64,000 nucleotides of DNA, from NCBI GenBank assembly GCA_036567965.1, contig DATCTN010000021.1, positions 196,906 through 260,905 on the forward strand. Reading direction: 5' to 3'. Shown piece by piece: positions 1-64,000 of this stretch. Each line of letters opens with the position of its first letter. Positions within the stretch are counted from its first letter, which is position 1. The notes beneath the pieces are model-generated. The model was given only the letters and a program-made list of their open reading frames with translations. It was not told where the DNA came from and made no database searches. The position numbers were made by a program, and so were the translations under genes. Source of the DNA: Candidatus Kryptoniota bacterium. GTDB lineage: Bacteria; Bacteroidota; Ignavibacteria; Kryptoniales; JAKASW01.

Positions 1-933
1 GTCGCACCTTCCTCCCACCGACGACGCAGTCTGCTTTGCCGTTGAACTAATCAACTTAAGGGCCTTACTGCGCCAGCTCTCATTCATTGTCCTGAGTGTG
101 CCCGATAATTTCACCGAGTCAGGGATTATGTTTGTGGCCGTTCCTCCATGGATCGAGCCGATCGTCAAGACCGAAGGATCGAGCGGATCCTTCATCCGGC
201 TTATCACTGATTGGAGGGACGTGATCACCTGCGCCGAGATGAAAATCGGGTCGATGGCGTCGTGAGGCTTGGCTCCATGTCCGCCCTTACCGATTATCGT
301 GAAATAGAGTTCGTCCGCGGAAGCCATCATCGGTCCGGCGTGAAATCCGATCCGACCGGTGGGAAGATCAGTCGTGATATGCTGACCGAAAATTACATCG
401 GCATCGGAGACCGCCCCGTCCCGAATCATTCCCGGTGCACCACCCGGGTTTTTTTCTTCACTGGGCTGAAAGATGAAAATTACTTTTCCACGGAGATCGT
501 TTCTCATATGTGAGAGAATCCTCGCAGCTCCGATGAGCATCGCCATGTGAGCGTCATGCCCGCACGCGTGCATTTTTCCCTTTGACTGGCTCGAGAATGA
601 GACACCACTTTGCTCGTCGATCGGGAGCGCATCCATGTCGGCACGCAACGCAACGGTCCCCGCGGAGCCGGTGCCCTTCAATACACCAACGATACCTGTT
701 TTCCCGACACCCTTCGTGACTTTAACGCCAGAATTATTCAACTCTTCTGCCAGCGTCTTTCCTGTAATGAGTTCTTCAAATGCAAGTTCGGGATATCGAT
801 GTAGGTGACGCCTGAGTTTGACGACCTGAGGAAAGAATTTCCTACCAAGACCTAAGACAACTTCTGCCACGTTCTTCGCTGGTTCAGCCTCCGGCCGATC
901 GGCCCTCTTTGACCGAAGGGAATTGTTCGTCAT
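1..933 (-). CDS. M20 family metal-dependent amidohydrolase (partial, C-terminus outside window)
   Basis: Reading leftwards from an ATG at 933, 311 codons stay open to the window edge. The protein is an M20D-type peptidase/amidohydrolase (hippurate or N-acyl-amino-acid hydrolase class), which removes an acyl group from an amino acid using two metal ions. Visible signatures are ALRADMDALP, the metal-ligand block HACGHDAH (H122, C124, H126), the QPSEE motif with the catalytic-base glutamate pair E159-E160, and GKGGHGAKPH with H219 in the dimerisation domain. Family members are about 390-400 aa, so roughly 80-90 residues lie beyond the left edge. It is divergent from pgsA with a 109-bp gap. No strong ribosome-binding site precedes the ATG. 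The substrate cannot be told from sequence. Confidence 0.9.
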   Translation of the reverse strand, partial: MTNNSLRSKRADRPEAEPAKNVAEVVLGLGRKFFPQVVKLRRHLHRYPELAFEELITGKTLAEELNNSGVKVTKGVGKTGIVGVLKGTGSAGTVALRADMDALPIDEQSGVSFSSQSKGKMHACGHDAHMAMLIGAARILSHMRNDLRGKVIFIFQPSEEKNPGGAPGMIRDGAVSDADVIFGQHITTDLPTGRIGFHAGPMMASADELYFTIIGKGGHGAKPHDAIDPIFISAQVITSLQSVISRMKDPLDPSVLTIGSIHGGTATNIIPDSVKLSGTLRTMNESWRSKALKLISSTAKQTASSVGGRCD

Positions 934-1005
934 TACTTTAAAATATTTCGTTAACTCTTCAAATTCAATTGACTTATGAAGATTAGCGGCTGCATGTTTA
1001 ATTAC

Positions 1006-1034
1006 TTGACCGCGATTCCGATCAAACTTAAATT
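1006..1034 (+). promoter_or_regulatory. Candidate sigma-70-type promoter of the pgsA-recA operon
   Basis: TTGACC at 1006-1011 and TAAATT at 1029-1034 are separated by exactly 17 bp. The pgsA ATG begins only 8 bases after the -10 element, and no ribosome-binding site is present. The predicted transcript would therefore start at or one to two bases before the ATG (leaderless). This comes from reading the sequence only. Confidence 0.5.
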
Positions 1035-1042
1035 GTCTCAAG

Positions 1043-1648
1043 ATGACGCTACCGAACCAGCTTACAATTCTAAGAATTCTTCTCACTCCGATTTTTGTTG
1101 TCATGTTTGTGAGTGAGCGACTTATTCTGAAGCAGGTTTCGGTGATGGTATTCGCTGTCGCTGCACTGACTGACTGGTACGACGGCTGGATCGCGCGTAA
1201 ACTCGGGAAAGTTACCAAATGGGGCGTGTTCCTCGATCCGCTCGCGGATAAGGTTCTCACTTCGGCCGCTTTTATTGCTTTTGCGTGGCTTGGAATGGTC
1301 GGCTGGTGGATGGTTGCGGTTATTGTTGTACGGGATATTTCCATTACGATTCTTCGTTCGTTTGCCGAGCTGCGGGGACAGTCGATGGCTACAAACTTCA
1401 GCGCAAAAGTGAAGACATTTACCCAAATGGTTTTCATTTATGGCATCTTGCTCGCGGTCGTCTTTAGAAATACTTTCACTGCGTTGTCACCGGTCACGGA
1501 ACTTATTCTCGATAGAAATGTGGTCTACTATTCGATGCTCGTGGTCACGATTCTCACATTTGGAACCGGCGTCCAGTATGTTCTGGAAAACCTGAAGATT
1601 ATTCATTCTTTCTTTCGGTTCGTGGGTGGAAGACCAGAATCTGAGTGA
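1043..1648 (+). CDS. pgsA: CDP-diacylglycerol--glycerol-3-phosphate 3-phosphatidyltransferase
   Basis: A 201-aa integral membrane enzyme that makes phosphatidylglycerophosphate from CDP-diacylglycerol and glycerol 3-phosphate, the committed step to phosphatidylglycerol. The CDP-alcohol phosphatidyltransferase signature D-x2-D-G-x2-A-R-x8-G-x3-D-x3-D is complete: D44, D47, G48, A51, R52, G61, D65, D69. The N-terminal TLPNQLTILRI is typical of PgsA, and several hydrophobic helices follow. It is first in a long co-directional run, and its end overlaps the next gene by 23 bases. That gene encodes the phosphatase that acts on its product, which supports the specific assignment over other CDP-alcohol transferases. 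Confidence 0.93.
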   Translation: MTLPNQLTILRILLTPIFVVMFVSERLILKQVSVMVFAVAALTDWYDGWIARKLGKVTKWGVFLDPLADKVLTSAAFIAFAWLGMVGWWMVAVIVVRDISITILRSFAELRGQSMATNFSAKVKTFTQMVFIYGILLAVVFRNTFTALSPVTELILDRNVVYYSMLVVTILTFGTGVQYVLENLKIIHSFFRFVGGRPESE

Positions 1649-2099
1649 GCGCAAAGCCACCATTATCGACAAACTGGTCTCTACAGGACTGGGGAGCGGG
1701 CTTTCACCGGTAGCTCCGGGTACTGCCGGATCGCTCGTCGGAATCCTGATATATCTCATTCCCGGTTTTGAGAAGAACCAGATTATTATCCCCGCAACTG
1801 CTGTGTTTTTCTTTTGGGGTGCATTTGCCTCCGGTAAAATGGAAAAAGTGTACGGCCACGACCCGTCACGTGTCGTCATCGACGAAATCGTAGGTATGTG
1901 GACCTCATTCGTATTTCTTCCGAAGAAAATCGTCGTCGTTGTGGCCGCATTTCTTCTCTTCAGGCTGCTCGATATCATAAAGCCGTTTCCCGCCAGCCGA
2001 TTCGACAAGAACGCAGGCGGTCTGGCAATAATGCTCGACGATCTCACCTGCGGCATATACACAAATTTACTCATCCAAATCTATCTGCGATTTTTTTAG
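1626..2099 (+). CDS. pgpA: Phosphatidylglycerophosphatase A
   Basis: A 157-aa membrane protein that dephosphorylates phosphatidylglycerophosphate to phosphatidylglycerol. It begins at GTG 1626 inside the 3' end of pgsA, which implies translational coupling. PgpA hallmarks are GLGSGLSPVAPGTAGSLVG (residues 21-39), DPSRVVIDEIVG (79-90, with the acidic pair D86-E87), KPFP (119-122) and a C-terminal DDL motif at 138-140. Hydrophobic segments near residues 36-65 and 102-118 fit an inner-membrane enzyme. Length matches the family. The pairing with pgsA gives the two consecutive steps of phosphatidylglycerol synthesis. Confidence 0.92.
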   Translation: MEDQNLSERKATIIDKLVSTGLGSGLSPVAPGTAGSLVGILIYLIPGFEKNQIIIPATAVFFFWGAFASGKMEKVYGHDPSRVVIDEIVGMWTSFVFLPKKIVVVVAAFLLFRLLDIIKPFPASRFDKNAGGLAIMLDDLTCGIYTNLLIQIYLRFF

Positions 2100-2100
2100 A

Positions 2101-3348
2101 ATGAAAACAGCGGCCATTATCACAATCGGCGATGAGATTCTGATCGGACAGGTTACAAATACCAATTCAGCATTCATCGGCAAGAAATTGTCGGAAATTG
2201 GAATTGAGGTCAAACGAACTGTCGTAGTCGGCGACGACTATGGCGAAATTATGGCGGCGTTCAAGGAACACTACGGGAATTTTGATGCGATCATGGTGAC
2301 GGGCGGACTGGGTCCGACACACGACGACATCACGAAGAAAGTGGTCGCCGACTTCTTCGACGACAAACTCGTGATGAATAATGAAGTCCTCGCGAACGTG
2401 CGTGACAGACTCCTCAAGCGAAACGTGCCGATGAGAAAAGTAAACGAAGAACAGGCACTCGTTCCGTCGACTTGCGAAGTGCTCATGAATCATTGGGGGA
2501 CTGCTCCGGGAATGCTCTTTGAGCGCGACGGAAAATTTTTCGCTGTGATGCCTGGCGTCCCGCATGAAATGGAAAACCTGATGAACGAGTATGTCGTTCC
2601 GAAGCTCAGCTCTCGCGCGATCGGGCAGGTGATCAGGCACAAAGTTCTCAAGACGACTGGTATCGCGGAGTCCTCGCTGTTTGAACTACTCGGAAATGTA
2701 GATGATATATTGAAGGGCAAGGCCACTCTCGCGTTCCTGCCGAGTCAATTTGGTGTCCGCCTGCGGATTACCGTCAAAGCAAAAACAGCTGCCGAAGTTG
2801 ATTCGATTATTCAGGAAGTCGAAAGTCGGATCAGGGAAAAGGCGAACAAGTTTATTTATGCCGAAGGGGAAATCGATATCGAGGAAGTCGTCGGAAATCT
2901 CCTGAAGGAAAAAGGACTGACGATCGCCGTAGCTGAAAGCTGCACCGGCGGTTATATCTCTCATCGTATCACGAACATCTCTGGAAGCTCAGCCTACTTC
3001 AACAGGGGCATCGTGAGCTACAGCAATGACGCAAAGATAAAGATTCTCGGAGTACCGGCAGAATTGATTTCGAGCAAGGGAGCGGTTAGTGAAGAGGTGG
3101 CTCGTGCAATGGCTGATGGAGTGAGGAGGATATCGGGCACCGATATCGGAATCTCAGTAACAGGGATTGCGGGGCCGACGGGCGGGACTGAGGAAAAGCC
3201 GGTCGGACTTGTGTATGTCGGCCTTGCCGACTCTTCAGGGATCATGGTCGCGCGTCATATGTTCCCGGACGGGCGACTGGTATTCAAGGATCGAGTGTCA
3301 CAGACCGCGCTTGAAATGGTGAGAAAAAGAATTCTTGGAATGTTGTGA
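2101..3348 (+). CDS. cinA: CinA-family protein (competence/damage-inducible; nicotinamide-nucleotide amidohydrolase)
   Basis: A 415-aa two-domain protein starting one base after the pgpA stop. Residues about 1-170 are the MoCF-biosynthesis-like (COG1058) domain, with AAIITIGDEILIGQ and VTGGLGPTHDD. Residues about 255-415 are the CinA C-terminal domain, with AESCTGG (S280 is the expected nucleophile) and VTGIAGPTGG. In characterised members the C-terminal domain deamidates NMN, recycling pyridine nucleotide, and the N-terminal domain has ADP-ribose pyrophosphatase activity. A cinA-recA linkage is common in bacteria and is seen here with thpR in between. It overlaps the next start in a TGATG arrangement. 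Confidence 0.93.
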   Translation: MKTAAIITIGDEILIGQVTNTNSAFIGKKLSEIGIEVKRTVVVGDDYGEIMAAFKEHYGNFDAIMVTGGLGPTHDDITKKVVADFFDDKLVMNNEVLANVRDRLLKRNVPMRKVNEEQALVPSTCEVLMNHWGTAPGMLFERDGKFFAVMPGVPHEMENLMNEYVVPKLSSRAIGQVIRHKVLKTTGIAESSLFELLGNVDDILKGKATLAFLPSQFGVRLRITVKAKTAAEVDSIIQEVESRIREKANKFIYAEGEIDIEEVVGNLLKEKGLTIAVAESCTGGYISHRITNISGSSAYFNRGIVSYSNDAKIKILGVPAELISSKGAVSEEVARAMADGVRRISGTDIGISVTGIAGPTGGTEEKPVGLVYVGLADSSGIMVARHMFPDGRLVFKDRVSQTALEMVRKRILGML

Positions 3349-3980
3349 TGAGAATTTTCTTTGGGGCGACAATTCCTGATCAGATCAAGTCGAAAATCGG
3401 TGAACTCCAGAACGAATTGTTCGCTTTCGAGCCGGGAGCGAGACTCGAGAGCAAAAGCAAACTGCATATAACCCTGCAGTTCATCGGAGAATTTGGGAAG
3501 GACGGACTTGAGGAGCTATTTGCATCTGCTAGGAACGACTTGAATAAGAGTTCGGTCGGATTTTCTCCGGTACGATTGGCGGGCATGAATTATTTCCCAA
3601 ACGAGAAAATGAAACGGGGAATCTGGATCGACTGCAGCGACGACGGATCGCTGTCAAAAATTGCGCGAACTATTGAGTTAAGCTCCGCGAAATATGGCGT
3701 CACTCCGGAGCAGCGCGGCTACAAGCCACACATCACTCTCGCGAGGCTCAAGGAATATCGCGGCAGGAAAGAATCGTCAATCGACTTGCAGAAGTTTTGG
3801 TCCGAGAGTAAATTGGGCGTGGAGCGGTTTGTCCCACGAAGTGTTGCCCTGTTCGAAAGCTTTATGAACCCCGACAGGTCGGGTTCGGAATATAGAATCT
3901 TGCACGAATTTCCATTACAAGAGTCCGAGGGAGCGTCCGCTGACCTAGACGGACAGAAAGGTAGTTCCAAAAATGGCTGA
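3348..3980 (+). CDS. thpR: RNA 2',3'-cyclic phosphodiesterase (2H/LigT family)
   Basis: A 210-aa member of the 2H phosphoesterase superfamily, which opens 2',3'-cyclic phosphate RNA ends. The two catalytic HxT motifs are present: [10 protein letters not shown] (H40) and PHITLARLK (H128). The N-terminus [10 protein letters not shown] is typical of ThpR. I chose the ATG at 3348, which shares its A with the cinA TGA; a GTG one codon upstream is the alternative. A C-terminal tail of about 20 residues beyond the fold ([12 protein letters not shown]) is polar and probably disordered. The last 8 bases overlap recA. Confidence 0.9.
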
Positions 3981-5052
3981 AGACAAAGAAGCGAAACTTA
4001 AAGCGCTTGACATTGCGTTGACTCAAATCGAGCGCGACTATGGCAAAGGCGCCGTAATGAAATTGGGGGAAGGACCGATAGCGAAGGTCGACTCGATTTC
4101 TACGGGATCGATCTCATTGGACTGGGCGCTGGGAATCGGAGGAATACCGAGAGGTAGAATAACTGAGATTTTTGGTCCGGAATCTTCCGGGAAAACTACT
4201 TTGTGTCTGAGTGTCATTGCAGAGGCCCAACGTCGCGGTGGAATCGCGGCATTCATAGACGCTGAACATGCCCTTGATATGAATTACGCAAAGCGAATCG
4301 GCGTCGACACGAATAATTTGCTTCTCTCGCAGCCCGAATTCGGCGAACAGGCACTCGACATCGTCGAGACACTCGTCAGGAGCGGAGCGATTGATGTTGT
4401 GGTGATCGATTCTGTCGCCGCGCTCACGCCACGCGCTGAAATCGAAGGCGAAATGGGAGACGCCCAGATGGGCGCCCAGGCGCGACTTATGTCCCAGGCG
4501 CTGCGGAAACTAACTGCCGCGATCAACAAGAGCAACACGTCCGTGGTCTTTACGAATCAACTCAGAAGCAAAATCGGAATTGTGTACGGAAATCCCGAAA
4601 CGACGACCGGAGGCAATGCTCTGAAATTTTATGCGGCCATTCGACTCGACATACGCAAGCGGGATCACATCAAAGAAGGAGCGGAAATCATCGGCAACCG
4701 GGTTCGGGTGAAAGTCGTGAAGAACAAAGTCGCTCCACCCTTTAAGGAAGTTGAGTTCGATATAGCTTACAGCGAAGGAATCTCCCGGGTGGGAGATCTG
4801 CTTGACGTGGCAGTCGATCAGAATATTGTTCAGAAGAGCGGTACATGGTTTTCGTACAAGTCAGATCGTTTAGGACAGGGAAGAGACGCCGCCAAAAAAT
4901 ATTTCCAGGATACTCCTGCGGCGCTAAACGAATTGGAAAACGAAGTCCGCAGCAAACTTGGACTTGGCGCGCTAAAGAATGGCAGTAACGGCGGATCAAA
5001 TGCTCCTGAAAAACCGGAAAAACAAAAGGAAGTTAAGAAACAGAGAGACTAA
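3973..5052 (+). CDS. recA: Recombinase RecA
   Basis: A 359-aa RecA: the ATP-dependent strand-exchange protein of homologous recombination and the LexA co-protease. Walker A is GPESSGKT at residues 68-75. The catalytic region [10 protein letters not shown], Walker [11 protein letters not shown], and loop L2 with TNQLRSKIG and [10 protein letters not shown] are intact. The C-terminal tail is unusually basic and Lys/Asn/Gly-rich (about residues 338-359), where many RecA proteins have an acidic tail. The gene overlaps thpR by 8 bases and has recX 29 bases downstream, so control may come from the whole operon as well as locally. I did not find a convincing LexA box. Confidence 0.98.
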
Positions 5053-5081
5053 TCCGCGTCTTGTCCCATGCGGCCTGAACG

Positions 5082-5726
5082 ATGCGCATAGCTTCGATTG
5101 AAAGATCCGGTCAGGGAGGAAAGTTCAAGCTGGTGTTTGAAGACGGGAGCGCATTTGTCGTCAGGAAAGAAGTCCTCGTAGATTTTGGACTGCGACGGAA
5201 CGACGACCTGAGTTCCGAGCAAATCGGCCGGATCCAGGACGCTCAGAATTTCACGGAGGGTTACCTTTCCGCCGTCCGACTTCTCAACTACAGAATGAGA
5301 ACTGCTAGTGAACTCAGCGGGAGATTGCGGAAGAAAGGCTTTCAACAGGAGGTGATCGTCCGGGTGCTCGACAAATTAGGATCGTTTGGCTTGCTCGACG
5401 ATTCCAGATTTGCCGAGGCATTCGTTGCCACTAAGACCGCATCCAAACCTCTCGGCAGGAGAGAACTGGAACGGAGGCTGCGTGAAAAGGGTGTGTCAAA
5501 GGAACTGGCCGCTGCAGCTGTTGCCGGGATCGGTACAGACGAAAGACAATTCGAGCTTGCGTGTGAAGCGGCACGTTCGAGAATGCGCAGCATGCAAAGC
5601 CTTGATTTATCCAAGCGGCGTGAACGGCTCGCAGCATTTCTCGCTCGCCGCGGATTTGAGTGGAATACAATCTCAAAGGTGCTTCGGAAAATTCTAAAGG
5701 ACGATGATGATGCGGTCGATATTTAA
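5082..5726 (+). CDS. recX: Regulatory protein RecX
   Basis: A 214-aa RecX, the inhibitor of RecA filament extension. It shows the family's three-helix repeats: LLNYRMRTASELSGRLRKKG (about 67-86), the LDDSRFAEAF block (about 105-114) with GRRELERRLREKG, and a C-terminal repeat with LAAFLARRGFEWNTISKVL (about 187-205). It has a longer N-terminal beta-rich part than short RecX proteins. It lies directly after recA, the classical arrangement. Its 3' end overlaps the next membrane-protein gene by 17-23 bases, depending on which ATG that gene uses. Confidence 0.92.
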   Translation: MRIASIERSGQGGKFKLVFEDGSAFVVRKEVLVDFGLRRNDDLSSEQIGRIQDAQNFTEGYLSAVRLLNYRMRTASELSGRLRKKGFQQEVIVRVLDKLGSFGLLDDSRFAEAFVATKTASKPLGRRELERRLREKGVSKELAAAAVAGIGTDERQFELACEAARSRMRSMQSLDLSKRRERLAAFLARRGFEWNTISKVLRKILKDDDDAVDI

Positions 5727-6780
5727 AAAGAATAGCTTCAAAGTATTTCTACTGATCGTATTCTTGCTGGCAGCGCTCTGGTTCGTCTCACTCCTGGGAA
5801 GCGTCTTCATACTTTTTCTCCTTGCGATTTTAAGCACGTTCCTGCTGTCACCGTTAGTCGAGTTTCTTGAGACAAGGGGTGTGAAGCGAGTCTATGGCAT
5901 TCTCCTCATCTATGGATCGATAATTGCCGTAATCTATGGCCTCGTCAGGACTTTTCTTCCGCCCCTCCTTGCACAGGTGGTCAGTCTGGAAAACGCCATA
6001 AAGTCTCCCGATTTCAATGTCCGCGTCCAGGCAATCCAGACTGAACTGCAATCCAAATTATCATTTATCAATTTCGGGAATCTCTCCGAGAAATTTAACG
6101 AACTGACGGTTGAGCTTGCGGACAAATGGGTTTCAATTATCACGAGCGCCGGGTCCGTGGCGATGATCCTGGTTATAGTCCCGTTTGTCACTTTCTTTCT
6201 CCTGAAGGACAGTGATATGATGATCCGCGGAATGATCGCGCTGGTTCCGAATAAATACTTCGAGATGACTTTGAACATTGTTCAAAAGATTGGAATCCAG
6301 CTCGGGATTTACATCCGTGCCTGGCTTACGGAAGCTGCGATAGTCGGCACTCTTTCAATCCTCGGTCTCCTATTGATAGGCGTAAAGTACGCGGTTATTA
6401 TCGGCGTGGTCGCCGGAGTTGCCAACCTCATCCCATATCTTGGACCGATAGTCGGTGCCGTCCCGGCTATAGTTGTCTCGCTTATCCAGACTGGAAACCT
6501 GAGCATGCTGGTTCCTATACTTATCCTTTTTGTCGCGATCAGAGTGGCAGACGACATCGTGATCGTACCCCTCGTCTACTCCCGAAGCACCTCGATGCAT
6601 CCGTTAACGATTGTGGTCTTGATCCTGGTGGCGGGGGAGCTGAAAGGGATAGTAGGTATGGTTCTCGCGATGCCGCTCTACACTGTTCTCCGAGTCATAG
6701 CGAAGGAGACTTTATGGGGGCTGAGGTCCTACAGCATCCTCAAAAGCGGGACAGGTAAGAGCACTCTCCAAACGGGATGA
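5704..6780 (+). CDS. AI-2E family transporter (PerM/TqsA-like permease)
   Basis: A 358-aa polytopic membrane protein of the AI-2 exporter superfamily. It has a hydrophobic N-terminus (about residues 10-45), a soluble segment around residues 85-145, and four to five C-terminal helices. The family's conserved glycine/proline stretch NLIPYLGPIVGAVPAI lies near residues 240-255. Three in-frame ATGs (5704, 5707, 5710) stand in a row. AAGGA just upstream is best spaced for the third, so the protein may be two residues shorter. Members export quorum signals, drugs or sodium; the substrate here is unknown. It overlaps recX and ends the operon, facing rpmB on the other strand. Confidence 0.88.
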   Translation: MMMRSIFKKNSFKVFLLIVFLLAALWFVSLLGSVFILFLLAILSTFLLSPLVEFLETRGVKRVYGILLIYGSIIAVIYGLVRTFLPPLLAQVVSLENAIKSPDFNVRVQAIQTELQSKLSFINFGNLSEKFNELTVELADKWVSIITSAGSVAMILVIVPFVTFFLLKDSDMMIRGMIALVPNKYFEMTLNIVQKIGIQLGIYIRAWLTEAAIVGTLSILGLLLIGVKYAVIIGVVAGVANLIPYLGPIVGAVPAIVVSLIQTGNLSMLVPILILFVAIRVADDIVIVPLVYSRSTSMHPLTIVVLILVAGELKGIVGMVLAMPLYTVLRVIAKETLWGLRSYSILKSGTGKSTLQTG

Positions 6781-6823
6781 TTAGCTTTAACCGGGGATTT
6801 TGATTCGTATACGGAAGGTTCTA

Positions 6824-7015
6824 CTACGCGGCTTTTCTGACTCGCCCCTGTTTAATACAAGAGGCGCATGCCTTTATGCGCTTCACTTTTCCGTCAACTA
6901 TAGCACGAACGCTTTGCAGGTTCGGATCCCATCTGCGATTGGTGATGTTGTGAGCGTGACTCACATTGTGTCCGTAAACCGGCTTCTTTCCGCAGATGTC
7001 ACACACTTTTGCCAT
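6824..7015 (-). CDS. rpmB: 50S ribosomal protein L28
   Basis: A 63-aa L28. It starts MAKVCDICGKKP and contains GHNVSHAHN and NLQSVRA, which are diagnostic. Two CxxC pairs (CDIC at 5-8 and CASC at 50-53) show that it is the zinc-binding form. The ATG at 7015 is preceded by GGAG (complement of 7022-7025) at good spacing. It stands alone on the minus strand, convergent with the AI-2E gene 43 bp away. L28 is often next to rpmG, which is not here. Confidence 0.96.
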   Translation of the reverse strand: MAKVCDICGKKPVYGHNVSHAHNITNRRWDPNLQSVRAIVDGKVKRIKACASCIKQGRVRKAA

Positions 7016-7286
7016 TTACTTCTCCATAAGTTTCCTAAATTTAGCTATCCTTAGGCAATTTTCCAACGATCTACAAGAGTTGGCAGCAAGTCAAATTGAC
7101 CAGCGTCGTCACGCTCCAATCCAACAAATCTCGGATTTTCCAGCTGCAGCATGACATCGAACCGGAGAAAATCACTTATTGAAAGTCTGAAACAGCGATG
7201 GTATATTTTCACACAGCGAATTGAAAATCAACCATCTATTGTACCACAGTCTTTATAACACTTTAATTATTTTAATTAAGTAATCA
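7016..7286. promoter_or_regulatory. Divergent intergenic region with candidate promoter and inverted repeat before the polysaccharide cluster
   Basis: This 271-bp gap separates rpmB from rfbB and must hold the promoters of both. On the plus strand, TTGTAC (7239-7244), 17 bp and TTTAAT (7262-7267) make a weak sigma-70-like promoter. Just before the rfbB ATG lies a perfect 7-bp inverted repeat, TTAATTA-TTT-TAATTAA (7263-7279), which could be a regulator site for the whole cluster. No ORF here looks real. Confidence 0.35.
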
Positions 7287-8312
7287 ATGTCCCTGCCACT
7301 TAAGTCAATTCTGGTGACCGGAGGCGCCGGTTTTATCGGAAACAATTTCATCAGGTATTTCCTCCGAAGACACAACGACATCGAGCTGGTAAATCTCGAC
7401 AAGCTCACTTATGCCGGGAATCTCGAAAGTCTGAACGATATTGAAGGTGAACCGCACTATCATTTCTTCAAGGGAGATATCGCGGACAGCTCATGTGTGT
7501 CCAGGCTGTTTCACGAGTGGCAGTTCGACGCTGTGGTGAACTTCGCGGCCGAGTCTCATGTCGATCGAAGCATTCTGGGTCCCCGCATTTTCATCGAGAC
7601 TAACATCAAGGGGACGCTGACGCTGCTCGAAGCTGCCAGGGAGTTCGGACTGGAAAAGTTTCTTCAGGTTTCAACCGATGAGGTTTACGGATCACTCGGT
7701 CCGACGGGGAAATTCACCGAGAAGACACCGATCGCGACAAACAGCCCTTACTCGGCCAGCAAAGCGAGCGCCGACCTCCTCGTGAGAGCCTGGGACAAAA
7801 CATTCAAGCTGCAGACACTCATCACGCGATGCTCTAACAATTACGGTCCATTCCAGTTTCCCGAGAAATTCATTCCGCTCATGATCATCAACGCTCTTCA
7901 GGATAAGGATTTACCGATATACGGAGACGGAAAGAATGTACGGGACTGGATTTTTGTGGAAGACCATTGTGAGGGAATCGATACGGTTCTGCAGACCGGC
8001 AAACCCGGCGAAATTTATAATATCGGCGGCGGCAATGAGGTCCAAAACATCGACATGGCCATGATGATTCTCGATCGACTTGGAAAGCCGCACACACTCC
8101 TGAAGTTTGTGAAGGACAGACCGGGGCATGATAGGAGATACGCGATGGATTGCGCCAAGATGGAAAGCGAACTTGGTTGGAACCCGCGGCACTCGTTCGA
8201 GAACGGCATTGACGAGACCATAAAATGGTATGTCGCTAACGAGAAGTGGTGGGGGCGGATCATTTCGGGTGAGTATCAGAATTATTATAAACTTCAATAT
8301 GAGGGAAGATGA
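7287..8312 (+). CDS. rfbB: dTDP-glucose 4,6-dehydratase
   Basis: A 341-aa extended short-chain dehydrogenase that converts dTDP-glucose to dTDP-4-keto-6-deoxyglucose. The NAD-binding motif GGAGFIG is at residues 12-18. The dehydratase-specific STDEVYG has T130, D131, E132, and the catalytic pair is Y155/K159 in PYSASKASAD. The substrate loop YGPFQFPEKFIPLMI and GDGKNVRDWI are also typical of RmlB rather than of epimerases. It opens the polysaccharide cluster and overlaps the next gene by 4 bases (ATGA). The partners rfbA, rfbC and rfbD are not in this window, so the final deoxy sugar is uncertain. Confidence 0.93.
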   Translation: MSLPLKSILVTGGAGFIGNNFIRYFLRRHNDIELVNLDKLTYAGNLESLNDIEGEPHYHFFKGDIADSSCVSRLFHEWQFDAVVNFAAESHVDRSILGPRIFIETNIKGTLTLLEAAREFGLEKFLQVSTDEVYGSLGPTGKFTEKTPIATNSPYSASKASADLLVRAWDKTFKLQTLITRCSNNYGPFQFPEKFIPLMIINALQDKDLPIYGDGKNVRDWIFVEDHCEGIDTVLQTGKPGEIYNIGGGNEVQNIDMAMMILDRLGKPHTLLKFVKDRPGHDRRYAMDCAKMESELGWNPRHSFENGIDETIKWYVANEKWWGRIISGEYQNYYKLQYEGR

Positions 8313-9643
8313 ATTCGCAAATTGAAAATCTTAAAATGAAGATTGTCAACAAGACAATGAGAGTTGGAGTCATCGGGCTGGGATACGTCGGGTTACCGCT
8401 CGCGGTCGAATTTGCGTCGAAGGGTTTTGAGACTGTCGGTATTGACATCGACGAGCGGAAGGTTACGAATGTAAACAAGGGGACCAATTATATCGGTGAC
8501 ATTGCCGACGAGGATTTCAAGAGAGTTGTCGCATCGGGAAAACTCCGTGCCGAGAAGAATTACGAAAGTATTGGGACCCTTGATGCGATTTTTATTTGTG
8601 TCCCGACCCCATTCACTCCAAACAAGCAGCCGGATATCTCGTTTATCATAAGCGCCGCAGAAAATATTTCAAGAGGATTGAAGAAGAACCAGCTCGTCGT
8701 GCTTCGAAGCACAACGTTTCCGAACACGACGGAGGGACATGTTCTGCCCGTACTCGAAAAATCAGGATTGAAGGCGGGGAGAGACTTTTTTCTGGCGTTC
8801 TCGCCTGAACGGATCGACCCGGGCAACAATAAGTTCAAGACAAACAACATTCCTACCGTCGTCGGCGGAATAGACGAGACGAGTACGGAGCTGGCCGCTC
8901 TCGCAATAATGGAAAGCGTCGACCAGGTGGTGAAAGTGTCCAATCCAAAAATTGCCGAGATGGAAAAGCTCCTGGAGAATATTTTCAGGAGTGTGAATAT
9001 CGCCCTCGTCAACGAGCTGGCGCAGCTTTGCGACAGGATGGGTGGGATAAATATCTGGGAGGTCGTCGATGCGGCCGCGACGAAGCCGTTCGGCTTCATG
9101 CCATTCTATCCCGGACCCGGGATCGGGGGACATTGCATACTCATCGATCCGTACTACCTCGAATGGCTCGCGAAAGCGTACGATTTCCAGACGAATTTCA
9201 TATCGCTCGCCGCTGAAGTCAACGAGAACATGCCTTTCTACGTTCGCAACATGGTACAGCGCGAACTTAGTTTCAGGCCGGTCAAATTCCGAAATGCGAA
9301 GATCCTGATTCTTGGCGTGGCATTCAAGAAGGATGTTGACGACACCAGGCACTCACCGGCATTAAAAGTGATGGAACTGCTGCTCACCGACGGGGCACAG
9401 AACATAGTCTATAACGACCCCTACGTACCTGAGATCCGCGTGGATGGGAAGGTATTCAAGTCCGTGAAGCTCACTCCACGGCTTCTGAAGAAGATGGACT
9501 GCGTTGTGATCACTACTGACCATTCATCGTATGACTACGACATGATTGTCAAAAATTCCAGGTGCGTAGTTGACTCGAGAAACGCTACAAGGAAAGTCAG
9601 GAACTGGCGGGATAGGATCGTCCTGTTGGGCGATGGTAAGTGA
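8309..9643 (+). CDS. Nucleotide-sugar dehydrogenase (UDP-GlcNAc/UDP-ManNAc 6-dehydrogenase type)
   Basis: A 444-aa UDP-sugar 6-dehydrogenase that oxidises the C6 alcohol of a UDP-hexose(amine) to an acid using NAD. Visible are GLGYVGLPLAVEF (residues 23-35, Rossmann), CVPTPFTPNKQPD, STTFPNTTE, SPERIDPGN, and the catalytic cysteine C276 in GIGGHCILIDPYYLEW. This last form resembles WbpA/WecC-type enzymes more than plain UDP-glucose dehydrogenase. ATG 8309 overlaps the rfbB stop; in-frame ATGs at 8336 and 8357 are possible later starts, the last directly before the fold. With the 2-epimerase downstream it could give UDP-ManNAcA. Confidence 0.88.
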   Translation: MNSQIENLKMKIVNKTMRVGVIGLGYVGLPLAVEFASKGFETVGIDIDERKVTNVNKGTNYIGDIADEDFKRVVASGKLRAEKNYESIGTLDAIFICVPTPFTPNKQPDISFIISAAENISRGLKKNQLVVLRSTTFPNTTEGHVLPVLEKSGLKAGRDFFLAFSPERIDPGNNKFKTNNIPTVVGGIDETSTELAALAIMESVDQVVKVSNPKIAEMEKLLENIFRSVNIALVNELAQLCDRMGGINIWEVVDAAATKPFGFMPFYPGPGIGGHCILIDPYYLEWLAKAYDFQTNFISLAAEVNENMPFYVRNMVQRELSFRPVKFRNAKILILGVAFKKDVDDTRHSPALKVMELLLTDGAQNIVYNDPYVPEIRVDGKVFKSVKLTPRLLKKMDCVVITTDHSSYDYDMIVKNSRCVVDSRNATRKVRNWRDRIVLLGDGK

Positions 9644-9672
9644 AAAGGGAGTATTGAAAAGGGAAGATCCGA

Positions 9673-10773
9673 TTGAAATTTATTAGTGTGGTCGGGGCTC
9701 GCCCGAATTTTATGAAAGTGGCGCCGTTGCATCGGGCGTTCTCTAAGAATAAAGACATAAAACATCTCATCGTTCACACCGGTCAACATTATGACGATAA
9801 CATGTCTAAAGTATTCTTCGAGGACCTTGAACTTCCAAAGCCGGATGTGTATTTGGGAGTGGGCTCTGGCTCGCATGCAGTTCAGACCGCAAAGATCATG
9901 GTAGAATTCGAAAAAATTCTCGTCGCGGAAAAGCCGGATCTCGTAATAGTAGTCGGGGATGTCAATTCGACCGTAGCATGCAGCCTCACGGCGTCGAAGT
10001 TGTGGATCCCGGTTGCTCATGTTGAGGCCGGCCTCAGAAGTTTTGACAGGACAATGCCGGAAGAACTAAACAGGATCGTGACAGACGTTTTGAGCGATCA
10101 TCTCTTCGTTACCGAAGAGAGCGGGATTGTCAATCTCAATAATGAAGGAATAGATAAGAAGAAAGTTCATCTTGTCGGAGATGTAATGATCGACTCGCTG
10201 ATAATGTATAAGGAAAAAGCGAAGCGTTCTCTCGTGAAGGGAAGCTTTGGATTGTCCGCGGGAAAATACACTCTCGTCACGCTTCATCGCCCGGCGAACG
10301 TGGATGAACTTAAGAATCTTGAGATCATCTTGAGAATTTTCAAAGAGATTGCGGGATTCGGGAAGATCGTGTTCCCCATTCACCCGAGAACGCGGAAACG
10401 TATTGAAGAATTCGGACTTTCGTCACAATTTGCGGCTGTGAAGGAGTTGCTGCTGACGGACCCGCTCGGCTACCTGGACTTCCTGAATCTGATGATGGAC
10501 GCGAAGATAATCCTGACGGACTCGGGTGGCATACAGGAAGAGAGCACTTATTTGAACGTACCGTGCATAACCTTGAGAGACAACACCGAGCGGCCCGCAA
10601 CAATAGAAGATGGAACGAATGTACTCACCGGGATGTCGGCTGAAAAAGTTGTAAATCTGGTGAAGGAATGTTATTCCGGAAAGTGGAAGAAGAGCAGGGT
10701 ACCTGAGTTGTGGGATGGAAAGGCGGCGGAACGCGTAATGAAGATACTGGATAACGCATATGGTTCCGCTTGA
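9673..10773 (+). CDS. wecB: UDP-N-acetylglucosamine 2-epimerase (non-hydrolysing)
   Basis: A 366-aa GT-B-fold epimerase that interconverts UDP-GlcNAc and UDP-ManNAc (or close 2,3-diacetamido derivatives). Family blocks are all present: GARPNFMKVAPL at the N-terminus, TGQHYDDNMS, HVEAGLRSFDRTMPEELNR, TLHRPANVD, DSGGIQEEST and RDNTERPATIEDGTN. The start is TTG at 9673. No closer ATG exists and the family N-terminus begins there. It lies 29 bases after the 6-dehydrogenase, so the pair probably makes a 2-epimerised acetamido uronic acid for the polymer. A WbpI-like role on a diacetamido sugar is an alternative. Confidence 0.9.
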   Translation: MKFISVVGARPNFMKVAPLHRAFSKNKDIKHLIVHTGQHYDDNMSKVFFEDLELPKPDVYLGVGSGSHAVQTAKIMVEFEKILVAEKPDLVIVVGDVNSTVACSLTASKLWIPVAHVEAGLRSFDRTMPEELNRIVTDVLSDHLFVTEESGIVNLNNEGIDKKKVHLVGDVMIDSLIMYKEKAKRSLVKGSFGLSAGKYTLVTLHRPANVDELKNLEIILRIFKEIAGFGKIVFPIHPRTRKRIEEFGLSSQFAAVKELLLTDPLGYLDFLNLMMDAKIILTDSGGIQEESTYLNVPCITLRDNTERPATIEDGTNVLTGMSAEKVVNLVKECYSGKWKKSRVPELWDGKAAERVMKILDNAYGSA

Positions 10774-10794
10774 ATCGGATATTGGAGCATGACG

Positions 10795-10872
10795 ATGAAT
10801 GATATGCCGGTTCGCCCTTTAATGCAGAGCACCTTCAATAATAGTTCCGTAACCGTCAAAGACATCGAATGA
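10795..10872 (+). CDS. Possible short ORF coupled to the following glycosyltransferase
   Basis: A 25-codon ORF begins at ATG 10795, 7 bases after GGAG (10784-10787). Its TGA overlaps the ATG of the next gene as ATGA (10869-10872). The downstream gene has no ribosome-binding site of its own. The peptide (MNDMPVRPLM...) matches nothing I recognise. It may serve to deliver ribosomes by re-initiation, or it may be chance. Confidence 0.3.
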   Translation: MNDMPVRPLMQSTFNNSSVTVKDIE

Positions 10873-11738
10873 GATTGAATTTCAACCCGAAAGTCGCCCT
10901 GATTTTTGTCAAGTATTATGACGAGAAATATCCACACGCCTTTGAAAGACTGAAATCGTATCTCATTAACGGCAAGAAGCGCAATATAACGTGCCTCATA
11001 GTCGACAACAGGAATGAAGGAAGTTCGTGGCGGAATCTCGATGAGAATACTTTTTATCTCGAGGGTGATAACAGCGACAGGGAATTTTCCGGGTGGCAAA
11101 GGGGTTTGAATTTTCTCCGGGAACAAGAGATAAAATATGATGTCGTCCTTTTCGTGAACGAGGCTTTTGAAGCGATAGGACCAAGCTACCTTAAGGACAA
11201 CAATATCAATTGGTTGATCAGAAAGACGTATTTCCTGAATGCCGCAATTGGGTTCGTTGATACGAGATGGGAAAGGACTCGTCTTCATAATAAAGGCACG
11301 AGGATATGGGTCAACACTAATTGTTTCTTCATCCCAACTTCCTTGCTGAATAAATTGCAGTCACTTGTAATGGTTGATGAAAAAATGTTAGACGATTACC
11401 TTCCTCTGCAATTTCCAGGATTGGACAGCCCATTTGCAAAAACTGCTCCAATGAACGATGTATACAAGCGCAACATAATCACTTGGCTGACGGAAGAGTG
11501 GCACGGAAGGATCGAGTTGAGTGAGCAGACATGGCCTTTATTCCGATCTAAAGTAAAAGCGATGCTTAACGAGGTGATGCTTTCCGTCCGGATTCGCGAG
11601 CTTGGCCATATGATACTGCCATATAGCATACCCCGTTTTGCATTCAAGAAGATCCGGGGCGTCTTTAGGAAGATGAGAAAGATAGTGTCGCGCAGGTACC
11701 AGCGTTCCCTCCGAGATACTGTTTTTACCGGACAGTGA
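10869..11738 (+). CDS. Putative glycosyltransferase (GT-A-like), unclassified
   Basis: A 289-aa protein that I do not recognise as a named family. The first 100 residues look like the nucleotide-binding half of a GT-A fold: a hydrophobic strand VALIFVKYYDEKY, then ITCLIVDNRNE (strand plus acidic/Asn turn), and EFSGWQRGLNFL with DVVLFVNEAF. That order resembles GT2/rhamnan-synthesis-type transferases, in which a W.RGL segment follows the DN motif. A canonical DxD is not obvious; VDTRWERTRLH at about 135-145 is a possible substitute. The C-terminus is very basic (KKIRGVFRKMRKIVSRRYQR), as in membrane-associated transferases. It lies between wecB and the Wzz-like gene. Confidence 0.5.
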   Translation: MRLNFNPKVALIFVKYYDEKYPHAFERLKSYLINGKKRNITCLIVDNRNEGSSWRNLDENTFYLEGDNSDREFSGWQRGLNFLREQEIKYDVVLFVNEAFEAIGPSYLKDNNINWLIRKTYFLNAAIGFVDTRWERTRLHNKGTRIWVNTNCFFIPTSLLNKLQSLVMVDEKMLDDYLPLQFPGLDSPFAKTAPMNDVYKRNIITWLTEEWHGRIELSEQTWPLFRSKVKAMLNEVMLSVRIRELGHMILPYSIPRFAFKKIRGVFRKMRKIVSRRYQRSLRDTVFTGQ

Positions 11739-11862
11739 TGAGCTTGGGCAAAAGCAGTGATCCGTTATTTTGGAGATCGACCGCGCCTAAGCTGAATTAA
11801 TCTTCTGAGTTCAGCCTTAGCAATCTCGATCAACTACTTAATTAGAAAGAAAGATTGGTCCA

Positions 11863-13128
11863 ATGAGTTCAAATTCGACACAGAAAGATGGGGCGGAAAC
11901 ATTAGCAGGCGCCAGGAGCAGGAGTACGCTCTGGCAATTTCTCTACGTCTTGACAAAATGGAAATGGTTTCTCCTCGTCTGGTTTGCAGCTGTCATGATC
12001 ATTGTCACGATCATCCTTCTATTGATCCCAAGATGGTACAAGGCAGAAGCTTCGGTCCTCCCTCCAAGAAATTCCGACATTCTAAGCGGGCTGTCCGGTT
12101 TCGCGTCTCTAGCTCAAAGCGTATCTCCATTGCTTGGCAGAACAGGATTGGGTTCAGCTTCACCGACATACGCCTATCTTGCCATCCTCAACAGCCGATC
12201 CGTAATGGATTCGGTAATATATAGATTTGACCTGGTCAAGGTTTACGACATAAGCAGCTATCCGATGGAGACTGCTGAGAAAGAATTACGCGCCAATACG
12301 ATTTTTGACATTGATGAAAATGACGCGCTAAATATTACCGTTTTGGATAAGGACGCGAATCGCGCAGCGAATATGGCGAACTATTTAGTGGTTCTTCTCA
12401 ATGAGATTTACGTCAAGGTAAGCGTGGAGGAAGCTCATAATAACAGATTATTTATTCAGCAACGGTATGCAAAAAATCTGGAAGACTTGAGGTCTGCAGA
12501 GGATACACTGGAGGATTTTCAGCAGCGCTATAAAGTATATGACATGCCGGAACAAGCGAAGGCTGCGATATCCGCCGGCGCCGATCTCGAAGCCCAGCGA
12601 ATAGAGGCCGAAGTCGAGCTAGGCGTCATGAAACAACAATACGGAGAAGACGCCCCTCAGGTGAAGCTGAAGACTCTTCAGATCCAGGAACTGAATCGAA
12701 AACTTATGGACATGCAAACTGGGTCCGGGTCGGATTTCACCAAGGGTGCAAGTGTTCTCCCAGCTTTTAAAAATGTTCCGGAACTCGGAATTGCTTATCT
12801 CAGACTCTACCGCGATTATGAAATCCAAACTAAACTGCTCGAGTTTATTTTGCCGCTATATGAGCAGGCAAAAATTGAGGAACAGAAAGATACTCCTGCT
12901 GTCATAGTCCTCGACAAAGCACTTCCACCTGAGAGGCCTACTGTTCCCAAGAGGCTTTTCATTGAGGTTATTTTCGCGTTTGTGGTCCTCTCAGCACTCG
13001 TTTATTCTGTTCATCTCTTTGAGAGGGTGAGACTCCAATCTGACGGGTTAAATTCATTAGAGATAAGGCTGCGACGTTACGCGTCGAATGCTGCAAGGCG
13101 GTTCAGGGTTAAAGACGAAGTTCTTTGA
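11863..13128 (+). CDS. Wzz/GNVR-type chain-length determinant (polysaccharide co-polymerase)
   Basis: A 421-aa inner-membrane protein with the Wzz layout: a cytosolic N-terminus, one TM helix at about residues 35-58, a long periplasmic helical region (about 60-360), and a second TM helix (about 365-385). The segment PPERPTVPKRLFIEVIF before the second helix is the proline-rich motif of this family. EAQRIEAEVELGVMKQQYG at about 245-265 is coiled-coil-like, and the GNVR-type region follows. No tyrosine-kinase domain is fused. It should set polymer length with the Wzy-like polymerase two genes on. Start ATG 11863 with a 124-bp leader; the stop overlaps wzx. Confidence 0.85.
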   Translation: MSSNSTQKDGAETLAGARSRSTLWQFLYVLTKWKWFLLVWFAAVMIIVTIILLLIPRWYKAEASVLPPRNSDILSGLSGFASLAQSVSPLLGRTGLGSASPTYAYLAILNSRSVMDSVIYRFDLVKVYDISSYPMETAEKELRANTIFDIDENDALNITVLDKDANRAANMANYLVVLLNEIYVKVSVEEAHNNRLFIQQRYAKNLEDLRSAEDTLEDFQQRYKVYDMPEQAKAAISAGADLEAQRIEAEVELGVMKQQYGEDAPQVKLKTLQIQELNRKLMDMQTGSGSDFTKGASVLPAFKNVPELGIAYLRLYRDYEIQTKLLEFILPLYEQAKIEEQKDTPAVIVLDKALPPERPTVPKRLFIEVIFAFVVLSALVYSVHLFERVRLQSDGLNSLEIRLRRYASNAARRFRVKDEVL

Positions 13129-14624
13129 AACAGGTCTATAAGAACTCCGCATTAAACATAGCAGCTCAAATCGTCGTCATGCTGATTATGTTTTTTGCGG
13201 TCCCGAAGATAGTTGGGGGACTGGGAAACGTATCTTTTGCAATATTGTCTTTGGTCTGGACGGTAATTACCTATTTCACGTTATGGGACCTGGGAATAGG
13301 TCGGGCAGTAACAAAATTTGTCGCCGAAAAAAAAGGAATCGGTGAAGACAAAGATGTTGTATCGGTGGTCTACATCTCAACGGTTATTGGCCTCCTTCTT
13401 GGTGGCATATTCGGTGTTCTGGTCTTCGTATTCGATTCTCAATTGGCACATTTGCTCTTTACAGTGCCACCAGGATTTGAGTTAACGGTAGATATAGCTC
13501 TGAAGATTGTCGCGGTTTCTATGCCCGTTCTTCTTCTGCAGAGTGTGTTTCGCGGTGTCGTGATGGGTTTTGATAGATTTGATTTGTCAAATCTGGTCCA
13601 GATTATCAATGGATTCTTGCAGTGGGGGGGAGCGTTGGTTTTAGTCTGGATGCATTTCGATGTATTGTGGGTAATCGGTTTTGTGATGTTAAGTCGCCTG
13701 ATGACGACCATTGTACTTTTTGGGATGATCTCTCGAATCATAAGTTGGGGGAAATTCAGCAGGACACTTAATTTCTCATTGATGAAAGAGGTTTTGGTCT
13801 TTGGAGGCTGGGCAATGGTCAGCCAGGTTGTGAGTCCGCTATTGCAATACGCGGAAAGATTCCTGCTCAGTGCATTGGTAGCGACAAGTGTCGTTACATT
13901 TTACGTGGTCCCCTATGAGGCAACATCAAAAATGTTGGTCCTGTCAGTCGGATTGGTCTCCGCTCTGTTTCCTGCCTTGAGTCAGATTCATGGAACCGGT
14001 GGACTGAATCAGGATTTCAGGAAGCTTTACATACAATCCGAACGGATCTTGGTTTTCGCGTTTCTCCCCGTCGGGGCATTCTTGTTTATATTTGCGCCGG
14101 AGATTTTGAAGTTGTGGATGGGAAGCAGCTTCGCGCAAAGTGCTGGATTGGTTTTTGAAATCCTTTCTTTGGCATTCTTGGTTAACTCCGTCGCACAACT
14201 TCCATTCACAGTTTTGCAGGCAGTTGGCAGATCGGATTTGACAGGGAAAATACATCTTATTGAGTTGCCAATCCATTTCTTGGTTACTTTCATATTGATA
14301 AAGCAGTTTGGCCTGATCGGGGCAGCGACAGCGACCTTCTTTAGGATTATTATGGATGCGGTCCTGCTTTATACATTCACGTCCCAAAAACTTGGATTGA
14401 AGGTCGGAATCTTGAAAGGTTTTGTCAAAAAGATCGTGACCCCCGCTTCTTGTCTTGTTGGGGGCATGATCTGTATGATATTCTTCCAGGATGTCATTGC
14501 AATGAAAATAATTCTCGGACTCATTTCTTTCTTACTCTACGGTTTGATTGTTTTTAAATTTTCACTTGAAGAGAACGAGAAGAAGTTCCTGGTCAATTTG
14601 ACTTTCCGGAGGGCAAGTGCCTGA
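13125..14624 (+). CDS. Polysaccharide flippase (Wzx/MATE-like, MVF superfamily)
   Basis: A 499-aa protein with about 14 hydrophobic helices and almost no soluble domain, typical of Wzx lipid-linked oligosaccharide flippases. The first helix follows NSALNIAAQIVVML, and the family feature GLGNVSFAILSLVWT occurs near residue 30. Start is TTG 13125, overlapping the Wzz stop by 4 bases. The end overlaps the next gene by 8 bases. It would move the undecaprenyl-linked repeat unit to the periplasmic face for polymerisation. Confidence 0.87.
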   Translation: MKQVYKNSALNIAAQIVVMLIMFFAVPKIVGGLGNVSFAILSLVWTVITYFTLWDLGIGRAVTKFVAEKKGIGEDKDVVSVVYISTVIGLLLGGIFGVLVFVFDSQLAHLLFTVPPGFELTVDIALKIVAVSMPVLLLQSVFRGVVMGFDRFDLSNLVQIINGFLQWGGALVLVWMHFDVLWVIGFVMLSRLMTTIVLFGMISRIISWGKFSRTLNFSLMKEVLVFGGWAMVSQVVSPLLQYAERFLLSALVATSVVTFYVVPYEATSKMLVLSVGLVSALFPALSQIHGTGGLNQDFRKLYIQSERILVFAFLPVGAFLFIFAPEILKLWMGSSFAQSAGLVFEILSLAFLVNSVAQLPFTVLQAVGRSDLTGKIHLIELPIHFLVTFILIKQFGLIGAATATFFRIIMDAVLLYTFTSQKLGLKVGILKGFVKKIVTPASCLVGGMICMIFFQDVIAMKIILGLISFLLYGLIVFKFSLEENEKKFLVNLTFRRASA

Positions 14625-15942
14625 GCTGACGCTGTTCCTATACGTACTAATCACTGTCGCGACAATGTGGATAGGCGTACGCGCTTTCGGAAGGTGGATC
14701 AATCATATCACTATTTATGGAATGGTTTGGGGAATCCAGGTCATACTGTTTGAAATGAGGCTTATCGCTTATCATGCTCTCTCTTTTGAGACGACCATGT
14801 TTATTTTCGGGTCATGGGCGGTATTTGTTTTTTCCTCTCTAACAATTCGGAATTTCTATTCTAACAAAATGCCCGAGACGCGAGCACTGCCGGCGCCTCG
14901 ACATGATGTCCTGACTATCGTCCTTGTCACCCTCACGTTGATCGGGGCAATAGGTACATATCAACACTGGACCGTGCTGTTGAGAATGTTCGGCAGCGTG
15001 AAAGGTGTCGTTTTCAATGCCAATCTGATGTATGCGCTTCGCAGGGAAGAGGGCGGAATTCCTGGCATGTGGCCATACGTTGACAGCGTGAGTCTAGCAG
15101 CTGATTTTGTTGGAGGTTATTTCGCGGGACTTCGCCGCCGGCCGATTCTCCTTGCGGTGGCTCCTTTCATAGTTGAACTTGCGAATGCGATCGCAGCATT
15201 TGGACGAAGCAGATTGCTTATAGGGATCATCTTATGGGGTACAGCCTTCTTCTTCACGCAGGTGAAAAAACAGGCCACAGAGAGGAGTGCTAGATGGAAG
15301 CAGGTAGTCCTGCTTGCCTCGATACTGATTATCTTCATCTTCGGGATGGAGTTCATAAGACAGTTTCGTGGCATGAGAGAAAGTTTTTCCGGTGAGACTA
15401 CAAGTCTCTCGCATATGAATGGGGTTGGGCTTATAACGCCCTCTATCTACCTCTATCTTAGTTCTGATGTTGCTGTGTTGAACAAGTTCCTGAACTATGA
15501 GTTTTCGGGACGTGTAGAGCACACACCGATCGGAGGAAATACTTTTGCGCCGTTCTTCAGATTGTTTGCCAAGATCGGCCTCACGGATCCAGTTTTAGAA
15601 TACCAGAAGTCCTACTCGGTTCCAGCGTCAACTAACACCGCAAGCTATCTGCGAGAGCTTTACGCCGACTGGGGGATAGGCGGAACTCTCTTCTTTGTGT
15701 ATTTGCTTGGAGCATTTTGCTCTGTCGCTGTCGAAGCCTATCGACGCAGGAAGTCGTTGACGCTTCTTGCAATTGTCGCCCATTTACACGTTGCAGTTTT
15801 CTTTTCGTTCTTTGTGCAGGTATCGAGGCTAGGCTATTGGATTGTTAGCCTGGTCTTTGCCGTAATTGCTTCGATGATCATAGACAAATATTCTGTTCAT
15901 GAGAACAAGGCGCAATATGGTAATGGAGATGGGACTGTCTAG
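14617..15942 (+). CDS. Putative O-antigen/oligosaccharide repeat-unit polymerase (Wzy-like)
   Basis: A 441-aa polytopic membrane protein with roughly 10-12 helices. A long periplasmic loop (about residues 255-345) carries RQFRGMRESFSGETTS and a Tyr/Pro/Ser-rich stretch (LEYQKSYSVPASTNTAS), followed by helix pairs near the C-terminus. Wzy proteins have little sequence identity, so the call rests on topology, on its place after wzx, and on there being no other polymerase candidate in the cluster. GTG 14617 is inside the wzx end. After its stop comes a 162-bp stretch before the next glycosyltransferase. Confidence 0.7.
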   Translation: MPELTLFLYVLITVATMWIGVRAFGRWINHITIYGMVWGIQVILFEMRLIAYHALSFETTMFIFGSWAVFVFSSLTIRNFYSNKMPETRALPAPRHDVLTIVLVTLTLIGAIGTYQHWTVLLRMFGSVKGVVFNANLMYALRREEGGIPGMWPYVDSVSLAADFVGGYFAGLRRRPILLAVAPFIVELANAIAAFGRSRLLIGIILWGTAFFFTQVKKQATERSARWKQVVLLASILIIFIFGMEFIRQFRGMRESFSGETTSLSHMNGVGLITPSIYLYLSSDVAVLNKFLNYEFSGRVEHTPIGGNTFAPFFRLFAKIGLTDPVLEYQKSYSVPASTNTASYLRELYADWGIGGTLFFVYLLGAFCSVAVEAYRRRKSLTLLAIVAHLHVAVFFSFFVQVSRLGYWIVSLVFAVIASMIIDKYSVHENKAQYGNGDGTV

Positions 15943-15976
15943 TCAAAACCTTCAATGCTGTACATCTGAGCGCTTG

Positions 15977-16108
15977 ATGGAGAGAATAGGAAGTGTAAAA
16001 CCTAATGATCAAGCTGGATCCACTGGTGTGTTGCCGGCCGGCAGCAAAACTGCAACCATATATTCCAAACTATTGATCCGCAGTAGCGTCAACGCGGATT
16101 TCCAATGA
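15977..16108 (+). CDS. Possible short ORF ending on the next start codon
   Basis: This 43-codon ORF (MERIGSVKPND...) fills most of the gap between the Wzy-like gene and the next glycosyltransferase. Its TGA overlaps that gene's ATG (ATGA at 16105-16108). The ribosome-binding site is poor and no homology is recognised. It repeats the layout at 10795-10872. An open frame also extends upstream to 15899, overlapping the Wzy end, which I consider unlikely to be used. It may be a spacer only. Confidence 0.22.
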   Translation: MERIGSVKPNDQAGSTGVLPAGSKTATIYSKLLIRSSVNADFQ

Positions 16109-17286
16109 GAGTTCTTTATCTGGGTGAAATGGGAGACGCGATTTCTAACCTGATCGCATTGTCGAAAGTCGCCACGGACATCGTAGTGTTAAATACAAGC
16201 CTCACTAACTTTTATGAAGAACCTCCTTCTGTCCACGACGCGATCGGCAAGAAACTTGTAGTTTACAATCTATATGAGCCCGTTAATCCGAAGGGGCTTG
16301 GAACCGTCGCCAAACTCAGGAAGATTCTAAGGTATCTTTCGGGATTTAATTACTCATTTTTCTCTCTGTTCGCGTTAGGAAACTACGAAAAGAAATTCAT
16401 TAAGAATGTCCTTGACAAAGAAAAAGTCGATCTGGTGTTTGCGGCTTGGGGGATCAGTGTCATTGCAGACATTCGTTTCCTGCGTGCGGTTGATCCAACT
16501 GTTCCGATTGTCCACTATCTGCCGACATTTCCTACCTCTCAGCTATCTAAAATAAGAGAGTCGCTTGAGTTGTACATGTTTAGAAGGAACGTTCCAAGTG
16601 TCCAGGGGTTCATTACGGGAAGTGAACCGATGAAAAGTTTTTTCACGAAGAAGTTCGGGATGAACGGCAGTTCCATGTTTGTAGGTCCGATATATTACGC
16701 TTCGGAGTACTTTGCCAGGAATAGAATGCCGCTGATGTCCGATAAGACCGGCGAACCTCATCTTGTCTTTCCGGGCACGAACGATTTCTCGAAAACGTAT
16801 AATGATGTCACAGCGCAGATAGTTGAAGTAACAAGGTGTCAGATACACGTACACTGCGGCCAGACGACGCGAGAAGATCTTGGTGGGCACTACGTGCACT
16901 TCTTCGAGCGGTTCGACACGCCTGATTTGGTTAACGGCAAGTTCGCTGAGTTCATGACTCAGTTTGATGGCTGTCTTGTACTTTATAACGGCAATTCCAA
17001 AAGACTAAAACTTACACACAGCATCCCCCAGCGTTTCCTGGCAGCTTTTATTGCCGGAATTCCTATCTTTATGAAAAGGGGTACTTTCTCAGCATGTGAA
17101 GAAATCGTCACGAGTTCCAATATTGGTCTGGTATATGAGGACGCTGAGGAGTTACGACAACATCTACTCGACCACCGGTGGATGGATAGCGTGCGCAGAA
17201 ATGCTCTCGAGATAAGCTCCAGATTTGCTTTCGAGTATCAGAAGGATAGCTTGTTCAAGTTCTTGTCTTCGTTGATAAATAGATAG
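16105..17286 (+). CDS. Glycosyltransferase, GT-B-like, unclassified
   Basis: A 393-aa protein with the outline of a GT-B transferase. The N-terminus is a Rossmann strand (MRVLYLGEMGDAISNLIALS). Mid-protein VDLVFAAWGISVIADIRFLR leads into HYLPTFPTSQ. The C-terminal half has a second Rossmann-like domain with PHLVFPGTNDFSKTYNDV, the phosphate-binding-like PQRFLAAFIAGIPIFMKRG (about 309-327) and SNIGLVYEDAEELRQHL. The usual E-x7-E of GT4 is not clear. It is placed with the other transferases of the cluster, so it probably adds one sugar of the repeat unit. The sugar and linkage are not predictable. Confidence 0.6.
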   Translation: MRVLYLGEMGDAISNLIALSKVATDIVVLNTSLTNFYEEPPSVHDAIGKKLVVYNLYEPVNPKGLGTVAKLRKILRYLSGFNYSFFSLFALGNYEKKFIKNVLDKEKVDLVFAAWGISVIADIRFLRAVDPTVPIVHYLPTFPTSQLSKIRESLELYMFRRNVPSVQGFITGSEPMKSFFTKKFGMNGSSMFVGPIYYASEYFARNRMPLMSDKTGEPHLVFPGTNDFSKTYNDVTAQIVEVTRCQIHVHCGQTTREDLGGHYVHFFERFDTPDLVNGKFAEFMTQFDGCLVLYNGNSKRLKLTHSIPQRFLAAFIAGIPIFMKRGTFSACEEIVTSSNIGLVYEDAEELRQHLLDHRWMDSVRRNALEISSRFAFEYQKDSLFKFLSSLINR

Positions 17287-17289
17287 CCG

Positions 17290-18513
17290 TTGCACGTGAG
17301 GATACTTCAGATAGCTCCCCGCATTCCTTACCCTCTTACCGAGGGCGGGAGTGTGAGCATATTTAATATTACACGGCTGCTGGCCGAACGGGGAGCCAAA
17401 ATCTTTTTTGTTGCTGTTTCCGGCAACGAGAAGGCTGAGTTGCCGGAGGAATTGTCAAGGCTGTGTGAAAGTGTATTAATTGTGCGGACTCCATATAAAT
17501 ACGGTTTCAAGAGCGCCGTAAGAAATCTCTTCTCTTCCGTGCCAATCAACGTTCAGAAATATCATTCCGGGAAGATTCTAAAAAAGGTTATCGCATTTGC
17601 AGCGGATAAGAAGATCGAACTTATTCATGTTGACCATCTTCACATGGCTTATTACGGACTTGCCTTGAAGAGGATACTCGAAGTGCCGGTGGTCCTTAGA
17701 GAGCATAATCTTGAATTCAAGATAACGGAGCGCTTCGCCGAGACATCAAGTAATCCCGCTTTGAGATTATATGCTTCGTTACAGGCGCGGAAAATTCTGG
17801 AATACGAACCAAGTATTTGTGCTAAGATGGACAAGTGCATCATGATTACCGAACAAGACCGCGACCGACTTCTGTCGTTGAGAGCCGGCATTGATGCCGA
17901 TGTGATTCCCGCGGGAGTCGACGCAGATTTCTTTAAGGAGGGTAGCTCAGTCGGAGAAACGGATACTATTGGTTATGTTGGCAGCCTCGATTGGCTCCCC
18001 AACATCGATGGACTGAAGTGGTTTGTCCAGGAAGTGATGCCAATAATTGCAAAATCGAAACCCAGTGTTAAGTTTAATATATATGGAAAGAATGCGTCGC
18101 ATGGCATTGATAGACTGGATAATGGAAAAAACGTTAGGGTCAAAGGATTCGTCGAGGATGTGCGCACAGTTTTTAGAGAGTCCAGCGTAATGATTGTTCC
18201 CCTCTTCGCCGCGAGTGGGATTCGAATCAAGATTCTGGAAGCGATGGCCGCAGGCAAGGCGATTGTGACGACTTCAATCGGATGCGAAGGAATAAACTGC
18301 GAGCCGGGGAAACATGTTTTCATTGCTGATACACCGGGAGACTTTGCGGAGAATGTAGTCAAAATTCTTGATGACTCGGCTCTCCGTGCGCAAATCGGGC
18401 GCGCGGCCGCCGAATTTGTCCGTGAAAAATACTCGTGGCATCAAATCGGCGATTTGTTTTGGAATACCTACTCAAACTTAATTCGTGACTTCAATAAGCA
18501 AACCGGAAATTGA
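17290..18513 (+). CDS. GT4 family glycosyltransferase
   Basis: A 407-aa retaining GT-B glycosyltransferase. The N-terminal domain opens with ILQIAPRIPYPLTEGGSVSI (a glycine-rich acceptor loop). The C-terminal GT1/GT4 domain has TIGYVGSLDWLPNIDGLKWF, VRVKGFVEDVRTVF, and the nucleotide-sugar motif ASGIRIKILEAMAAGKAIVT, where E of KILEAMAAG is the conserved Glu. The start TTG 17290 is 3 bases after the previous stop; GTG 17296 is an alternative. It is followed directly by a second, related GT4. Cytoplasmic; builds the repeat unit on the lipid carrier. Confidence 0.86.
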   Translation: MHVRILQIAPRIPYPLTEGGSVSIFNITRLLAERGAKIFFVAVSGNEKAELPEELSRLCESVLIVRTPYKYGFKSAVRNLFSSVPINVQKYHSGKILKKVIAFAADKKIELIHVDHLHMAYYGLALKRILEVPVVLREHNLEFKITERFAETSSNPALRLYASLQARKILEYEPSICAKMDKCIMITEQDRDRLLSLRAGIDADVIPAGVDADFFKEGSSVGETDTIGYVGSLDWLPNIDGLKWFVQEVMPIIAKSKPSVKFNIYGKNASHGIDRLDNGKNVRVKGFVEDVRTVFRESSVMIVPLFAASGIRIKILEAMAAGKAIVTTSIGCEGINCEPGKHVFIADTPGDFAENVVKILDDSALRAQIGRAAAEFVREKYSWHQIGDLFWNTYSNLIRDFNKQTGN

Positions 18514-19734
18514 TTGAAGATCCTCATCGTTACCACGCGCGTCCCGTACCCCCCTCACAAAGGCGACAAGCTTAAGATCTACAATATTGTAAAACATCTC
18601 GCGAGAAATAATACTGTCAAAGTCCTTTGTCTCTCGGGAAGTCGATCGGAGGAGAAATATCTGGACGGCGTGCGTGCGCTCGGAGCAGATATTGAGGCCG
18701 TTCCGCATTCGCTGCTTAAGTCCGCCATCGGCGCGCTGATCGGAGTATTTACCAGGAGGCCTATACAAGTTTCCCTTTATAGAAGCGGCCGGTTGGGCAG
18801 AAGACTTGCGGAAATCGCGTCGGCGTTCGATCCCGACGTAATCTACTTTCACTTTATCAGGAGTGCACAATACATTGAGTATGTCTCTTCAGTGAAACCA
18901 GTGAAGGTGCTGGACTTTACCGATGCGGTTTCACTCTACCTGTCACGCTTTGTCGAGACTGAGAGAAATCCGGTTTCACGATGGCTGATAAAGATGGAAC
19001 GTGACCGGATCGCAGCTTATGAACGTATCGCCGAGAAGTACGATGCGTCATTCATCTGCTCAACCCTGGATCGAGATTATCTTTTAGGAAAGGGCATCAG
19101 GGCGGATTTTCACATACTCCCCAACGGAGTGGATACCGAGCTCTTTAAAGGAACAAGACGGACCCCCGACAAGCGGAGAGTCATTTTCACGGGAAACATG
19201 CCGTATTTCCCGAACGAGGACGCGGTTCTTTATTTTGTGAGCACTATCTTTCCAAGAGTCCTGCGAGAAGTTCCGGACGCGAAGTTGTTTGTCGTGGGAC
19301 GTCGTCCGACTCGCAAGGTAAGAAGTCTGGCGTCCGAGAATATCATAGTTACCGGATTCGTAGATAATATTGTCACCGAATACTTAAAGAGTGCGGTTGC
19401 GATCGCTCCAACCCGGTTCGGGGCGGGCACACTCAACAAGGTTATCGAACCGATTGTACTGGGAGTGCCGGTGGTCGCAACCTCTATCGCAGTTCGGGGG
19501 CTTCCTTCTGCCGCGCAAAGATTCGTTCACGTTGCGGATTCACCCGATGATTTTGGAAACGGCCTTGTCGAAATCCTAAAGCAAGAATCTCTTGAAGGGG
19601 GCCTTTCTGAAAATGGGCTCGAATCTGTACGGCACTCTCTCAGTTGGGAGAGAATAGTAGCCGATTTTGAAGAAGATCTCCGAAAAATAGTCGATGGCTC
19701 CGCGAGCCATAATCGCCAGGACAATCGTCTCTGA
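18514..19734 (+). CDS. GT4 family glycosyltransferase (resembles the XrtA-associated TIGR03087 group)
   Basis: A 406-aa GT-B transferase. The N-terminus RVPYPPHKGDKLKIYN, the middle FHFIRSAQYIEYV, and LDFTDAVSLYLSRF resemble the set of motifs in exosortase-linked sugar transferases. The C-terminal domain contains ILPNGVDTELFKG, VIFTGNMPYFPNEDAVLYF and RFGAGTLNKVIEPIVLGVPV, in which the glutamate of KVIEPIVLG occupies the usual nucleotide-sugar site. No exosortase or PEP-CTERM gene is in the window, so that link is only by likeness. Start TTG 18514 directly follows the previous stop codon. A 173-bp gap follows. Confidence 0.83.
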   Translation: MKILIVTTRVPYPPHKGDKLKIYNIVKHLARNNTVKVLCLSGSRSEEKYLDGVRALGADIEAVPHSLLKSAIGALIGVFTRRPIQVSLYRSGRLGRRLAEIASAFDPDVIYFHFIRSAQYIEYVSSVKPVKVLDFTDAVSLYLSRFVETERNPVSRWLIKMERDRIAAYERIAEKYDASFICSTLDRDYLLGKGIRADFHILPNGVDTELFKGTRRTPDKRRVIFTGNMPYFPNEDAVLYFVSTIFPRVLREVPDAKLFVVGRRPTRKVRSLASENIIVTGFVDNIVTEYLKSAVAIAPTRFGAGTLNKVIEPIVLGVPVVATSIAVRGLPSAAQRFVHVADSPDDFGNGLVEILKQESLEGGLSENGLESVRHSLSWERIVADFEEDLRKIVDGSASHNRQDNRL

Positions 19735-19907
19735 GTTGGTTTTCGTTGTCTCTGAGTCTGGTCTGTCGATTCACACGTGTCTATTCATTATTTTGTCGGG
19801 AGGGACTATCTTCCTAATCGCAGCAGGTTTAGGAGAAGGATCTAAGGTACACATCGAGAATCTAAAGGGATGATGTTGACTCTTCAGTCGTTGAAATATA
19901 GCTGATA

Positions 19908-21320
19908 ATGGTACGATTGAGCGTGAAAAAGGGTGGAGAAGCGCGCACCTTACTGGCTTTAGATTTTCTTTCCCTGACATTGGCCAATATAATATACTAT
20001 TACTTTCGAATCAGGAGCGGACTATTCTCCATACTGACAGTCCCTGATTTTTGGGGGCCGGTTGTGGTCCTCACCTTGTTCTTGATGTTCCTGTACTGGT
20101 TCTGGGGACTTTACAACTTTTCGTATTTAAGTTCCCGACTCGACGAATTCATAGCTATCCTGAAGATCTCGACGGTCTATATACTCATTCTCTTCTTTGC
20201 GATCTTTTTCGACGACGCTGGATCGGGGAGGATTCCTCATTTAAGAATCTTCATACTTTTGTACTGGATACTTGTCATTGCTTTCCCGGGTATTGCCAGA
20301 ATCGGATTCAGGACCATACAAAAGAGACTTCTCATTGGGGGCGTCGGATTGAGAAACGCCATCATAGTCGGATCGGGTGAAAGAGCAAGCTCGGTGTATA
20401 ATCTCGCTTCGAAGTTCAAGACGCTTGGCTACAAACCGCTCGGGTTCGTTAGCCTGAACGAGTCGTCATCCAAAGGGAATCTACCCGCTCCGGTCCTTTC
20501 GGATGTTGCAGGATTGAGCGCGACGATCGAAAGAATGGAGGCGAGGGAAGTGATTATCGCACTCGAGGAATCTGAAAAAGAACACCTTTATGACGTCATC
20601 TCACACATCAACGGCGCAGAGGCTGGGATAAAGATTGTGCCTGATCTGTACGACTCCATCGCCGGGCAGGCGAGAGTGTCTCAGCTGTATGGCTTTCCGC
20701 TGATAGATGTCGTCCCTGAAATAATGACGCAGTGGCAAAGAGTTACGAAACGCCTCATCGACATCTTGGCATCGGCTTTTGCGTTGGTGATATGTTTTCC
20801 ATTGTGGCTGGTGGTTTGTATCGCCATTAAAATCAATTCCCGCGGACCGGTCATATATCGTCAGGAAAGAGTCGGCAAGGACTTGAAACCATTCACGCTT
20901 ATCAAGTTCAGGTCGATGTACGTGGATGCAGAGAAACAGAGTGGTCCCGTCTGGGCATCAAAGAACGACCCACGAGTTACATCGGTAGGCCGATTTATGA
21001 GGAAGACGCACCTCGACGAGACACCGCAGTTTGTGAATGTGCTTGTCGGTGATATGAGTCTCGTCGGCCCTCGTCCTGAAAGGCCGTTCTTTGTCGACAT
21101 GCTTGCGAAGGAAATCCCACTTTATAGACGACGGTCCAAAATCAAGCCGGGACTCACCGGCCTTGCCAGAGTGAAATACAAGTACGATGAGAGTATCGAA
21201 GATGTGAAGATCGACCTGCAGTATGATCTGTATTATATTGAAAACATGTCGCTCCGGTTGGATTTTCAGATTCTGTTCTGGACGGTCTTTCACGTACTCC
21301 TTGGAAAAGGTCACGCATGA
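19908..21320 (+). CDS. Exopolysaccharide polyprenyl glycosylphosphotransferase (WbaP/WcaJ-type initiator)
   Basis: A 470-aa large-form polyisoprenyl-phosphate hexose-1-phosphate transferase that starts the repeat unit on undecaprenyl phosphate. It has N-terminal TM helices (about residues 15-140), a CoA-binding/Rossmann middle domain ([20 protein letters not shown] near 148-167), and the catalytic C-terminus. This last part has the re-entrant helix after [20 protein letters not shown], the core [14 protein letters not shown], the acidic active-site motif [13 protein letters not shown], and [11 protein letters not shown] with PGLTGLARV. All expected catalytic elements are present. TTGACT at 19876-19881 lies in the preceding gap, but no well-spaced -10 is clear. 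It is the only complete initiator in the cluster. Confidence 0.92.
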
Positions 21321-21360
21321 TGAGGACTAATCCATTTGGCTCGGATAGTTCGGAGGTGAC

Positions 21361-22149
21361 ATGTTAAGTCAAGTATCGGAAACCCCGTCCACTGCGAAGG
21401 CTTCACAGGAGCACAAGGCGAAGACGCTGGTTGTGATTCCCACATACAATGAAGCAGAAAATATTGGGGCGATCATCAGGAAAGTATTCAGTTCCAATCC
21501 CGATACAGACATACTCGTGGTAGACGACAGTTCCCCCGACGGTACCGCCCGGATCGTTTCGGATATTTCTCTGTCGGACATACGTGTTCGCCTATTAAGC
21601 CGCAAGAACAAGTCGGGTCTGGGGACCGCATACGTTGAAGGATTCCGCTACGCGATCGAGCATGGATACGATTTCGTTGTTGAAATGGACGCGGATCTGT
21701 CGCACGAGCCCAATGAGATTCCGAAGTTTCATCAGGCACTCCAGAATCATGCCGATGTAGCAATCGGTTCACGCTACGCCTTCGGCGTATCGGTCTTAAA
21801 TTGGCCGATGAAAAGACTCCTCCTCAGCTATAGTGCAAATATTTTTGCGAGAGTCGTGACCGGTGTGCCGGTGAACGACATGACAAGCGGTTTCAAAGCA
21901 TTCAAGATAGAGGTACTGAAGTCCTTCAATTTCAATTCCATAAGATCGAACGGCTACGCCTTTCAAGTGGAGATGAATGCCCGCGCATATCGCCGGGGAT
22001 TCAAACTTGTGGAAGTGCCTATTGTGTTTACCGAGCGGCGCGTCGGCTCGAGCAAGATGTCGAAAAGGATCGTCTATGAGGGCGTGAAGATAGTCCTTAT
22101 CCTCGGAGTCGGAAGGCTGCTCAAGTTCCTCAGGCTGAGAAATCATTGA
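21361..22149 (+). CDS. Dolichol-phosphate mannosyltransferase-like polyprenyl-phosphate glycosyltransferase (GT2)
   Basis: A 262-aa GT2 of the DPM1 type, which charges a polyprenyl phosphate with a single sugar. Motifs are VVIPTYNEAENIGAIIRKV, LVVDDSSPDGTA, and the metal-binding VVEMDADLSHEP with the DAD triad, then NDMTSGFKAFK and VPIVFTERRVGSSKM. There is no C-terminal TM domain, as in the short single-domain bacterial members. GGAGG-type sequence (CGGAGGTGAC) lies just before ATG 21361. The product might feed a periplasmic GT-C transferase outside this window. It overlaps the next gene by 4 bases. Confidence 0.88.
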   Translation: MLSQVSETPSTAKASQEHKAKTLVVIPTYNEAENIGAIIRKVFSSNPDTDILVVDDSSPDGTARIVSDISLSDIRVRLLSRKNKSGLGTAYVEGFRYAIEHGYDFVVEMDADLSHEPNEIPKFHQALQNHADVAIGSRYAFGVSVLNWPMKRLLLSYSANIFARVVTGVPVNDMTSGFKAFKIEVLKSFNFNSIRSNGYAFQVEMNARAYRRGFKLVEVPIVFTERRVGSSKMSKRIVYEGVKIVLILGVGRLLKFLRLRNH

Positions 22150-24122
22150 TTCCGCAAGTCTCGGTAGTAATTGTAAGCTATAATGTCCGTGGCTTCCTGG
22201 AAAACCTCCTCGCCTCACTGAGGCGTGCGCTCGAAGGAGTCCCGTCAGAGACAATCGTGGTGGATAATTTCTCCGATGACGACACCGTCGAGTTTGTCAG
22301 AAAAAATCACCCCAATGTAAAACTGATCGAGAACCGAACAAACGTCGGTTTCGGACGGGCCAATAATCAGGGTGTAAGTGCGTCCACGGGAGAGTACCTT
22401 CTGATCATAAACCCTGACGCCGTTGTTGCCGAAGACACGGTAAAGAGAATGCTGGAGTTCTCGGAGAAACATCCGGAATCAGGTGCGTCAAGTTGTAAAG
22501 TGCTGAACGCCGACGGGACTCTCCAGAAATCCTGCAGGAGAAGTTTCCCAACTCCCTGGGTGGCATTCACAAAGATCTCCGGACTTAGTTTCCTGTTTCC
22601 ACGAACAAAGATGTTCGGAAAATATAATCTGACCTATCTCAATCCCGGAGAGTGCCATGAGGTCGATGCGATTGGCGGAAGCTTCATGTTCATTCCGAGA
22701 GCTGTATTCAAGAAGGTGGGCGGCTTCGATGAAGACTATTTTATGTATGGTGAGGACCTGGACTTATGCTACAAGATTAAGAAGGCGGGATATAAGATTT
22801 ACTATAATCCGGAGACTACCGCTATTCACTTTAAAGGTGAAAGCACGAGACGAAGCACCATTAAACAGACATACGAATTCTACAGGGCGATGATAATCTT
22901 CGTGGAGAAAAGGTATGGGTCGGGGACAATGTTGTCGCGATTGCTAAATGTGGCAATCGTGCTTAGCCGTTTCGCACATTCGTTTTCACATTTGCTGAGA
23001 GACATGTCTCCCGTGCTGATCGATTACCTTATAAGCGTCTGTGCGATGTTCGTGGGCGAGTATCTCCGAGTCCACAAGCTCTACTCAATTCCAAGCTATG
23101 GCAAACCTGTTTTTTATCTTGCGCCTGGAATAATACTCGTTACGTTGGCCGGCAGCCTCGGCGTGTACGGTGAAAATAAATTTTCAATTCGATATTCGTT
23201 TCTTACTGCCTTTCTGACATTCCTGCTCGTCTCGGCAGGTACGTATTTTTTCAAGGCATTTGCCTTCTCCAGATTGATCGTTCTGATTGCCGGAATCTTC
23301 ATGGTAATTCTTATACCCGGTTGGAGGCTGGTATATCAACTCAGGAGTTCGGTGGGTACTTCGAGACACCCAGTATTTGGCAGGAGGACTCTGGTTGTTG
23401 GTATGGATCAGAGGGCCATCGAGCTGATACGGAAGATGCGGGGCAGGATTGCGATGGGCTTTGATATTATCGGCGTGGTCTCGGAAGGAGTGACTGATGA
23501 AGCCAGGCTTCTCGGGATCAAAGTCGTGGGTACTTTAAGCGAACTTCCCGAAATTGTTCGTGAGAGGCGAGCGGACGACGTTGTCTTCGCTTCAGGCCGG
23601 ATCTCTTATGCGCAGGTTCTCCAGGCTGTCGCCAGTGTCAGGGACAAGGGGGTACATTTCAAACTTGTGCCCGACACGATGGACGTAATAATCGGCAAAA
23701 CTTATGTCGATGGGCTGGCGGATGTTCCGCTGGTGGATATCAACTACAGCATCAATCGGCGCCGCAACAAGATCTTGAAGCGTAGCTTTGACATTTTCTT
23801 TGTCCTGGTTGCGGGAATGATCCTGCTTCCCGCGAGATTGTTCAAACGCGACTCTACCGCGGCGAGGGTCTTCGGTAATCTATCGCGGGTCCTGAACGGA
23901 AGCTGGTCCGTTGTCGGTCGCTCCGAGTATTACCCGCAGGGAGGCGACGAGATTTTCGGGAAGCTGGGAATCACAGGTGTAGTACAGCTCAATCGAGGCC
24001 AAACCCTTTCCGAGGAAGAAGTGGAAAAACTGTATGTCTACTACGCCCGAAATCAATCGATTTGGCTGGACCTAGAGATAATCGCCAAGAGCTTCCTCCA
24101 GCTTCTCACGCCCGCCGCTTAA
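22146..24122 (+). CDS. GT2 glycosyltransferase fused to a membrane/Rossmann region and a truncated sugar-phosphotransferase domain
   Basis: A 658-aa composite. Residues 1 to about 260 are a rhamnosyltransferase-like GT2, with VVIVSYNVRGFLENLL, IVVDNFSDDDTVEF, LLIINPDAVV and the acidic YFMYGEDLDLCYKIKKAG. Residues about 270-400 hold about five TM helices. From about 413 a Rossmann domain (RRTLVVGMDQRAIELIRKM, VGTLSELPEIV) matches the middle domain of WbaP-type enzymes. From about 540 the protein has KRSFDIFF, then SWSVVGRSEYYPQ and ITGVVQLNRGQTLSEEEVE. These are the flanks of the phosphotransferase domain, but the catalytic FxxxKFRSM and DE(T/L)PQ motifs are missing. So it is a GT2 joined to an apparently dead initiator. 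Start TTG 22146. Confidence 0.8.
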   Translation: MIPQVSVVIVSYNVRGFLENLLASLRRALEGVPSETIVVDNFSDDDTVEFVRKNHPNVKLIENRTNVGFGRANNQGVSASTGEYLLIINPDAVVAEDTVKRMLEFSEKHPESGASSCKVLNADGTLQKSCRRSFPTPWVAFTKISGLSFLFPRTKMFGKYNLTYLNPGECHEVDAIGGSFMFIPRAVFKKVGGFDEDYFMYGEDLDLCYKIKKAGYKIYYNPETTAIHFKGESTRRSTIKQTYEFYRAMIIFVEKRYGSGTMLSRLLNVAIVLSRFAHSFSHLLRDMSPVLIDYLISVCAMFVGEYLRVHKLYSIPSYGKPVFYLAPGIILVTLAGSLGVYGENKFSIRYSFLTAFLTFLLVSAGTYFFKAFAFSRLIVLIAGIFMVILIPGWRLVYQLRSSVGTSRHPVFGRRTLVVGMDQRAIELIRKMRGRIAMGFDIIGVVSEGVTDEARLLGIKVVGTLSELPEIVRERRADDVVFASGRISYAQVLQAVASVRDKGVHFKLVPDTMDVIIGKTYVDGLADVPLVDINYSINRRRNKILKRSFDIFFVLVAGMILLPARLFKRDSTAARVFGNLSRVLNGSWSVVGRSEYYPQGGDEIFGKLGITGVVQLNRGQTLSEEEVEKLYVYYARNQSIWLDLEIIAKSFLQLLTPAA

Positions 24123-24166
24123 ACTCCGATTCCAAAAGAAGTACCGATCAAGCATTATATTCCCCC

Positions 24167-24198
24167 TTGACATTGGAAACTCAAAACACTAAATTAGT
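24167..24198 (+). promoter_or_regulatory. Promoter of the efflux operon with overlapping palindrome
   Basis: TTGACA (24167-24172), 17 bp and TAAATT (24190-24195) form a near-consensus promoter. ACTAA-A-TTAGT (24188-24198), an 11-bp palindrome, covers the -10 and could be the operator of the TetR protein encoded next. The ATG at 24203 is 7 bases after the -10, so the message would be leaderless. The operator role is an inference. Confidence 0.55.
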
Positions 24199-24202
24199 TT
24201 CC

Positions 24203-24787
24203 ATGGTATCAGACGAATCTGAAGTAAAGCAAGCCATAGTCGAGCTCGCGTACAAGAAGTTCAGTCAACACGGCTTCAAGCGGATCACGATGGACGAGAT
24301 CGCGACCGAACTCGCGATCAGCAAAAAGACCGTCTATAAACATTTCGCGAGCAAAGAGACGATCCTCGAAGAGATAGTGAATCAAAGAGTTAAACGCGGA
24401 GAAGAGGCGTTTAAAGCCCTCCTGGCGGACAACGGCCCCGCGGATGATCGGATCAAGCGGGTCGCTGAGATGTTTCCGAGATTTGTCGATCCAGATTGGC
24501 AAAGACTTATGGCCGACGTCGTGCATAGCGTCCCATCGGTTTCAAAAAAAATTCAGGCAATCCTCACGTATTTCATAACTAAAGTAGCTCCAAGCATAAT
24601 CAGGGAAGGACAGAAACAGGGAACTGTCCGCAAGGATCTAAATATCGACCTGTTTGTCATTGCTTACCTGGGGGCAGCAAAGGAACTCTTTAATTCCGAC
24701 TTCCTCGCGAGACATTCTGTTACCGAAGAGGTATTACCGAAGCAACTGTTCAAGATCTTTATGGAAGGAGTGTTAGTAAGAAAGTGA
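24203..24787 (+). CDS. TetR/AcrR family transcriptional regulator
   Basis: A 194-aa regulator. The N-terminal helix-turn-helix spans about residues 8-55, with KFSQHGFKRITMDEIATELA and the recognition part SKKTVYKHFASKETIL. The C-terminal half is an all-helical ligand-binding domain. The frame is open further upstream to 24062, but that part overlaps the preceding gene and lacks family likeness. ATG 24203 gives the normal TetR N-terminus and sits on the promoter. Its stop overlaps the HlyD start by 4 bases, so it is co-transcribed with the pump it probably represses. Confidence 0.92.
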   Translation: MVSDESEVKQAIVELAYKKFSQHGFKRITMDEIATELAISKKTVYKHFASKETILEEIVNQRVKRGEEAFKALLADNGPADDRIKRVAEMFPRFVDPDWQRLMADVVHSVPSVSKKIQAILTYFITKVAPSIIREGQKQGTVRKDLNIDLFVIAYLGAAKELFNSDFLARHSVTEEVLPKQLFKIFMEGVLVRK

Positions 24788-25764
24788 GTTTTAATATTCG
24801 TGTCGTGACTACCGCAGTGATCCTGGCTGCCGCAGTCTCTCTCGTTGGATGCAGCTCCAGCTCGGATAAGGACGATGTGTCAGCGACCGGAACGATCGAG
24901 GCAACCGAGAGTTCAATTGCAGCGCAAGTACCGGGCCGTATTATGAAGGTCAATTACGAAGAGGGGGCAATCGTAAAGAAGGGTGACACGCTCGCGGAAA
25001 TAGACCACCGCTCGATCGTTCAACAAGTGAACCAAGCTCAGGCGGCTCTCACTATGGCCAGCCAACAGTATGACATGCTTGTCAAAGGCGCCAGAAGTGA
25101 GGACTTGAGAGTAGCGGAAGAGGGTGTCAAACAAGCGGAAGCGAATTTCAACCTGGCGAACCTCGCAATGGAGCGCACAACGAAACTGTTTAGTGACCAC
25201 AGCGTTTCGCAATCCCAGATGGACGCGGCCCAGGCACAGTATGAGGTCGCTTCGGCACAGATGCAATCGGCAAAACAGACTCTCGAGAAGATGCAGCATT
25301 TTGCCAGACCCGAGGAAATCAGGACCGCGGCCGCGCAGGTCGAGCAGGCACAAGCTGCACTCGATTATGCGACGATATCGCTTGAGCATTCCTACGTTTT
25401 GAATCCAATCGACGGAACTGTGCTGGAAAGACTTGTAGAGGTTGGAGATTACGCGAACGTCGGCACGCCCATCTACACTGTCGCTGATCTCCGGATGATG
25501 AAGATGACTGTCTACGTGAACGAGGTCGACCTGGCAAAGATTAGACTAGGTAACGGAGCTAAAGTGGTACTCGATGGCATGCCGAACCACCCATTCGACG
25601 GAAAAGTAATCTATATCTCTCCGACCGCCGAGTTCACCCCGAAGAACGTCGAAACCAAGGAAGACCGTATCAAACTTGTATTCGCTGTAAAGATCGGCAT
25701 ACCTAATCCGGATAATTATTTAAAGGCCGGCCTGCCTGCTGACGCTTCCATATACACCAAATGA
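24784..25764 (+). CDS. HlyD-family periplasmic adaptor lipoprotein of an ABC efflux pump
   Basis: A 326-aa membrane-fusion protein similar to YbhG/EmrA-type adaptors. The signal peptide ends in the lipobox LVGC (C23), so it is lipid-anchored. The biotinyl-lipoyl half-motifs are GTIEATESSIAAQVPGRI and LNPIDGTVLERLVEVGD. Between them a long alpha-hairpin (about residues 75-200) is rich in Ala and Gln (QVNQAQAALTMA, VAEEGVKQAEANFNLA). It would join the ABC permeases to the TolC protein encoded in the same operon. GTG 24784 overlaps the TetR stop; the end overlaps the first ATPase gene. Confidence 0.92.
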   Translation: MSFNIRVVTTAVILAAAVSLVGCSSSSDKDDVSATGTIEATESSIAAQVPGRIMKVNYEEGAIVKKGDTLAEIDHRSIVQQVNQAQAALTMASQQYDMLVKGARSEDLRVAEEGVKQAEANFNLANLAMERTTKLFSDHSVSQSQMDAAQAQYEVASAQMQSAKQTLEKMQHFARPEEIRTAAAQVEQAQAALDYATISLEHSYVLNPIDGTVLERLVEVGDYANVGTPIYTVADLRMMKMTVYVNEVDLAKIRLGNGAKVVLDGMPNHPFDGKVIYISPTAEFTPKNVETKEDRIKLVFAVKIGIPNPDNYLKAGLPADASIYTK

Positions 25765-26669
25765 TAATCAGAGTAGAAAACCTTACGAAGAAATACGGCG
25801 ACCTTATCGCAGTCGACGAAGTCACTCTGGAAATTCAGCGAGGTGAGCTGGTGGGCATAATCGGGCCCGACGGTGCGGGGAAGACAACCTTCATGCGGAT
25901 GATCGCCGGGGCGCTGGAACCCACTTCGGGCAAAATTGTTATCAATGACAAGACTTTTCTTGAAGACCGCCAGCAGCTTAAAGAAGAGATCGGTTACCTT
26001 TCTCAGGTAAGTCAGGCTTACGGCGATCTTACCGTCTGGGAGAACATCGAGTTCTTCGGCAAGATCCATAAGGTGAAGGACTGGGAGCAACGTGGAAACG
26101 AGCTGCTGAGATTCGCGCGCCTAAATGGTTTTAAAAATCGTCTCGGAGATCAGCTCTCCGGCGGTATGCGACAGAAACTTGGAGTTTGCTGCGCGGTAAT
26201 TCATCAGCCGAAGATTCTGATTCTTGATGAACCTACAACAGGAGTCGATCCTGTATCGAGGAGAGAATTGTGGCTCATCCTTGCCACATTCCTCAAGAAC
26301 TCCATGACGATTCTCGTCGCTACTCCTTATCTGAACGAAGCTGAAAGATGCAGTAGAGTCGCGCTCTTCAATCAGGGCAAGCTCCTGAGGTACGATTCTG
26401 TGGCAGCGCTGACGTCTGAAACGCACCTTCATGTGTATGAGATTCATTCGAGAAATCTCGGCGAGGCGCATGCCGTTGTTTCGAAATTTAAGTTTGTTGA
26501 AAACGTCATAATACTTGGCGACAGGATAAACTTTGTCACCGATCATCACACGGAGATGGATGTAATGTCCGTGCTCGACGCCGTGAGAAAATCCGTTGAT
26601 GATAAGGCGGAGATGAAAGAGATCGGCGCTTCGCTTGACAATATCTTTACAAGTCTGATAAAACAATAA
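25761..26669 (+). CDS. ABC transporter ATPase 1 (YbhF-like; H-loop histidine replaced by proline)
   Basis: A 302-aa DRA/YbhF-type nucleotide-binding protein. Walker A GPDGAGKT is at residues 35-42, the Q-loop is in YLSQVSQAYGDLTV, and the signature LSGGMRQ at 132-138 is intact. Walker B is ILILDEPTTG with the catalytic Glu. The H-loop reads VATPYLNEAE: P189 stands where ABC proteins have the switch histidine. The other ATPase in the operon has the histidine but a degenerate signature. The C-terminal 80 residues are the usual extension of this subfamily. It overlaps the adaptor gene by 4 bases and is followed by tolC. Confidence 0.92.
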   Translation: MIIRVENLTKKYGDLIAVDEVTLEIQRGELVGIIGPDGAGKTTFMRMIAGALEPTSGKIVINDKTFLEDRQQLKEEIGYLSQVSQAYGDLTVWENIEFFGKIHKVKDWEQRGNELLRFARLNGFKNRLGDQLSGGMRQKLGVCCAVIHQPKILILDEPTTGVDPVSRRELWLILATFLKNSMTILVATPYLNEAERCSRVALFNQGKLLRYDSVAALTSETHLHVYEIHSRNLGEAHAVVSKFKFVENVIILGDRINFVTDHHTEMDVMSVLDAVRKSVDDKAEMKEIGASLDNIFTSLIKQ

Positions 26670-26752
26670 AATGCCGGACGATTGTTCGATTGTATCGGAT
26701 TACATGCAAAAGGACTATCGGCTGTCGGCTAATTCGCACGGAGGAAACTAAA

Positions 26753-28081
26753 GTGAAAAGAGCAATTATTGGGATTGTGTTAATCGGGTGGGCAATGACA
26801 TCTTCTGCTCAGACAACGCTTTCGCTACAAGATGCCATACAAATTGGTCTCGAGAATTCTAAGTCGCTTAAGATATCGCAGCTCAATGTTTCGATTGCAC
26901 AGGAGAAATCAAATGAAGTGAATGCAAACCGTTGGGCAAACCTGACACTCAAAGGTGGATACACCAGGTTATCGACTGTTCCTCCGTTCAATGTGACCAT
27001 TCCGGTGGGAGAGTTCGGCAATCCGACGCCGCTGTCATTTTCGCTCTATCAGAACCTGTACGATTATTACAATCTGCAACTTCAGCTCCAGCAGCCGATA
27101 TTCACAGGGTTCACGCTGCTAAACTCATCGAAGGCAGCCGAGAAGACAGCCGAAGCAGTTACATATGATTCGAAAGCGGATAGATCAAATCTAGAAGTGC
27201 AGATCGCGACATCTTACTGGAACCTCTACCAGGCAATGGAAGCCGCGCAGTTCATGCAGGAGAACCTTGACCGCACGCAGCTCCATTACAAACAGGCCCA
27301 GGACATGTTGAACCAGGGTATGTTAACGCAGAGCGACGTACTAAGTGTGAAGGTTCAAGTATCAAACGCCCAGTTGATGCTTCTCGACGCTCAGAACAAT
27401 TTGAGACTGGCGGCGGTGGCCTTGAATAATGTCCTCGGTGTACCACTAAACAAGGAATACACTATTACCTCGGTCCCTCAGACGGGCGACACGACAATGC
27501 AGGATATCGGCGCATTGCTCCACACGGCGCTCGAAAACCGAAACGAGCTGCAATCGCTCAAACTGAAGGGACAAGCAGCGGATGCCGCCGTGGCAGCCGC
27601 CTGGGGAGCATACCTGCCGCAGGTAGCTGTCGTCGGAGACTTGTACTATCAACGACCCAACCAGAGGATTCAACCGCCAACCGACGCCTTCAAGAACACC
27701 TGGGATGCCGGCGTAATGATCAGTCTTCCTATTTGGAACTGGGGGCAGACTGAAGCTAAAGTAGACCAGGCGCGAGCCCAGCGTGAACAAGCCGACCTCG
27801 CGTTGAAACAGACTGCCGACGCAGTGTATCTAGACGTGACCCAGAGTTACCTGAATTTTAAACAGGCAAAAGACAAAATTGCCGTTGCTCAGACGGCTGT
27901 TAATGATGCCGAAGAGAGCTACAGAATTTCGGACCAGAAATTCAAAGTCGGTCTGGTTACAAACACTGATCTGATGGATGCCGAGATCGCACTTCTACAA
28001 ACAAAACTCAATTACACCCAGGCGCTTACGGGTCTCGAGATAGCGCGCATTAGTCTTGAAAAGGCGACCGGCCAGCTGTAA
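26753..28081 (+). CDS. TolC family outer-membrane efflux protein
   Basis: A 442-aa TolC-type channel with an N-terminal signal peptide (AIIGIVLIGWAMTSSAQ). Two homologous outer-membrane efflux repeats follow: TTLSLQDAIQIGLENS with long helices in the first half, and DAEIALLQTKLNYTQALTGL near the C-terminus. GTG 26753 was chosen because GGAGG (26740-26744) precedes it and it gives a proper signal peptide. An open frame to 26690 adds a poor N-terminus. It lies between the two ATPase genes and completes a tripartite pump. Confidence 0.92.
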   Translation: MKRAIIGIVLIGWAMTSSAQTTLSLQDAIQIGLENSKSLKISQLNVSIAQEKSNEVNANRWANLTLKGGYTRLSTVPPFNVTIPVGEFGNPTPLSFSLYQNLYDYYNLQLQLQQPIFTGFTLLNSSKAAEKTAEAVTYDSKADRSNLEVQIATSYWNLYQAMEAAQFMQENLDRTQLHYKQAQDMLNQGMLTQSDVLSVKVQVSNAQLMLLDAQNNLRLAAVALNNVLGVPLNKEYTITSVPQTGDTTMQDIGALLHTALENRNELQSLKLKGQAADAAVAAAWGAYLPQVAVVGDLYYQRPNQRIQPPTDAFKNTWDAGVMISLPIWNWGQTEAKVDQARAQREQADLALKQTADAVYLDVTQSYLNFKQAKDKIAVAQTAVNDAEESYRISDQKFKVGLVTNTDLMDAEIALLQTKLNYTQALTGLEIARISLEKATGQL

Positions 28082-28082
28082 G

Positions 28083-29003
28083 ATGGCGCTCGCAATCAAG
28101 GCATCGAATCTGACAAAGAAGTTCGGGGACTTCACTGCTGTTAACGGAATATCATTCGAAGTCGAGGAAGGGAAGATCGTCGGCTTTGTCGGCGCCAACG
28201 GCGCGGGCAAGACAACGACGATCAAAATGCTTTGTGGATTGTCCAGACCTACGTCCGGAGAGGCACTCGTCGCGGGGATCGACGTAACCCGCCATCCCGA
28301 ACTGGTCCGCCAGAGCATCGGTTACATGTCTCAAAGGTTCTCACTCTACAGCGACCTCACCGTCAAGGAGAATATCGAGTTTTACGGCGGGATTTACGGA
28401 TTGAGCAACAGCATACTCAAGGAACGATTTGACTGGGTAGTGGAGGTTGCCGACCTCAAAGGGAGGGAAAATATCCTCACCAAGGATCTGCCGTTGGGAT
28501 GGCGACAGAGGCTGGCTCTCGGCTGCGCAGTGCTTCATCAACCGAAGGTCGTCTTTCTGGATGAACCGACAAGCGGAGTGGACCCGGTCATTCGTGATAA
28601 GTTCTGGGGATTGATAGGAGAATTGTCGCGTGGCGGCGCCACGATGATTGTCACGACGCACCATTTGGAGGAGGCGGAGTTTTGCGAGAGAGTGCTGATG
28701 ATGCATGGCGGGAACATAGTGGTTTATGGTTCGCCGGAAAACATCAGGCGTGAGTTTGCCGATCTCCCGCTATTTGAAATTGAAACCAATAATCCGGTTC
28801 AGGTTTTCAACCTACTGGAAGCCGAGCCGTGGGTGACCGAAGCATCGATTCTCGGAGGAAGCGTCCACGTGTTCGCGCAAGCCGATGATCCGGTTGGGTC
28901 AATAGAGAAATTCCTGAACGAGCACAAACAGAAGGGATTCTCCATCACGAAAGCCGCGCCGACTCTCGAAGATATCTTTGTTAACGCGAACAGGGGAAGT
29001 TGA
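28083..29003 (+). CDS. ABC transporter ATPase 2 (degenerate signature LPLGW)
   Basis: A 306-aa nucleotide-binding protein of the same group as the ATPase at 25761-26669 but clearly divergent. Walker A GANGAGKT is at 37-44, Walker B is VVFLDEPTSG with Glu, and the H-loop VTTHHLEEAE has H193. The signature is L136-P-L-G-W-R-Q142 in place of LSGGxxQ, losing the serine and first glycine that contact ATP. Start ATG 28083 lies one base after the tolC stop; the upstream open part has no likeness to the family. It probably pairs with ATPase 1 under the two permeases that follow. Confidence 0.92.
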   Translation: MALAIKASNLTKKFGDFTAVNGISFEVEEGKIVGFVGANGAGKTTTIKMLCGLSRPTSGEALVAGIDVTRHPELVRQSIGYMSQRFSLYSDLTVKENIEFYGGIYGLSNSILKERFDWVVEVADLKGRENILTKDLPLGWRQRLALGCAVLHQPKVVFLDEPTSGVDPVIRDKFWGLIGELSRGGATMIVTTHHLEEAEFCERVLMMHGGNIVVYGSPENIRREFADLPLFEIETNNPVQVFNLLEAEPWVTEASILGGSVHVFAQADDPVGSIEKFLNEHKQKGFSITKAAPTLEDIFVNANRGS

Positions 29004-29006
29004 AGA

Positions 29007-30137
29007 GTGTTTGAGAATGTACTGACGATCTATACTAAGGAATTCAGGCAACTGAAGCGCGACAAGCTTACGCTGGCGGCTATTATCTTTACACCCGTGT
29101 TAATGCTCTTGCTCTACGGATATGCACTTAATTTTGATGTGAAGCACGTGAGGCTAGGTCTCCTGGATGATTCGCAAACGATGGAAAGCCGTGAACTGGC
29201 ACAGAAATTCTTCAGCACGGAATATTTTGATTTTGCCGGGAATGTGTCGGATGAACCCGCGGTTGACAAGTTCATCCAGGATGGTAAGGCTACTGCTGTA
29301 CTGGTTATTCCGCGCGATTACGCGAAAGATATCCTGCGCGGCAAATCTACAAACGTTCAAGTCGTCATTGACGGGACAAATTCCAATAATGCCACCATAA
29401 TCATGGGCTATATCGAAGGGATTGTCCAGAACTTTTCTCAGGATTTGACTGTGAGGTACATGAACCGGAAGGGGTTCTCAATCTCGTCGGGGGCAATCGA
29501 CTTTAGACCGAGAGTCTACTACAATCCAGAGCTTCAAAGTATGAAGTATCTCGTTCCCGGCCTGGTTGCTTTTATCCTGATGGTACTTACCATGCTGATT
29601 CCGGCCATTTCCATCGTTCGTGAAAAGGAACGTGGTACGATGGAACACATTCTGCTTGCGCCTGTAAGACCTCTGGAAGTAATACTTGGAAAGACTCTCC
29701 TCTATTTTGTTCTCTCATTGCTGGCCACCCTCGTCGTAATCACCGTCAGCGTAGTCCTGTTCGGCATCCCGATAAGAGGAAGCGTGATTCTCCTTGTTGC
29801 GGTTACAATCCTGTTTTTGAGCGCAAGTCTGGCGATTGGAATTCTCATATCGACCGCTACTGCAACCCAGGCTCAGGCTTACCTGGCCGCGGGAGCATTG
29901 GGGTTTCTACCGAACATGATACTTTCGGGTTTCATATTTCCCATTAGCAGCATGCCTTTCTGGCTGCGGACAATTACTTATCTATTCCCGGGGAGATATT
30001 TCATAGCTTCTTTGAGAGGAATTCTCCTGAAGGGTTCTGGTCTTTTCGATATCTGGGATCAGATTGTTCCGCTTATAATCATTTTCGTTGTCGTCCTGGT
30101 GACTGCCTCACGGCGCACAGCCGCGAAGGGAATTTGA
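29007..30137 (+). CDS. ABC-2 type permease 1 (YbhS/YbhR-like)
   Basis: A 376-aa membrane subunit. One N-terminal TM helix (LAAIIFTPVLMLLLYGYAL) is followed by a periplasmic domain of about 130 residues (around 45-175). Then come five C-terminal helices, with the ABC-2 signature region REKERGTMEHILLAPVRPLE on the cytoplasmic side of helix 2. FLPNMILSGFIFPISSMP is the conserved re-entrant loop near helix 5. GTG 29007 is 3 bases after ATPase 2. It pairs with the next, similar permease. Confidence 0.9.
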   Translation: MFENVLTIYTKEFRQLKRDKLTLAAIIFTPVLMLLLYGYALNFDVKHVRLGLLDDSQTMESRELAQKFFSTEYFDFAGNVSDEPAVDKFIQDGKATAVLVIPRDYAKDILRGKSTNVQVVIDGTNSNNATIIMGYIEGIVQNFSQDLTVRYMNRKGFSISSGAIDFRPRVYYNPELQSMKYLVPGLVAFILMVLTMLIPAISIVREKERGTMEHILLAPVRPLEVILGKTLLYFVLSLLATLVVITVSVVLFGIPIRGSVILLVAVTILFLSASLAIGILISTATATQAQAYLAAGALGFLPNMILSGFIFPISSMPFWLRTITYLFPGRYFIASLRGILLKGSGLFDIWDQIVPLIIIFVVVLVTASRRTAAKGI

Positions 30138-30138
30138 G

Positions 30139-31275
30139 ATGAATAGAGTCTTCCATGTCGTGAAAAAAGAGTTCCTCCAGATGCGGCGAGACCGCAGAAT
30201 GGTCGGGATGCTCTTTGCTGCTCCGATCCTCCAGCTAGTCCTTCTCGGATATGCAGCGTCGCTCGATATAAAAAACATTCCGATGGTCGTCTGCGATCTG
30301 GATAACAGCAAAGAAAGCAGAGAGCTCATCGAACACTATTCAGGATCGGGATACTTCAATCTTGTCGGTCGTTCCCGGGATATGAATGACATCGACACGT
30401 ACTTCAGGAGGAGCGCTGCTGGAATTGCGCTTATCGTGCCGGTCAATTTCGGACGCGACTTGCTGGCGGGGAGGAACCCGCAGCTTGTCGTCGCCGCAGA
30501 CGGCTCGGATTCAAACACAGGAGGCATCGGACTCAGTTACGCCAGTAGTATTGCGGCCAGTTATGCGCGCAACATCCTCGTTAAGCGTGCCGAAATGTTC
30601 AACCTGATAAAGAATCCTTCAGACCTGCCGCAGGTGACCTCGCAGACCCGGGCCTGGTATAATCAAGATCTGAAAAGCGTAAACTTCATGGTCCCCGGCG
30701 TTCTGGTGATGGTCTTAATGCTTGTCATGACTGTCATCAGCGCTATGGCAATCGTGAAAGAGAAAGAATCCGGCACAATCGAGCAAATAGTAGTCACACC
30801 GCTACGCGATTGGGAGTTTATTCTCGGGAAAATGATCCCGTTCACGATCACTGGCTTCATACAGGTGTCACTCGTTCTGATTGTGGCGGTCTTCTTCTTC
30901 AAAATTCCCCTCTCAGGGAGTTTGCCTGCATTACTCACTCTCAGCGTTCTATTTGTCATCGTCGGACTTGGATTCGGGATATTTGTCTCATCGATATCGA
31001 AGACGCAGCAACAGGCAACAATGGCTGCGCAATTTCTCCTCCTCTTTCCGATGTTGATACTTTCAGGCTTTATTTTCCCGATTGAAAACATGCCGAAGTT
31101 CTTCCAGTACGTGACTTATATTATCCCGATAAGGTACGCGCTTGAGATAGTCAGGGGAATATTTCTGAAAGGCGACAACTTCGGCGATCTAATACCTCAA
31201 ACGCTCGCGCTCCTCGCGATAGGAACAATTGTCCTCTCGCTGAGCGTCAATAGATTCAGGCGTTCGCTTCGCTGA
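30139..31275 (+). CDS. ABC-2 type permease 2 (YbhR/YbhS-like)
   Basis: A 378-aa paralogue of the preceding permease with the same architecture: an N-terminal helix (GMLFAAPILQLVLLGYAASL), a periplasmic domain with DLDNSKESRELIEHYSGSGY, then five helices. It has the cytoplasmic KEKESGTIEQIVVTPLRDWE and LILSGFIFPIENMP loops. It starts one base after permease 1 and is the last gene of the operon, facing the CBS gene across 71 bp. Two different permeases with two different ATPases point to a fully asymmetric pump. Confidence 0.9.
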   Translation: MNRVFHVVKKEFLQMRRDRRMVGMLFAAPILQLVLLGYAASLDIKNIPMVVCDLDNSKESRELIEHYSGSGYFNLVGRSRDMNDIDTYFRRSAAGIALIVPVNFGRDLLAGRNPQLVVAADGSDSNTGGIGLSYASSIAASYARNILVKRAEMFNLIKNPSDLPQVTSQTRAWYNQDLKSVNFMVPGVLVMVLMLVMTVISAMAIVKEKESGTIEQIVVTPLRDWEFILGKMIPFTITGFIQVSLVLIVAVFFFKIPLSGSLPALLTLSVLFVIVGLGFGIFVSSISKTQQQATMAAQFLLLFPMLILSGFIFPIENMPKFFQYVTYIIPIRYALEIVRGIFLKGDNFGDLIPQTLALLAIGTIVLSLSVNRFRRSLR

Positions 31276-31346
31276 GAAGGAAGTCAATTTATTCTCGGGG
31301 CTCAAATCTGCATCGGGTCCCGCTTACTCCTAAGAGTTTTCCTAAA

Positions 31347-31880
31347 CTATGCTCCCTCGCGTTCGGTCGTCGTCCTCAGCGGTTTTGAAGGAACATTAAG
31401 GACGTCCTCCGGGAAGTATTCGCAAAGGAAAGAGACAATGTCCTTTATAGAGAGTACGGCCTTTGGTTCTCCTTTTGCGTTCACTATCGGAATATGCCTG
31501 TAGCCGCCTATGTGCATGAGATTGAGGGCGTGACCGATCTCGTCATTCGCCTGAAGCATTTCAGGGTTCGGAGTGTCGTACTGTTTGACCTTGACCGCCG
31601 ACAAGTCGTTCTTCGTGCCGGCCAACTTGTAAAGGAGATCTCGCTCCGTGAATATCCCTACGACTTTCTTTGAGTCCACTACGAGGAGACATCCCATCTT
31701 GTGCGACTTCATGAGCTCGATCGCCTCCAGGACACTCGATTCAGGTGAAATGGAAATCGCGTCCTGAAGTCTTACTGATTTTATTGGCAATCTCAGGACG
31801 TCGTTTGAGAGAACCTTCTCACGGCGCTTTGGGTCCTCATACATTTCCTGAAGCTCATCATCCATCTCGTGTTCAGACAT
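31347..31880 (-). CDS. CBS-domain pair protein
   Basis: A 177-aa cytosolic protein with two CBS motifs (a Bateman module). The first is at about residues 38-95, with DAISISPESSVLEAIELMKS and VVGIFTERDLLYKLAG. The second is at about 103-160, with PEMLQANDEIGHALNLMH and YRHIPIVNAKGEPKAVLSIKDI. Such modules bind AMP, ATP or SAM and usually report energy status. No catalytic domain is attached. GGAGG stands 7 bases before its ATG. It lies 27 bases after the SDR gene on the same strand, so the two are probably co-transcribed. Confidence 0.87.
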   Translation of the reverse strand: MSEHEMDDELQEMYEDPKRREKVLSNDVLRLPIKSVRLQDAISISPESSVLEAIELMKSHKMGCLLVVDSKKVVGIFTERDLLYKLAGTKNDLSAVKVKQYDTPNPEMLQANDEIGHALNLMHIGGYRHIPIVNAKGEPKAVLSIKDIVSFLCEYFPEDVLNVPSKPLRTTTEREGA

Positions 31881-31907
31881 TTTGCACCTCCAGATTTATT
31901 TCTACTC

Positions 31908-32675
31908 TTACCTTAAGCATGTCTGTGCCCGTCCTCCGTCGATGCTGTAAGTGACGCCGGTTATCCAAGACGCCTTGTCGGAGGCAAGGAAGAGAATCAA
32001 GTCGGCAATCTCTTCCGGATTGCCGGCGCGTCCGATTGGGTGAGTAGTTTTGGAATGTTCGAGGAAACCTGCGTAGGTCTCTTCGTTCATCCCGCTGTTC
32101 CTGTGGAGATTCGTCTCTACGACGCCGGGATTTACCGCGTTTACTCTCACACCCTTGGGTGCCAGCTCGAGGGCTGCGCATCTTGTAAGCTGATCCACCC
32201 CGGCCTTGCTCACGCAATAGGCGAGTACATTCGGAAACGCTCTGGTTCCCGTCACGCTGGATACGTTCACGATATTTCCCTTCCGCTTGATAATAGAAGG
32301 AAGGGCAAGCTGCATGAGCCGGAAAACGGAGGTCAGATTTATTTCGATCATCTCGTTCCATTGCGCGTCGGTCGTATTCTCCACGGTCCCGTTCGCGATT
32401 ATTCCTGCCGCTTGAATTAGAATATCGATTCCGCCAAAGCGCTCCAAAGCCTTATCGACGCATTTCTTGCGATTAGCCTCGAGGGTCACGTCGGCTTGTA
32501 CAATCGATAATGAACCCGATCCATCGATCTCTGTCTTCAATGACTCCAGCCGTTCTCTGTTTCTTCCAACGGCGACCACATTAGCCCCCGATCTTGCGAG
32601 TGCTTTTGCGGTCGCCCGACCGATCCCGCTCGAAGCACCTGTTACGATCGCTGACTTTTCTTTAAAGTTCTCCAT
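31908..32675 (-). CDS. SDR family oxidoreductase (FabG-like)
   Basis: A 255-aa classical short-chain dehydrogenase. TGASSGIG at 12-19 binds the nucleotide. The dinucleotide-stabilising motif, usually NNAG, is replaced by QAAG (88-91). The catalytic serine is in the S139-S140 pair, with Y153 and K157 in YCVSKAG. NPGVVETNLH follows the active site. R38 and R40 in GRNRER suggest NADP(H). The closest known roles are 3-oxoacyl-ACP or 3-hydroxyacyl reductases, but substrate is not set by sequence. TATAAT on the complement at 32700-32705 lies 24 bases before its ATG and may be the -10. Confidence 0.88.
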   Translation of the reverse strand: MENFKEKSAIVTGASSGIGRATAKALARSGANVVAVGRNRERLESLKTEIDGSGSLSIVQADVTLEANRKKCVDKALERFGGIDILIQAAGIIANGTVENTTDAQWNEMIEINLTSVFRLMQLALPSIIKRKGNIVNVSSVTGTRAFPNVLAYCVSKAGVDQLTRCAALELAPKGVRVNAVNPGVVETNLHRNSGMNEETYAGFLEHSKTTHPIGRAGNPEEIADLILFLASDKASWITGVTYSIDGGRAQTCLR

Positions 32676-33150
32676 TCGAGTCTCATTGAATTATGTAAGA
32701 TTATAATATTTGACGACTTGAATTCACGCGGTTGAACAGATTCCGATTTGGAAAACTAAAGAAATAAAGAGTCACTGTCAAACGAGAAAGAGTATCGGCA
32801 ACGCCCAATTTCTCACGTGATGACGAGTCGAGGCTCATCGAAGGATTCGCGATGCGCTGCACCCGGATTTGGATGGAAGGAAACTCAAAGGGAGTGGCAA
32901 ATTCGATCATTGAGAACAGCCTCGAAGATTCTTGGATGGACATATCAGTGCGTTGGCAGTACAATGATCTCGGCACACCCTGACGTTGCATGTCACTATC
33001 GTGCTGCCGCGACAACCTTGATTCTGAGCCAATTCTTGGCTATTTTTTCTGCCAATCTGATCTCCTCTGATCGGACAAAAATATGATCCGGCGGCTTGCT
33101 TATTGCATCCGGCGAGTCGACGGAGAACCCACCAAAATCTTGAGGTTGCG
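32676..33150. other. 475-bp gap with a possible gene remnant
   Basis: No standard gene is visible between the SDR and the acyl-CoA dehydrogenase. On the plus strand, 32768-32983 is open for 71 codons and ends in a TGA. Its translation looks protein-like (MRCTRIWMEGNSKGV, SWMDISVRWQYNDL), but it lacks an ATG/GTG/TTG near its 5' end and I do not recognise it. It may be a decayed gene. Promoters for both flanking genes must also lie here. Confidence 0.3.
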
Positions 33151-34320
33151 ATGGTACAGTTTGGCGGCGTTGACTACTTTAATACTGAGAGCCTCCTATC
33201 TGCCGAAGAGAAACTTGTCAGGGACACCGTGCGTGACTTCGTGTCGAACGAAGTTGTTCCCATCATAGAGAAACATTACCGAGAAGGAACATTTCCGAAA
33301 CATCTTGTGAAGAAGATGGGCGAGCTCGGTATCCTCGGCCCGACCTTCCCGGCGAAGTATGGGTGCGCGGAACTGAACAACGTGGCGTACGGTCTCATCA
33401 TGCAGGAATTGGAACGAGGCGACTCAAGCGTTCGGAGTTTTGCTTCAGTACAAAGCGGTCTCGTCATGTTTCCTATTTTCACTTTCGGTTCCGAAGAACA
33501 AAAGGACCGATGGCTTCCGGGGCTGGCCAAGGGCGATGCGATCGGCTGTTTCGGATTGACTGAACCCGATTTCGGTTCTGATCCCGGAAGTATGATTACT
33601 CGCGCCGAGTTGAAAGGAGACAAGTATGTGCTTAACGGCGCAAAGATGTGGATAACGAACGGGACCATCGCAGATGTAGCGGTCGTCTGGGCTAAACTCG
33701 AAAACCAGATCAGGGGATTCCTGGTGGAGAAGGGTACGCCCGGATTCACGGCACCGGAAATGAAGGGCAAGCATTCGCTTCGTGCTTCAGTTACGAGCGA
33801 GCTAGTGTTCCAGGATTGTGCAATCCCGCGTGAAAATATTTTGCCAGGATCGGGCGGGTTGAAGTCTCCCCTCATGTGTCTCGATCAGGCAAGATATGGA
33901 ATCTCATGGGGAGCAGTGGGATCAGCAATGGCGTGTTACGACTCGGCTCTTAATTACGCAAAATCCAGAATTCAATTCGACAAACCCATCGCTGCATTCC
34001 AGTTGACCCAGGATAAACTGGTCTTCATGCTCACCGAAATTACAAAAGGTCAGTTGTTGAACCTTCAGCTTGGAAGGCTGAAGGATCAGGGGAAGCACAA
34101 GTTCACCCAGGTTTCTATGGCGAAGAGGAACAATGTACATTTTGCGCTTGAGATCGCTCGCGTCGCGCGGACAATCTTGGGAGCTAACGGCATACTCGAT
34201 GAATACCCGGTGATGCGGCACATGGCAAACCTGGAGAGCGTATACACATATGAAGGGACGCACGACATCCATACTCTGATAATCGGGAGCGACATCACCG
34301 GCTTTCAGGCGTACACATGA
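33151..34320 (+). CDS. gcdH: Acyl-CoA dehydrogenase, glutaryl-CoA dehydrogenase-like
   Basis: A 389-aa FAD-dependent acyl-CoA dehydrogenase. CFGLTEPDFGSDPGSM and MWITNGTIADVAVVWAK bind FAD and substrate, and the catalytic base is E368 in YEGTHDIHTLIIG. These three blocks are the pattern of glutaryl-CoA dehydrogenase, which converts glutaryl-CoA to crotonyl-CoA and CO2 in lysine/aromatic breakdown. The arginine that selects glutaryl-CoA cannot be confirmed without alignment, so other substrates remain possible. ATG 33151, preceded by TGAGG, was preferred to an upstream in-frame start at 33103 that adds an Arg-rich extension. Confidence 0.83.
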   Translation: MVQFGGVDYFNTESLLSAEEKLVRDTVRDFVSNEVVPIIEKHYREGTFPKHLVKKMGELGILGPTFPAKYGCAELNNVAYGLIMQELERGDSSVRSFASVQSGLVMFPIFTFGSEEQKDRWLPGLAKGDAIGCFGLTEPDFGSDPGSMITRAELKGDKYVLNGAKMWITNGTIADVAVVWAKLENQIRGFLVEKGTPGFTAPEMKGKHSLRASVTSELVFQDCAIPRENILPGSGGLKSPLMCLDQARYGISWGAVGSAMACYDSALNYAKSRIQFDKPIAAFQLTQDKLVFMLTEITKGQLLNLQLGRLKDQGKHKFTQVSMAKRNNVHFALEIARVARTILGANGILDEYPVMRHMANLESVYTYEGTHDIHTLIIGSDITGFQAYT

Positions 34321-34334
34321 GGGAGAGATAATAA

Positions 34335-35801
34335 ATGAGGATGAACGGAAAGATTACAGGGGACGCACTCACTTTTGATGATGTGCTCCTTGTTCCGAAT
34401 TTTTCGGCGGTCTTGCCGAGAGAGACAAGTGTCAGGACAAAATTCACCCGCGGGATAGAGCTCAACATTCCGCTTGTCAGCGCCGCAATGGACACCGTCA
34501 CGGAAAGCGAACTTGCGATCGCGCTCGCACGTGAGGGAGGAATCGGAATCATTCACAAGAATTTTTCGATAGAAAAACAGGCTGAGGAAGTCGATCACGT
34601 CAAAAGGTCCGAGAGCGGAATGATCTCGGATCCCGTGACATTGGGTCCCGATCACACGGTCCGTGAAGCGATAGCCCTCATGAACAAATACCACATTTCG
34701 GGAATTCCGATCGTCAAAGGTGAGCTTCTGGTCGGAGTTCTCACGAACAGAGACCTCCGGTTTGTCGACGACCATGATCGCAAGGTCTCAGAGTTCATGA
34801 CCCACGAACATCTCGTCACGGCAAGAGTTGGAACTACTCTGGAAGCTGCCGAAAAAATATTGCAGAAGCATAAGGTCGAAAAGCTCCCGGTGGTCGACTC
34901 TTCCGGCAGACTTAGAGGACTTATAACTTTCAAAGACATACAGAAGAAGAAGCGTTATCCGTACGCGTCGAAAGATGAGCGCGGCAGACTTCGCGTCGGC
35001 GCAGCTGTCGGCGTCAAGTCGGAAACTCTTGATCGTGTCGAGGCCCTTGTGAAAGCAGGTGTCGACGTCATAATCGTCGACACAGCGCACGGTCATTCCA
35101 AAGGCGTGATCGGGATGGTCAAGACATTGAAGAGGAAACATCCTGAACTGCAGTTGGTGGCAGGAAATGTCGGAACAAAGAAGGGGACCCTCGATCTAAT
35201 CAAGGCCGGCGTCGACGCGGTGAAGGTCGGCATCGGTCCGGGAAGCATATGCACAACTCGAATAATCGCCGGAATTGGGATCCCGCAGATCACTGCGGTC
35301 ATGGAATGTTCCGCAGTTGCATCGAAATACAAAATCCCGGTAATCGCGGACGGCGGGATCAAACAAACAGGAGACATACCGAAGGCGATTGCGGCCGGCG
35401 CCGACACTGTCATGATCGGAAACCTCTTCGCGGGCGTTGAGGAAAGCCCCGGTGAAAAAGTCCTCTACGAGGGAAGAGCTTACAAAACTTACAGGGGAAT
35501 GGGATCCCTCGACGCCATGAAAGCAGGAAGCAGCGATAGGTATTTCCAGGATGTCGAAGACGACATTCAGAAACTGGTCCCTGAGGGAATTGAAGGACGC
35601 GTTCCGTACCGCGGACCACTGAGCGACACCGTGTATCAAATGGTGGGAGGACTTAGAGCTGCGATGGGATATCTTGGCTGCAGAAACATCAGCGAGCTTA
35701 AGTCGAATGGCAAGTTTGTGAAGATAACGTCCGCGGGACTCAGCGAAAGCCATCCGCACGACATCGATATAGTCAAGGAGGCTCCAAACTACCATATATG
35801 A
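34335..35801 (+). CDS. guaB: Inosine-5'-monophosphate dehydrogenase
   Basis: A 488-aa IMPDH, which oxidises IMP to XMP with NAD, the rate-limiting step to GMP. The TIM barrel starts with [13 protein letters not shown] and is interrupted by two CBS domains (about residues 95-205). The catalytic loop [10 protein letters not shown] holds C306. The phosphate-binding loop [25 protein letters not shown] and [10 protein letters not shown] (flap region) are intact. GGGAGAG lies about 8 bases upstream of the ATG. It overlaps the M24 peptidase by 4 bases and shares a run with purD. Confidence 0.97.
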
Positions 35802-36919
35802 CGCTTAGCGAGCTGCAAGCGCACTCAGTCAAGTCGGTCGGTGAGCTGCAAAGGCAAATTCGGGGATTGTCGCTCGATGCGTTCCTCGTGTCCGATTTGT
35901 CGAATGTCAGGTACCTGACGTCGTTCAGCGGTACCACAGCTCTTTGTGTGATTTATCCCGACAGCTCTATCTTCCTTACTGATTTTCGTTATAAAGAACA
36001 AGCTGCGATCGAAGTGGCAAGCTGCGAAATCGAAATCTACGACGGGAACGTGATAGATTATCTTGCAAAAAAAATATTTCGGGGACTGCGCGGGAGAAAA
36101 TTGTCGATAGGAATTGAGGATACAATTTCTGTCGGGACTCTGGATGAGTTGTCTTCAAAGGTATCAAGCGGTGAATTCACAAAGACATCCCAGGTCATCG
36201 AGAAGATCGCCTCCAGAAAATCGAAGCCTGAATTAGAGCTGATAAAACAGGCTTGCTCGATAAGCGGCACCGCTCTGGAAATACTGGTACAGGAAGAATG
36301 GACGGGCAAATCGGAAACAGAACTGGCAGCCACGCTCGAGTTCAATCAGAAAGTGATGGGAGCATCCAAGGAATCATTTGACACAATTGTCGCGAGCGGG
36401 ATGCGTGGTGCTATGCCGCACGGAATCGCATCCGGTAGAACGATTGAAAAGAACGAATTGGTAACGATCGACTTCGGCTGTTTCTTCGGTGGGTATGCCT
36501 CAGACATTACCAGAACTTTTTCGACCGGCCCAAAAATCAAATCCAGGCTCTCCAAAGTCTATCAGATCGTTCTTGAAGCGCAAAGAAAAGCGGCTGACTT
36601 CGCCAAAGCAGGAGTGGCGGCGAAGAGCGTAGATCGAGCGGCCAGATCGTATATCGAGAGAAAAGGTTACGCAAAATACTTCGGTCATGGAACCGGACAC
36701 GGTGTCGGGCTCCGGATCCACGAGCTCCCGCGAGTTTCCAGGACAAGTGATGACGTTCTCGAGGAAGGGAATGTCATCACAATCGAACCGGGAATATACC
36801 TGCCCGGAATCGGAGGTGTCAGGATCGAAGATGATTTCGTCGTGACGCAGAACGGCGTCGAGCAACTCACGCACTTTTCAAAGGAAATGGAGTATTACAT
36901 CACGACCTATGGAAAATAA
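35798..36919 (+). CDS. M24 family Xaa-Pro aminopeptidase
   Basis: A 373-aa pita-bread metallopeptidase that releases N-terminal residues before proline. An N-terminal creatinase-like domain (about 1-145, with [17 protein letters not shown]) precedes the catalytic domain. Metal ligands can be seen in [20 protein letters not shown] (two Asp), [13 protein letters not shown] (His), [11 protein letters not shown] (Glu) and VRIEDDF (Glu). Short bacterial PepQ/PepP-like proteins of this size are common. It overlaps guaB by 4 bases and the next glycosyltransferase by 11 bases; no functional link to purine synthesis is known. Confidence 0.92.
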
Positions 36920-38225
36920 GGTACTGATCGTCTCTTACTATTTTCCGCCGATGGGATTGAGCGGCGTTCAGCGAACGCTCAAGTTCGCAAAGTATCTCCC
37001 AAACTATGGCTGGGAACCTACCGTGTTGACGGTTACACCCACCGCTTATTACGCACTGGACTACGACCTGCTGCGCGAAGTTACGGAAAGCAATATCAGA
37101 ACCGTGAGAACTAACTCTCTTGATCCCACGCGACTCTTCGAAAGTGGTAAACCGGTTAAGATGCCTCATGAAAAATTGAGGAACTTCCTGAGCGGCGTGA
37201 GCCAGACTATCTTTGTCCCGGACAACAAGATCGGCTGGAAGCACGATGCGATGAAGGCCGCGAGGAAATTACTCCAGGAGGAACAATACAATGTAATATT
37301 GTCGACGGCTCCGCCTTACACTTGTCACCTCATAGGCGCTGCACTGTCGAAGGAATTCAATATTCCGCTTGTGCTTGACTACCGTGACGCGTGGGTCGAC
37401 AATCCGCTGCATTTTTATCTTACACCTTTTCACAAAATGTCTCATCAGAACATGGAGAAAAAGGTGTTGCGCACTTCAAACCGGATCATTACAATTAATC
37501 GAAGGATAAAGGAATTGATGATCCGCAGATATCGGTTTCTGGCATATAATGACATCGCAATCATACCGCAAGGATACGATCCGGAAGATTTCGAGGTAGA
37601 GAACGAGCTCAAGCTTCCACACACCGACAAGATGAGAATAACGTACGCGGGAACGTTTTATAGGAACAGGACTCCGAAGTATTTTCTGCGCGCGCTTTCT
37701 GAGCTTCTTAAAGAACAGCCGAAGCTGAAAGATAATATCGAAGCGGTGTTCATCGGCAACTTCAGAAAGGAAAATCTTGCGCTTGTCGATTCACTGGGCC
37801 TGAAGGATGTTGTGAAGGTCTTCGGCTATCTCGACCACAAATCAACCGTCAGATATCTGATGACGAGCGACCTACTTTGGCTGACGATCGGCAACGGCCG
37901 CGGGGAAGATATGATTTCAACCGGGAAATTATTCGAGTACATCGGCAGCAGGAAACCCATCATAGGTCTGGTTCCGGATGGAATAGCCAGGAACGCAATC
38001 CTCGAATCGGGAGCAGGTCGTGCGTTCAATCCGGACGACGTTTCCGGGCTCAAGACAGCTCTGTCGGATTTCTATGACTTGTGGGAGAGGGACACTCTTC
38101 CGGAGATCCCGATGAGTTTCGCTCAGGAATACAACCGCGTCAAACTGACCGGGGATCTGGCAAGAGAACTCGCGTTTCAGCTTGACTATCGCGGCTCGTA
38201 CGCGAAAGTGGGGGAGGACAGATGA
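36909..38225 (+). CDS. GT4-like glycosyltransferase
   Basis: A 438-aa GT-B protein. The N-terminus LIVSYYFPPMGLSGVQRTLK is the typical acceptor-side Rossmann start of GT4 enzymes. PLVLDYRDAWVDNPL is in the middle. The C-terminal half contains IIPQGYDPEDFE, MRITYAGTFYRNRTPKYFL, VKVFGYLDHKSTVRYL, and MISTGKLFEYIGSRKPIIGL with the conserved Glu in KLFEYIGS. It stands between the M24 gene and purD, away from the main polysaccharide cluster. The sugar epimerase two genes on may be its partner. Acceptor unknown. Confidence 0.82.
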   Translation: MENKVLIVSYYFPPMGLSGVQRTLKFAKYLPNYGWEPTVLTVTPTAYYALDYDLLREVTESNIRTVRTNSLDPTRLFESGKPVKMPHEKLRNFLSGVSQTIFVPDNKIGWKHDAMKAARKLLQEEQYNVILSTAPPYTCHLIGAALSKEFNIPLVLDYRDAWVDNPLHFYLTPFHKMSHQNMEKKVLRTSNRIITINRRIKELMIRRYRFLAYNDIAIIPQGYDPEDFEVENELKLPHTDKMRITYAGTFYRNRTPKYFLRALSELLKEQPKLKDNIEAVFIGNFRKENLALVDSLGLKDVVKVFGYLDHKSTVRYLMTSDLLWLTIGNGRGEDMISTGKLFEYIGSRKPIIGLVPDGIARNAILESGAGRAFNPDDVSGLKTALSDFYDLWERDTLPEIPMSFAQEYNRVKLTGDLARELAFQLDYRGSYAKVGEDR

Positions 38226-39520
38226 AAGTTCTCGTCGTCGGGGGCGGTGGACGCGAACACGCGCTGATCGACGCCCTTTCGCGCGACAGCGGCGTGGCAA
38301 TTTACTGTGCACCGGGGAACGCCGGCATCGCACGACAGGCTCATATCGTGAAGCAGAAAGCGGACGAGGTTTTCTCCCTGCTCAGATTTGCGGACGACAA
38401 CAAGATCGACCTGACAATTGTGGGGCCTGAACAACCCCTCGCGCTTGGAATCGTCGATGCCTTCGAAGCAAAAGGAAAATTGATTTTCGGGCCGCGGAAA
38501 CTCGCAGCCAGGCTCGAAACCAGCAAAGTGTTCGCAAAAGAGTTCATGAAAAGATGGAAGATTCCCACCGCCGCATCTCGCTCCTTCTCGGCCCAGCAGG
38601 CGGATGAGTTGAAAAAGCATCTTAAGACTTCGAAATATCCGCTCGTGATAAAAGCCGACGGGCTCGCGGCAGGCAAGGGCGTTTCGATTGTTCAAAACTT
38701 CAAGGAGGCAGAAAAGGAGATCGAGAACTTCTTCGTCAAGAGGATCTTCGGTGAGTCCGGCGAGAGAATAGTTGTGGAAGAATTCATGTCGGGAGTCGAA
38801 GCTTCCGTGTTCGCGGTGACGGACGGACATGATTATGTAGTGCTCCCTCCTGCTCAGGATCACAAACGAATAGGAGACAACGATACCGGAAAGAACACGG
38901 GTGGCATGGGCGCGTTCGCCCCGACGCCCTTTGTCACACAGGAGATCCTCCGCCGGACACGAAGCGAGATCATCGAAAAAGTGATCGAGGGGACATCGGC
39001 CGAGGGATTCCCGTTTAGAGGCTGTCTTTATTGCGGACTCATGCTCACTGACGAGGGACCAAAAATCGTTGAGTTTAACGCGCGGTTCGGAGATCCTGAG
39101 ACCCAAGCCGTTCTACAACTCGTCGATTCTTCCGTAGTCGTGCTTCTCTATTCCGCTGCAAACAAAAAGATCGGCAGCTACAAACTCTCATTGAACGGGA
39201 ACTCGGCGGTCTGTGTGATGGCGGCCTCAAAAGGTTACCCCGATCAGTATGAAAGCGGCAAGCCGATATCCGGTCTCGAACAGGATGATCCCAGGACAAA
39301 AGTGTTTCACTCCGGTTCAAAGAAAGTAGACGGCAAGATTGTGACAGCCGGAGGAAGAGTACTAGGCGTCACCGGAATCGACGCGGCCGGGAGGATACAG
39401 ACAGCCTCGAAGCATGCCTATGAGCGGCTCGGCAAGATCGCCTTCGAAGGAATTTACTTCCGGCATGACATCGGTAAAAAGGCGATCGAGTATGAGAAAA
39501 ACAAAGGTGTCTCAAAATGA
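38222..39520 (+). CDS. purD: Phosphoribosylamine--glycine ligase
   Basis: A 432-aa ATP-grasp ligase joining phosphoribosylamine and glycine with ATP, the second step of purine synthesis. The N-terminal GGGGREHALI is the PurD signature. ATP-grasp elements include KADGLAAGKGVSIV and IVVEEFMSGVEASVFAVTDG. PPAQDHKRIGDNDTGKNTGG and LYCGLMLTDEGPKIVEFNAR FGDPE (written with a break) are family-specific. GGAGG lies before ATG 38222, which overlaps the previous stop. It shares a run with guaB, an irregular but plausible purine grouping. Confidence 0.97.
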   Translation: MKVLVVGGGGREHALIDALSRDSGVAIYCAPGNAGIARQAHIVKQKADEVFSLLRFADDNKIDLTIVGPEQPLALGIVDAFEAKGKLIFGPRKLAARLETSKVFAKEFMKRWKIPTAASRSFSAQQADELKKHLKTSKYPLVIKADGLAAGKGVSIVQNFKEAEKEIENFFVKRIFGESGERIVVEEFMSGVEASVFAVTDGHDYVVLPPAQDHKRIGDNDTGKNTGGMGAFAPTPFVTQEILRRTRSEIIEKVIEGTSAEGFPFRGCLYCGLMLTDEGPKIVEFNARFGDPETQAVLQLVDSSVVVLLYSAANKKIGSYKLSLNGNSAVCVMAASKGYPDQYESGKPISGLEQDDPRTKVFHSGSKKVDGKIVTAGGRVLGVTGIDAAGRIQTASKHAYERLGKIAFEGIYFRHDIGKKAIEYEKNKGVSK

Positions 39521-40440
39521 AAATACTGGTCACCGGCGGAGCGGGTTTCATCGGTTCCAACATTGTCGACGCGTATCTCGCCCAAGGCCATGAAGTTGCG
39601 GTGCTTGACGATCTTAGCTCAGGCTCTCTGAGCAATCTTCCTGGTGGCGTCCAATTTCATAAAATGGATATCCGTGATCCTGAAGTCGCTAATCTGTTTG
39701 CTGGCGGCAAGTTCGATTTGATCAACCACCTGGCGGCACAAATGGACGTCAGACATTCTGTGGAAGATCCAATGTTTGATGCAAGTGTCAATATCCTTGG
39801 TACGCTCAATCTCCTCGAAAACGCCGTTAAGCACGGCGTAAAGAAAGTCATCTTTTCTTCCACGGGCGGTGCGATCTACGGTGAACAGGATTATTTTCCC
39901 GCGGACGAAAATCACCCCACACGTCCGCTTTCTCCTTACGGGATCGCGAAGCTGACGGTGGAAAAATATTTGTATTTTTACAACATCGTCCACGGGTTGA
40001 ATTATGTCGTGCTCCGTTACGCAAATGTCTACGGTCCACGCCAGAATCCGCACGGCGAAGCAGGTGTGGTCGCGATATTTACCGATAAGCTTCTCAACGG
40101 CGAGCAGCCCGTAATCAACGGCGACGGAAAGCAAACGCGTGACTACGTTTTCGTCGGAGATGTGGTTCGGGCGAACGTCCTCGCACTGGCATATCCGAAG
40201 AATGAGATATTCAATATCGGCACGGGAAGAGAAACGGATGTGAACGAGCTCTTTGGTGTCCTGAGGAAGCTGGCTGGATCCTCTGCAAATGAAAATCACG
40301 GACCGGCCAAACCGGGTGAACAGTTAAGGAGCGTCGTGGATTGTCACAAGGCCGAAAGAGCTCTCGGCTGGTCGCCTGCCGTTAGCCTTCATGACGGGTT
40401 ATTCCAAACCGTGGAGTTCTTCAAAAAGAAAATGCGTTAA
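39517..40440 (+). CDS. NAD-dependent sugar epimerase/dehydratase (UDP-glucose 4-epimerase-like)
   Basis: A 307-aa extended SDR. GGAGFIG lies at residues 7-13, VLDDLSSGSLSNLP follows, FSSTGGAIYGEQ holds the catalytic Ser/Thr, and SPYGIAKLTVEKY holds the Tyr/Lys pair. YGPRQNPHGEAGVVAIF and INGDGKQTRDYVFVGDV fit 4-epimerases of UDP-Glc or UDP-GlcNAc. Length is short compared with classical GalE (about 330-340). It overlaps purD by 4 bases, and 3 bases separate it from meaB. Probably supplies UDP-Gal or UDP-GalNAc for surface glycans. Confidence 0.88.
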   Translation: MKILVTGGAGFIGSNIVDAYLAQGHEVAVLDDLSSGSLSNLPGGVQFHKMDIRDPEVANLFAGGKFDLINHLAAQMDVRHSVEDPMFDASVNILGTLNLLENAVKHGVKKVIFSSTGGAIYGEQDYFPADENHPTRPLSPYGIAKLTVEKYLYFYNIVHGLNYVVLRYANVYGPRQNPHGEAGVVAIFTDKLLNGEQPVINGDGKQTRDYVFVGDVVRANVLALAYPKNEIFNIGTGRETDVNELFGVLRKLAGSSANENHGPAKPGEQLRSVVDCHKAERALGWSPAVSLHDGLFQTVEFFKKKMR

Positions 40441-40443
40441 TTA

Positions 40444-41400
40444 ATGTTTGAAGCGGATATTATCGGCGGGGTTCTCTCTGGCGACAAGCGGGCGATTGCG
40501 CGTGCGATCTCGTCCGTGGAGAATCAGGACGAAATGTCGCTCGGTATTCTGAATGGCATTCACAAGAATCTTGGAAATGCGCATCGGGTTGGGATCACGG
40601 GTCCGCCAGGTGCCGGAAAGAGTACCCTCGTCAGTAAACTCACAAAGGATCTTAACGAGAGGGGGAAGAGAGTAGGAATTGTCGCCGTCGATCCGACAAG
40701 TCCATTTACGGGCGGCGCGATTCTTGGTGATCGTGTTCGAATGATGGAACTCAGCGCACGAGACGGGGTCTTCATAAGGAGCATGGCCACGCGGGGAAGT
40801 CTGGGCGGGTTGAGTAAAACCACTCAGCAGGCAGCCGATGTTCTGGATGCTGCCGGGTTCGACCTGGTTCTTCTTGAAACTGTTGGCGTCGGCCAGTCCG
40901 AACTCGATGTTGTCGAGGTGGCGGACACGACTATCGTAGTGCTGACTCCGGAATCGGGCGACTCGGTACAGGCCATGAAGGCGGGCCTGATGGAGATTGC
41001 CGATTTCTTTGTGCTGAATAAAGCGGATAGGCCAGGGGTGGAGCAGTCGTATAATGCCATCTCCACTATGCTGCAAATATCTGCCCATCCTCATTCGGCA
41101 TCGGAAGAGTTGAACGGATGGAATCCATTTATTGTTAAGACAGTTGCCAGCGAAAGCAAAGGCATCAACGCGGTCCGAGAAGGGATCGAAAAGCATTACG
41201 GCTATCTCGTCAGCAGCAGGAAGCTTTCCGAAAAACGGAAAGCGCGAATCAGGAGAGTCGTATTCGAGATCGTTTCGGAAAAACTTCATGCGAGTTTCTG
41301 GAACCGTAAACGGCTTTCAGATCTCGATGAGCGAATTGATCTTGTATTGACAAACAAGATCTCCGCGATTCAACTTGCCGAGGAGCTTACAAGCAAGTAA
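40444..41400 (+). CDS. meaB: MeaB/ArgK-type GTPase, methylmalonyl-CoA mutase chaperone
   Basis: A 318-aa G3E GTPase that protects and reloads B12-dependent acyl-CoA mutases. Walker A is GPPGAGKST at residues 53-61. DPTSPFTGGAILGDRVRM and the switch region LLETVGVGQSELDV are diagnostic of MeaB. NKAD is the base-specificity motif. The C-terminal 40 residues are the helical dimerisation arm. No mutase or epimerase gene is in this window, so its client is elsewhere. An acyl-CoA dehydrogenase follows 80 bp downstream, which fits propionate or branched-chain catabolism. Confidence 0.93.
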   Translation: MFEADIIGGVLSGDKRAIARAISSVENQDEMSLGILNGIHKNLGNAHRVGITGPPGAGKSTLVSKLTKDLNERGKRVGIVAVDPTSPFTGGAILGDRVRMMELSARDGVFIRSMATRGSLGGLSKTTQQAADVLDAAGFDLVLLETVGVGQSELDVVEVADTTIVVLTPESGDSVQAMKAGLMEIADFFVLNKADRPGVEQSYNAISTMLQISAHPHSASEELNGWNPFIVKTVASESKGINAVREGIEKHYGYLVSSRKLSEKRKARIRRVVFEIVSEKLHASFWNRKRLSDLDERIDLVLTNKISAIQLAEELTSK

Positions 41401-41480
41401 GGGTGTTTCACAAAACCGGATGCTTATGTCAACGACCCCCAAAGAGGTCCGACAGCTGCTGCCAACGAAAGGAACACTGA

Positions 41481-42623
41481 ATGGATTTTAAGCTCTCTCC
41501 TGAAAGCGAACAGGTGCGCGCACTTGCCAGGGAATTTGCACAAAACGAAATGCGGCCGCTGGTTATGAAGTTTGACGAGTTGCAGGAATTTCCATTCGAA
41601 ATAATTTACAAACTCGGCGAGCTCGGATTCATGGGAGTCGTTTTTCCCGAAAAGTACGGTGGGGCGGGATTGTCCTGCGTCGACTACTGCATCGTTATCG
41701 AGGAAATCTCCGCCGTCGACCCCTCGATAGGCCTGTCCGTCGCTGCTCATAACGGACTTTGCACAAGTCATATTTATAGATTCGGGAGTGAAGATCTCAA
41801 GTCGAAGTATCTGCCAGGCCTCGCATCTGGAAGGAAAATTGGAGCTTGGGGACTGACGGAGCCGACGAGCGGAAGCGATGCAGGCGCAATGCGGACAGTT
41901 GCAGTCCGTGATGGGACAACATACGTCTTGAACGGTGCTAAGCAGTTCACCACGCATGGTTCGGTCGGCGATACTTTCGTCGTGATGGCAATTACGGACT
42001 CATCGAAAGGCAAAAAGGGTATAAGCGCTTTTGTCATCGAGAAAGGGACGCGCGGTCTTTCGGCGGGGAAAAAGGAGAACAAGCTTGGGATGAGAGCAAG
42101 CGACACGTCTACTCTCGTGCTGGAGGATGTGAGAATTCCAGTGGAGAATCTTATCGGAACAGAAGGTGACGGATTCACGCAGTCGCTGGAGGTCCTTGAC
42201 GCCGGCCGTATTGGGATAGCCGCTCTGTCGGTAGGAGTCGCCCGTGGGGCTCTCGAAGCCAGTATCAGGTATGCAAAACAGAGGGTCCAGTTCAGCCGCC
42301 CAATAGCAGAGTTTCAATCAGTTCAATGGAAAATCTCGGACATGTCCACCAAAGTAGAGTCGGCCAGGTTGCTAACCTATCGTGCCGCTAACCTTAGAGA
42401 CAACGGGAAAGATATTCGACTGGCAGCAGCGACGGCAAAGTACTTTGCGAGCGAGGCTGCGGTCAGATGCGCCGAGGAAAGCGTTCAAATTCACGGCGGG
42501 TACGGTTTCATCAAGGACTTTCCGGTGGAGAAATTTTACCGCGACTCGAAATTACTCACGATAGGTGAGGGGACAAGCGAGGTCCAGAAAATGGTGATTG
42601 CCAGAAACATACTCGAGCAATAA
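41481..42623 (+). CDS. Acyl-CoA dehydrogenase (short/branched-chain type)
   Basis: A 380-aa FAD enzyme that forms the 2,3-enoyl-CoA. Motifs in order are GAWGLTEPTSGSDAGAM, YVLNGAKQFTTHGSVGD (substrate/FAD), MRASDTSTLVLEDVRIP, RVQFSRPIAEFQSVQ, and IHGGYGFIKDFPVEKFYRD leading to E363 in GEGTSEVQ, the expected base. This pattern is the butyryl/isovaleryl/short-branched group, unlike the glutaryl-type enzyme at 33151-34320. A ribosome-binding site (AAAGGAA) precedes ATG 41481. It may be followed metabolically by the mutase that meaB serves. Confidence 0.92.
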   Translation: MDFKLSPESEQVRALAREFAQNEMRPLVMKFDELQEFPFEIIYKLGELGFMGVVFPEKYGGAGLSCVDYCIVIEEISAVDPSIGLSVAAHNGLCTSHIYRFGSEDLKSKYLPGLASGRKIGAWGLTEPTSGSDAGAMRTVAVRDGTTYVLNGAKQFTTHGSVGDTFVVMAITDSSKGKKGISAFVIEKGTRGLSAGKKENKLGMRASDTSTLVLEDVRIPVENLIGTEGDGFTQSLEVLDAGRIGIAALSVGVARGALEASIRYAKQRVQFSRPIAEFQSVQWKISDMSTKVESARLLTYRAANLRDNGKDIRLAAATAKYFASEAAVRCAEESVQIHGGYGFIKDFPVEKFYRDSKLLTIGEGTSEVQKMVIARNILEQ

Positions 42624-42712
42624 TTGACAATTACCTCCCCGCGTGCTGGTGCATTAAGAATCTGACCGTTTGTTCTTAATGAGTTGAGCATTACTTTCTT
42701 CATGTGGATGCA

Positions 42713-43603
42713 ATGAAACCACTCTTCGTGCTTCTCTTACTTCAGTCGGTTTTGCTCGCACAAGCAAAACATCGCAATCCCTGTTCCGCGCCGCTGGGAA
42801 GCGTGAATAGTTTCGCGGTAGTTTATTTTCCCGACGACTCCCTGAACGAATTGGCAATATTCGATATGGTGATTGTAGATCCCGCTGATTATGATTCTTC
42901 CGACATCGCGAAATTGAAATCCCTTGGATGTCAGCCGTTCGCTTACCTGAACGTCGGAGAAGTTGAAACCTATCGTGACTATTTCGACATGATAGACACA
43001 TCCATTCTCCTCGGGCCGGATCCTAAATGGAAAGAACGGTATTACGTCGATCTATGCGATCCGCAGTGGTATGAAGTTATTTCAAAATTTAGACTGCCGG
43101 ACATAATGGATAAGGGATTTTGCGGCCTCCTTGTGGACTTCTCGGATCTGCTCGACGAATTCCCTGAGACAGAAGATTGCGCAGTTAAGCTCATCAAGAA
43201 AATTCACAAGGGGCTGCCCAACACCGCCATCCTGGTGGACGGAGCTGCAAGAATTCTAGACAAAATCGGGAACGACGTCGACGGTGTGGCGGTGGAAGGG
43301 CTGATAGGCACATACGACTTCGATGCCGATGAATATGGCGTTCAGCCGGACTCAACGGTAGATCGGGAGTCCGCGCGCCTTCTGGCGTTTGCTAAGAAGT
43401 TCAAGACGAGCATTTTCCAGATCGATTATGCTCCGTCTGCCGACAGACAATTGAGAGAGAATATTATCGAGCAATCCAGGAAATTCGGCTTCATACCTTA
43501 CGTTGGTACTGTTGAACTCGACACACTTTTCACGGACTCGGTCCGCAAATCAAAATTGATTGCGCCGAAAAATGCCAAGTCAACACCGGATACGTTAAAG
43601 TAG
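42713..43603 (+). CDS. Secreted GH114/TM1410-like TIM-barrel protein
   Basis: A 296-aa protein with a clear signal peptide (MKPLFVLLLLQSVLLAQA). The mature part follows the pattern of the glycoside hydrolase 114 / endo-alpha-1,4-polygalactosaminidase-like superfamily: DMVIVDPADYDSSDI, PFAYLNVGEVETYRDYF, GFCGLLVDFSDLLDEF, DGVAVEGLIGTYDF and SIFQIDYAP. These are successive strands of an alpha/beta barrel, with acidic residues at strand ends. ATG 42713 gives the better signal peptide; GTG 42704 is possible. It may trim an amino-sugar polymer, possibly the cell's own polysaccharide, but activity is not proven for this variant. Confidence 0.65.
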   Translation: MKPLFVLLLLQSVLLAQAKHRNPCSAPLGSVNSFAVVYFPDDSLNELAIFDMVIVDPADYDSSDIAKLKSLGCQPFAYLNVGEVETYRDYFDMIDTSILLGPDPKWKERYYVDLCDPQWYEVISKFRLPDIMDKGFCGLLVDFSDLLDEFPETEDCAVKLIKKIHKGLPNTAILVDGAARILDKIGNDVDGVAVEGLIGTYDFDADEYGVQPDSTVDRESARLLAFAKKFKTSIFQIDYAPSADRQLRENIIEQSRKFGFIPYVGTVELDTLFTDSVRKSKLIAPKNAKSTPDTLK

Positions 43604-43715
43604 AAAACCGTCCTTCGTGTTCGGACCGCTCGTCGAATCGGTCGGGCGGTACCGGATGAGGTAATTGAAATTCATCTTCTGCACGGCTAATTTGTTATTT
43701 CCTTTGGAGGAATTG

Positions 43716-44804
43716 ATGACAAAAGACGATGTAACTGCTGTACTTTCTAAAATAAAAGACCCTGATCTTCACCGAGATATTGTCTCGCTCGGGTTCGTAA
43801 AAAATATAAATATCACTGACAGCCGGATGGATATCGAGATTCAATTAACGACGCCGGCTTGTCCGGTTCGCGACGAGATGAAAGAACAGGCTGAACGTGA
43901 AATCCGCCAACTCGGATTCAAGGGTCAGCTTAACATTGCGATGACCAGCCACGTCGCCAGCCATGTCAACCAGGTTCGGGAGCAGGTACTACCCGGCGTG
44001 AAGAACACGATAGCAGTCGCAAGTGGAAAAGGTGGAGTGGGCAAATCCACAATTGCTGTCAGCATGGCGGCCGCACTCGCGCGCGATGGCGCTAAGGTGG
44101 GCATTGTGGATGCGGACGTGTACGGTCCATCGCTCCCGTTGATGCTCGGTGTAACTGAAAAACCGAGGACGGAGAAGATTGACGAGAAGCATTTCAAAAT
44201 TTTTCCCGTGGAGAAATACGGGATTAAGATGATGTCCATAGGATTCCTCGTAGACACGGAAACACCCATGATATGGCGGGGACCGATGGCAAGCGGCGCC
44301 GTGAAACAATTTCTCACGGATGTAGTTTGGGATGATCTGGACTATATGATATTCGATTTGCCGCCGGGCACCGGCGATGTCCAGCTGACACTCGTTCAAA
44401 CGATACCTCTGACGGGAACGGTTATTGTGACCACGCCGCAGGATGTGTCGCTTGCCGATGTCAGACGCGGAATAAGGATGTTCCAGAAAGTTAACGTTCC
44501 CATTTTCGGCATTATCGAGAATATGAGCTACTTTGTGTGCTCACACTGCGGGCAAAGGGAGGAAATATTCAGTCATGGAGGCGGCGAAAGAACGGCGAAA
44601 AAATTCAACGTGCCCTTTCTCGGAGAAATCCCGATCTATACCCCCATCAGGATCGGCGGCGATACCGGAAAACCGATCGTCCTGACCGAGCCGGAGTCGG
44701 AGCAGGCACAAATGATTCAGTCCGTGGCGCGTCGCCTCGCCGCACAAGTCAGCATCGCAAACATGTCCGCCGCATCTTCCGGAAAGATTGAAATAGCACT
44801 GTAG
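43716..44804 (+). CDS. apbC: Mrp/NBP35 family Fe-S cluster carrier ATPase
   Basis: A 362-aa ApbC. Residues 1 to about 85 are a MIP18/DUF59 domain (KIKDPDLHRDIVSLGFVK, with C49 in TTPACP). The rest is a P-loop NTPase with the deviant Walker A SGKGGVGKST (103-112), VDADVYGPSLPLMLG, and WRGPMASGAVKQFL. The bridging cluster-binding pair C275-x2-C278 sits in CSHCG. It loads 4Fe-4S clusters on client proteins. ATG 43716 has GGAGG just upstream; the open frame to 43665 is ignored. An NFU-type scaffold gene follows after 6 bases. Confidence 0.95.
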   Translation: MTKDDVTAVLSKIKDPDLHRDIVSLGFVKNINITDSRMDIEIQLTTPACPVRDEMKEQAEREIRQLGFKGQLNIAMTSHVASHVNQVREQVLPGVKNTIAVASGKGGVGKSTIAVSMAAALARDGAKVGIVDADVYGPSLPLMLGVTEKPRTEKIDEKHFKIFPVEKYGIKMMSIGFLVDTETPMIWRGPMASGAVKQFLTDVVWDDLDYMIFDLPPGTGDVQLTLVQTIPLTGTVIVTTPQDVSLADVRRGIRMFQKVNVPIFGIIENMSYFVCSHCGQREEIFSHGGGERTAKKFNVPFLGEIPIYTPIRIGGDTGKPIVLTEPESEQAQMIQSVARRLAAQVSIANMSAASSGKIEIAL

Positions 44805-44810
44805 CTCATC

Positions 44811-45056
44811 ATGCCCTATTCGCAAGAAGTAATCCGATCGATCCAGGATGTCCTCGCGGAATCGAACAAGTTTCTTGCAATCGACAAGGGCGCAGTCGAG
44901 TACGTAGATTTGGAACCGGATGGAATCTTACGAGTGAGGTTCGTAGGCTCGTGCGAAAGGTGTCCGCTCAAACCGATGACTCTACGGGCAGGAGTGGAAA
45001 GAGCAGTTCTCCTGAAAGTCGCGGAGGTAAAAAGGGTAGAGTTAGTAGTAGTCTGA
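44811..45056 (+). CDS. NFU-type Fe-S scaffold domain protein
   Basis: An 81-aa protein that consists of a NifU C-terminal (NFU) domain only. The ligands C48 and C51 are in SCERCPLKPMTL, where CxxC coordinates a labile 4Fe-4S cluster between two subunits. VDLEPDGILRVRFVGSC matches the domain's usual beta strands. It follows apbC by 6 bases and was probably acquired as a functional pair. It ends 13 bases from the oppositely directed ftsE. Confidence 0.88.
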   Translation: MPYSQEVIRSIQDVLAESNKFLAIDKGAVEYVDLEPDGILRVRFVGSCERCPLKPMTLRAGVERAVLLKVAEVKRVELVVV

Positions 45057-45069
45057 CAGGGAAGCGCGC

Positions 45070-45777
45070 CTAGTCTTCCAGTGTTCCCGGAATATCAAGA
45101 GGGAATGACTGGAGAGAAAGCGGATCAAGTTCCTCGCATTTGCAATTCCGGATCGCGATTGTCCTGGCCGGAAATTTCCTGATGAGCTCGTAATTGTGAG
45201 TCGCAACCAGAACCGTTGTCCCGCCAAGATTAATCTTCTTCAATAGTGTCAGGATGTCGGCAGAAGTAGCGGGGTCGAGGTTGCCTGTCGGCTCGTCTGC
45301 GAGGATTGCGACCGGATCCTTCGCGATCGCCCGCGCTATGGAGAGCCTTTGTTGTTCTCCTCCGGAAAGTTCTCCCGTGGGCGAATTCTTCTTGTGTATC
45401 AATCCGACCTGACTTAAGGCCTGCGTCGTGCGCATTTTTATTTCACGACTCGAGTAACCGACCGCCTGGAGCGCGAAAGTAACGTTGTTATACACCGAAC
45501 GGTCGTCGAGAAGTCTGAAATCTTGAAAAATAATTCCAAGTCTCCGCCTTAACTGGTAGAGTTCGCGTTTCTTTATGGACGCCGAGGAAAACGAATCGAC
45601 CTGCACTATGCCGTTAGTCGGAAGAATATCCATGTACAGGAGGCGCATCAGCGTAGTTTTTCCGCAGCCGGTCTCGCCCACTATGTACACAAATTCGCCC
45701 TTCTGGATGGAGATATTGGCATCGGAGAAGATGACGTGGTCATCGAAGGCGAAAGCAACTTTTGTACAGTGGATCAT
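45070..45777 (-). CDS. ftsE: Cell-division ATP-binding protein FtsE-like
   Basis: A 235-aa ABC ATPase of the FtsE/LolD class. Walker A GETGCGKT is at 34-41, the Q-loop is IIFQDFRLLDDRSVYNN (the RLLxDRxVYxN block is typical of FtsE), the signature is LSGGEQQRLSIARA, and Walker B with D-loop is ILADEPTGNLDP. FtsEX normally activates peptidoglycan hydrolases at the septum, but no ftsX lies beside it here. The protein is a little longer than usual, with a C-terminal tail after the H-loop. It is last in a four-gene minus-strand operon with 4-base overlaps. Confidence 0.85.
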   Translation of the reverse strand: MIHCTKVAFAFDDHVIFSDANISIQKGEFVYIVGETGCGKTTLMRLLYMDILPTNGIVQVDSFSSASIKKRELYQLRRRLGIIFQDFRLLDDRSVYNNVTFALQAVGYSSREIKMRTTQALSQVGLIHKKNSPTGELSGGEQQRLSIARAIAKDPVAILADEPTGNLDPATSADILTLLKKINLGGTTVLVATHNYELIRKFPARTIAIRNCKCEELDPLSLQSFPLDIPGTLED

Positions 45778-46604
45778 GGCTGCTTCAACAACACGAAATG
45801 TACTCTTTCAGTTTTGTTATCCGCTTCAAGATAAGTGAAGTCTCCAACGGCAAGTTTCTCTCTGAATCCCGCCGCGCTAATCAATTTACGGAGAAGGTCA
45901 AGATCATACACATACTCGTGATGGGCCTCTTCATATACTTTGCCATTCTTTCCAACACGGACAATCGTCGTATGTATTCTCGATTTGCGGTCGTAAGACG
46001 ACCGTCGTTCGTAAGCGAGCCCGTTGTGCCGTCCTTTCTGAGTGAACAGGTTGTTTTCGTTCAACGAGTTCGGCTCCAGACTTGCGTCAAGAACGAATGC
46101 GCCGCCGTCTTTCAGATTCTCATGAGCGATTTTGAAAAAATCGGAAAGCAGACTCTTCGTTGGAATATAATTAATGCTGTCGTAAACGCACACTTCGACG
46201 TCGAAAGTACTTGCCGACTCGAATTGCGTCATATCATAATTGAGAAACCGAGCCCTGTTCCTTGTTCTTTTCCCGACTTTTGATTCCGCCACGGCCAGCA
46301 TCTCTTTCGAACTGTCGACTCCTGTCACCCGGAATCCGAGTCGCGACAGCAAAAGAGAGATGTTTCCGGTTCCGCAGGCGAGCTCGCACAGCTCCATCTT
46401 TTTTAGTTTTGACCTGCGTATGTCGATCCCTGACATCTTCAGTAGTTGTGCCAGGTACGCAGCCCAGCTGACGTAATCCACCTCTCGCATCATATGGTCG
46501 TAGATGGGGGCACTCGCGGTATACGGTGCGGCTTCTTCGGCGGGCATTTCAAAGAGATTTTTCTTAGCTGATCGGCCGAAGGGGTGCAGGATTGTTCGTT
46601 TCAA
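45774..46604 (-). CDS. Class I SAM-dependent methyltransferase
   Basis: A 276-aa methyltransferase. Motif I ELACGTGNISLLLSRLG binds SAM, VTGVDSSKEMLAVAESK is the acidic second strand, and ARFLNYDMTQF and VCVYDSINYIPTKSLLSDF are motifs II-III. The C-terminal half matches the domain seen in small-molecule methyltransferases with a lid (DASLEPNSLNE, YDRKSRIHTTIVRVG). Substrate unknown. It overlaps pdxA upstream and ftsE downstream by 4 bases each, so it is expressed with them. Confidence 0.83.
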   Translation of the reverse strand: MKRTILHPFGRSAKKNLFEMPAEEAAPYTASAPIYDHMMREVDYVSWAAYLAQLLKMSGIDIRRSKLKKMELCELACGTGNISLLLSRLGFRVTGVDSSKEMLAVAESKVGKRTRNRARFLNYDMTQFESASTFDVEVCVYDSINYIPTKSLLSDFFKIAHENLKDGGAFVLDASLEPNSLNENNLFTQKGRHNGLAYERRSSYDRKSRIHTTIVRVGKNGKVYEEAHHEYVYDLDLLRKLISAAGFREKLAVGDFTYLEADNKTERVHFVLLKQP

Positions 46605-47602
46605 TTCCTGGCAGCTTTTCTGTTCTTCGAAATTTCCATTGCGAGTTTTATCGCTTCGATGGTGCTGGATGGATTCGCTACGCCTTTACCCGCGATGTCG
46701 AAAGCTGTACCGTGGTCCGGTGAAGTCCTGATTATTTTTATGCCTGCCGTGAAATTGACGCCTGTACTGAAGGAGCGCATTTTAAGGGGGATCAATCCCT
46801 GATCATGGTACATCGCGAAAATGCCGTCGAAGAGTCCTTCGCGGTAAGTGCCAAAGAAAGCGTCAGCGGGGAACGGTCCTTCGGCTTTTATTTTCTTAGA
46901 CTTTGCCTCGAGGATCGCAGGCTTGATGACGTCGTTCTCTTCGCATCCGATCAACCCGCCTTCTCCCGCATGGGGATTGAGGCCAAGGACGGCAATCCGG
47001 GGGAGCTTGACCCCGAAATCAAATCTGATAGAATCATTGAACGTGGACAGCCGCTCAAGTATTGCCTCTCGTGTTAACTGGCGCGAAACTTCGGAGATAG
47101 GAACGTGGATTGTTGCGAGCGCGACGCGCGCGAACCCGGAAGCCATGATCATTATCGACCGCTGCGACTTTGAAAGGGTCGTAACCATTTCGGTCTGGCC
47201 CGGAAAACAGAATCCCGCCATCTGCAGCGCCTGTTTCGACACGGGTGCCGTCACCATCGCGGCAACCGAGCCGTCAACACAAAGTTCAACAGCTTTCTCG
47301 ATGGCTTTGCCGGCCCAATACCCGCTTTCCTTCGCGAGGCTTCCTGGTCTTATCTTCTCTTTGAAACCGGGTCCGATGTCCAGGATCGTGATCTCGCTTC
47401 GTCCGACCGCGTCCGACAATGAGCCGACACTCAAGATCTTTCTCCTCAGGGAGAACTTGTTGGCGTAGTGCTCAAAAACTTTATAAGGTCCGATCAAAAG
47501 TGGGGTGCAGTTCGCCCTGATTGTCCTGCTGGCCGCCGATTTGAGTGCAACTTCAGGTCCGATACCGTTGAAATCTCCGATGGTTATTGCAATTATGCTC
47601 AT
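46601..47602 (-). CDS. pdxA: 4-hydroxythreonine-4-phosphate dehydrogenase
   Basis: A 333-aa PdxA, an NAD-dependent step of the DXP-dependent vitamin B6 pathway. ITIGDFNGIGPEVALKS opens the protein. FPGQTEMVTTLSKS, LGLNPHAGEGGLIGCEE and DAFFGTYREGLFDGIFAMYH contain the metal and substrate ligands. TSPDHGTAFDIAGKGVANP is the C-terminal signature. Start is ATG 47602, overlapping the stop of the GWxTD gene. PdxJ is not in the window. Confidence 0.95.
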   Translation of the reverse strand: MSIIAITIGDFNGIGPEVALKSAASRTIRANCTPLLIGPYKVFEHYANKFSLRRKILSVGSLSDAVGRSEITILDIGPGFKEKIRPGSLAKESGYWAGKAIEKAVELCVDGSVAAMVTAPVSKQALQMAGFCFPGQTEMVTTLSKSQRSIMIMASGFARVALATIHVPISEVSRQLTREAILERLSTFNDSIRFDFGVKLPRIAVLGLNPHAGEGGLIGCEENDVIKPAILEAKSKKIKAEGPFPADAFFGTYREGLFDGIFAMYHDQGLIPLKMRSFSTGVNFTAGIKIIRTSPDHGTAFDIAGKGVANPSSTIEAIKLAMEISKNRKAARN

Positions 47603-48858
47603 AATTTTTCCGTTTCATACAGCTTGAAATCGCCTGCCCGCTGCTCTTTGAATACCAGAGCCCTTTTCATGTTCGGATAAACCCATGTCTCGTACGTACC
47701 ATCGCTCCGCAATTCCCGCTTTATTTCTGCCGGCTTGCCGTAAACGATGTAAGCCTTTCCTCTGTCGGTCGCCGCGCCGTCGAGATTAGAAATCGTCCTG
47801 AAATTCTCAACTGCATAATCGGCTCTTCTGTAGAATTCATCCTCAAGCTCGTTGAATGCAGTGTTCGGTGTGGGATCGTGGGACTTCCAGTAGGCGTCGA
47901 ACTTTTGTTTCACTTCCTCATCGCTGCCGGAATTTATCTCGGAAAAAACAGAGTCAGGCAAGATGTATTTGATCAGTGATAAAGCTGTCTTCCGGTCTCG
48001 AAGCGTCAACGGTTCATCCAACCACAAGTAAGAGAAGTGCAGCTTCTCACCCGAACTGTCGGAGGAACAAGTCAGCTCGTATTGTCCCGCACGTAAGGTG
48101 TCGCTCGGAAATGATATGATGTATGTATGTGTACCACGATTGTTATCGCCCACAAGGTCCAGCGTCAGGCCGCTGCTGTCGGGCGAGATCTCGCCCTGCC
48201 AGGGTTGAACTGATCTTGCAACTGCGACCACCTGGCCTTTCGGCGTTTCAAGCGAGAATGTTGGAGGATCTTTGAACTTATGCTTCATGACAACCACGGC
48301 GCGGATTGTGTTCGGAAACGCTGCAACGTCGCCTTCCGGGGAAGGAAAAATCTTGTCGCCAAGCACGGAGTCCGCAAAGATCGCAGAAAGGACGACTGAG
48401 GTTCCCGGATGACGCAAATCCAACGCAATGGAACGGCTGAGATAAGTAATCTGCTGGTTATCGTCACGGACTTCTGCCGAAATTTTAAATGATGATTTTC
48501 GAAGATCTGCGACAATCAGGTCCCTTGCCACCATGTGCCGGTCCTGGGTCTCTTCAAAATTTCGCGACGTAATCTTTCTTGTATTGAAAATGTGACTGTT
48601 GATGCCGGAACTCGAATCGAATGCGTCGACGGAGAAATCTAACTCCGACCGGAATGCACCTAATCCATCCCGAGTCTTGACAAAAATCAGTCTCGGGAAG
48701 GGGATAACGTAAGTAAAACATACCTCGACGCTGTCGGCAGATTGCCCCAGGATCAGATAGCTCAACGGGAAACTCTGCATCTGCAACATTTGCGGCTGGG
48801 AGAACGAGATACATGGGAAAAGGAGAAAGGACCATACTACTAGCAATCGTAACGTCAT
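47599..48858 (-). CDS. GWxTD domain-containing exported protein
   Basis: A 419-aa protein with a signal peptide (RLLVVWSFLLFPCISFS) and a C-terminal GWxTD domain. The domain is recognisable from FDAYWKSHDPTPNTAFNELE, EFYRRADYAVENF and TDRGKAYIVYGKPAEI, then YETWVYPNMKRALVF. The name-giving GWxTD is GAATD here: the tryptophan is lost. The first 300 residues are beta-rich repeats of unknown function. Proteins of this family occur mainly in FCB and Acidobacteria groups; role unknown. ATG 48858 was preferred to the TTG at 48894 because it starts the signal peptide. First gene of the minus operon. Confidence 0.82.
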   Translation of the reverse strand: MTLRLLVVWSFLLFPCISFSQPQMLQMQSFPLSYLILGQSADSVEVCFTYVIPFPRLIFVKTRDGLGAFRSELDFSVDAFDSSSGINSHIFNTRKITSRNFEETQDRHMVARDLIVADLRKSSFKISAEVRDDNQQITYLSRSIALDLRHPGTSVVLSAIFADSVLGDKIFPSPEGDVAAFPNTIRAVVVMKHKFKDPPTFSLETPKGQVVAVARSVQPWQGEISPDSSGLTLDLVGDNNRGTHTYIISFPSDTLRAGQYELTCSSDSSGEKLHFSYLWLDEPLTLRDRKTALSLIKYILPDSVFSEINSGSDEEVKQKFDAYWKSHDPTPNTAFNELEDEFYRRADYAVENFRTISNLDGAATDRGKAYIVYGKPAEIKRELRSDGTYETWVYPNMKRALVFKEQRAGDFKLYETEKL

Positions 48859-48933
48859 CGAATAAAAGTTAAACACATCGACCTTCTTTATCAAAATAAA
48901 TATCGGATACTGGTCTATGTAACCGGCGGCGTC

Positions 48934-49107
48934 GTGATCCGACTTAACGATGTCGAGGTGGACTCAATCACAGATATCGACTCCTTGAAGAAAAACACGA
49001 TCACCGATCCACTCAACCTTCACACATGGAGCGTGGGCCGCGTAATCTTTTGGACGAGTGGCGAGATGGGAGAGATTAATTTCAAATCGAGCGGTGATAG
49101 GATTTGA
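48934..49107 (+). pseudogene. Possible gene remnant
   Basis: A 57-codon plus-strand stretch, GTG to TGA, with a protein-like translation (VIRLNDVEVDSITDID, WSVGRVIFWTSGEMGEINF). The frame continues upstream beneath the start of the GWxTD gene without ATG. No ribosome-binding site and no recognised family, though the first 20 residues faintly recall a PDZ loop. It could be the tail of a decayed gene. The rest of this 395-bp gap (48859-49253) carries nothing clear. Confidence 0.25.
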
Positions 49108-49253
49108 TTTAGAGGTTCGATGGAAATAACTTCTACACATCGTTTCCGAGCTTCACCTTAATTACCGCGTAAAACACGAGACACGTTATCATTTCTGAAA
49201 TCAACGCCGAATCTCAGAACATATCGGGCGAGCCCCCGGGTCTGATTCGCGGC

Positions 49254-50570
49254 TTGACTGTTCTCGACATGACGATGATCGTGATCGGATCGATCATCGG
49301 AGCCGGGATTTTCATGACGCCCTCCGCCATCGCCCAGGAATTGCAGTCGCCCGGCCTCGTGATATTTGTATGGCTGCTTGGCGGCGTCATGGCACTCTGC
49401 GGCGCGCTTACATATGCGGAACTCGGTGCATTGATGCCCGAGGCAGGCGGAGTGTACCACTATCTTACTCAGGCATACGGCGGGCTTTGGGGATTTTTGT
49501 ACGGCTGGACATATTTCCTTGTCGTCAACACAGGCGGGCTTGCTGCGATTTCGTTGGTCTACTCAACTTACCTCGGATATTTTGTTCACTTGTCCCCTAT
49601 CGGGATCAAAGCAGCCGCAGCCATCGGCATTGCGCTGCTGACACTTGTAAATTACTTCGGTGTCAAAGCCGGTGGAACATTTGCGACCTTGTTTACCGGA
49701 CTCAAAGTGCTCGCGATTGCAGGCCTGATCGTTCTCGGTTTCGTCCTTGGTAAAGGCCAGGGGAGCCCGTTGTCGCCCCTGGTGCCACTTTCGATAGGCG
49801 GCAGACTTGGCAGTGCGCTTGCGATGGCAATGGTCGGCGTTTTATGGTCATACGGAGGATGGCAACACGCGACGTTTCTCGCAGGCGAGGCAAAGAATCC
49901 GAAAAGGAGTCTGCCTTTTTCGATTATTGGCGGCACTATCGTGGTAGTGTTGGCTTACGTGCTTGTCAACATTGTCTATCTCCATCTGCTGCGCGTCAGC
50001 GAAATCGCGTCTTCGCAGCGTGTGGCTGCCGACGCTGCCGAACGATTTCTCGGCCCGCTGGGTGGAATGTTGATTTCGGTGGCAATCATAATCTCGACAT
50101 TGGGTACGGCGGGCATCTACACGCTAAGTGCACCACGAATTTATTTCGCGATGGCAAGAGACGGAGTCTTCTTTAAGAAGGCCGCGTATGTCCACCCAAA
50201 ATATCACACGCCTACGTTTTCAATATTATTCCAATCCGCCTGGGCAATTATTCTCATATTCTCGGGCTCGTTCCTGCAAATCATAACTTACGCGATCTTC
50301 GGAGACTGGATCTTCTTCGCACTGACAGCCGGAACAGTAATAGTCTTCAGGAAGAAGCTAAAATCTGCGGAGCGTCCTTACCGAACGTTAGGCTATCCGT
50401 ACACCACGCTGTTTTTCATTTTGGTCGCGACATGGTTTGTCGTCAACACACTAATTACATCCCCGCTTCAATCACTCGCAGGGTTAGCCCTCATCGCGCT
50501 AGGGATTCCGGTCTATTCATATTGGGTCAGAAGGCGTCTTGCACTAAATTCGAATGAAGTGCCCCGATAA
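49254..50570 (+). CDS. APC family amino-acid permease
   Basis: A 438-aa or longer transporter with 12 TM helices. The unwound TM1 motif IGSIIGAGIFMTPS identifies the amino acid-polyamine-organocation superfamily. ALTYAELGALMPEAGGVYHY is the consensus TM2 block, and WSYGGWQHATFLAGEAKNP resembles the LAT/SteT-type group. Start is uncertain: TTG 49254 is the first usual start codon. The in-frame sequence upstream (ISGEPPGLIRG) reads like the normal N-terminus of the family and has no ATG, GTG or TTG before a stop. An uncommon start (ATT 49191 or CTG 49242) may be used. Confidence 0.88.
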   Translation: MTVLDMTMIVIGSIIGAGIFMTPSAIAQELQSPGLVIFVWLLGGVMALCGALTYAELGALMPEAGGVYHYLTQAYGGLWGFLYGWTYFLVVNTGGLAAISLVYSTYLGYFVHLSPIGIKAAAAIGIALLTLVNYFGVKAGGTFATLFTGLKVLAIAGLIVLGFVLGKGQGSPLSPLVPLSIGGRLGSALAMAMVGVLWSYGGWQHATFLAGEAKNPKRSLPFSIIGGTIVVVLAYVLVNIVYLHLLRVSEIASSQRVAADAAERFLGPLGGMLISVAIIISTLGTAGIYTLSAPRIYFAMARDGVFFKKAAYVHPKYHTPTFSILFQSAWAIILIFSGSFLQIITYAIFGDWIFFALTAGTVIVFRKKLKSAERPYRTLGYPYTTLFFILVATWFVVNTLITSPLQSLAGLALIALGIPVYSYWVRRRLALNSNEVPR

Positions 50571-50612
50571 TATGGGCACTCCAGAAGCAGTTCACAGCAA
50601 GAGGAAAGTCGA

Positions 50613-51767
50613 ATGCTAAAATATGATATCGAGAAATATCGAAAACTGTTTCCGGTTATCGAAGAAGGCATTACATATCTAAATCACGCCGCCACAAGTC
50701 CACTTTCGAAAAGAGTGCTCAGCGCGATAAACAAATACCTGGACGAGCGAAGCAGGACGAACATCGACAATTACCTCCTGTTCCAGGGAATTCTCACGGA
50801 GACGCGGTCCCTGGCGGCCAGGATTATCAACTCAACGCCTGACCGGATCGCTTTTTTCGATAATACTTCCAATGCCATCAACCTGCTCGCGTCTGGCCTT
50901 GAATGGAAGGCGGGTGACAGGGTTGTCCTCGACGACATCGAGTTTCCTGCAAATGTCTACCCATTTCTAAATCTTAAGCGACTTGGAGTTGAAATAGATT
51001 TCGTGAAGAATCGCGGCGGGAGAATCTTACCCGAGGATATCGAGGCGAGGATTTCCCCGCGAACGAAGCTCCTTTCCATAAGTCACGTCCAATTCCTCAC
51101 CGGATATCGGTCCGATCTTGCCACTCTCGGCAAACTGTGCAAGGGGAAAGGAATTGTATTCGCTGTAGATGCAATCCAGTCGGCAGGCGTCATGGAGATT
51201 GACGTCAGGAAAATGGAAATAGATTTTCTCGCGGCTGGCGGCCAGAAATGGCTGATGGCACCCCAGGGAATTGCGTTCGCTTTCGTCTCGGAGAACCTCC
51301 AGGATAAAATAAAACAGGCGTACCTGGGTTGGACCAGTATAAAAGATTTCTTCGGAAATTTCACGAACTACAGATTGGATCTTGATGCGACAGCTCGGAG
51401 ATATGAAAATGGAACTCTAAACTACATCGGAATCACGAGTCTGCACCAATCCATTTCCACGTTGCTTGAAATCGGGATCGGTCCGATCGAAGAGCATGTT
51501 CTCGATCTGGGTGATCTATTGATTTCTGAAATCGGTAAGATTGGATTCCAGCCGTATATTGTCGGAGATCGATGCGAACGGTCAGGAATCACGTCGATAA
51601 AGATCCATGATGCCGAAATTTACTCGGCCGCTTTGCAGAAGTCGAAGATTGAAGTCGCCTTGAGGCAGGGGCTGATCAGAGTTTCACCTCATTTTTACAA
51701 CACAGACGGCGACATAATGACTCTCGTGGGCAAAATGAAGGAGATACATGGTGCTGCAAGAATGTGA
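50613..51767 (+). CDS. Class V PLP-dependent aminotransferase (cysteine-desulfurase-like)
   Basis: A 384-aa fold-type I enzyme. The N-terminus YLNHAATSPLSKRVLSAI is typical of class V. FAVDAIQSAGVMEIDV carries the cofactor Asp/Gln, and K212 in AAGGQKWLMAPQG is the PLP lysine. Upstream the SNAINLLA region binds the phosphate. There is no clear active-site cysteine loop like IscS/SufS, so the desulfurase activity is uncertain; isopenicillin-epimerase-like or kynureninase-like uses are possible. AGGAAAG precedes the ATG. It follows the amino-acid permease by 42 bases. Confidence 0.85.
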   Translation: MLKYDIEKYRKLFPVIEEGITYLNHAATSPLSKRVLSAINKYLDERSRTNIDNYLLFQGILTETRSLAARIINSTPDRIAFFDNTSNAINLLASGLEWKAGDRVVLDDIEFPANVYPFLNLKRLGVEIDFVKNRGGRILPEDIEARISPRTKLLSISHVQFLTGYRSDLATLGKLCKGKGIVFAVDAIQSAGVMEIDVRKMEIDFLAAGGQKWLMAPQGIAFAFVSENLQDKIKQAYLGWTSIKDFFGNFTNYRLDLDATARRYENGTLNYIGITSLHQSISTLLEIGIGPIEEHVLDLGDLLISEIGKIGFQPYIVGDRCERSGITSIKIHDAEIYSAALQKSKIEVALRQGLIRVSPHFYNTDGDIMTLVGKMKEIHGAARM

Positions 51768-51784
51768 CCGCGAGAGCAAGCGAG

Positions 51785-52489
51785 TCAAATAATGGATTCG
51801 AAATTCGTGAGTGTCACCGGCTCGTAAGTCCAGAACGGTTCCGCATACCTTACGCCGGCCATCCTGCCGAAGTATCTCATCCTGCCGAGGAGATACTCCA
51901 TGAATTCAGGAGTTGAAAGAGATGTCTCGGGATCTTTGCTATCGGGGTTGTAGAACTGGGACTTGTGAGCTTTTATTGCAGCGACCTTTGTGTCGAAGTC
52001 GTGAGTGATATCGACATAGACCGTAGGGGTAAACTGGCGGTGCTGAAGATAATAAAACGCCCGTCTCGGTCTGTAAGCGGCGAGATTTCCTGTCTTCAGT
52101 TTTCTTAGTCCCGAATAAAACATCGCGTCGTTAACGAGCTCGTGGACATGCACGTGGTCAGGATGTCTTTCCTCGCGATACGGCGCGAATACTATCTCAG
52201 GCCTGTACTTTCTCATTACCTCGACCACCTTAAGGAGGTTCCTGCGGCTCAACTCGATGTTTGAATCGGAGACCCCGAGGTTCACTCTCACTTCCGCCCC
52301 CAGAATCTTCGCGGCGTCTTTGGCTTCGCGGCTTCTTATTTCAGCATTTCCTCTCGTACCCATTTCTCCCTTCGTGAAGTCCACGATACCGAATTGCCTG
52401 CCGTTTCTATAGAGCAGCGCCAGTGTGCCTCCGCAGCTCATCTCAACATCGTCCGGGTGAGCACCGAACGCCAGGGCATACAGATTCAT
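51785..52489 (-). CDS. bshB1: Bacillithiol biosynthesis deacetylase BshB1-like (LmbE family)
   Basis: A 234-aa PIG-L/LmbE zinc deacetylase that removes the acetyl group of GlcNAc-malate in bacillithiol synthesis. The zinc motif AHPDD (11-15) and the second metal block REERHPDHVHVHELV are present. FTKGEMGTRGNAEIRSREA and LGVSDSNIELS match BshB1. HRQFTPTVYVDITHDFDTK and AHKSQFYNP are conserved C-terminal parts. The bacillithiol partner genes bshA and bshC are not in the window. Other LmbE deacetylases are an alternative. It overlaps the aldehyde dehydrogenase by 4 bases. Confidence 0.87.
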   Translation of the reverse strand: MNLYALAFGAHPDDVEMSCGGTLALLYRNGRQFGIVDFTKGEMGTRGNAEIRSREAKDAAKILGAEVRVNLGVSDSNIELSRRNLLKVVEVMRKYRPEIVFAPYREERHPDHVHVHELVNDAMFYSGLRKLKTGNLAAYRPRRAFYYLQHRQFTPTVYVDITHDFDTKVAAIKAHKSQFYNPDSKDPETSLSTPEFMEYLLGRMRYFGRMAGVRYAEPFWTYEPVTLTNFESII

Positions 52490-54033
52490 ATCTTTTTCAT
52501 CCTCAAAAAGTTTAAGATCATTTTACCAATCGCCCGCATTTTTCTCAACATATTTTTTGAGTAAAGAAAGTCGATGGCATTTTCGAAGAAGAGCCTGGTA
52601 TGCAGGTCGTAGCTGTACCACCATGTCTTTTTCGTCCGCCGCATCCTCTCTATCTCAAAATATTTAGCCGTTACCATTTCGTGCAGACCTTCCTCGCCGT
52701 GGACTCTTCCCGATCCGCTTTCCTTCACGCCTCCAACCACGCCGTCACTCATGCCGTAATAACTTATAACGTCATTTAAGACTACCGCTCCAGCCTTCAG
52801 CTTATCGCAAATCTTCAATCCGCGCTTCCTGTCCGCGGTCCACACGCTCGCCGAAAGTCCGAACCTTGATGAATTCGCCAAACGGACAGCTTCATCGTCC
52901 GATTTGAATTTTATGACCGGCAGAACCGGACCGAATGTCTCATCAACGAGGAGTGGAGAATCCGGCGGGACGTCAGTCAGGATCGCCGGTGTTATATAAT
53001 GGATACCCTTTTCAGTTGTGTATTGCCCGCCTTCAACTAGTTTCGCGCCGCGTCTCACAGCGTCGTCGATGTGGGACTTTATAAGATTGAATTGCGCCTC
53101 GTGAATAATCGCACCGATGTCATACATGTCAGATTCGTCGCGCCTGACCCGCAGCCGGTGTACCTTCTCTCTCAACGATTGGAGGAAGCTGTCGAATATT
53201 TTCTCATGGACATAGCATCTTTCGACCGAGACACAAGTCTGGCCGGCATTCGTGAACGCTCCCCAGATCGCTCCGCTGGCAGTTGCGTCCAGATCGGCGT
53301 CATCGAGCACAATCATCGCGTCTTTGCTCCCGAGTTCCAGAGAAACGGGCGTGAGACTCTCGGCCGCCATCGACGATATCTTTCTGCCGGTCTGAGTGCT
53401 GCCGGTAAAAAAAATCTTATCAACCCCCGATTTCACAAGTGCGGAACCGACTTCTGCTCCTCCATGAATAATATTGAGCACGTCTTCCGGAACCCCTGAC
53501 TGCCACAGAAGTTCTGCGACCATATCACCTACCAGAGGAGTGTATTCAGAAGGTTTGAAGATCACAGCATTTCCAGAAATCAACGCGGGAACTACTTGTC
53601 CAACTGGAAGGAGGAGCGGGTAGTTCCATGCCGAGATGATTCCCACAACCCCATGCGGCTCATATTTGATAAAGGCCTTTTTTGTTTTGAGAAGCGGAAT
53701 CCCGATCGTGACACGTCTTGGAGCGAGGACTTTTGACGCGCGTCTCGTGGTGTACCTGACCAGGTCGATCGACGGAATGATCTCGGATGTGTAGACTTCA
53801 ACTGCCGGCTTCCCATTTTCTTGGGTGATGAGACGTGTAAGGTAGTCCTTATGCTCATATAATTTCGCGGCGAAAATGGAGCAGATCATTCTTCGGTGGG
53901 GGAGCGGAAGCGCTTGCCATTTCGGTTGCGCTTCTCTTGCGCGGTATAAAATCGACTTGACATCGGCAGGAGAGGTAAGTTTAGTCTGACCGACGAGCTT
54001 GCCCGTCGACCGGTCGAAAAAGTCCGGAATCAC
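52486..54033 (-). CDS. Aldehyde dehydrogenase family protein
   Basis: A 515-aa NAD(P)-dependent aldehyde dehydrogenase. GVVGIISAWNYPLLLP is the coenzyme domain start, FFTGSTQTGRKI binds the cofactor, VSLELGSKDAMIV holds the base E233, and NAGQTCVSVERC has the nucleophile C267. The carboxyl end (residues about 470-515) is longer and basic, which may indicate membrane association as in fatty-aldehyde enzymes. The start is GTG 54033 and has no visible ribosome-binding site. It is divergent from the GAF gene and transcribed with bshB1. Confidence 0.92.
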   Translation of the reverse strand: MIPDFFDRSTGKLVGQTKLTSPADVKSILYRAREAQPKWQALPLPHRRMICSIFAAKLYEHKDYLTRLITQENGKPAVEVYTSEIIPSIDLVRYTTRRASKVLAPRRVTIGIPLLKTKKAFIKYEPHGVVGIISAWNYPLLLPVGQVVPALISGNAVIFKPSEYTPLVGDMVAELLWQSGVPEDVLNIIHGGAEVGSALVKSGVDKIFFTGSTQTGRKISSMAAESLTPVSLELGSKDAMIVLDDADLDATASGAIWGAFTNAGQTCVSVERCYVHEKIFDSFLQSLREKVHRLRVRRDESDMYDIGAIIHEAQFNLIKSHIDDAVRRGAKLVEGGQYTTEKGIHYITPAILTDVPPDSPLLVDETFGPVLPVIKFKSDDEAVRLANSSRFGLSASVWTADRKRGLKICDKLKAGAVVLNDVISYYGMSDGVVGGVKESGSGRVHGEEGLHEMVTAKYFEIERMRRTKKTWWYSYDLHTRLFFENAIDFLYSKNMLRKMRAIGKMILNFLRMKKI

Positions 54034-54120
54034 AAATGAAAATAAACTATAAGCCCTTGCAGTTCAAATATTTGGAGGTTTCGCCTTCATGGTCAGTTAG
54101 AATTGAACCATCATTCGTCA

Positions 54121-54152
54121 TTGAAAGTGACACCGTTTTTCTATTATATTTG
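54121..54152 (+). promoter_or_regulatory. Candidate promoter of the GAF/GGDEF-like gene
   Basis: TTGAAA (54121-54126), 17 bp and TTATAT (54144-54149), overlapped by TATATTTG (54145-54152), which fits the Bacteroidota -7 element TAnnTTTG. The ATG at 54198 has no Shine-Dalgarno. The leader would be about 40 bases. Confidence 0.45.
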
Positions 54153-54197
54153 AAGCAAAATGAACAGACTCCGGCGCAAGTTTCCTAATCTCCACAA

Positions 54198-55886
54198 ATG
54201 AACGAAGAAACCAAGAAACCAGTCAAGCGGTACGTCTTTGACGACATAAGTTCGGAGTACTATGCCGAGTACGAGGAACCGAAGGCAGCGCACTCTGCAA
54301 AAGAAACTCAGGGAAAGTCAGAGGCTCCAACTGTTGCCGAGCCGCCGAGAACCTACGTTCCCAAAAAGGAAGGTCCGCGCTTCAGTATCATTGACACTTT
54401 TTATTTCAAGCCGGAGGAACAGTCGCCGGCTGAACCACGGGCCGAATTTCATTCGATACTCCACAAGCTCCTTGAATTGGTTCAAGAAGTTCTGTTCGCA
54501 AATACGACGGCGTTGTTCTGGGTAAACAGGGAAAGGCAGCTGCTGGCGGTCGCCGACAAAATGACCAACTCGACAGTATTCACGAAGCAGCTCAGGCTTC
54601 CGATCGGAAATGATGTCATAAGCCGTATCGCGTTGAGCGGCAAGCCCGAAATCATTTCCGAGATAAATCCCGCCTCGGAAACTGATGTGATTCCTTACTA
54701 CGAAACTCCGGCCGGGACGAAAAGCCTTATCGGTGTACCGATCTTTTTCAGAGATGACGTCATCGCGGTTCTTGTGGCAGACAGTCTGACAGACGAAGGT
54801 TTTGGACGGGAGACAGTCCCCCTGCTCGGAAATTTTACCCGACTCTTCTCGGCCATCCTGCGCGCGTTGACCGACAAGTATGATCTTGCTGTAATCAAGG
54901 CCGCATTTAACTCGTTGAAATGGCTGACGAACGAGATGATCTCCAAGGGTGACGTGAATGCTATTCTTAACACGATCATCACGGCGATTTCAGATACTGT
55001 CGATGCCGAATTTGTTTCACTTGTTTCACAGGGAGACCTGCATACCTGGACGGTGTCGAGGATTGTGAAGCGCTCCGGCAGCGAGTACGTTGAAGAGGGC
55101 TGCAAGGTCAGCCTCAACGATACCCTCGCGGGTAAGGCCATCCGTGAGAACAGGCTGCTGTACATGGAAGACCTCTCGCGCGTGGAAGAGCATCGGTTCA
55201 ACCAGAACGAGCCATCGGGCAAAGGGTCGTTTGTCGCCATTCCGATTACAGGGTTGAACAATTGCTTCGGCGTGATCACAGTTGAAAGTCTCAACCCTCT
55301 CAAGTTTTCATCACTTGAAGTCGACGGGATAAAACAACTTGTGAATCTCGGCGCATTTGCCGCTGAGGTGAGCACATCAAATCAACTTCTCGACAAGTTT
55401 GTCGTGTTCGACAAGGTGACTGCGACATTGAACAAGAAATTCTTTCTCGAGAGACTCGAAGAAGAGTTCGGGAGAGTTACTGATCTCGGTATCCGGAGCG
55501 CGCTGGTTTTGATGGGACTGGACAGGGTCGATGATATAAGAAACAGGTTCTCGGTCGAAGGAGTCGATTTCATAATGTCCGATATCGCGGAGACTGTAAG
55601 AGGTTGGTTGAAGCCTTATGATGCGATCGGAAAAATATCCGCCCATTCATTCGGGATCATACTGGAAGGATTTTCACAACACGAAGCGCTCGCATGGGGA
55701 GAAAAGTTCAGGAAGAACCTTGCGACAAAGGTTTATCCGATCGGCACCAGAAACTATATGGCGACGATCAGTGTTGCTGTGCTGAACATAGATGGGAAAA
55801 ACGATCCCTCCGAAATTATAATCACCGCGCAGAAAGTGCTCCAGCGTGCACACACCAGCGGCGGTAATATTGTGAAGATTCTTTAA
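54198..55886 (+). CDS. GAF-domain signalling protein with degenerate GGDEF-like C-terminus
   Basis: A 562-aa cytosolic protein. The first 80 residues are polar, charged and Pro-rich, probably disordered. Two GAF domains follow: about 90-240 (LFANTTALFWVNRERQLLAV, SLIGVPIFFRDDVIAVLVAD) and about 250-400 (GSFVAIPITGLNNCFGVITV). The last 155 residues have the fold pattern of a diguanylate cyclase: DKVTATLNKKFFLERLEEEF and SALVLMGLDRVDDIRNRFSV. However, the GGDEF site reads KISAHSFGIIL, so no cyclase activity is expected. It may be a c-di-GMP or GTP sensor or a scaffold. A zinc-ribbon gene and rpoD follow. Confidence 0.8.
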   Translation: MNEETKKPVKRYVFDDISSEYYAEYEEPKAAHSAKETQGKSEAPTVAEPPRTYVPKKEGPRFSIIDTFYFKPEEQSPAEPRAEFHSILHKLLELVQEVLFANTTALFWVNRERQLLAVADKMTNSTVFTKQLRLPIGNDVISRIALSGKPEIISEINPASETDVIPYYETPAGTKSLIGVPIFFRDDVIAVLVADSLTDEGFGRETVPLLGNFTRLFSAILRALTDKYDLAVIKAAFNSLKWLTNEMISKGDVNAILNTIITAISDTVDAEFVSLVSQGDLHTWTVSRIVKRSGSEYVEEGCKVSLNDTLAGKAIRENRLLYMEDLSRVEEHRFNQNEPSGKGSFVAIPITGLNNCFGVITVESLNPLKFSSLEVDGIKQLVNLGAFAAEVSTSNQLLDKFVVFDKVTATLNKKFFLERLEEEFGRVTDLGIRSALVLMGLDRVDDIRNRFSVEGVDFIMSDIAETVRGWLKPYDAIGKISAHSFGIILEGFSQHEALAWGEKFRKNLATKVYPIGTRNYMATISVAVLNIDGKNDPSEIIITAQKVLQRAHTSGGNIVKIL

Positions 55887-55900
55887 ACATGGAGTAATAG

Positions 55901-56098
55901 ATGGCTAAGACAACAAGTTTTGCCGAAAAAGCAGCTAAAGCAATTGCAGGAAAAAGAGGATCCGAATGCCCAAAATGTGGCGAGATCCTTCAGGCTGTCC
56001 TGGTAATCTCAGCGGAGAAGAGTCAGAAGGCGAGCTACAAGTACAATCAGAAGCTCGTCAAGGTCTGCAAATGCAATGAAAAAGAAGTGTACGCCTGA
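55901..56098 (+). CDS. Small zinc-ribbon protein
   Basis: A 65-aa basic protein with C23-x2-C26 (CPKCGEIL) and C56-x-C58 (CKCNEK), a plausible single zinc site. The N-terminus is Lys/Ala-rich (AEKAAKAIAGKRG), suggesting a nucleic-acid or ribosome contact. GGAG lies 6 bases before the ATG. It is 14 bases after the GAF gene, so probably in the same transcript. I do not recognise a named family. Confidence 0.75.
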   Translation: MAKTTSFAEKAAKAIAGKRGSECPKCGEILQAVLVISAEKSQKASYKYNQKLVKVCKCNEKEVYA

Positions 56099-56449
56099 TC
56101 CAATACTCTCATCTGGCAGATGACAACGTGCTTCAACCAGCGAAAGTACCTCTCCGTCCGAGATTTGTTCGGATGTAACTGTTGATCTCGTGAGACAGTT
56201 GTGAATTGCCCTATTCGGCACCTGGAACAGACCAGAGTCGAATGCGGCGCGTTGAAAACTTGCCAGCTGGCAAATTCGACTGAAAGCGAGAGGCTACGAG
56301 TGTGGCAGCTCAAGGTAACACGGGAGTTTCATTGTCCGATATTTTGTTGATAAGATTGAAACAAAAGTCGAATTACAGAGTCAAACAGAGTATTGGGATT
56401 GGACCGAGACCCTTGAATTTTGTCCCGAATAACAAACAAGGAATGTTAA
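56099..56449. other. Long leader of rpoD with nested palindromes
   Basis: This 351-bp stretch has no credible ORF. Two perfect inverted repeats are nested. The outer AGTCGAAT (56236-56243) pairs with ATTCGACT (56274-56281). Directly inside the right arm is the 14-bp palindrome TTGCCAGCTGGCAA (56260-56273). There is also a small CATCT-GGC-AGATG hairpin soon after the zinc-ribbon stop. AAGGA stands 8 bases before the rpoD ATG. It may hold a structured leader or small RNA, and the rpoD promoter. Confidence 0.5.
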
Positions 56450-57307
56450 ATGATCAAAGTCGGTAAGCAATATCCTTCACGAGAGAACCAGACGATCGAC
56501 AAATACTTGCAGGAGATAGGTAAGGTCGATCTCCTGACTCCCGAGGAGGAGATTGAGCTGGCTATCAAGGTGAGAGAAAACGATCAACGTGCTCTAGAGA
56601 AACTCATCAAGGCCAATCTAAGATTCGTAGTGAGTGTCGCAAAGCAGTACCAGAATCAGGGACTTTCACTGGGTGACCTCATCAACGAGGGCAACCTCGG
56701 CCTTATCAAAGCCGCGAAAAGGTTTGATCCGACGCGCGGGTTCAAGTTCATCTCCTATGCGGTATGGTGGATCAGGCAGTCCATTCTGCAGGCATTAGCT
56801 GAACAGTCCAGGATCGTGAGGCTTCCACTTAACCGTGTAGGAGCGCTGAACAAAATCGGTAAGAAGTTCAGCGAGCTCGAGCAGGAATTTGAGCGGGAAC
56901 CGAGCCCGTCAGAAATAGCTGAGCAGCTCGACATGAGTCTCTACGAGGTCGACAAGACGCTGCAGATATCAGGGAGACATCTGTCTGTCGACCAGCCTTT
57001 CGTCCAGGGTGAAGACAACAAGCTGCTGGATGTTATGGCAGACGATAACCAGCTGCCGCCCGATCACACATTAATGAAGGAGTCTCTGCGCACCGAGGTG
57101 GAGCGTGCGCTGAAGTCGCTGACTGACCGGGAAGCCGAGGTAATACGGCTGTATTTCGGAATTGAGCGCGAGCACCCGCTGACTCTCGAAGAGATAGGCG
57201 AGAAGTTCAACCTGACCCGGGAGCGGGTGCGGCAAATCAAGGAGAAGGCGATCAGACGTCTCAGGCATGCCACGCGCAGCAAGGCGCTCAGAGCGTACCT
57301 GGGATAG
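56450..57307 (+). CDS. rpoD: Primary RNA polymerase sigma factor (short RpoD/SigA)
   Basis: A 285-aa sigma-70 with regions 1.2 ([20 protein letters not shown]), 2.1-2.4 ([49 protein letters not shown]), 3 ([16 protein letters not shown]) and 4.1-4.2 ([20 protein letters not shown]). Region 1.1 is absent. The length and the exact N-terminus are those of housekeeping sigma factors of Bacteroidota and relatives. This is one of the main reasons for the taxonomic guess. It lies between two GAF signalling genes. Confidence 0.95.
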
Positions 57308-57397
57308 GTGATTGAGCATCCCTCGCGCCGGAATGCTTATGGCTGCCTAAAGCACAAATTGCATCTTCCAAAGTAGCCTGCCGCTTCTTTTTCCCTT

Positions 57398-57432
57398 TTT
57401 GAAAAGTTGACGGGTGGTGTTAACTTTTCAAA
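57398..57432 (+). promoter_or_regulatory. 11-bp perfect inverted repeat upstream of the REC-GAF-GAF-PAS gene
   Basis: TTTGAAAAGTT (57398-57408) is matched by AACTTTTCAAA (57422-57432) with 13 bases between. It ends 20 bases before the ATG at 57453. It contains TTGAC at 57407-57411. It could be an operator for a dimeric regulator, or a hairpin at the end of the rpoD message, but no T-run follows the right arm. Confidence 0.5.
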
Positions 57433-57452
57433 TCAAATTTCAAACTGGATCA

Positions 57453-59303
57453 ATGGCGGCATCCAAAAAGTTGTTCGGAGAAATCCGGGTATTGCTGCTT
57501 GAGGACTCTCTCGACATGCGCGGGCAGATCTCTCGCATGCTCGAGAATTCCGGTCTCGGGTTCACCGTCGACGCGATTCCCAGTTCCTCAGGGCTAACCA
57601 GGAAGCTGATGTCACGGAAATTCGACGCGCTCGTGATCGATTACGATCTCTCAATTGGCGACGCCGATACAGTCATCCGAACGGCAAAAGAATTCGATCC
57701 CTTCCTCCCCATCGTTCTGATTTCCAGAACTTTCATCGAAGAAATTTACGCGGACGAAAACCAACTGGGAGCGGATTCGTATTTGCCGCTCACTGAAATT
57801 TCGCCTAAGATATTTCCGCGCGCACTTGTGAGGAGGATCAAAGACCTGAACATAGTGCGGGAGGCGATCGATTACCGGAGACAATCCGTCTTAAAGTCTT
57901 ATGAGGTGGACATCCTCGCCTCGCTTGTGAAGAAAATGACAGAGACGAACGACCTCAAATCCGTCATGCAGGATCTGGCCGAACAGATCGTGAGAAAGCT
58001 CGAAGTGAAAGTTGTAGCGCTCCAACGATACGTCCCGCTCAAAAAGGGTTTCGCAGTGTACGGCATTTATCCGCAGGGAAAACTTGTCAGGTCGGCGGAA
58101 ATGTATTTCGGAATTTCCCTCGATTCGTTTGTATTTCCATTCGATCCCGACAATTGTATCGTGGATCAATACACCATGGAGCGGAGAGCATGGGTCGGGA
58201 CCGACTTCTCCGACGTGTTCGGAACGACGATGCCCGCTCAGGCAGCCAGGATGATCCAGAAGTTTGCCGGAGTGAAGTCGATATACAATGCGCCGTTCTA
58301 CAGCAAAGATCAACTCCTTGGAGGAATACTGGTGGGGAATGTCCGGGACAGTTTTACACCTGAGGAGTTGGAGGCGTTCAACGCCATAGTCCAGACGAGC
58401 TCATTCCTCTTCGAGTACCACGGAAGCGTGGAGGGTCAGATTACCCAGAGCCGGAAACTGCAGGCCATTCATGAAGCAAGCACTCAGCTTCACGAGAACC
58501 TGCGTCCCGAGAAAATCTTTGAGATCATTTACGAGCGATCGGCGCCGATCGTGCCGGCGGATATCGTAAGATTGTTTCTTTATGATCGAGAGAGCAGAAC
58601 ACTTCGCGAACAGAAAGCTTTTCTCAGTAAGGGGAGACAGCACAGCTCAATCGTCCCGGAGATTCCGATGGGAAAGGGACTGGTCGGTATTGCCGCGCTC
58701 CGGAACGAATCCGTTCTGGAGAATTATGCTCAGCTTAATCCTGAATCATTCTATGCGGGTGATCGCCCGGAGTTGGAGCATCTGCTAGCAGTTCCGATAT
58801 CGTATCAGGACGAGCTGCAAGGAATGCTCGTCATGATTCGACTGAAAGACGAGCCGTTCAGCGAGTCTGACCGGGATGCGCTGGAGATATTCGCGTCCCA
58901 GTTGGCGATCGCCCTGAACAATTCCAAACGGTACGAAGATCTCCTCCGAAGCGAGACCCTCTACCGGCTCGTCCTCGAGAGCGTCGATGATCCTGTCGCG
59001 CTAGTCGGAATCGACGGGAAGCTACTGTATGTGAACCGGAAGTTTGAAGAGGCATCCGGCTACGCGTCGGGAGAAGTCCTGGGAAGAGATTTCAGGTTTC
59101 TTATTCACCCGGACGATTGGCAGTTCGTGGTGGGACAATTTCAGACACGTCTAAGCGGTCGTCCAGCACCCGGGAAATCCCAGTTCAGATTTGTGACGAA
59201 GACGGGTGAGGTACGGACAGCCGATTATACGGTAGCGACTATTACAATCGAAGGGAAGATCACAGGCATACTCGGAATAGCGCGCGACATAACCGGCGCT
59301 TAG
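57453..59303 (+). CDS. Response-regulator-like protein with REC, two GAF and one PAS domain, no output domain
   Basis: A 616-aa protein. The receiver domain (about 8-125) has the acidic pair E17-D18 and the phospho-acceptor D63 in VIDYDLSIGD. The conserved lysine loop is altered (GADSYLPLTE instead of K-P). A helical linker leads to GAF 1 (about 165-330), GAF 2 (about 350-500, with IVPADIVRLFLYDRESR and LEHLLAVPISYQDELQGMLV), and a PAS domain (about 505-616, ALVGIDGKLLYVNRKFEEASG, GILGIARDITGA). It stops right after PAS, where a histidine kinase would normally begin. ATG 57453 gives the clean REC start; the upstream open part is inside the inverted repeat region. Confidence 0.85.
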   Translation: MAASKKLFGEIRVLLLEDSLDMRGQISRMLENSGLGFTVDAIPSSSGLTRKLMSRKFDALVIDYDLSIGDADTVIRTAKEFDPFLPIVLISRTFIEEIYADENQLGADSYLPLTEISPKIFPRALVRRIKDLNIVREAIDYRRQSVLKSYEVDILASLVKKMTETNDLKSVMQDLAEQIVRKLEVKVVALQRYVPLKKGFAVYGIYPQGKLVRSAEMYFGISLDSFVFPFDPDNCIVDQYTMERRAWVGTDFSDVFGTTMPAQAARMIQKFAGVKSIYNAPFYSKDQLLGGILVGNVRDSFTPEELEAFNAIVQTSSFLFEYHGSVEGQITQSRKLQAIHEASTQLHENLRPEKIFEIIYERSAPIVPADIVRLFLYDRESRTLREQKAFLSKGRQHSSIVPEIPMGKGLVGIAALRNESVLENYAQLNPESFYAGDRPELEHLLAVPISYQDELQGMLVMIRLKDEPFSESDRDALEIFASQLAIALNNSKRYEDLLRSETLYRLVLESVDDPVALVGIDGKLLYVNRKFEEASGYASGEVLGRDFRFLIHPDDWQFVVGQFQTRLSGRPAPGKSQFRFVTKTGEVRTADYTVATITIEGKITGILGIARDITGA

Positions 59304-59860
59304 AAGATTTACACTGTCCCGCAATACTGAGAGTTGTCGTCAAAATGGGGGTTATCTATGCTGAACGGCTTGACAACGGGCAAATTGGTAATTAAATCCT
59401 CGAACGGGGACGAGTCTTCCGCTTTCTGCATCCAAACCATTTCCAGCGATGCAAATGAGAGGGTTCCAGGGAATTGGCAAGAGTTGCAGAGCGCATCATG
59501 TCACACCAGATTTGCATTTCACAGCTACAGAGGTTATCATATACCCGCAAATAACAGTACACCGTTGTTTGCGCCAATGGCGCCCCAGGCGCCATGCCGC
59601 GATTACAGTCAAGCGATTTGGCGGCAGTGATGGCTCGAAAGTTTAAGGACGATTGGGTCATGCTTTTATAGGTTGTAGCTGCAGATGTAAGACCCCGTGA
59701 GCGGGTTCCACTGGTCTGGATTCTCCACGAGGCGTAGCATCATATGCAGAGGTGAGTGCAGGAAATCTTCTCGACTCCACCGGCAATTCTGTATAAGCCA
59801 AGAACATCTGGCGCGACGGCTCGGGTACGCATTTAGAAACATTAGTGAAAGGATCCAGCA
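59304..59860. other. 557-bp non-coding stretch, probable leader of the cold-shock gene
   Basis: No ORF here has family likeness or a ribosome-binding site. A strong GC-rich hairpin, ATGGCGCC-CCA-GGCGCCAT, lies at 59577-59595 (8-bp perfect arms). The promoter of the cold-shock gene must lie within. Cold-shock genes often carry long structured leaders, so part of this may be a thermosensitive 5' UTR; that is an inference. Confidence 0.35.
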
Positions 59861-60061
59861 ATGGAGCAAGGAACCGTAAAGTGGTTCAATGCAACCAAGG
59901 GATACGGCTTCATCTCACGCGAAGGCGGGGATGACGTGTTTGTCCATTTCAAAGCGATTATTGGCGAAGGCTATAAAACTTTGAAGGAAGGCGACAAGGT
60001 CCAGTTCGAAGTCGAGCAAGGCCCTAAAGGATTGCAAGCGGCAAAGGTAAAGAAAGTCTAA
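59861..60061 (+). CDS. Cold-shock domain protein (CspA family)
   Basis: A 66-aa single OB-fold protein that binds single-stranded RNA/DNA and melts structure at low temperature. RNP1 is KGYGFI (residues 13-18) and RNP2 is VFVHF (26-30). [14 protein letters not shown] is the family start. AAAGGA precedes the ATG. It is a single-gene unit closed by a clear terminator at 60083. Confidence 0.97.
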
Positions 60062-60082
60062 AGCCGCTCCAATGCTTTCAAG

Positions 60083-60114
60083 TCCCGATTGGCAACAGCC
60101 AGTCGGGATTTTTT
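60083..60114 (+). terminator. Rho-independent terminator of the cold-shock gene
   Basis: TCCCGATTGGC (60083-60093), AACA loop, GCCAGTCGGGA (60098-60108), then six T. One G-T pair in an 11-bp stem. It lies 21 bases after the stop codon. Confidence 0.93.
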
Positions 60115-60207
60115 GTTTTAGGGGAAACTCTGATCGGCTTGCACGGGCGTGCTTTTGGGTAACATTTGGCCAGGCATCTCGTATTCCTGATCAAAAGGAG
60201 TTGGAAC

Positions 60208-60666
60208 ATGGAACGCAGGTTATATCGCTCCAGGAAAAATCGGGTCGTCGCCGGTGTGGCGGGTGGACTCGGTGAATACTTCGACATCGACCCTGTGTTC
60301 GTCAGAATTATCTTTGTGCTCGCGACTTTGGCGAGCGGAACCGGGCTGATTGCTTACATAATTCTCTGGATCGTCGTCCCCCACGAGAAAATAGTTTTTC
60401 CCGAACAAAAATCTACCGCGGAAGGAGATACTGCCATGCAAGACAAACAACATGAATACGAATACAGAAACCGCAGGCGACGCGGAAGCGCCATTGGCGG
60501 AATAACACTGATCGTTATCGGCGGACTGTTCCTCGCGGACAATTATCTGCCTCACTTCAGTTTCTCTGATACGTGGCCGCTCATACTGGTCGCCATCGGC
60601 ATCGGCCTTATCGTGAACTCTGTCCGCAGGGAAGAAGAGAAGGAAGATCGTCATGAAAATCAGTAG
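60208..60666 (+). CDS. PspC domain-containing membrane protein
   Basis: A 152-aa protein. Residues 1 to about 60 form a PspC domain (RLYRSRKNRVVAGVAGGLGE and IDPVFVRIIFVLATLASG, then IILWIVVPHE). A charged linker follows, then two helices of a DUF5668-like module (GGITLIVIGGLFLADNYLPH, WPLILVAIGIGLIVNSV). PspC proteins sense or respond to envelope stress. AAGGAG stands at 60195-60200 before ATG 60208; the upstream in-frame extension is rejected. It overlaps the next gene by 14 bases. Confidence 0.9.
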   Translation: MERRLYRSRKNRVVAGVAGGLGEYFDIDPVFVRIIFVLATLASGTGLIAYIILWIVVPHEKIVFPEQKSTAEGDTAMQDKQHEYEYRNRRRRGSAIGGITLIVIGGLFLADNYLPHFSFSDTWPLILVAIGIGLIVNSVRREEEKEDRHENQ

Positions 60667-61558
60667 ACTATTTGCGGGAGTGTTGATTGTTGCGCTGGGA
60701 GTGGCTCTCTTTCTCACCAACTTCGACGTGCTTTCTGTAAATTGGCGATTCATTTTCAAGTTGTGGCCGGTCCTCCTCGTGTTTGGCGGGATCTCCGTCC
60801 TTGTCTCCAATTCAAAATGGCGGGCGGTTCTATACGGAGTAACCTCGGTCCTGGTTATACTGTGGATCTTCTCGGCGGCCTCGGTCGGATGGGGAAACTT
60901 TCATGGACTATTCCATCGAGGCGATAGGACGGCGCACACACAGGAATTTGTACAAGACATGGAGAAGGGGATTCGCCACGGCCAGTTGAGGCTCAATTCC
61001 GGCGCGGGCACGTTTAATATTAATGATACCACCGATGACATGTTTTACGCACGAGCCGAAACCAATGTCGGATACTATTCTCTTGATGTCGACAAAGACG
61101 GCGCGACAGAGACTCTGAATCTGAATTATGAGGAAAAGAATAATAGCTGGAACTTCGGTGGTTCTACGAATACGGTGGACATGAAGCTCAATCCGAATCT
61201 GGACTGGAAGATCGTCGCGGAGGTCGGTGCCTGTTCTACTGATTTCGATCTTACTCCGTATATCGTCCAGCGCGTTGAGCTTAAGGCGGGCGCTTCTTCA
61301 TTGAAAGTGAAAGTCGGAGACAGAGCGGATTCTACCACGGTTAAAATGGATGCCGGTGCCTCGAGCATTACCGTTTATGTCCCACAGGGATCCGGGTGCC
61401 AGATCAGTGACCGGGCAGAATTATCAAGCAAGTCTTTTCCTGATTTTGTAAAAGGTGACGACGGTACATATCATACGGCGAATTTCGAAAACTCCAAGAA
61501 GAAAGTCTTCATTGAAGCGGAAGCGGGCGTGTCATCGATAAAGGTCAGAAGGTATTGA
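60653..61558 (+). CDS. LiaF-like/DUF5668 transmembrane protein with C-terminal beta-helix-like domain
   Basis: A 301-aa protein. Four N-terminal TM segments (ILIVALGVALFLTNF-type DUF5668 start; WPVLLVFGGISVLV; VLYGVTSVLVILWIFSAAS) lead to a beta-rich extracytoplasmic or cytoplasmic domain (about 100-301). This has repeating strands such as LRLNSGAGTFNIND, VELKAGASSLKVKVG, VKMDAGASSITVYVP and AEAGVSSIKV. This repeat of G-A-(G/S)-(S/T) turns is the LiaF/DUF2154-type, cell-wall-stress domain. It is paired with the PspC gene, so the two probably form one envelope-stress unit. A terminator follows. Confidence 0.8.
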   Translation: MKISRLFAGVLIVALGVALFLTNFDVLSVNWRFIFKLWPVLLVFGGISVLVSNSKWRAVLYGVTSVLVILWIFSAASVGWGNFHGLFHRGDRTAHTQEFVQDMEKGIRHGQLRLNSGAGTFNINDTTDDMFYARAETNVGYYSLDVDKDGATETLNLNYEEKNNSWNFGGSTNTVDMKLNPNLDWKIVAEVGACSTDFDLTPYIVQRVELKAGASSLKVKVGDRADSTTVKMDAGASSITVYVPQGSGCQISDRAELSSKSFPDFVKGDDGTYHTANFENSKKKVFIEAEAGVSSIKVRRY

Positions 61559-61609
61559 ACTGACAGGCAAACGTAGAGAACGTGCCTGAATTGCCGTAGT
61601 GGCATGCAG

Positions 61610-61637
61610 TCGCCCTCATCTGAGGGCGATTTTTTTT
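61610..61637 (+). terminator. Rho-independent terminator of the PspC/LiaF-like unit
   Basis: TCGCCCTCA (61610-61618), TC, TGAGGGCGA (61621-61629), then eight T. The perfect stem would open slightly at the loop. Confidence 0.93.
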
Positions 61638-61743
61638 GGAGTATCATAGACGGACGGGGTCGGTCTGGTGCATAGGATCTATTCGTCAACTCTTCTTGCC
61701 ATCTCCGGAAGTGTCCCGGCAAACGAAACATTGATGTGTTCTT

Positions 61744-61840
61744 TAGAAGATTCCTCGTCGTCACTTGGCCACTCCTCATCAGACTCCTGGGAATGACAAG
61801 AATGCCCCGACTGTCATTCCGGGCGAAGCAACGCGAATTA
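61744..61840. repeat. Palindromic REP-like intergenic element (single degenerate copy)
   Basis: The core is GGAATGACA (61790-61798) facing TGTCATTCC (61812-61820), flanked by AGATTCCTCGTCGTCACTTGG on the left (from 61748, length 21 if read with its G; only the first 20 matter) and GGGCGAAGCAACGCGAAT on the right. Imperfect palindromes of this kind (TGTCATTCxGxGCGAAGC) recur between genes in many environmental genomes. Only one copy is in this window, so dispersal cannot be shown here. The rest of the 61559-61991 gap holds a terminator and no gene. Confidence 0.5.
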
Positions 61841-61991
61841 TTTTTCTTTTTTCCGCGGTATGCGCAGATTAGATTTGAGCCGGATCGGAAACCGATTTTC
61901 CCGGAACCTTTAGACTTTCCGATCGACGAAAATTGTTGCGATCGGATTGAATAATCCTTTATTCCCGTTCGGTCGAGTATGGAGGAAGGGC

Positions 61992-62516
61992 ATGGCACAA
62001 CTGATTGTCTTCGCGGCAGGGTCGGCATTAATGCTTTACATTTCTCGTAAGGGACTCGTCGACCGCCACTCCTATGGATACTACAGGTTCTTTGGGTTTG
62101 AATTTGTGCTGCTGTCAATTGTCGCGAACATGGATCCCTGGTTCGTGTCACCCTTTGCGCCGCTGCAGCTCATCTCATGGCTCGCGCTGGCATCTTCGAT
62201 AGCTATTGCGGCGGTAGGATTTGTCACGCTCCGTAAAAATGGAAAACCGGCCTCCGGCGTGGATGATACAACGCTAATTGTAACTAGCGGCATTTATCGA
62301 TTCATCAGACATCCTCTTTACCTGTCCCTTATCCTCCTGGAAATAGGAGCAGTCCTGAAATCTCCATCTCTGTTTGGCGGGATACTTATCGTAGGTGGAA
62401 TGTTTTCATTCTTCAGTACCGCCCGCGCTGAGGAAACATTCAACACTGCCAAGTTCGGTGCTGTTTACGAAGAGTACATGGTACACACGAAAATGTTCGT
62501 GCCATACCTGTTTTAG
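61992..62516 (+). CDS. Isoprenylcysteine carboxyl methyltransferase/phospholipid methyltransferase-like membrane protein
   Basis: A 174-aa membrane protein with four to five hydrophobic helices. The C-terminal half has the signature of the ICMT/PEMT group: TSGIYRFIRHPLYLSLILLE, then ARAEETFNTAKFGAVYEEYM, ending with a Phe-Pro-Tyr tail. The RHPxY and E-E pair bind SAM. GGAGGAAGG lies 6 bases before ATG 61992; a TTG at 61947 is in frame but has no site. Bacterial substrates are not known. Confidence 0.83.
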   Translation: MAQLIVFAAGSALMLYISRKGLVDRHSYGYYRFFGFEFVLLSIVANMDPWFVSPFAPLQLISWLALASSIAIAAVGFVTLRKNGKPASGVDDTTLIVTSGIYRFIRHPLYLSLILLEIGAVLKSPSLFGGILIVGGMFSFFSTARAEETFNTAKFGAVYEEYMVHTKMFVPYLF

Positions 62517-62700
62517 TCCCTCCAATCGACTACCCTGAGTTGCATGTCGCGGTGGCAAACGGTCTGTTTATTTATTGATGTCCTCCAACCCCGCACACGC
62601 ATTTGGCAGTGGAATCCTTTGCAAGTGGAACATGAGTCTGATTAATTTGTAGTCAAAATATTCATAGGCTTCTCAATCGCACTTGAAAGGAAGGCTCGCG

Positions 62701-64000
62701 GTGAAATTGGTTAAGAGACTGATGATGTCGTGCATGGTGCTGGCTGGCACGGCAACATCTTGTTTTGCCGCGTCTCCCGGTACAAAGATGCCTTCACTTC
62801 TGACAATGACGCCGGTCGACTGGGTGATCATTGTACTGTACTTCGTCGTTGTCCTTGTGATCGGTTTCTATCTTAAGAAGTATACGCACACCGGCGAAGA
62901 GTTTTTCATGGCCGGCAGGAAGATGACAGCCTGGATCGCGGGACTGAGCTTCATATCGGCGAACCTGAGCTCTCTCGAGACGATGGGTTGGTCGGCCATG
63001 TCGTACCAGTACGGGATGCTGGGCGCGCATGCATATCTCATCGGGGCGATTCCTGCGATACTGTTCCTGGCGGTAGTAATGATGCCGTTCTATTATGTCA
63101 GCAGAACGCATTCCGTCCCCGGCTACCTCAAACTCAGATTCGGAGAGTCGAGCAGACTCCTCGCCGGAATTTCTTTTACGTTCATGACCGTACTTGTTTG
63201 CGGTGTCAATATGTTCGCGATGGCGAAGATCATGCAGCTCCTTCTGGGTTGGAATTTCGATGTCTGCATCTGGGTTTCGTCTCTTACGGTTGCGGTGTAT
63301 GTTTCTTTAGGCGGACTCCTTTCGGCGGTCTTCAACGAAGTGCTGCAGTTCTTCCTGATCTGGCTCGGGCTCCTTCTCATTCCGATTCTCGGGATAATCG
63401 ATGCGGGGGGCTGGACAAACATGATGGCTGCTATAAGCGCTCAGCATCCGGGCCAGAACTTCACGAGCCTCTGGGCAAGTCTCGGCTCCGCCTCCGATAA
63501 CCCGATGGGTATGCATTGGACAGGAATGGTTTTCGGACTGGGACTGGCTGTTTCATTTGGATACTGGTGCACTGATTTTTTACAGGTACAACGCGTGATG
63601 GCGGCGAAAAGCCTGAGAGCGGCGCAGAACGGCACGATTATCGGCGCCGGAATAAAAATGATGGTCCCGCTTATCGTGACGATTCCCGGCTTGCTCGGGC
63701 TGGCGGTACTCACCCAAAAGTCGGGCATTGTTCTCGTTCCGGAAAGTGTCGCGCAGGCAACCGGCGGCCACAGCTACAACGAAGTGCTGCCGCTTATGAT
63801 GGCACGATATCTCGGTCCGGGTCTGCTCGGTCTCGGTATCACCGCGATGGTTGCGGGATTTATGTCGGGAATGGCCGGCAACGTAAGCGCGTTCGCGACA
63901 GTCTGGACGTACGATGTGTATCGCCCTCTCATTAACAAGAATGCTGAAGACTCCCATTATGTGAGCATGGGACGCTGGAGCTCGATCGTAGGAGTATTTA
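62701..64000 (+). CDS. Sodium:solute symporter family protein (partial, C-terminus outside window)
   Basis: 433 codons stay open from GTG 62701 to the right edge. After a signal-like helix (LVKRLMMSCMVLAGTATSCFA) comes TM1 of an SSS transporter, DWVIIVLYFVVVLVIGFYLK. EEFFMAGRKMTAWIAGLSFI, the SLETMGWSAMSYQYG block near the sodium site, and YVSLGGLLSAVFNEVLQFFL are typical of SGLT-like symporters. FGYWCTDFLQVQRVMAAKSL is the TM6-7 region. GGAAGG precedes the start. Sugar or carboxylate transport is likely; the exact substrate is open. The 184-bp gap upstream (62517-62700) shows nothing else. Confidence 0.92.
   Translation, partial: MKLVKRLMMSCMVLAGTATSCFAASPGTKMPSLLTMTPVDWVIIVLYFVVVLVIGFYLKKYTHTGEEFFMAGRKMTAWIAGLSFISANLSSLETMGWSAMSYQYGMLGAHAYLIGAIPAILFLAVVMMPFYYVSRTHSVPGYLKLRFGESSRLLAGISFTFMTVLVCGVNMFAMAKIMQLLLGWNFDVCIWVSSLTVAVYVSLGGLLSAVFNEVLQFFLIWLGLLLIPILGIIDAGGWTNMMAAISAQHPGQNFTSLWASLGSASDNPMGMHWTGMVFGLGLAVSFGYWCTDFLQVQRVMAAKSLRAAQNGTIIGAGIKMMVPLIVTIPGLLGLAVLTQKSGIVLVPESVAQATGGHSYNEVLPLMMARYLGPGLLGLGITAMVAGFMSGMAGNVSAFATVWTYDVYRPLINKNAEDSHYVSMGRWSSIVGVF

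Follow-up and report, generated by a model that had tools for sequence, protein, structure and literature searches.

Large monotopic PGTs of the WbaP/WcaJ type (Lg-PGTs), for which the structure of WbaP has been solved (8t53), combine a four-helix membrane bundle and a CoA_binding_3 DUF with a swap-hairpin segment, a reentrant helix, SLVG and GLTG strands and C-terminal helices. WbaP dimerises mainly via the swapped hairpin of its DUF, and this DUF binds uridine nucleotides, with UMP inhibiting the enzyme (PMC10942596). Bi-PGTs join an enzyme of a glycan pathway to a PGT module whose core is catalytic (PMC10942596). In P. gingivalis the proposed order of enzymes acting on the A-LPS linker is WbaP, then GtfC, GtfF and VimF (PMC13086638, PMC7468200). 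GtfC (PGN_0361/PG0264) is a GT2 protein that an independent comparison lists as a T9SS candidate (PMC5053529), and in a GtfC mutant gingipains are not retained on the cell (PMC7755767). The protein considered here shares features with each of these systems. It has all the structural elements of the large monotopic PGTs listed above, but differs from them by the GT2 domain in front and by the family-wide lack of the Asp-Glu dyad, KFRSM and GPRP. Like the Bi-PGTs it links a glycan-pathway enzyme to a PGT module, but one that is stripped. With GtfC, compared here by its description, it shares a GT2 domain, a WbaP-type initiator and an association with type IX secretion, whereas a WbaP-like half is not described for GtfC in PMC13086638, PMC7468200 or PMC5053529. 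No description of a GT2 enzyme fused to an inactive PGT was found in the literature searched, which covered few subscription journals. The fusion probably serves to dock the enzyme for the second step of a cell-surface glycan pathway on the enzyme for the first.

The window, the whole 64,000-nucleotide stretch of Candidatus Kryptoniota DNA that was analysed, encodes this GT2/pseudo-Lg-PGT fusion at 22146..24122 on the + strand (658 aa), and its homologues are open over their full length in 55 of 61 related genomes. The TTG start at 22146 overlaps the stop of the upstream gene (21361..22149) by 4 bases. Residues 1-260 (22146..22925, +) form the GT2 catalytic domain (Glycos_transf_2, PF00535, residues 6-128, 3e-23), which matches GT2 enzymes in fold with Z scores of 22-26. 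D40, N89-P90-D91 and E203-D204 are invariant among 77 relatives, and the GT-A fold, the Asp/NPD nucleotide-metal motif and the ED catalytic pair together identify the domain as a GT2 enzyme. There follows a four-helix membrane bundle of WbaP type (residues 261-405; 22926..23360, +), with AF2 helices at 262-309, 317-337, 348-368 and 370-402 and a profile match to WbaP 8t53, and behind it a DUF/CoA_binding_3 Rossmann domain (residues 411-509; 23376..23672, +; PF13727 at 352-509, 4e-11; 3nkl, Z 13.0), which is the arrangement of the WbaP-type large monotopic PGTs. NCBIfam EPS_sugtrans/WcaJ/WbaP models also cover the C-terminal half, in two pieces. An intact GT2 domain followed by transmembrane helices and a Rossmann middle domain was what the original prediction had read from this gene, and Pfam, the AF2 helices and the 8t53 profile match agree with it.

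The protein ends in a stripped PGT module (residues 538-656; 23757..24113, +). One internal deletion of about 65 residues takes out KFRSM and the Asp-Glu dyad, and GPRP is replaced; the reentrant helix, the SxVG and GITGVVQ strands and the C-terminal helices are retained. When the family profile (A1, 77 sequences) is aligned with the solved WbaP, the match (E 1e-26 over 289-649) is interrupted by a single large gap, and since this gap starts past the reentrant membrane helix and ends at the start of the LPQLFNVLKGDMSLVG segment, the part that holds KFRSM and the dyad is gone. Bac_transf is matched only at profile positions 94-178 of 179 (residues 579-654), short of a complete PF02397 domain with its catalytic Asp-Glu dyad, and with these motifs missing the module is not the catalytically competent core that defines a Bi-PGT. 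Because GT2 matches dominated a fold search with the complete 658-aa model, the C-terminal half was modelled alone with AF2 (pLDDT 77). The top Foldseek match of this model is WbaP (E 1e-13), and 115 residues superimpose on PglC 8e37 with Z 11.1 and an rmsd of 2.8 A, model residues 255-373 corresponding to protein residues 538-656. These matches to the WbaP and PglC folds indicate that the scaffold of the PGT remains although its active site is gone.

Loss of the active site is a property of the family. A script scan of 135 distinct full-length relatives from Bacteroidota/Ignavibacteria, WOR-3 and related phyla found KFR[ST]M in 0/135 and GPRP in 0/135, and the Asp-Glu dyad is likewise absent from the PGT module in 135/135; four 'DE.[PL]' matches returned by the script (L022-L025) were read as lying in the hairpin segment ahead of the module, since the alignment gives no dyad in the module itself. 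As a control, 98 complete PGTs from the same loci carry a KFRSM-type motif in 97/98, a DExPQ-type motif in 97/98 and GPRP in 95/98. An active PGT was rejected on the deletion of the catalytic motifs. In the alignment, the deletion is slightly smaller in the WOR-3 copies than in other fusions. The original prediction had described a shortened module with intact flanks that lacks FxxxKFRSM and DExPQ; flanks and missing motifs are borne out, the latter in 135/135 relatives, while the module proves to be internally deleted rather than simply shortened. It had also allowed that a sequencing error took out the catalytic part in this genome only. That a sequencing or assembly artefact, or a frameshift in a single genome, produced the gap has a negligible probability, as all independent relatives share the deletion, and this explanation was rejected.

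In the phylum sample, full-length homologues are found across most of the class to which the window belongs and in many further families; records from Ignavibacteria, Chitinophagaceae, Saprospiraceae, WOR-3 and Stahlbacteria contain them as well. Pairs of sequences from within the genus share on average 79% identity in the GT2 domain, 65% in the membrane bundle, 73% in the DUF and 49% in the reentrant helix, and the figure rises to 89% for residues 510-535 (the hairpin region) and 87% for residues 613-654 (the C-terminal helices). P562, the proline of the reentrant helix, is at least 90% conserved. Whether the C-terminus is conserved had been posed along with the original prediction, and with the C-terminal helices at 87% against 79% for the GT2 domain the answer is yes. 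Fusions from five families (L174-L178; f29, f39, f50, f46 and f55) match the profile in two pieces, their GT2 domain being lengthened by about 20-35 inserted residues around position 188. Fibrobacter GT2 relatives of 516-570 aa (L085, L088, L097, L104) match the profile only to about the DUF and are without a recognisable PGT remnant.

Between the DUF and the stripped module, residues 514-531 (23685..23738, +) align with the WbaP segment NTDMSFIFSHEVMLLRIQ in the profile alignment to 8t53. From its length, end residues and chain offset we identify this segment with the domain-swapping hairpin Asn251-Gln268 of PMC10942596. The region around it (510-535) has the lowest AF2 confidence of the protein, very low in both AF2 monomer models; the monomer prediction for WbaP likewise misplaced its swap hairpin. 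The glycine-rich GxG loop of the DUF is present in 11/44 fusions compared with 28/48 partner initiators. Lost nucleotide binding by the DUF was considered as a clean marker of the fusions and dropped, since GxG is only partly lost and hence not diagnostic.

A complete WbaP-type initiator is encoded nearby at 19908..21320 (+), as the original prediction had it; Bac_transf is matched over profile positions 1-178 (E 1e-67), and its orthologues form the partner clade described below. In 46/55 genomes with the fusion, such an initiator precedes it by 0.7-3.6 kb on the same strand. Among the other 9/55, two are limited by short contigs and five all belong to family f3. In families f38, f53, f62, f37 and f58 the initiator is downstream by 1.2-1.9 kb, again with the DPM1-like gene. 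No full initiator was found within about 8 kb in the Chitinophagaceae, Saprospiraceae and WOR-3 loci, so any co-operation does not always go by operon. The question of whether the fusion always co-occurs with a full initiator thus has a divided answer: it usually does, in the same operon (46/55), but within these distances not in the three lineages just named. A tree built from C-terminal halves unites the 44 fusions in one clade (support 100) and places 47 of 48 linked initiators in another single clade, whose sole unlinked row comes from family f3, where fusion and initiator are not adjacent. Because the linked initiators are one clade, the fusion appears to have a dedicated partner, in f3 apparently even when the two lie apart. 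The idea that the C-terminal half arose by recent duplication of the adjacent initiator was rejected, the fusion halves being one clade apart from the partner and other initiators. Distances among fusions and among initiators are correlated (r 0.87, reached in 0/2000 permutations), but we do not use this as evidence of contact because shared vertical inheritance alone would produce it. One linked initiator from an Ignavibacteria MAG (L073, 5848-7239) has KFRTI and LDVVPE in place of KFRSM and DExPQ, and this live partner may itself have lost the catalytic Glu.

Several Bacteroidia have the same GT2 subfamily as proteins of about 370-430 aa (L161-L172) that, unlike the fusion, are without membrane bundle and PGT remnant. 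Most of them end in the last part of the DUF and the hairpin motif, for example IVGSNDKNKSG. In a GT2 tree they are interspersed with the fusions, a pattern indicative of recurrent losses of the membrane/PGT half in Bacteroidia; the tree has weak deep branches, includes a mis-picked row (L043) and two long paralogues, and was used only for this scatter. The short forms, without helices and PGT remnant but often with the DUF end and hairpin, speak for a DUF/hairpin that persists longer than the membrane anchor, and make docking via the DUF/hairpin a better candidate than the anchor, at least as the longest-lasting part. The original prediction had cast the remnant as a possible anchor that holds the second transferase by the initiator or the lipid carrier. 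Its conservation and the co-occurring initiator fit this proposal, but a role for the PGT remnant itself as the essential anchor is not supported, given the short Bacteroidia forms that drop it. Remnants in Chitinophagaceae and Saprospiraceae have lost GLTG.

Several lines of evidence, beyond what the original prediction had covered, connect the fusion with type IX secretion. In family f38 porZ lies directly upstream of it on the same strand in 20/20 genomes, with a gap of 34-748 bp; the porZ call is NF052228 above its cut-off, and the NCBIfam name is 'type IX secretion system anionic LPS delivery protein'. About half of the f38 genomes (which include L145, L152, G338 and G113) have a gap near 660 bp, and in L145 and L152 it holds a small GT2 gene. 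Directly before the fusion, porZ was not found in 12 genomes checked from other families, and in the genome of the window it is 113 kb away. In a 392-genome sample of the phylum, the fusion gene is absent from 72/72 SprA-negative genomes, a set in which 67 of 72 come from one family and the others are G062, G272, G280, G380 and G386. The best family match in these genomes reaches 3.7e-83, and the four that were checked are plain GT2 proteins of 328-329 aa. Many SprA-positive genomes are without the fusion gene, so the link is one-way. Type IX CTD proteins (cargo) occur in 61/61 relatives. The fusion has two features expected of a GtfC-type enzyme, linkage to a WbaP-type initiator (46/55) and the one-way type IX association.

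We propose that the fusion would act second in a lipid-linked cell-surface glycan pathway, as an elongating glycosyltransferase whose GT2 domain would extend the first sugar once the adjacent WbaP-type initiator has linked it to undecaprenyl-PP. Its C-terminal half would be a catalytically dead WbaP copy, of one ancient clade minus the active-site segment, retained as a scaffold. The four-helix bundle and reentrant helix would place the fusion in the membrane next to the lipid carrier, and the DUF and swap hairpin would pair it with its dedicated initiator in much the way that WbaP forms its own dimer, allowing the product to be passed on locally. The glycan would most likely be that of the type IX secretion system, an A-LPS-type anchor, by analogy with WbaP followed by GtfC in P. 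gingivalis. Overall, we assign a probability of about 0.5 to the reading that the fusion is a GtfC-like, possibly orthologous, second transferase of a type-IX-linked glycan with its dead WbaP half docked on a dedicated WbaP-type initiator. The more specific proposal is tentative and somewhat doubtful: that fusion and live initiator form a heterodimer by exchange of DUF hairpins, in which the lipid-linked sugar would move from the first to the second enzyme of the type IX anchor glycan across Bacteroidota/Fibrobacterota.

An alternative of lower but appreciable probability is that the dead WbaP half only tethers the GT2 domain to the membrane close to the lipid carrier and does not touch the initiator specifically. 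Retention of the reentrant helix, P562 and the four-helix bundle suits such a role, and the faster variation of the transmembrane part (65%) and reentrant helix (49%) is what a greasy anchor would allow. An anchor has no need, however, for a hairpin region (89%) and C-terminal helices (87%) conserved above the GT2 domain, and it leaves aside the origin of the partner initiators in one specific clade; the short Bacteroidia forms, moreover, lose the anchor and often retain the DUF end and hairpin. Persistence of the DUF in those short forms, together with the uridine nucleotide binding and UMP inhibition of WbaP (PMC10942596), would also fit a regulatory sensor, whose DUF binds UMP or UDP-sugars and tunes the GT2 domain by feedback while the PGT remnant merely stabilises the fold. 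The lower frequency of GxG in fusions than in partner initiators weighs against this explanation, though binding is still compatible with it, and we regard it as improbable.

Less probable again is a decaying relic, in which a bifunctional PGT-GT2 enzyme lost its PGT activity and is eroding to a plain GT2 protein. Erosion of this kind could account for the missing membrane and PGT parts in several Bacteroidia branches, for the Chitinophagaceae and Saprospiraceae remnants without GLTG and for the somewhat longer segment in WOR-3. Yet in the class of the window the remnant is intact, belongs to a single clade and is conserved about like the rest of the protein, and none of the 135 full-length relatives has a complete PGT inside the fusion.

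The surroundings in the window are those of a Wzx/Wzy-type cluster, with a Wzz-like chain-length protein (read from sequence, without an NCBIfam match), a MATE/Wzx-type flippase and an oligosaccharide repeat unit polymerase at 11863..15942 (+), and sugar-nucleotide genes for dTDP-glucose 4,6-dehydratase, an NDP-sugar dehydrogenase and a WecB-type 2-epimerase at 7287..10773 (+). The gene that overlaps the fusion (21361..22149, +) encodes a DPM1-like GT2 protein, whose orthologue is usually directly upstream; it adjoins the fusion in most Ignavibacteria-like loci and the related GT2 gene in Fibrobacter. A DegT aminotransferase stands between the initiator and the DPM1-like gene in many loci. It was checked for an identity as WbpE, and because it matches only PseC/WecE-type models, below cut-off, we make no claim of a Wbp pathway. 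Directly 3′ of the fusion many loci have accA (acetyl-CoA carboxylase alpha; for example L037, 9983-10948), a homologue of which was found in 107 fetched loci. In the window's genome its place is taken by a TetR and efflux operon (24062-31275), with genes named by reading their sequences as a TetR regulator, an HlyD-like protein, two ABC ATPases, a TolC-like protein and two ABC permeases.

The fusion bears on how membrane-bound enzymes of glycan synthesis are arranged as a relay; work on such metabolons is described as a long-standing goal in the paper on the WbaP structure (PMC10942596). It offers a natural experiment, as a transferase that carries a dead copy of its upstream enzyme and has the live one alongside in dozens of genomes. 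If the links to porZ and SprA hold, the fusion would be a candidate, in lineages distant from P. gingivalis, for the second transferase of the type IX anchor glycan, and would suggest that GtfC may be a reduced descendant of a larger ancestral form.
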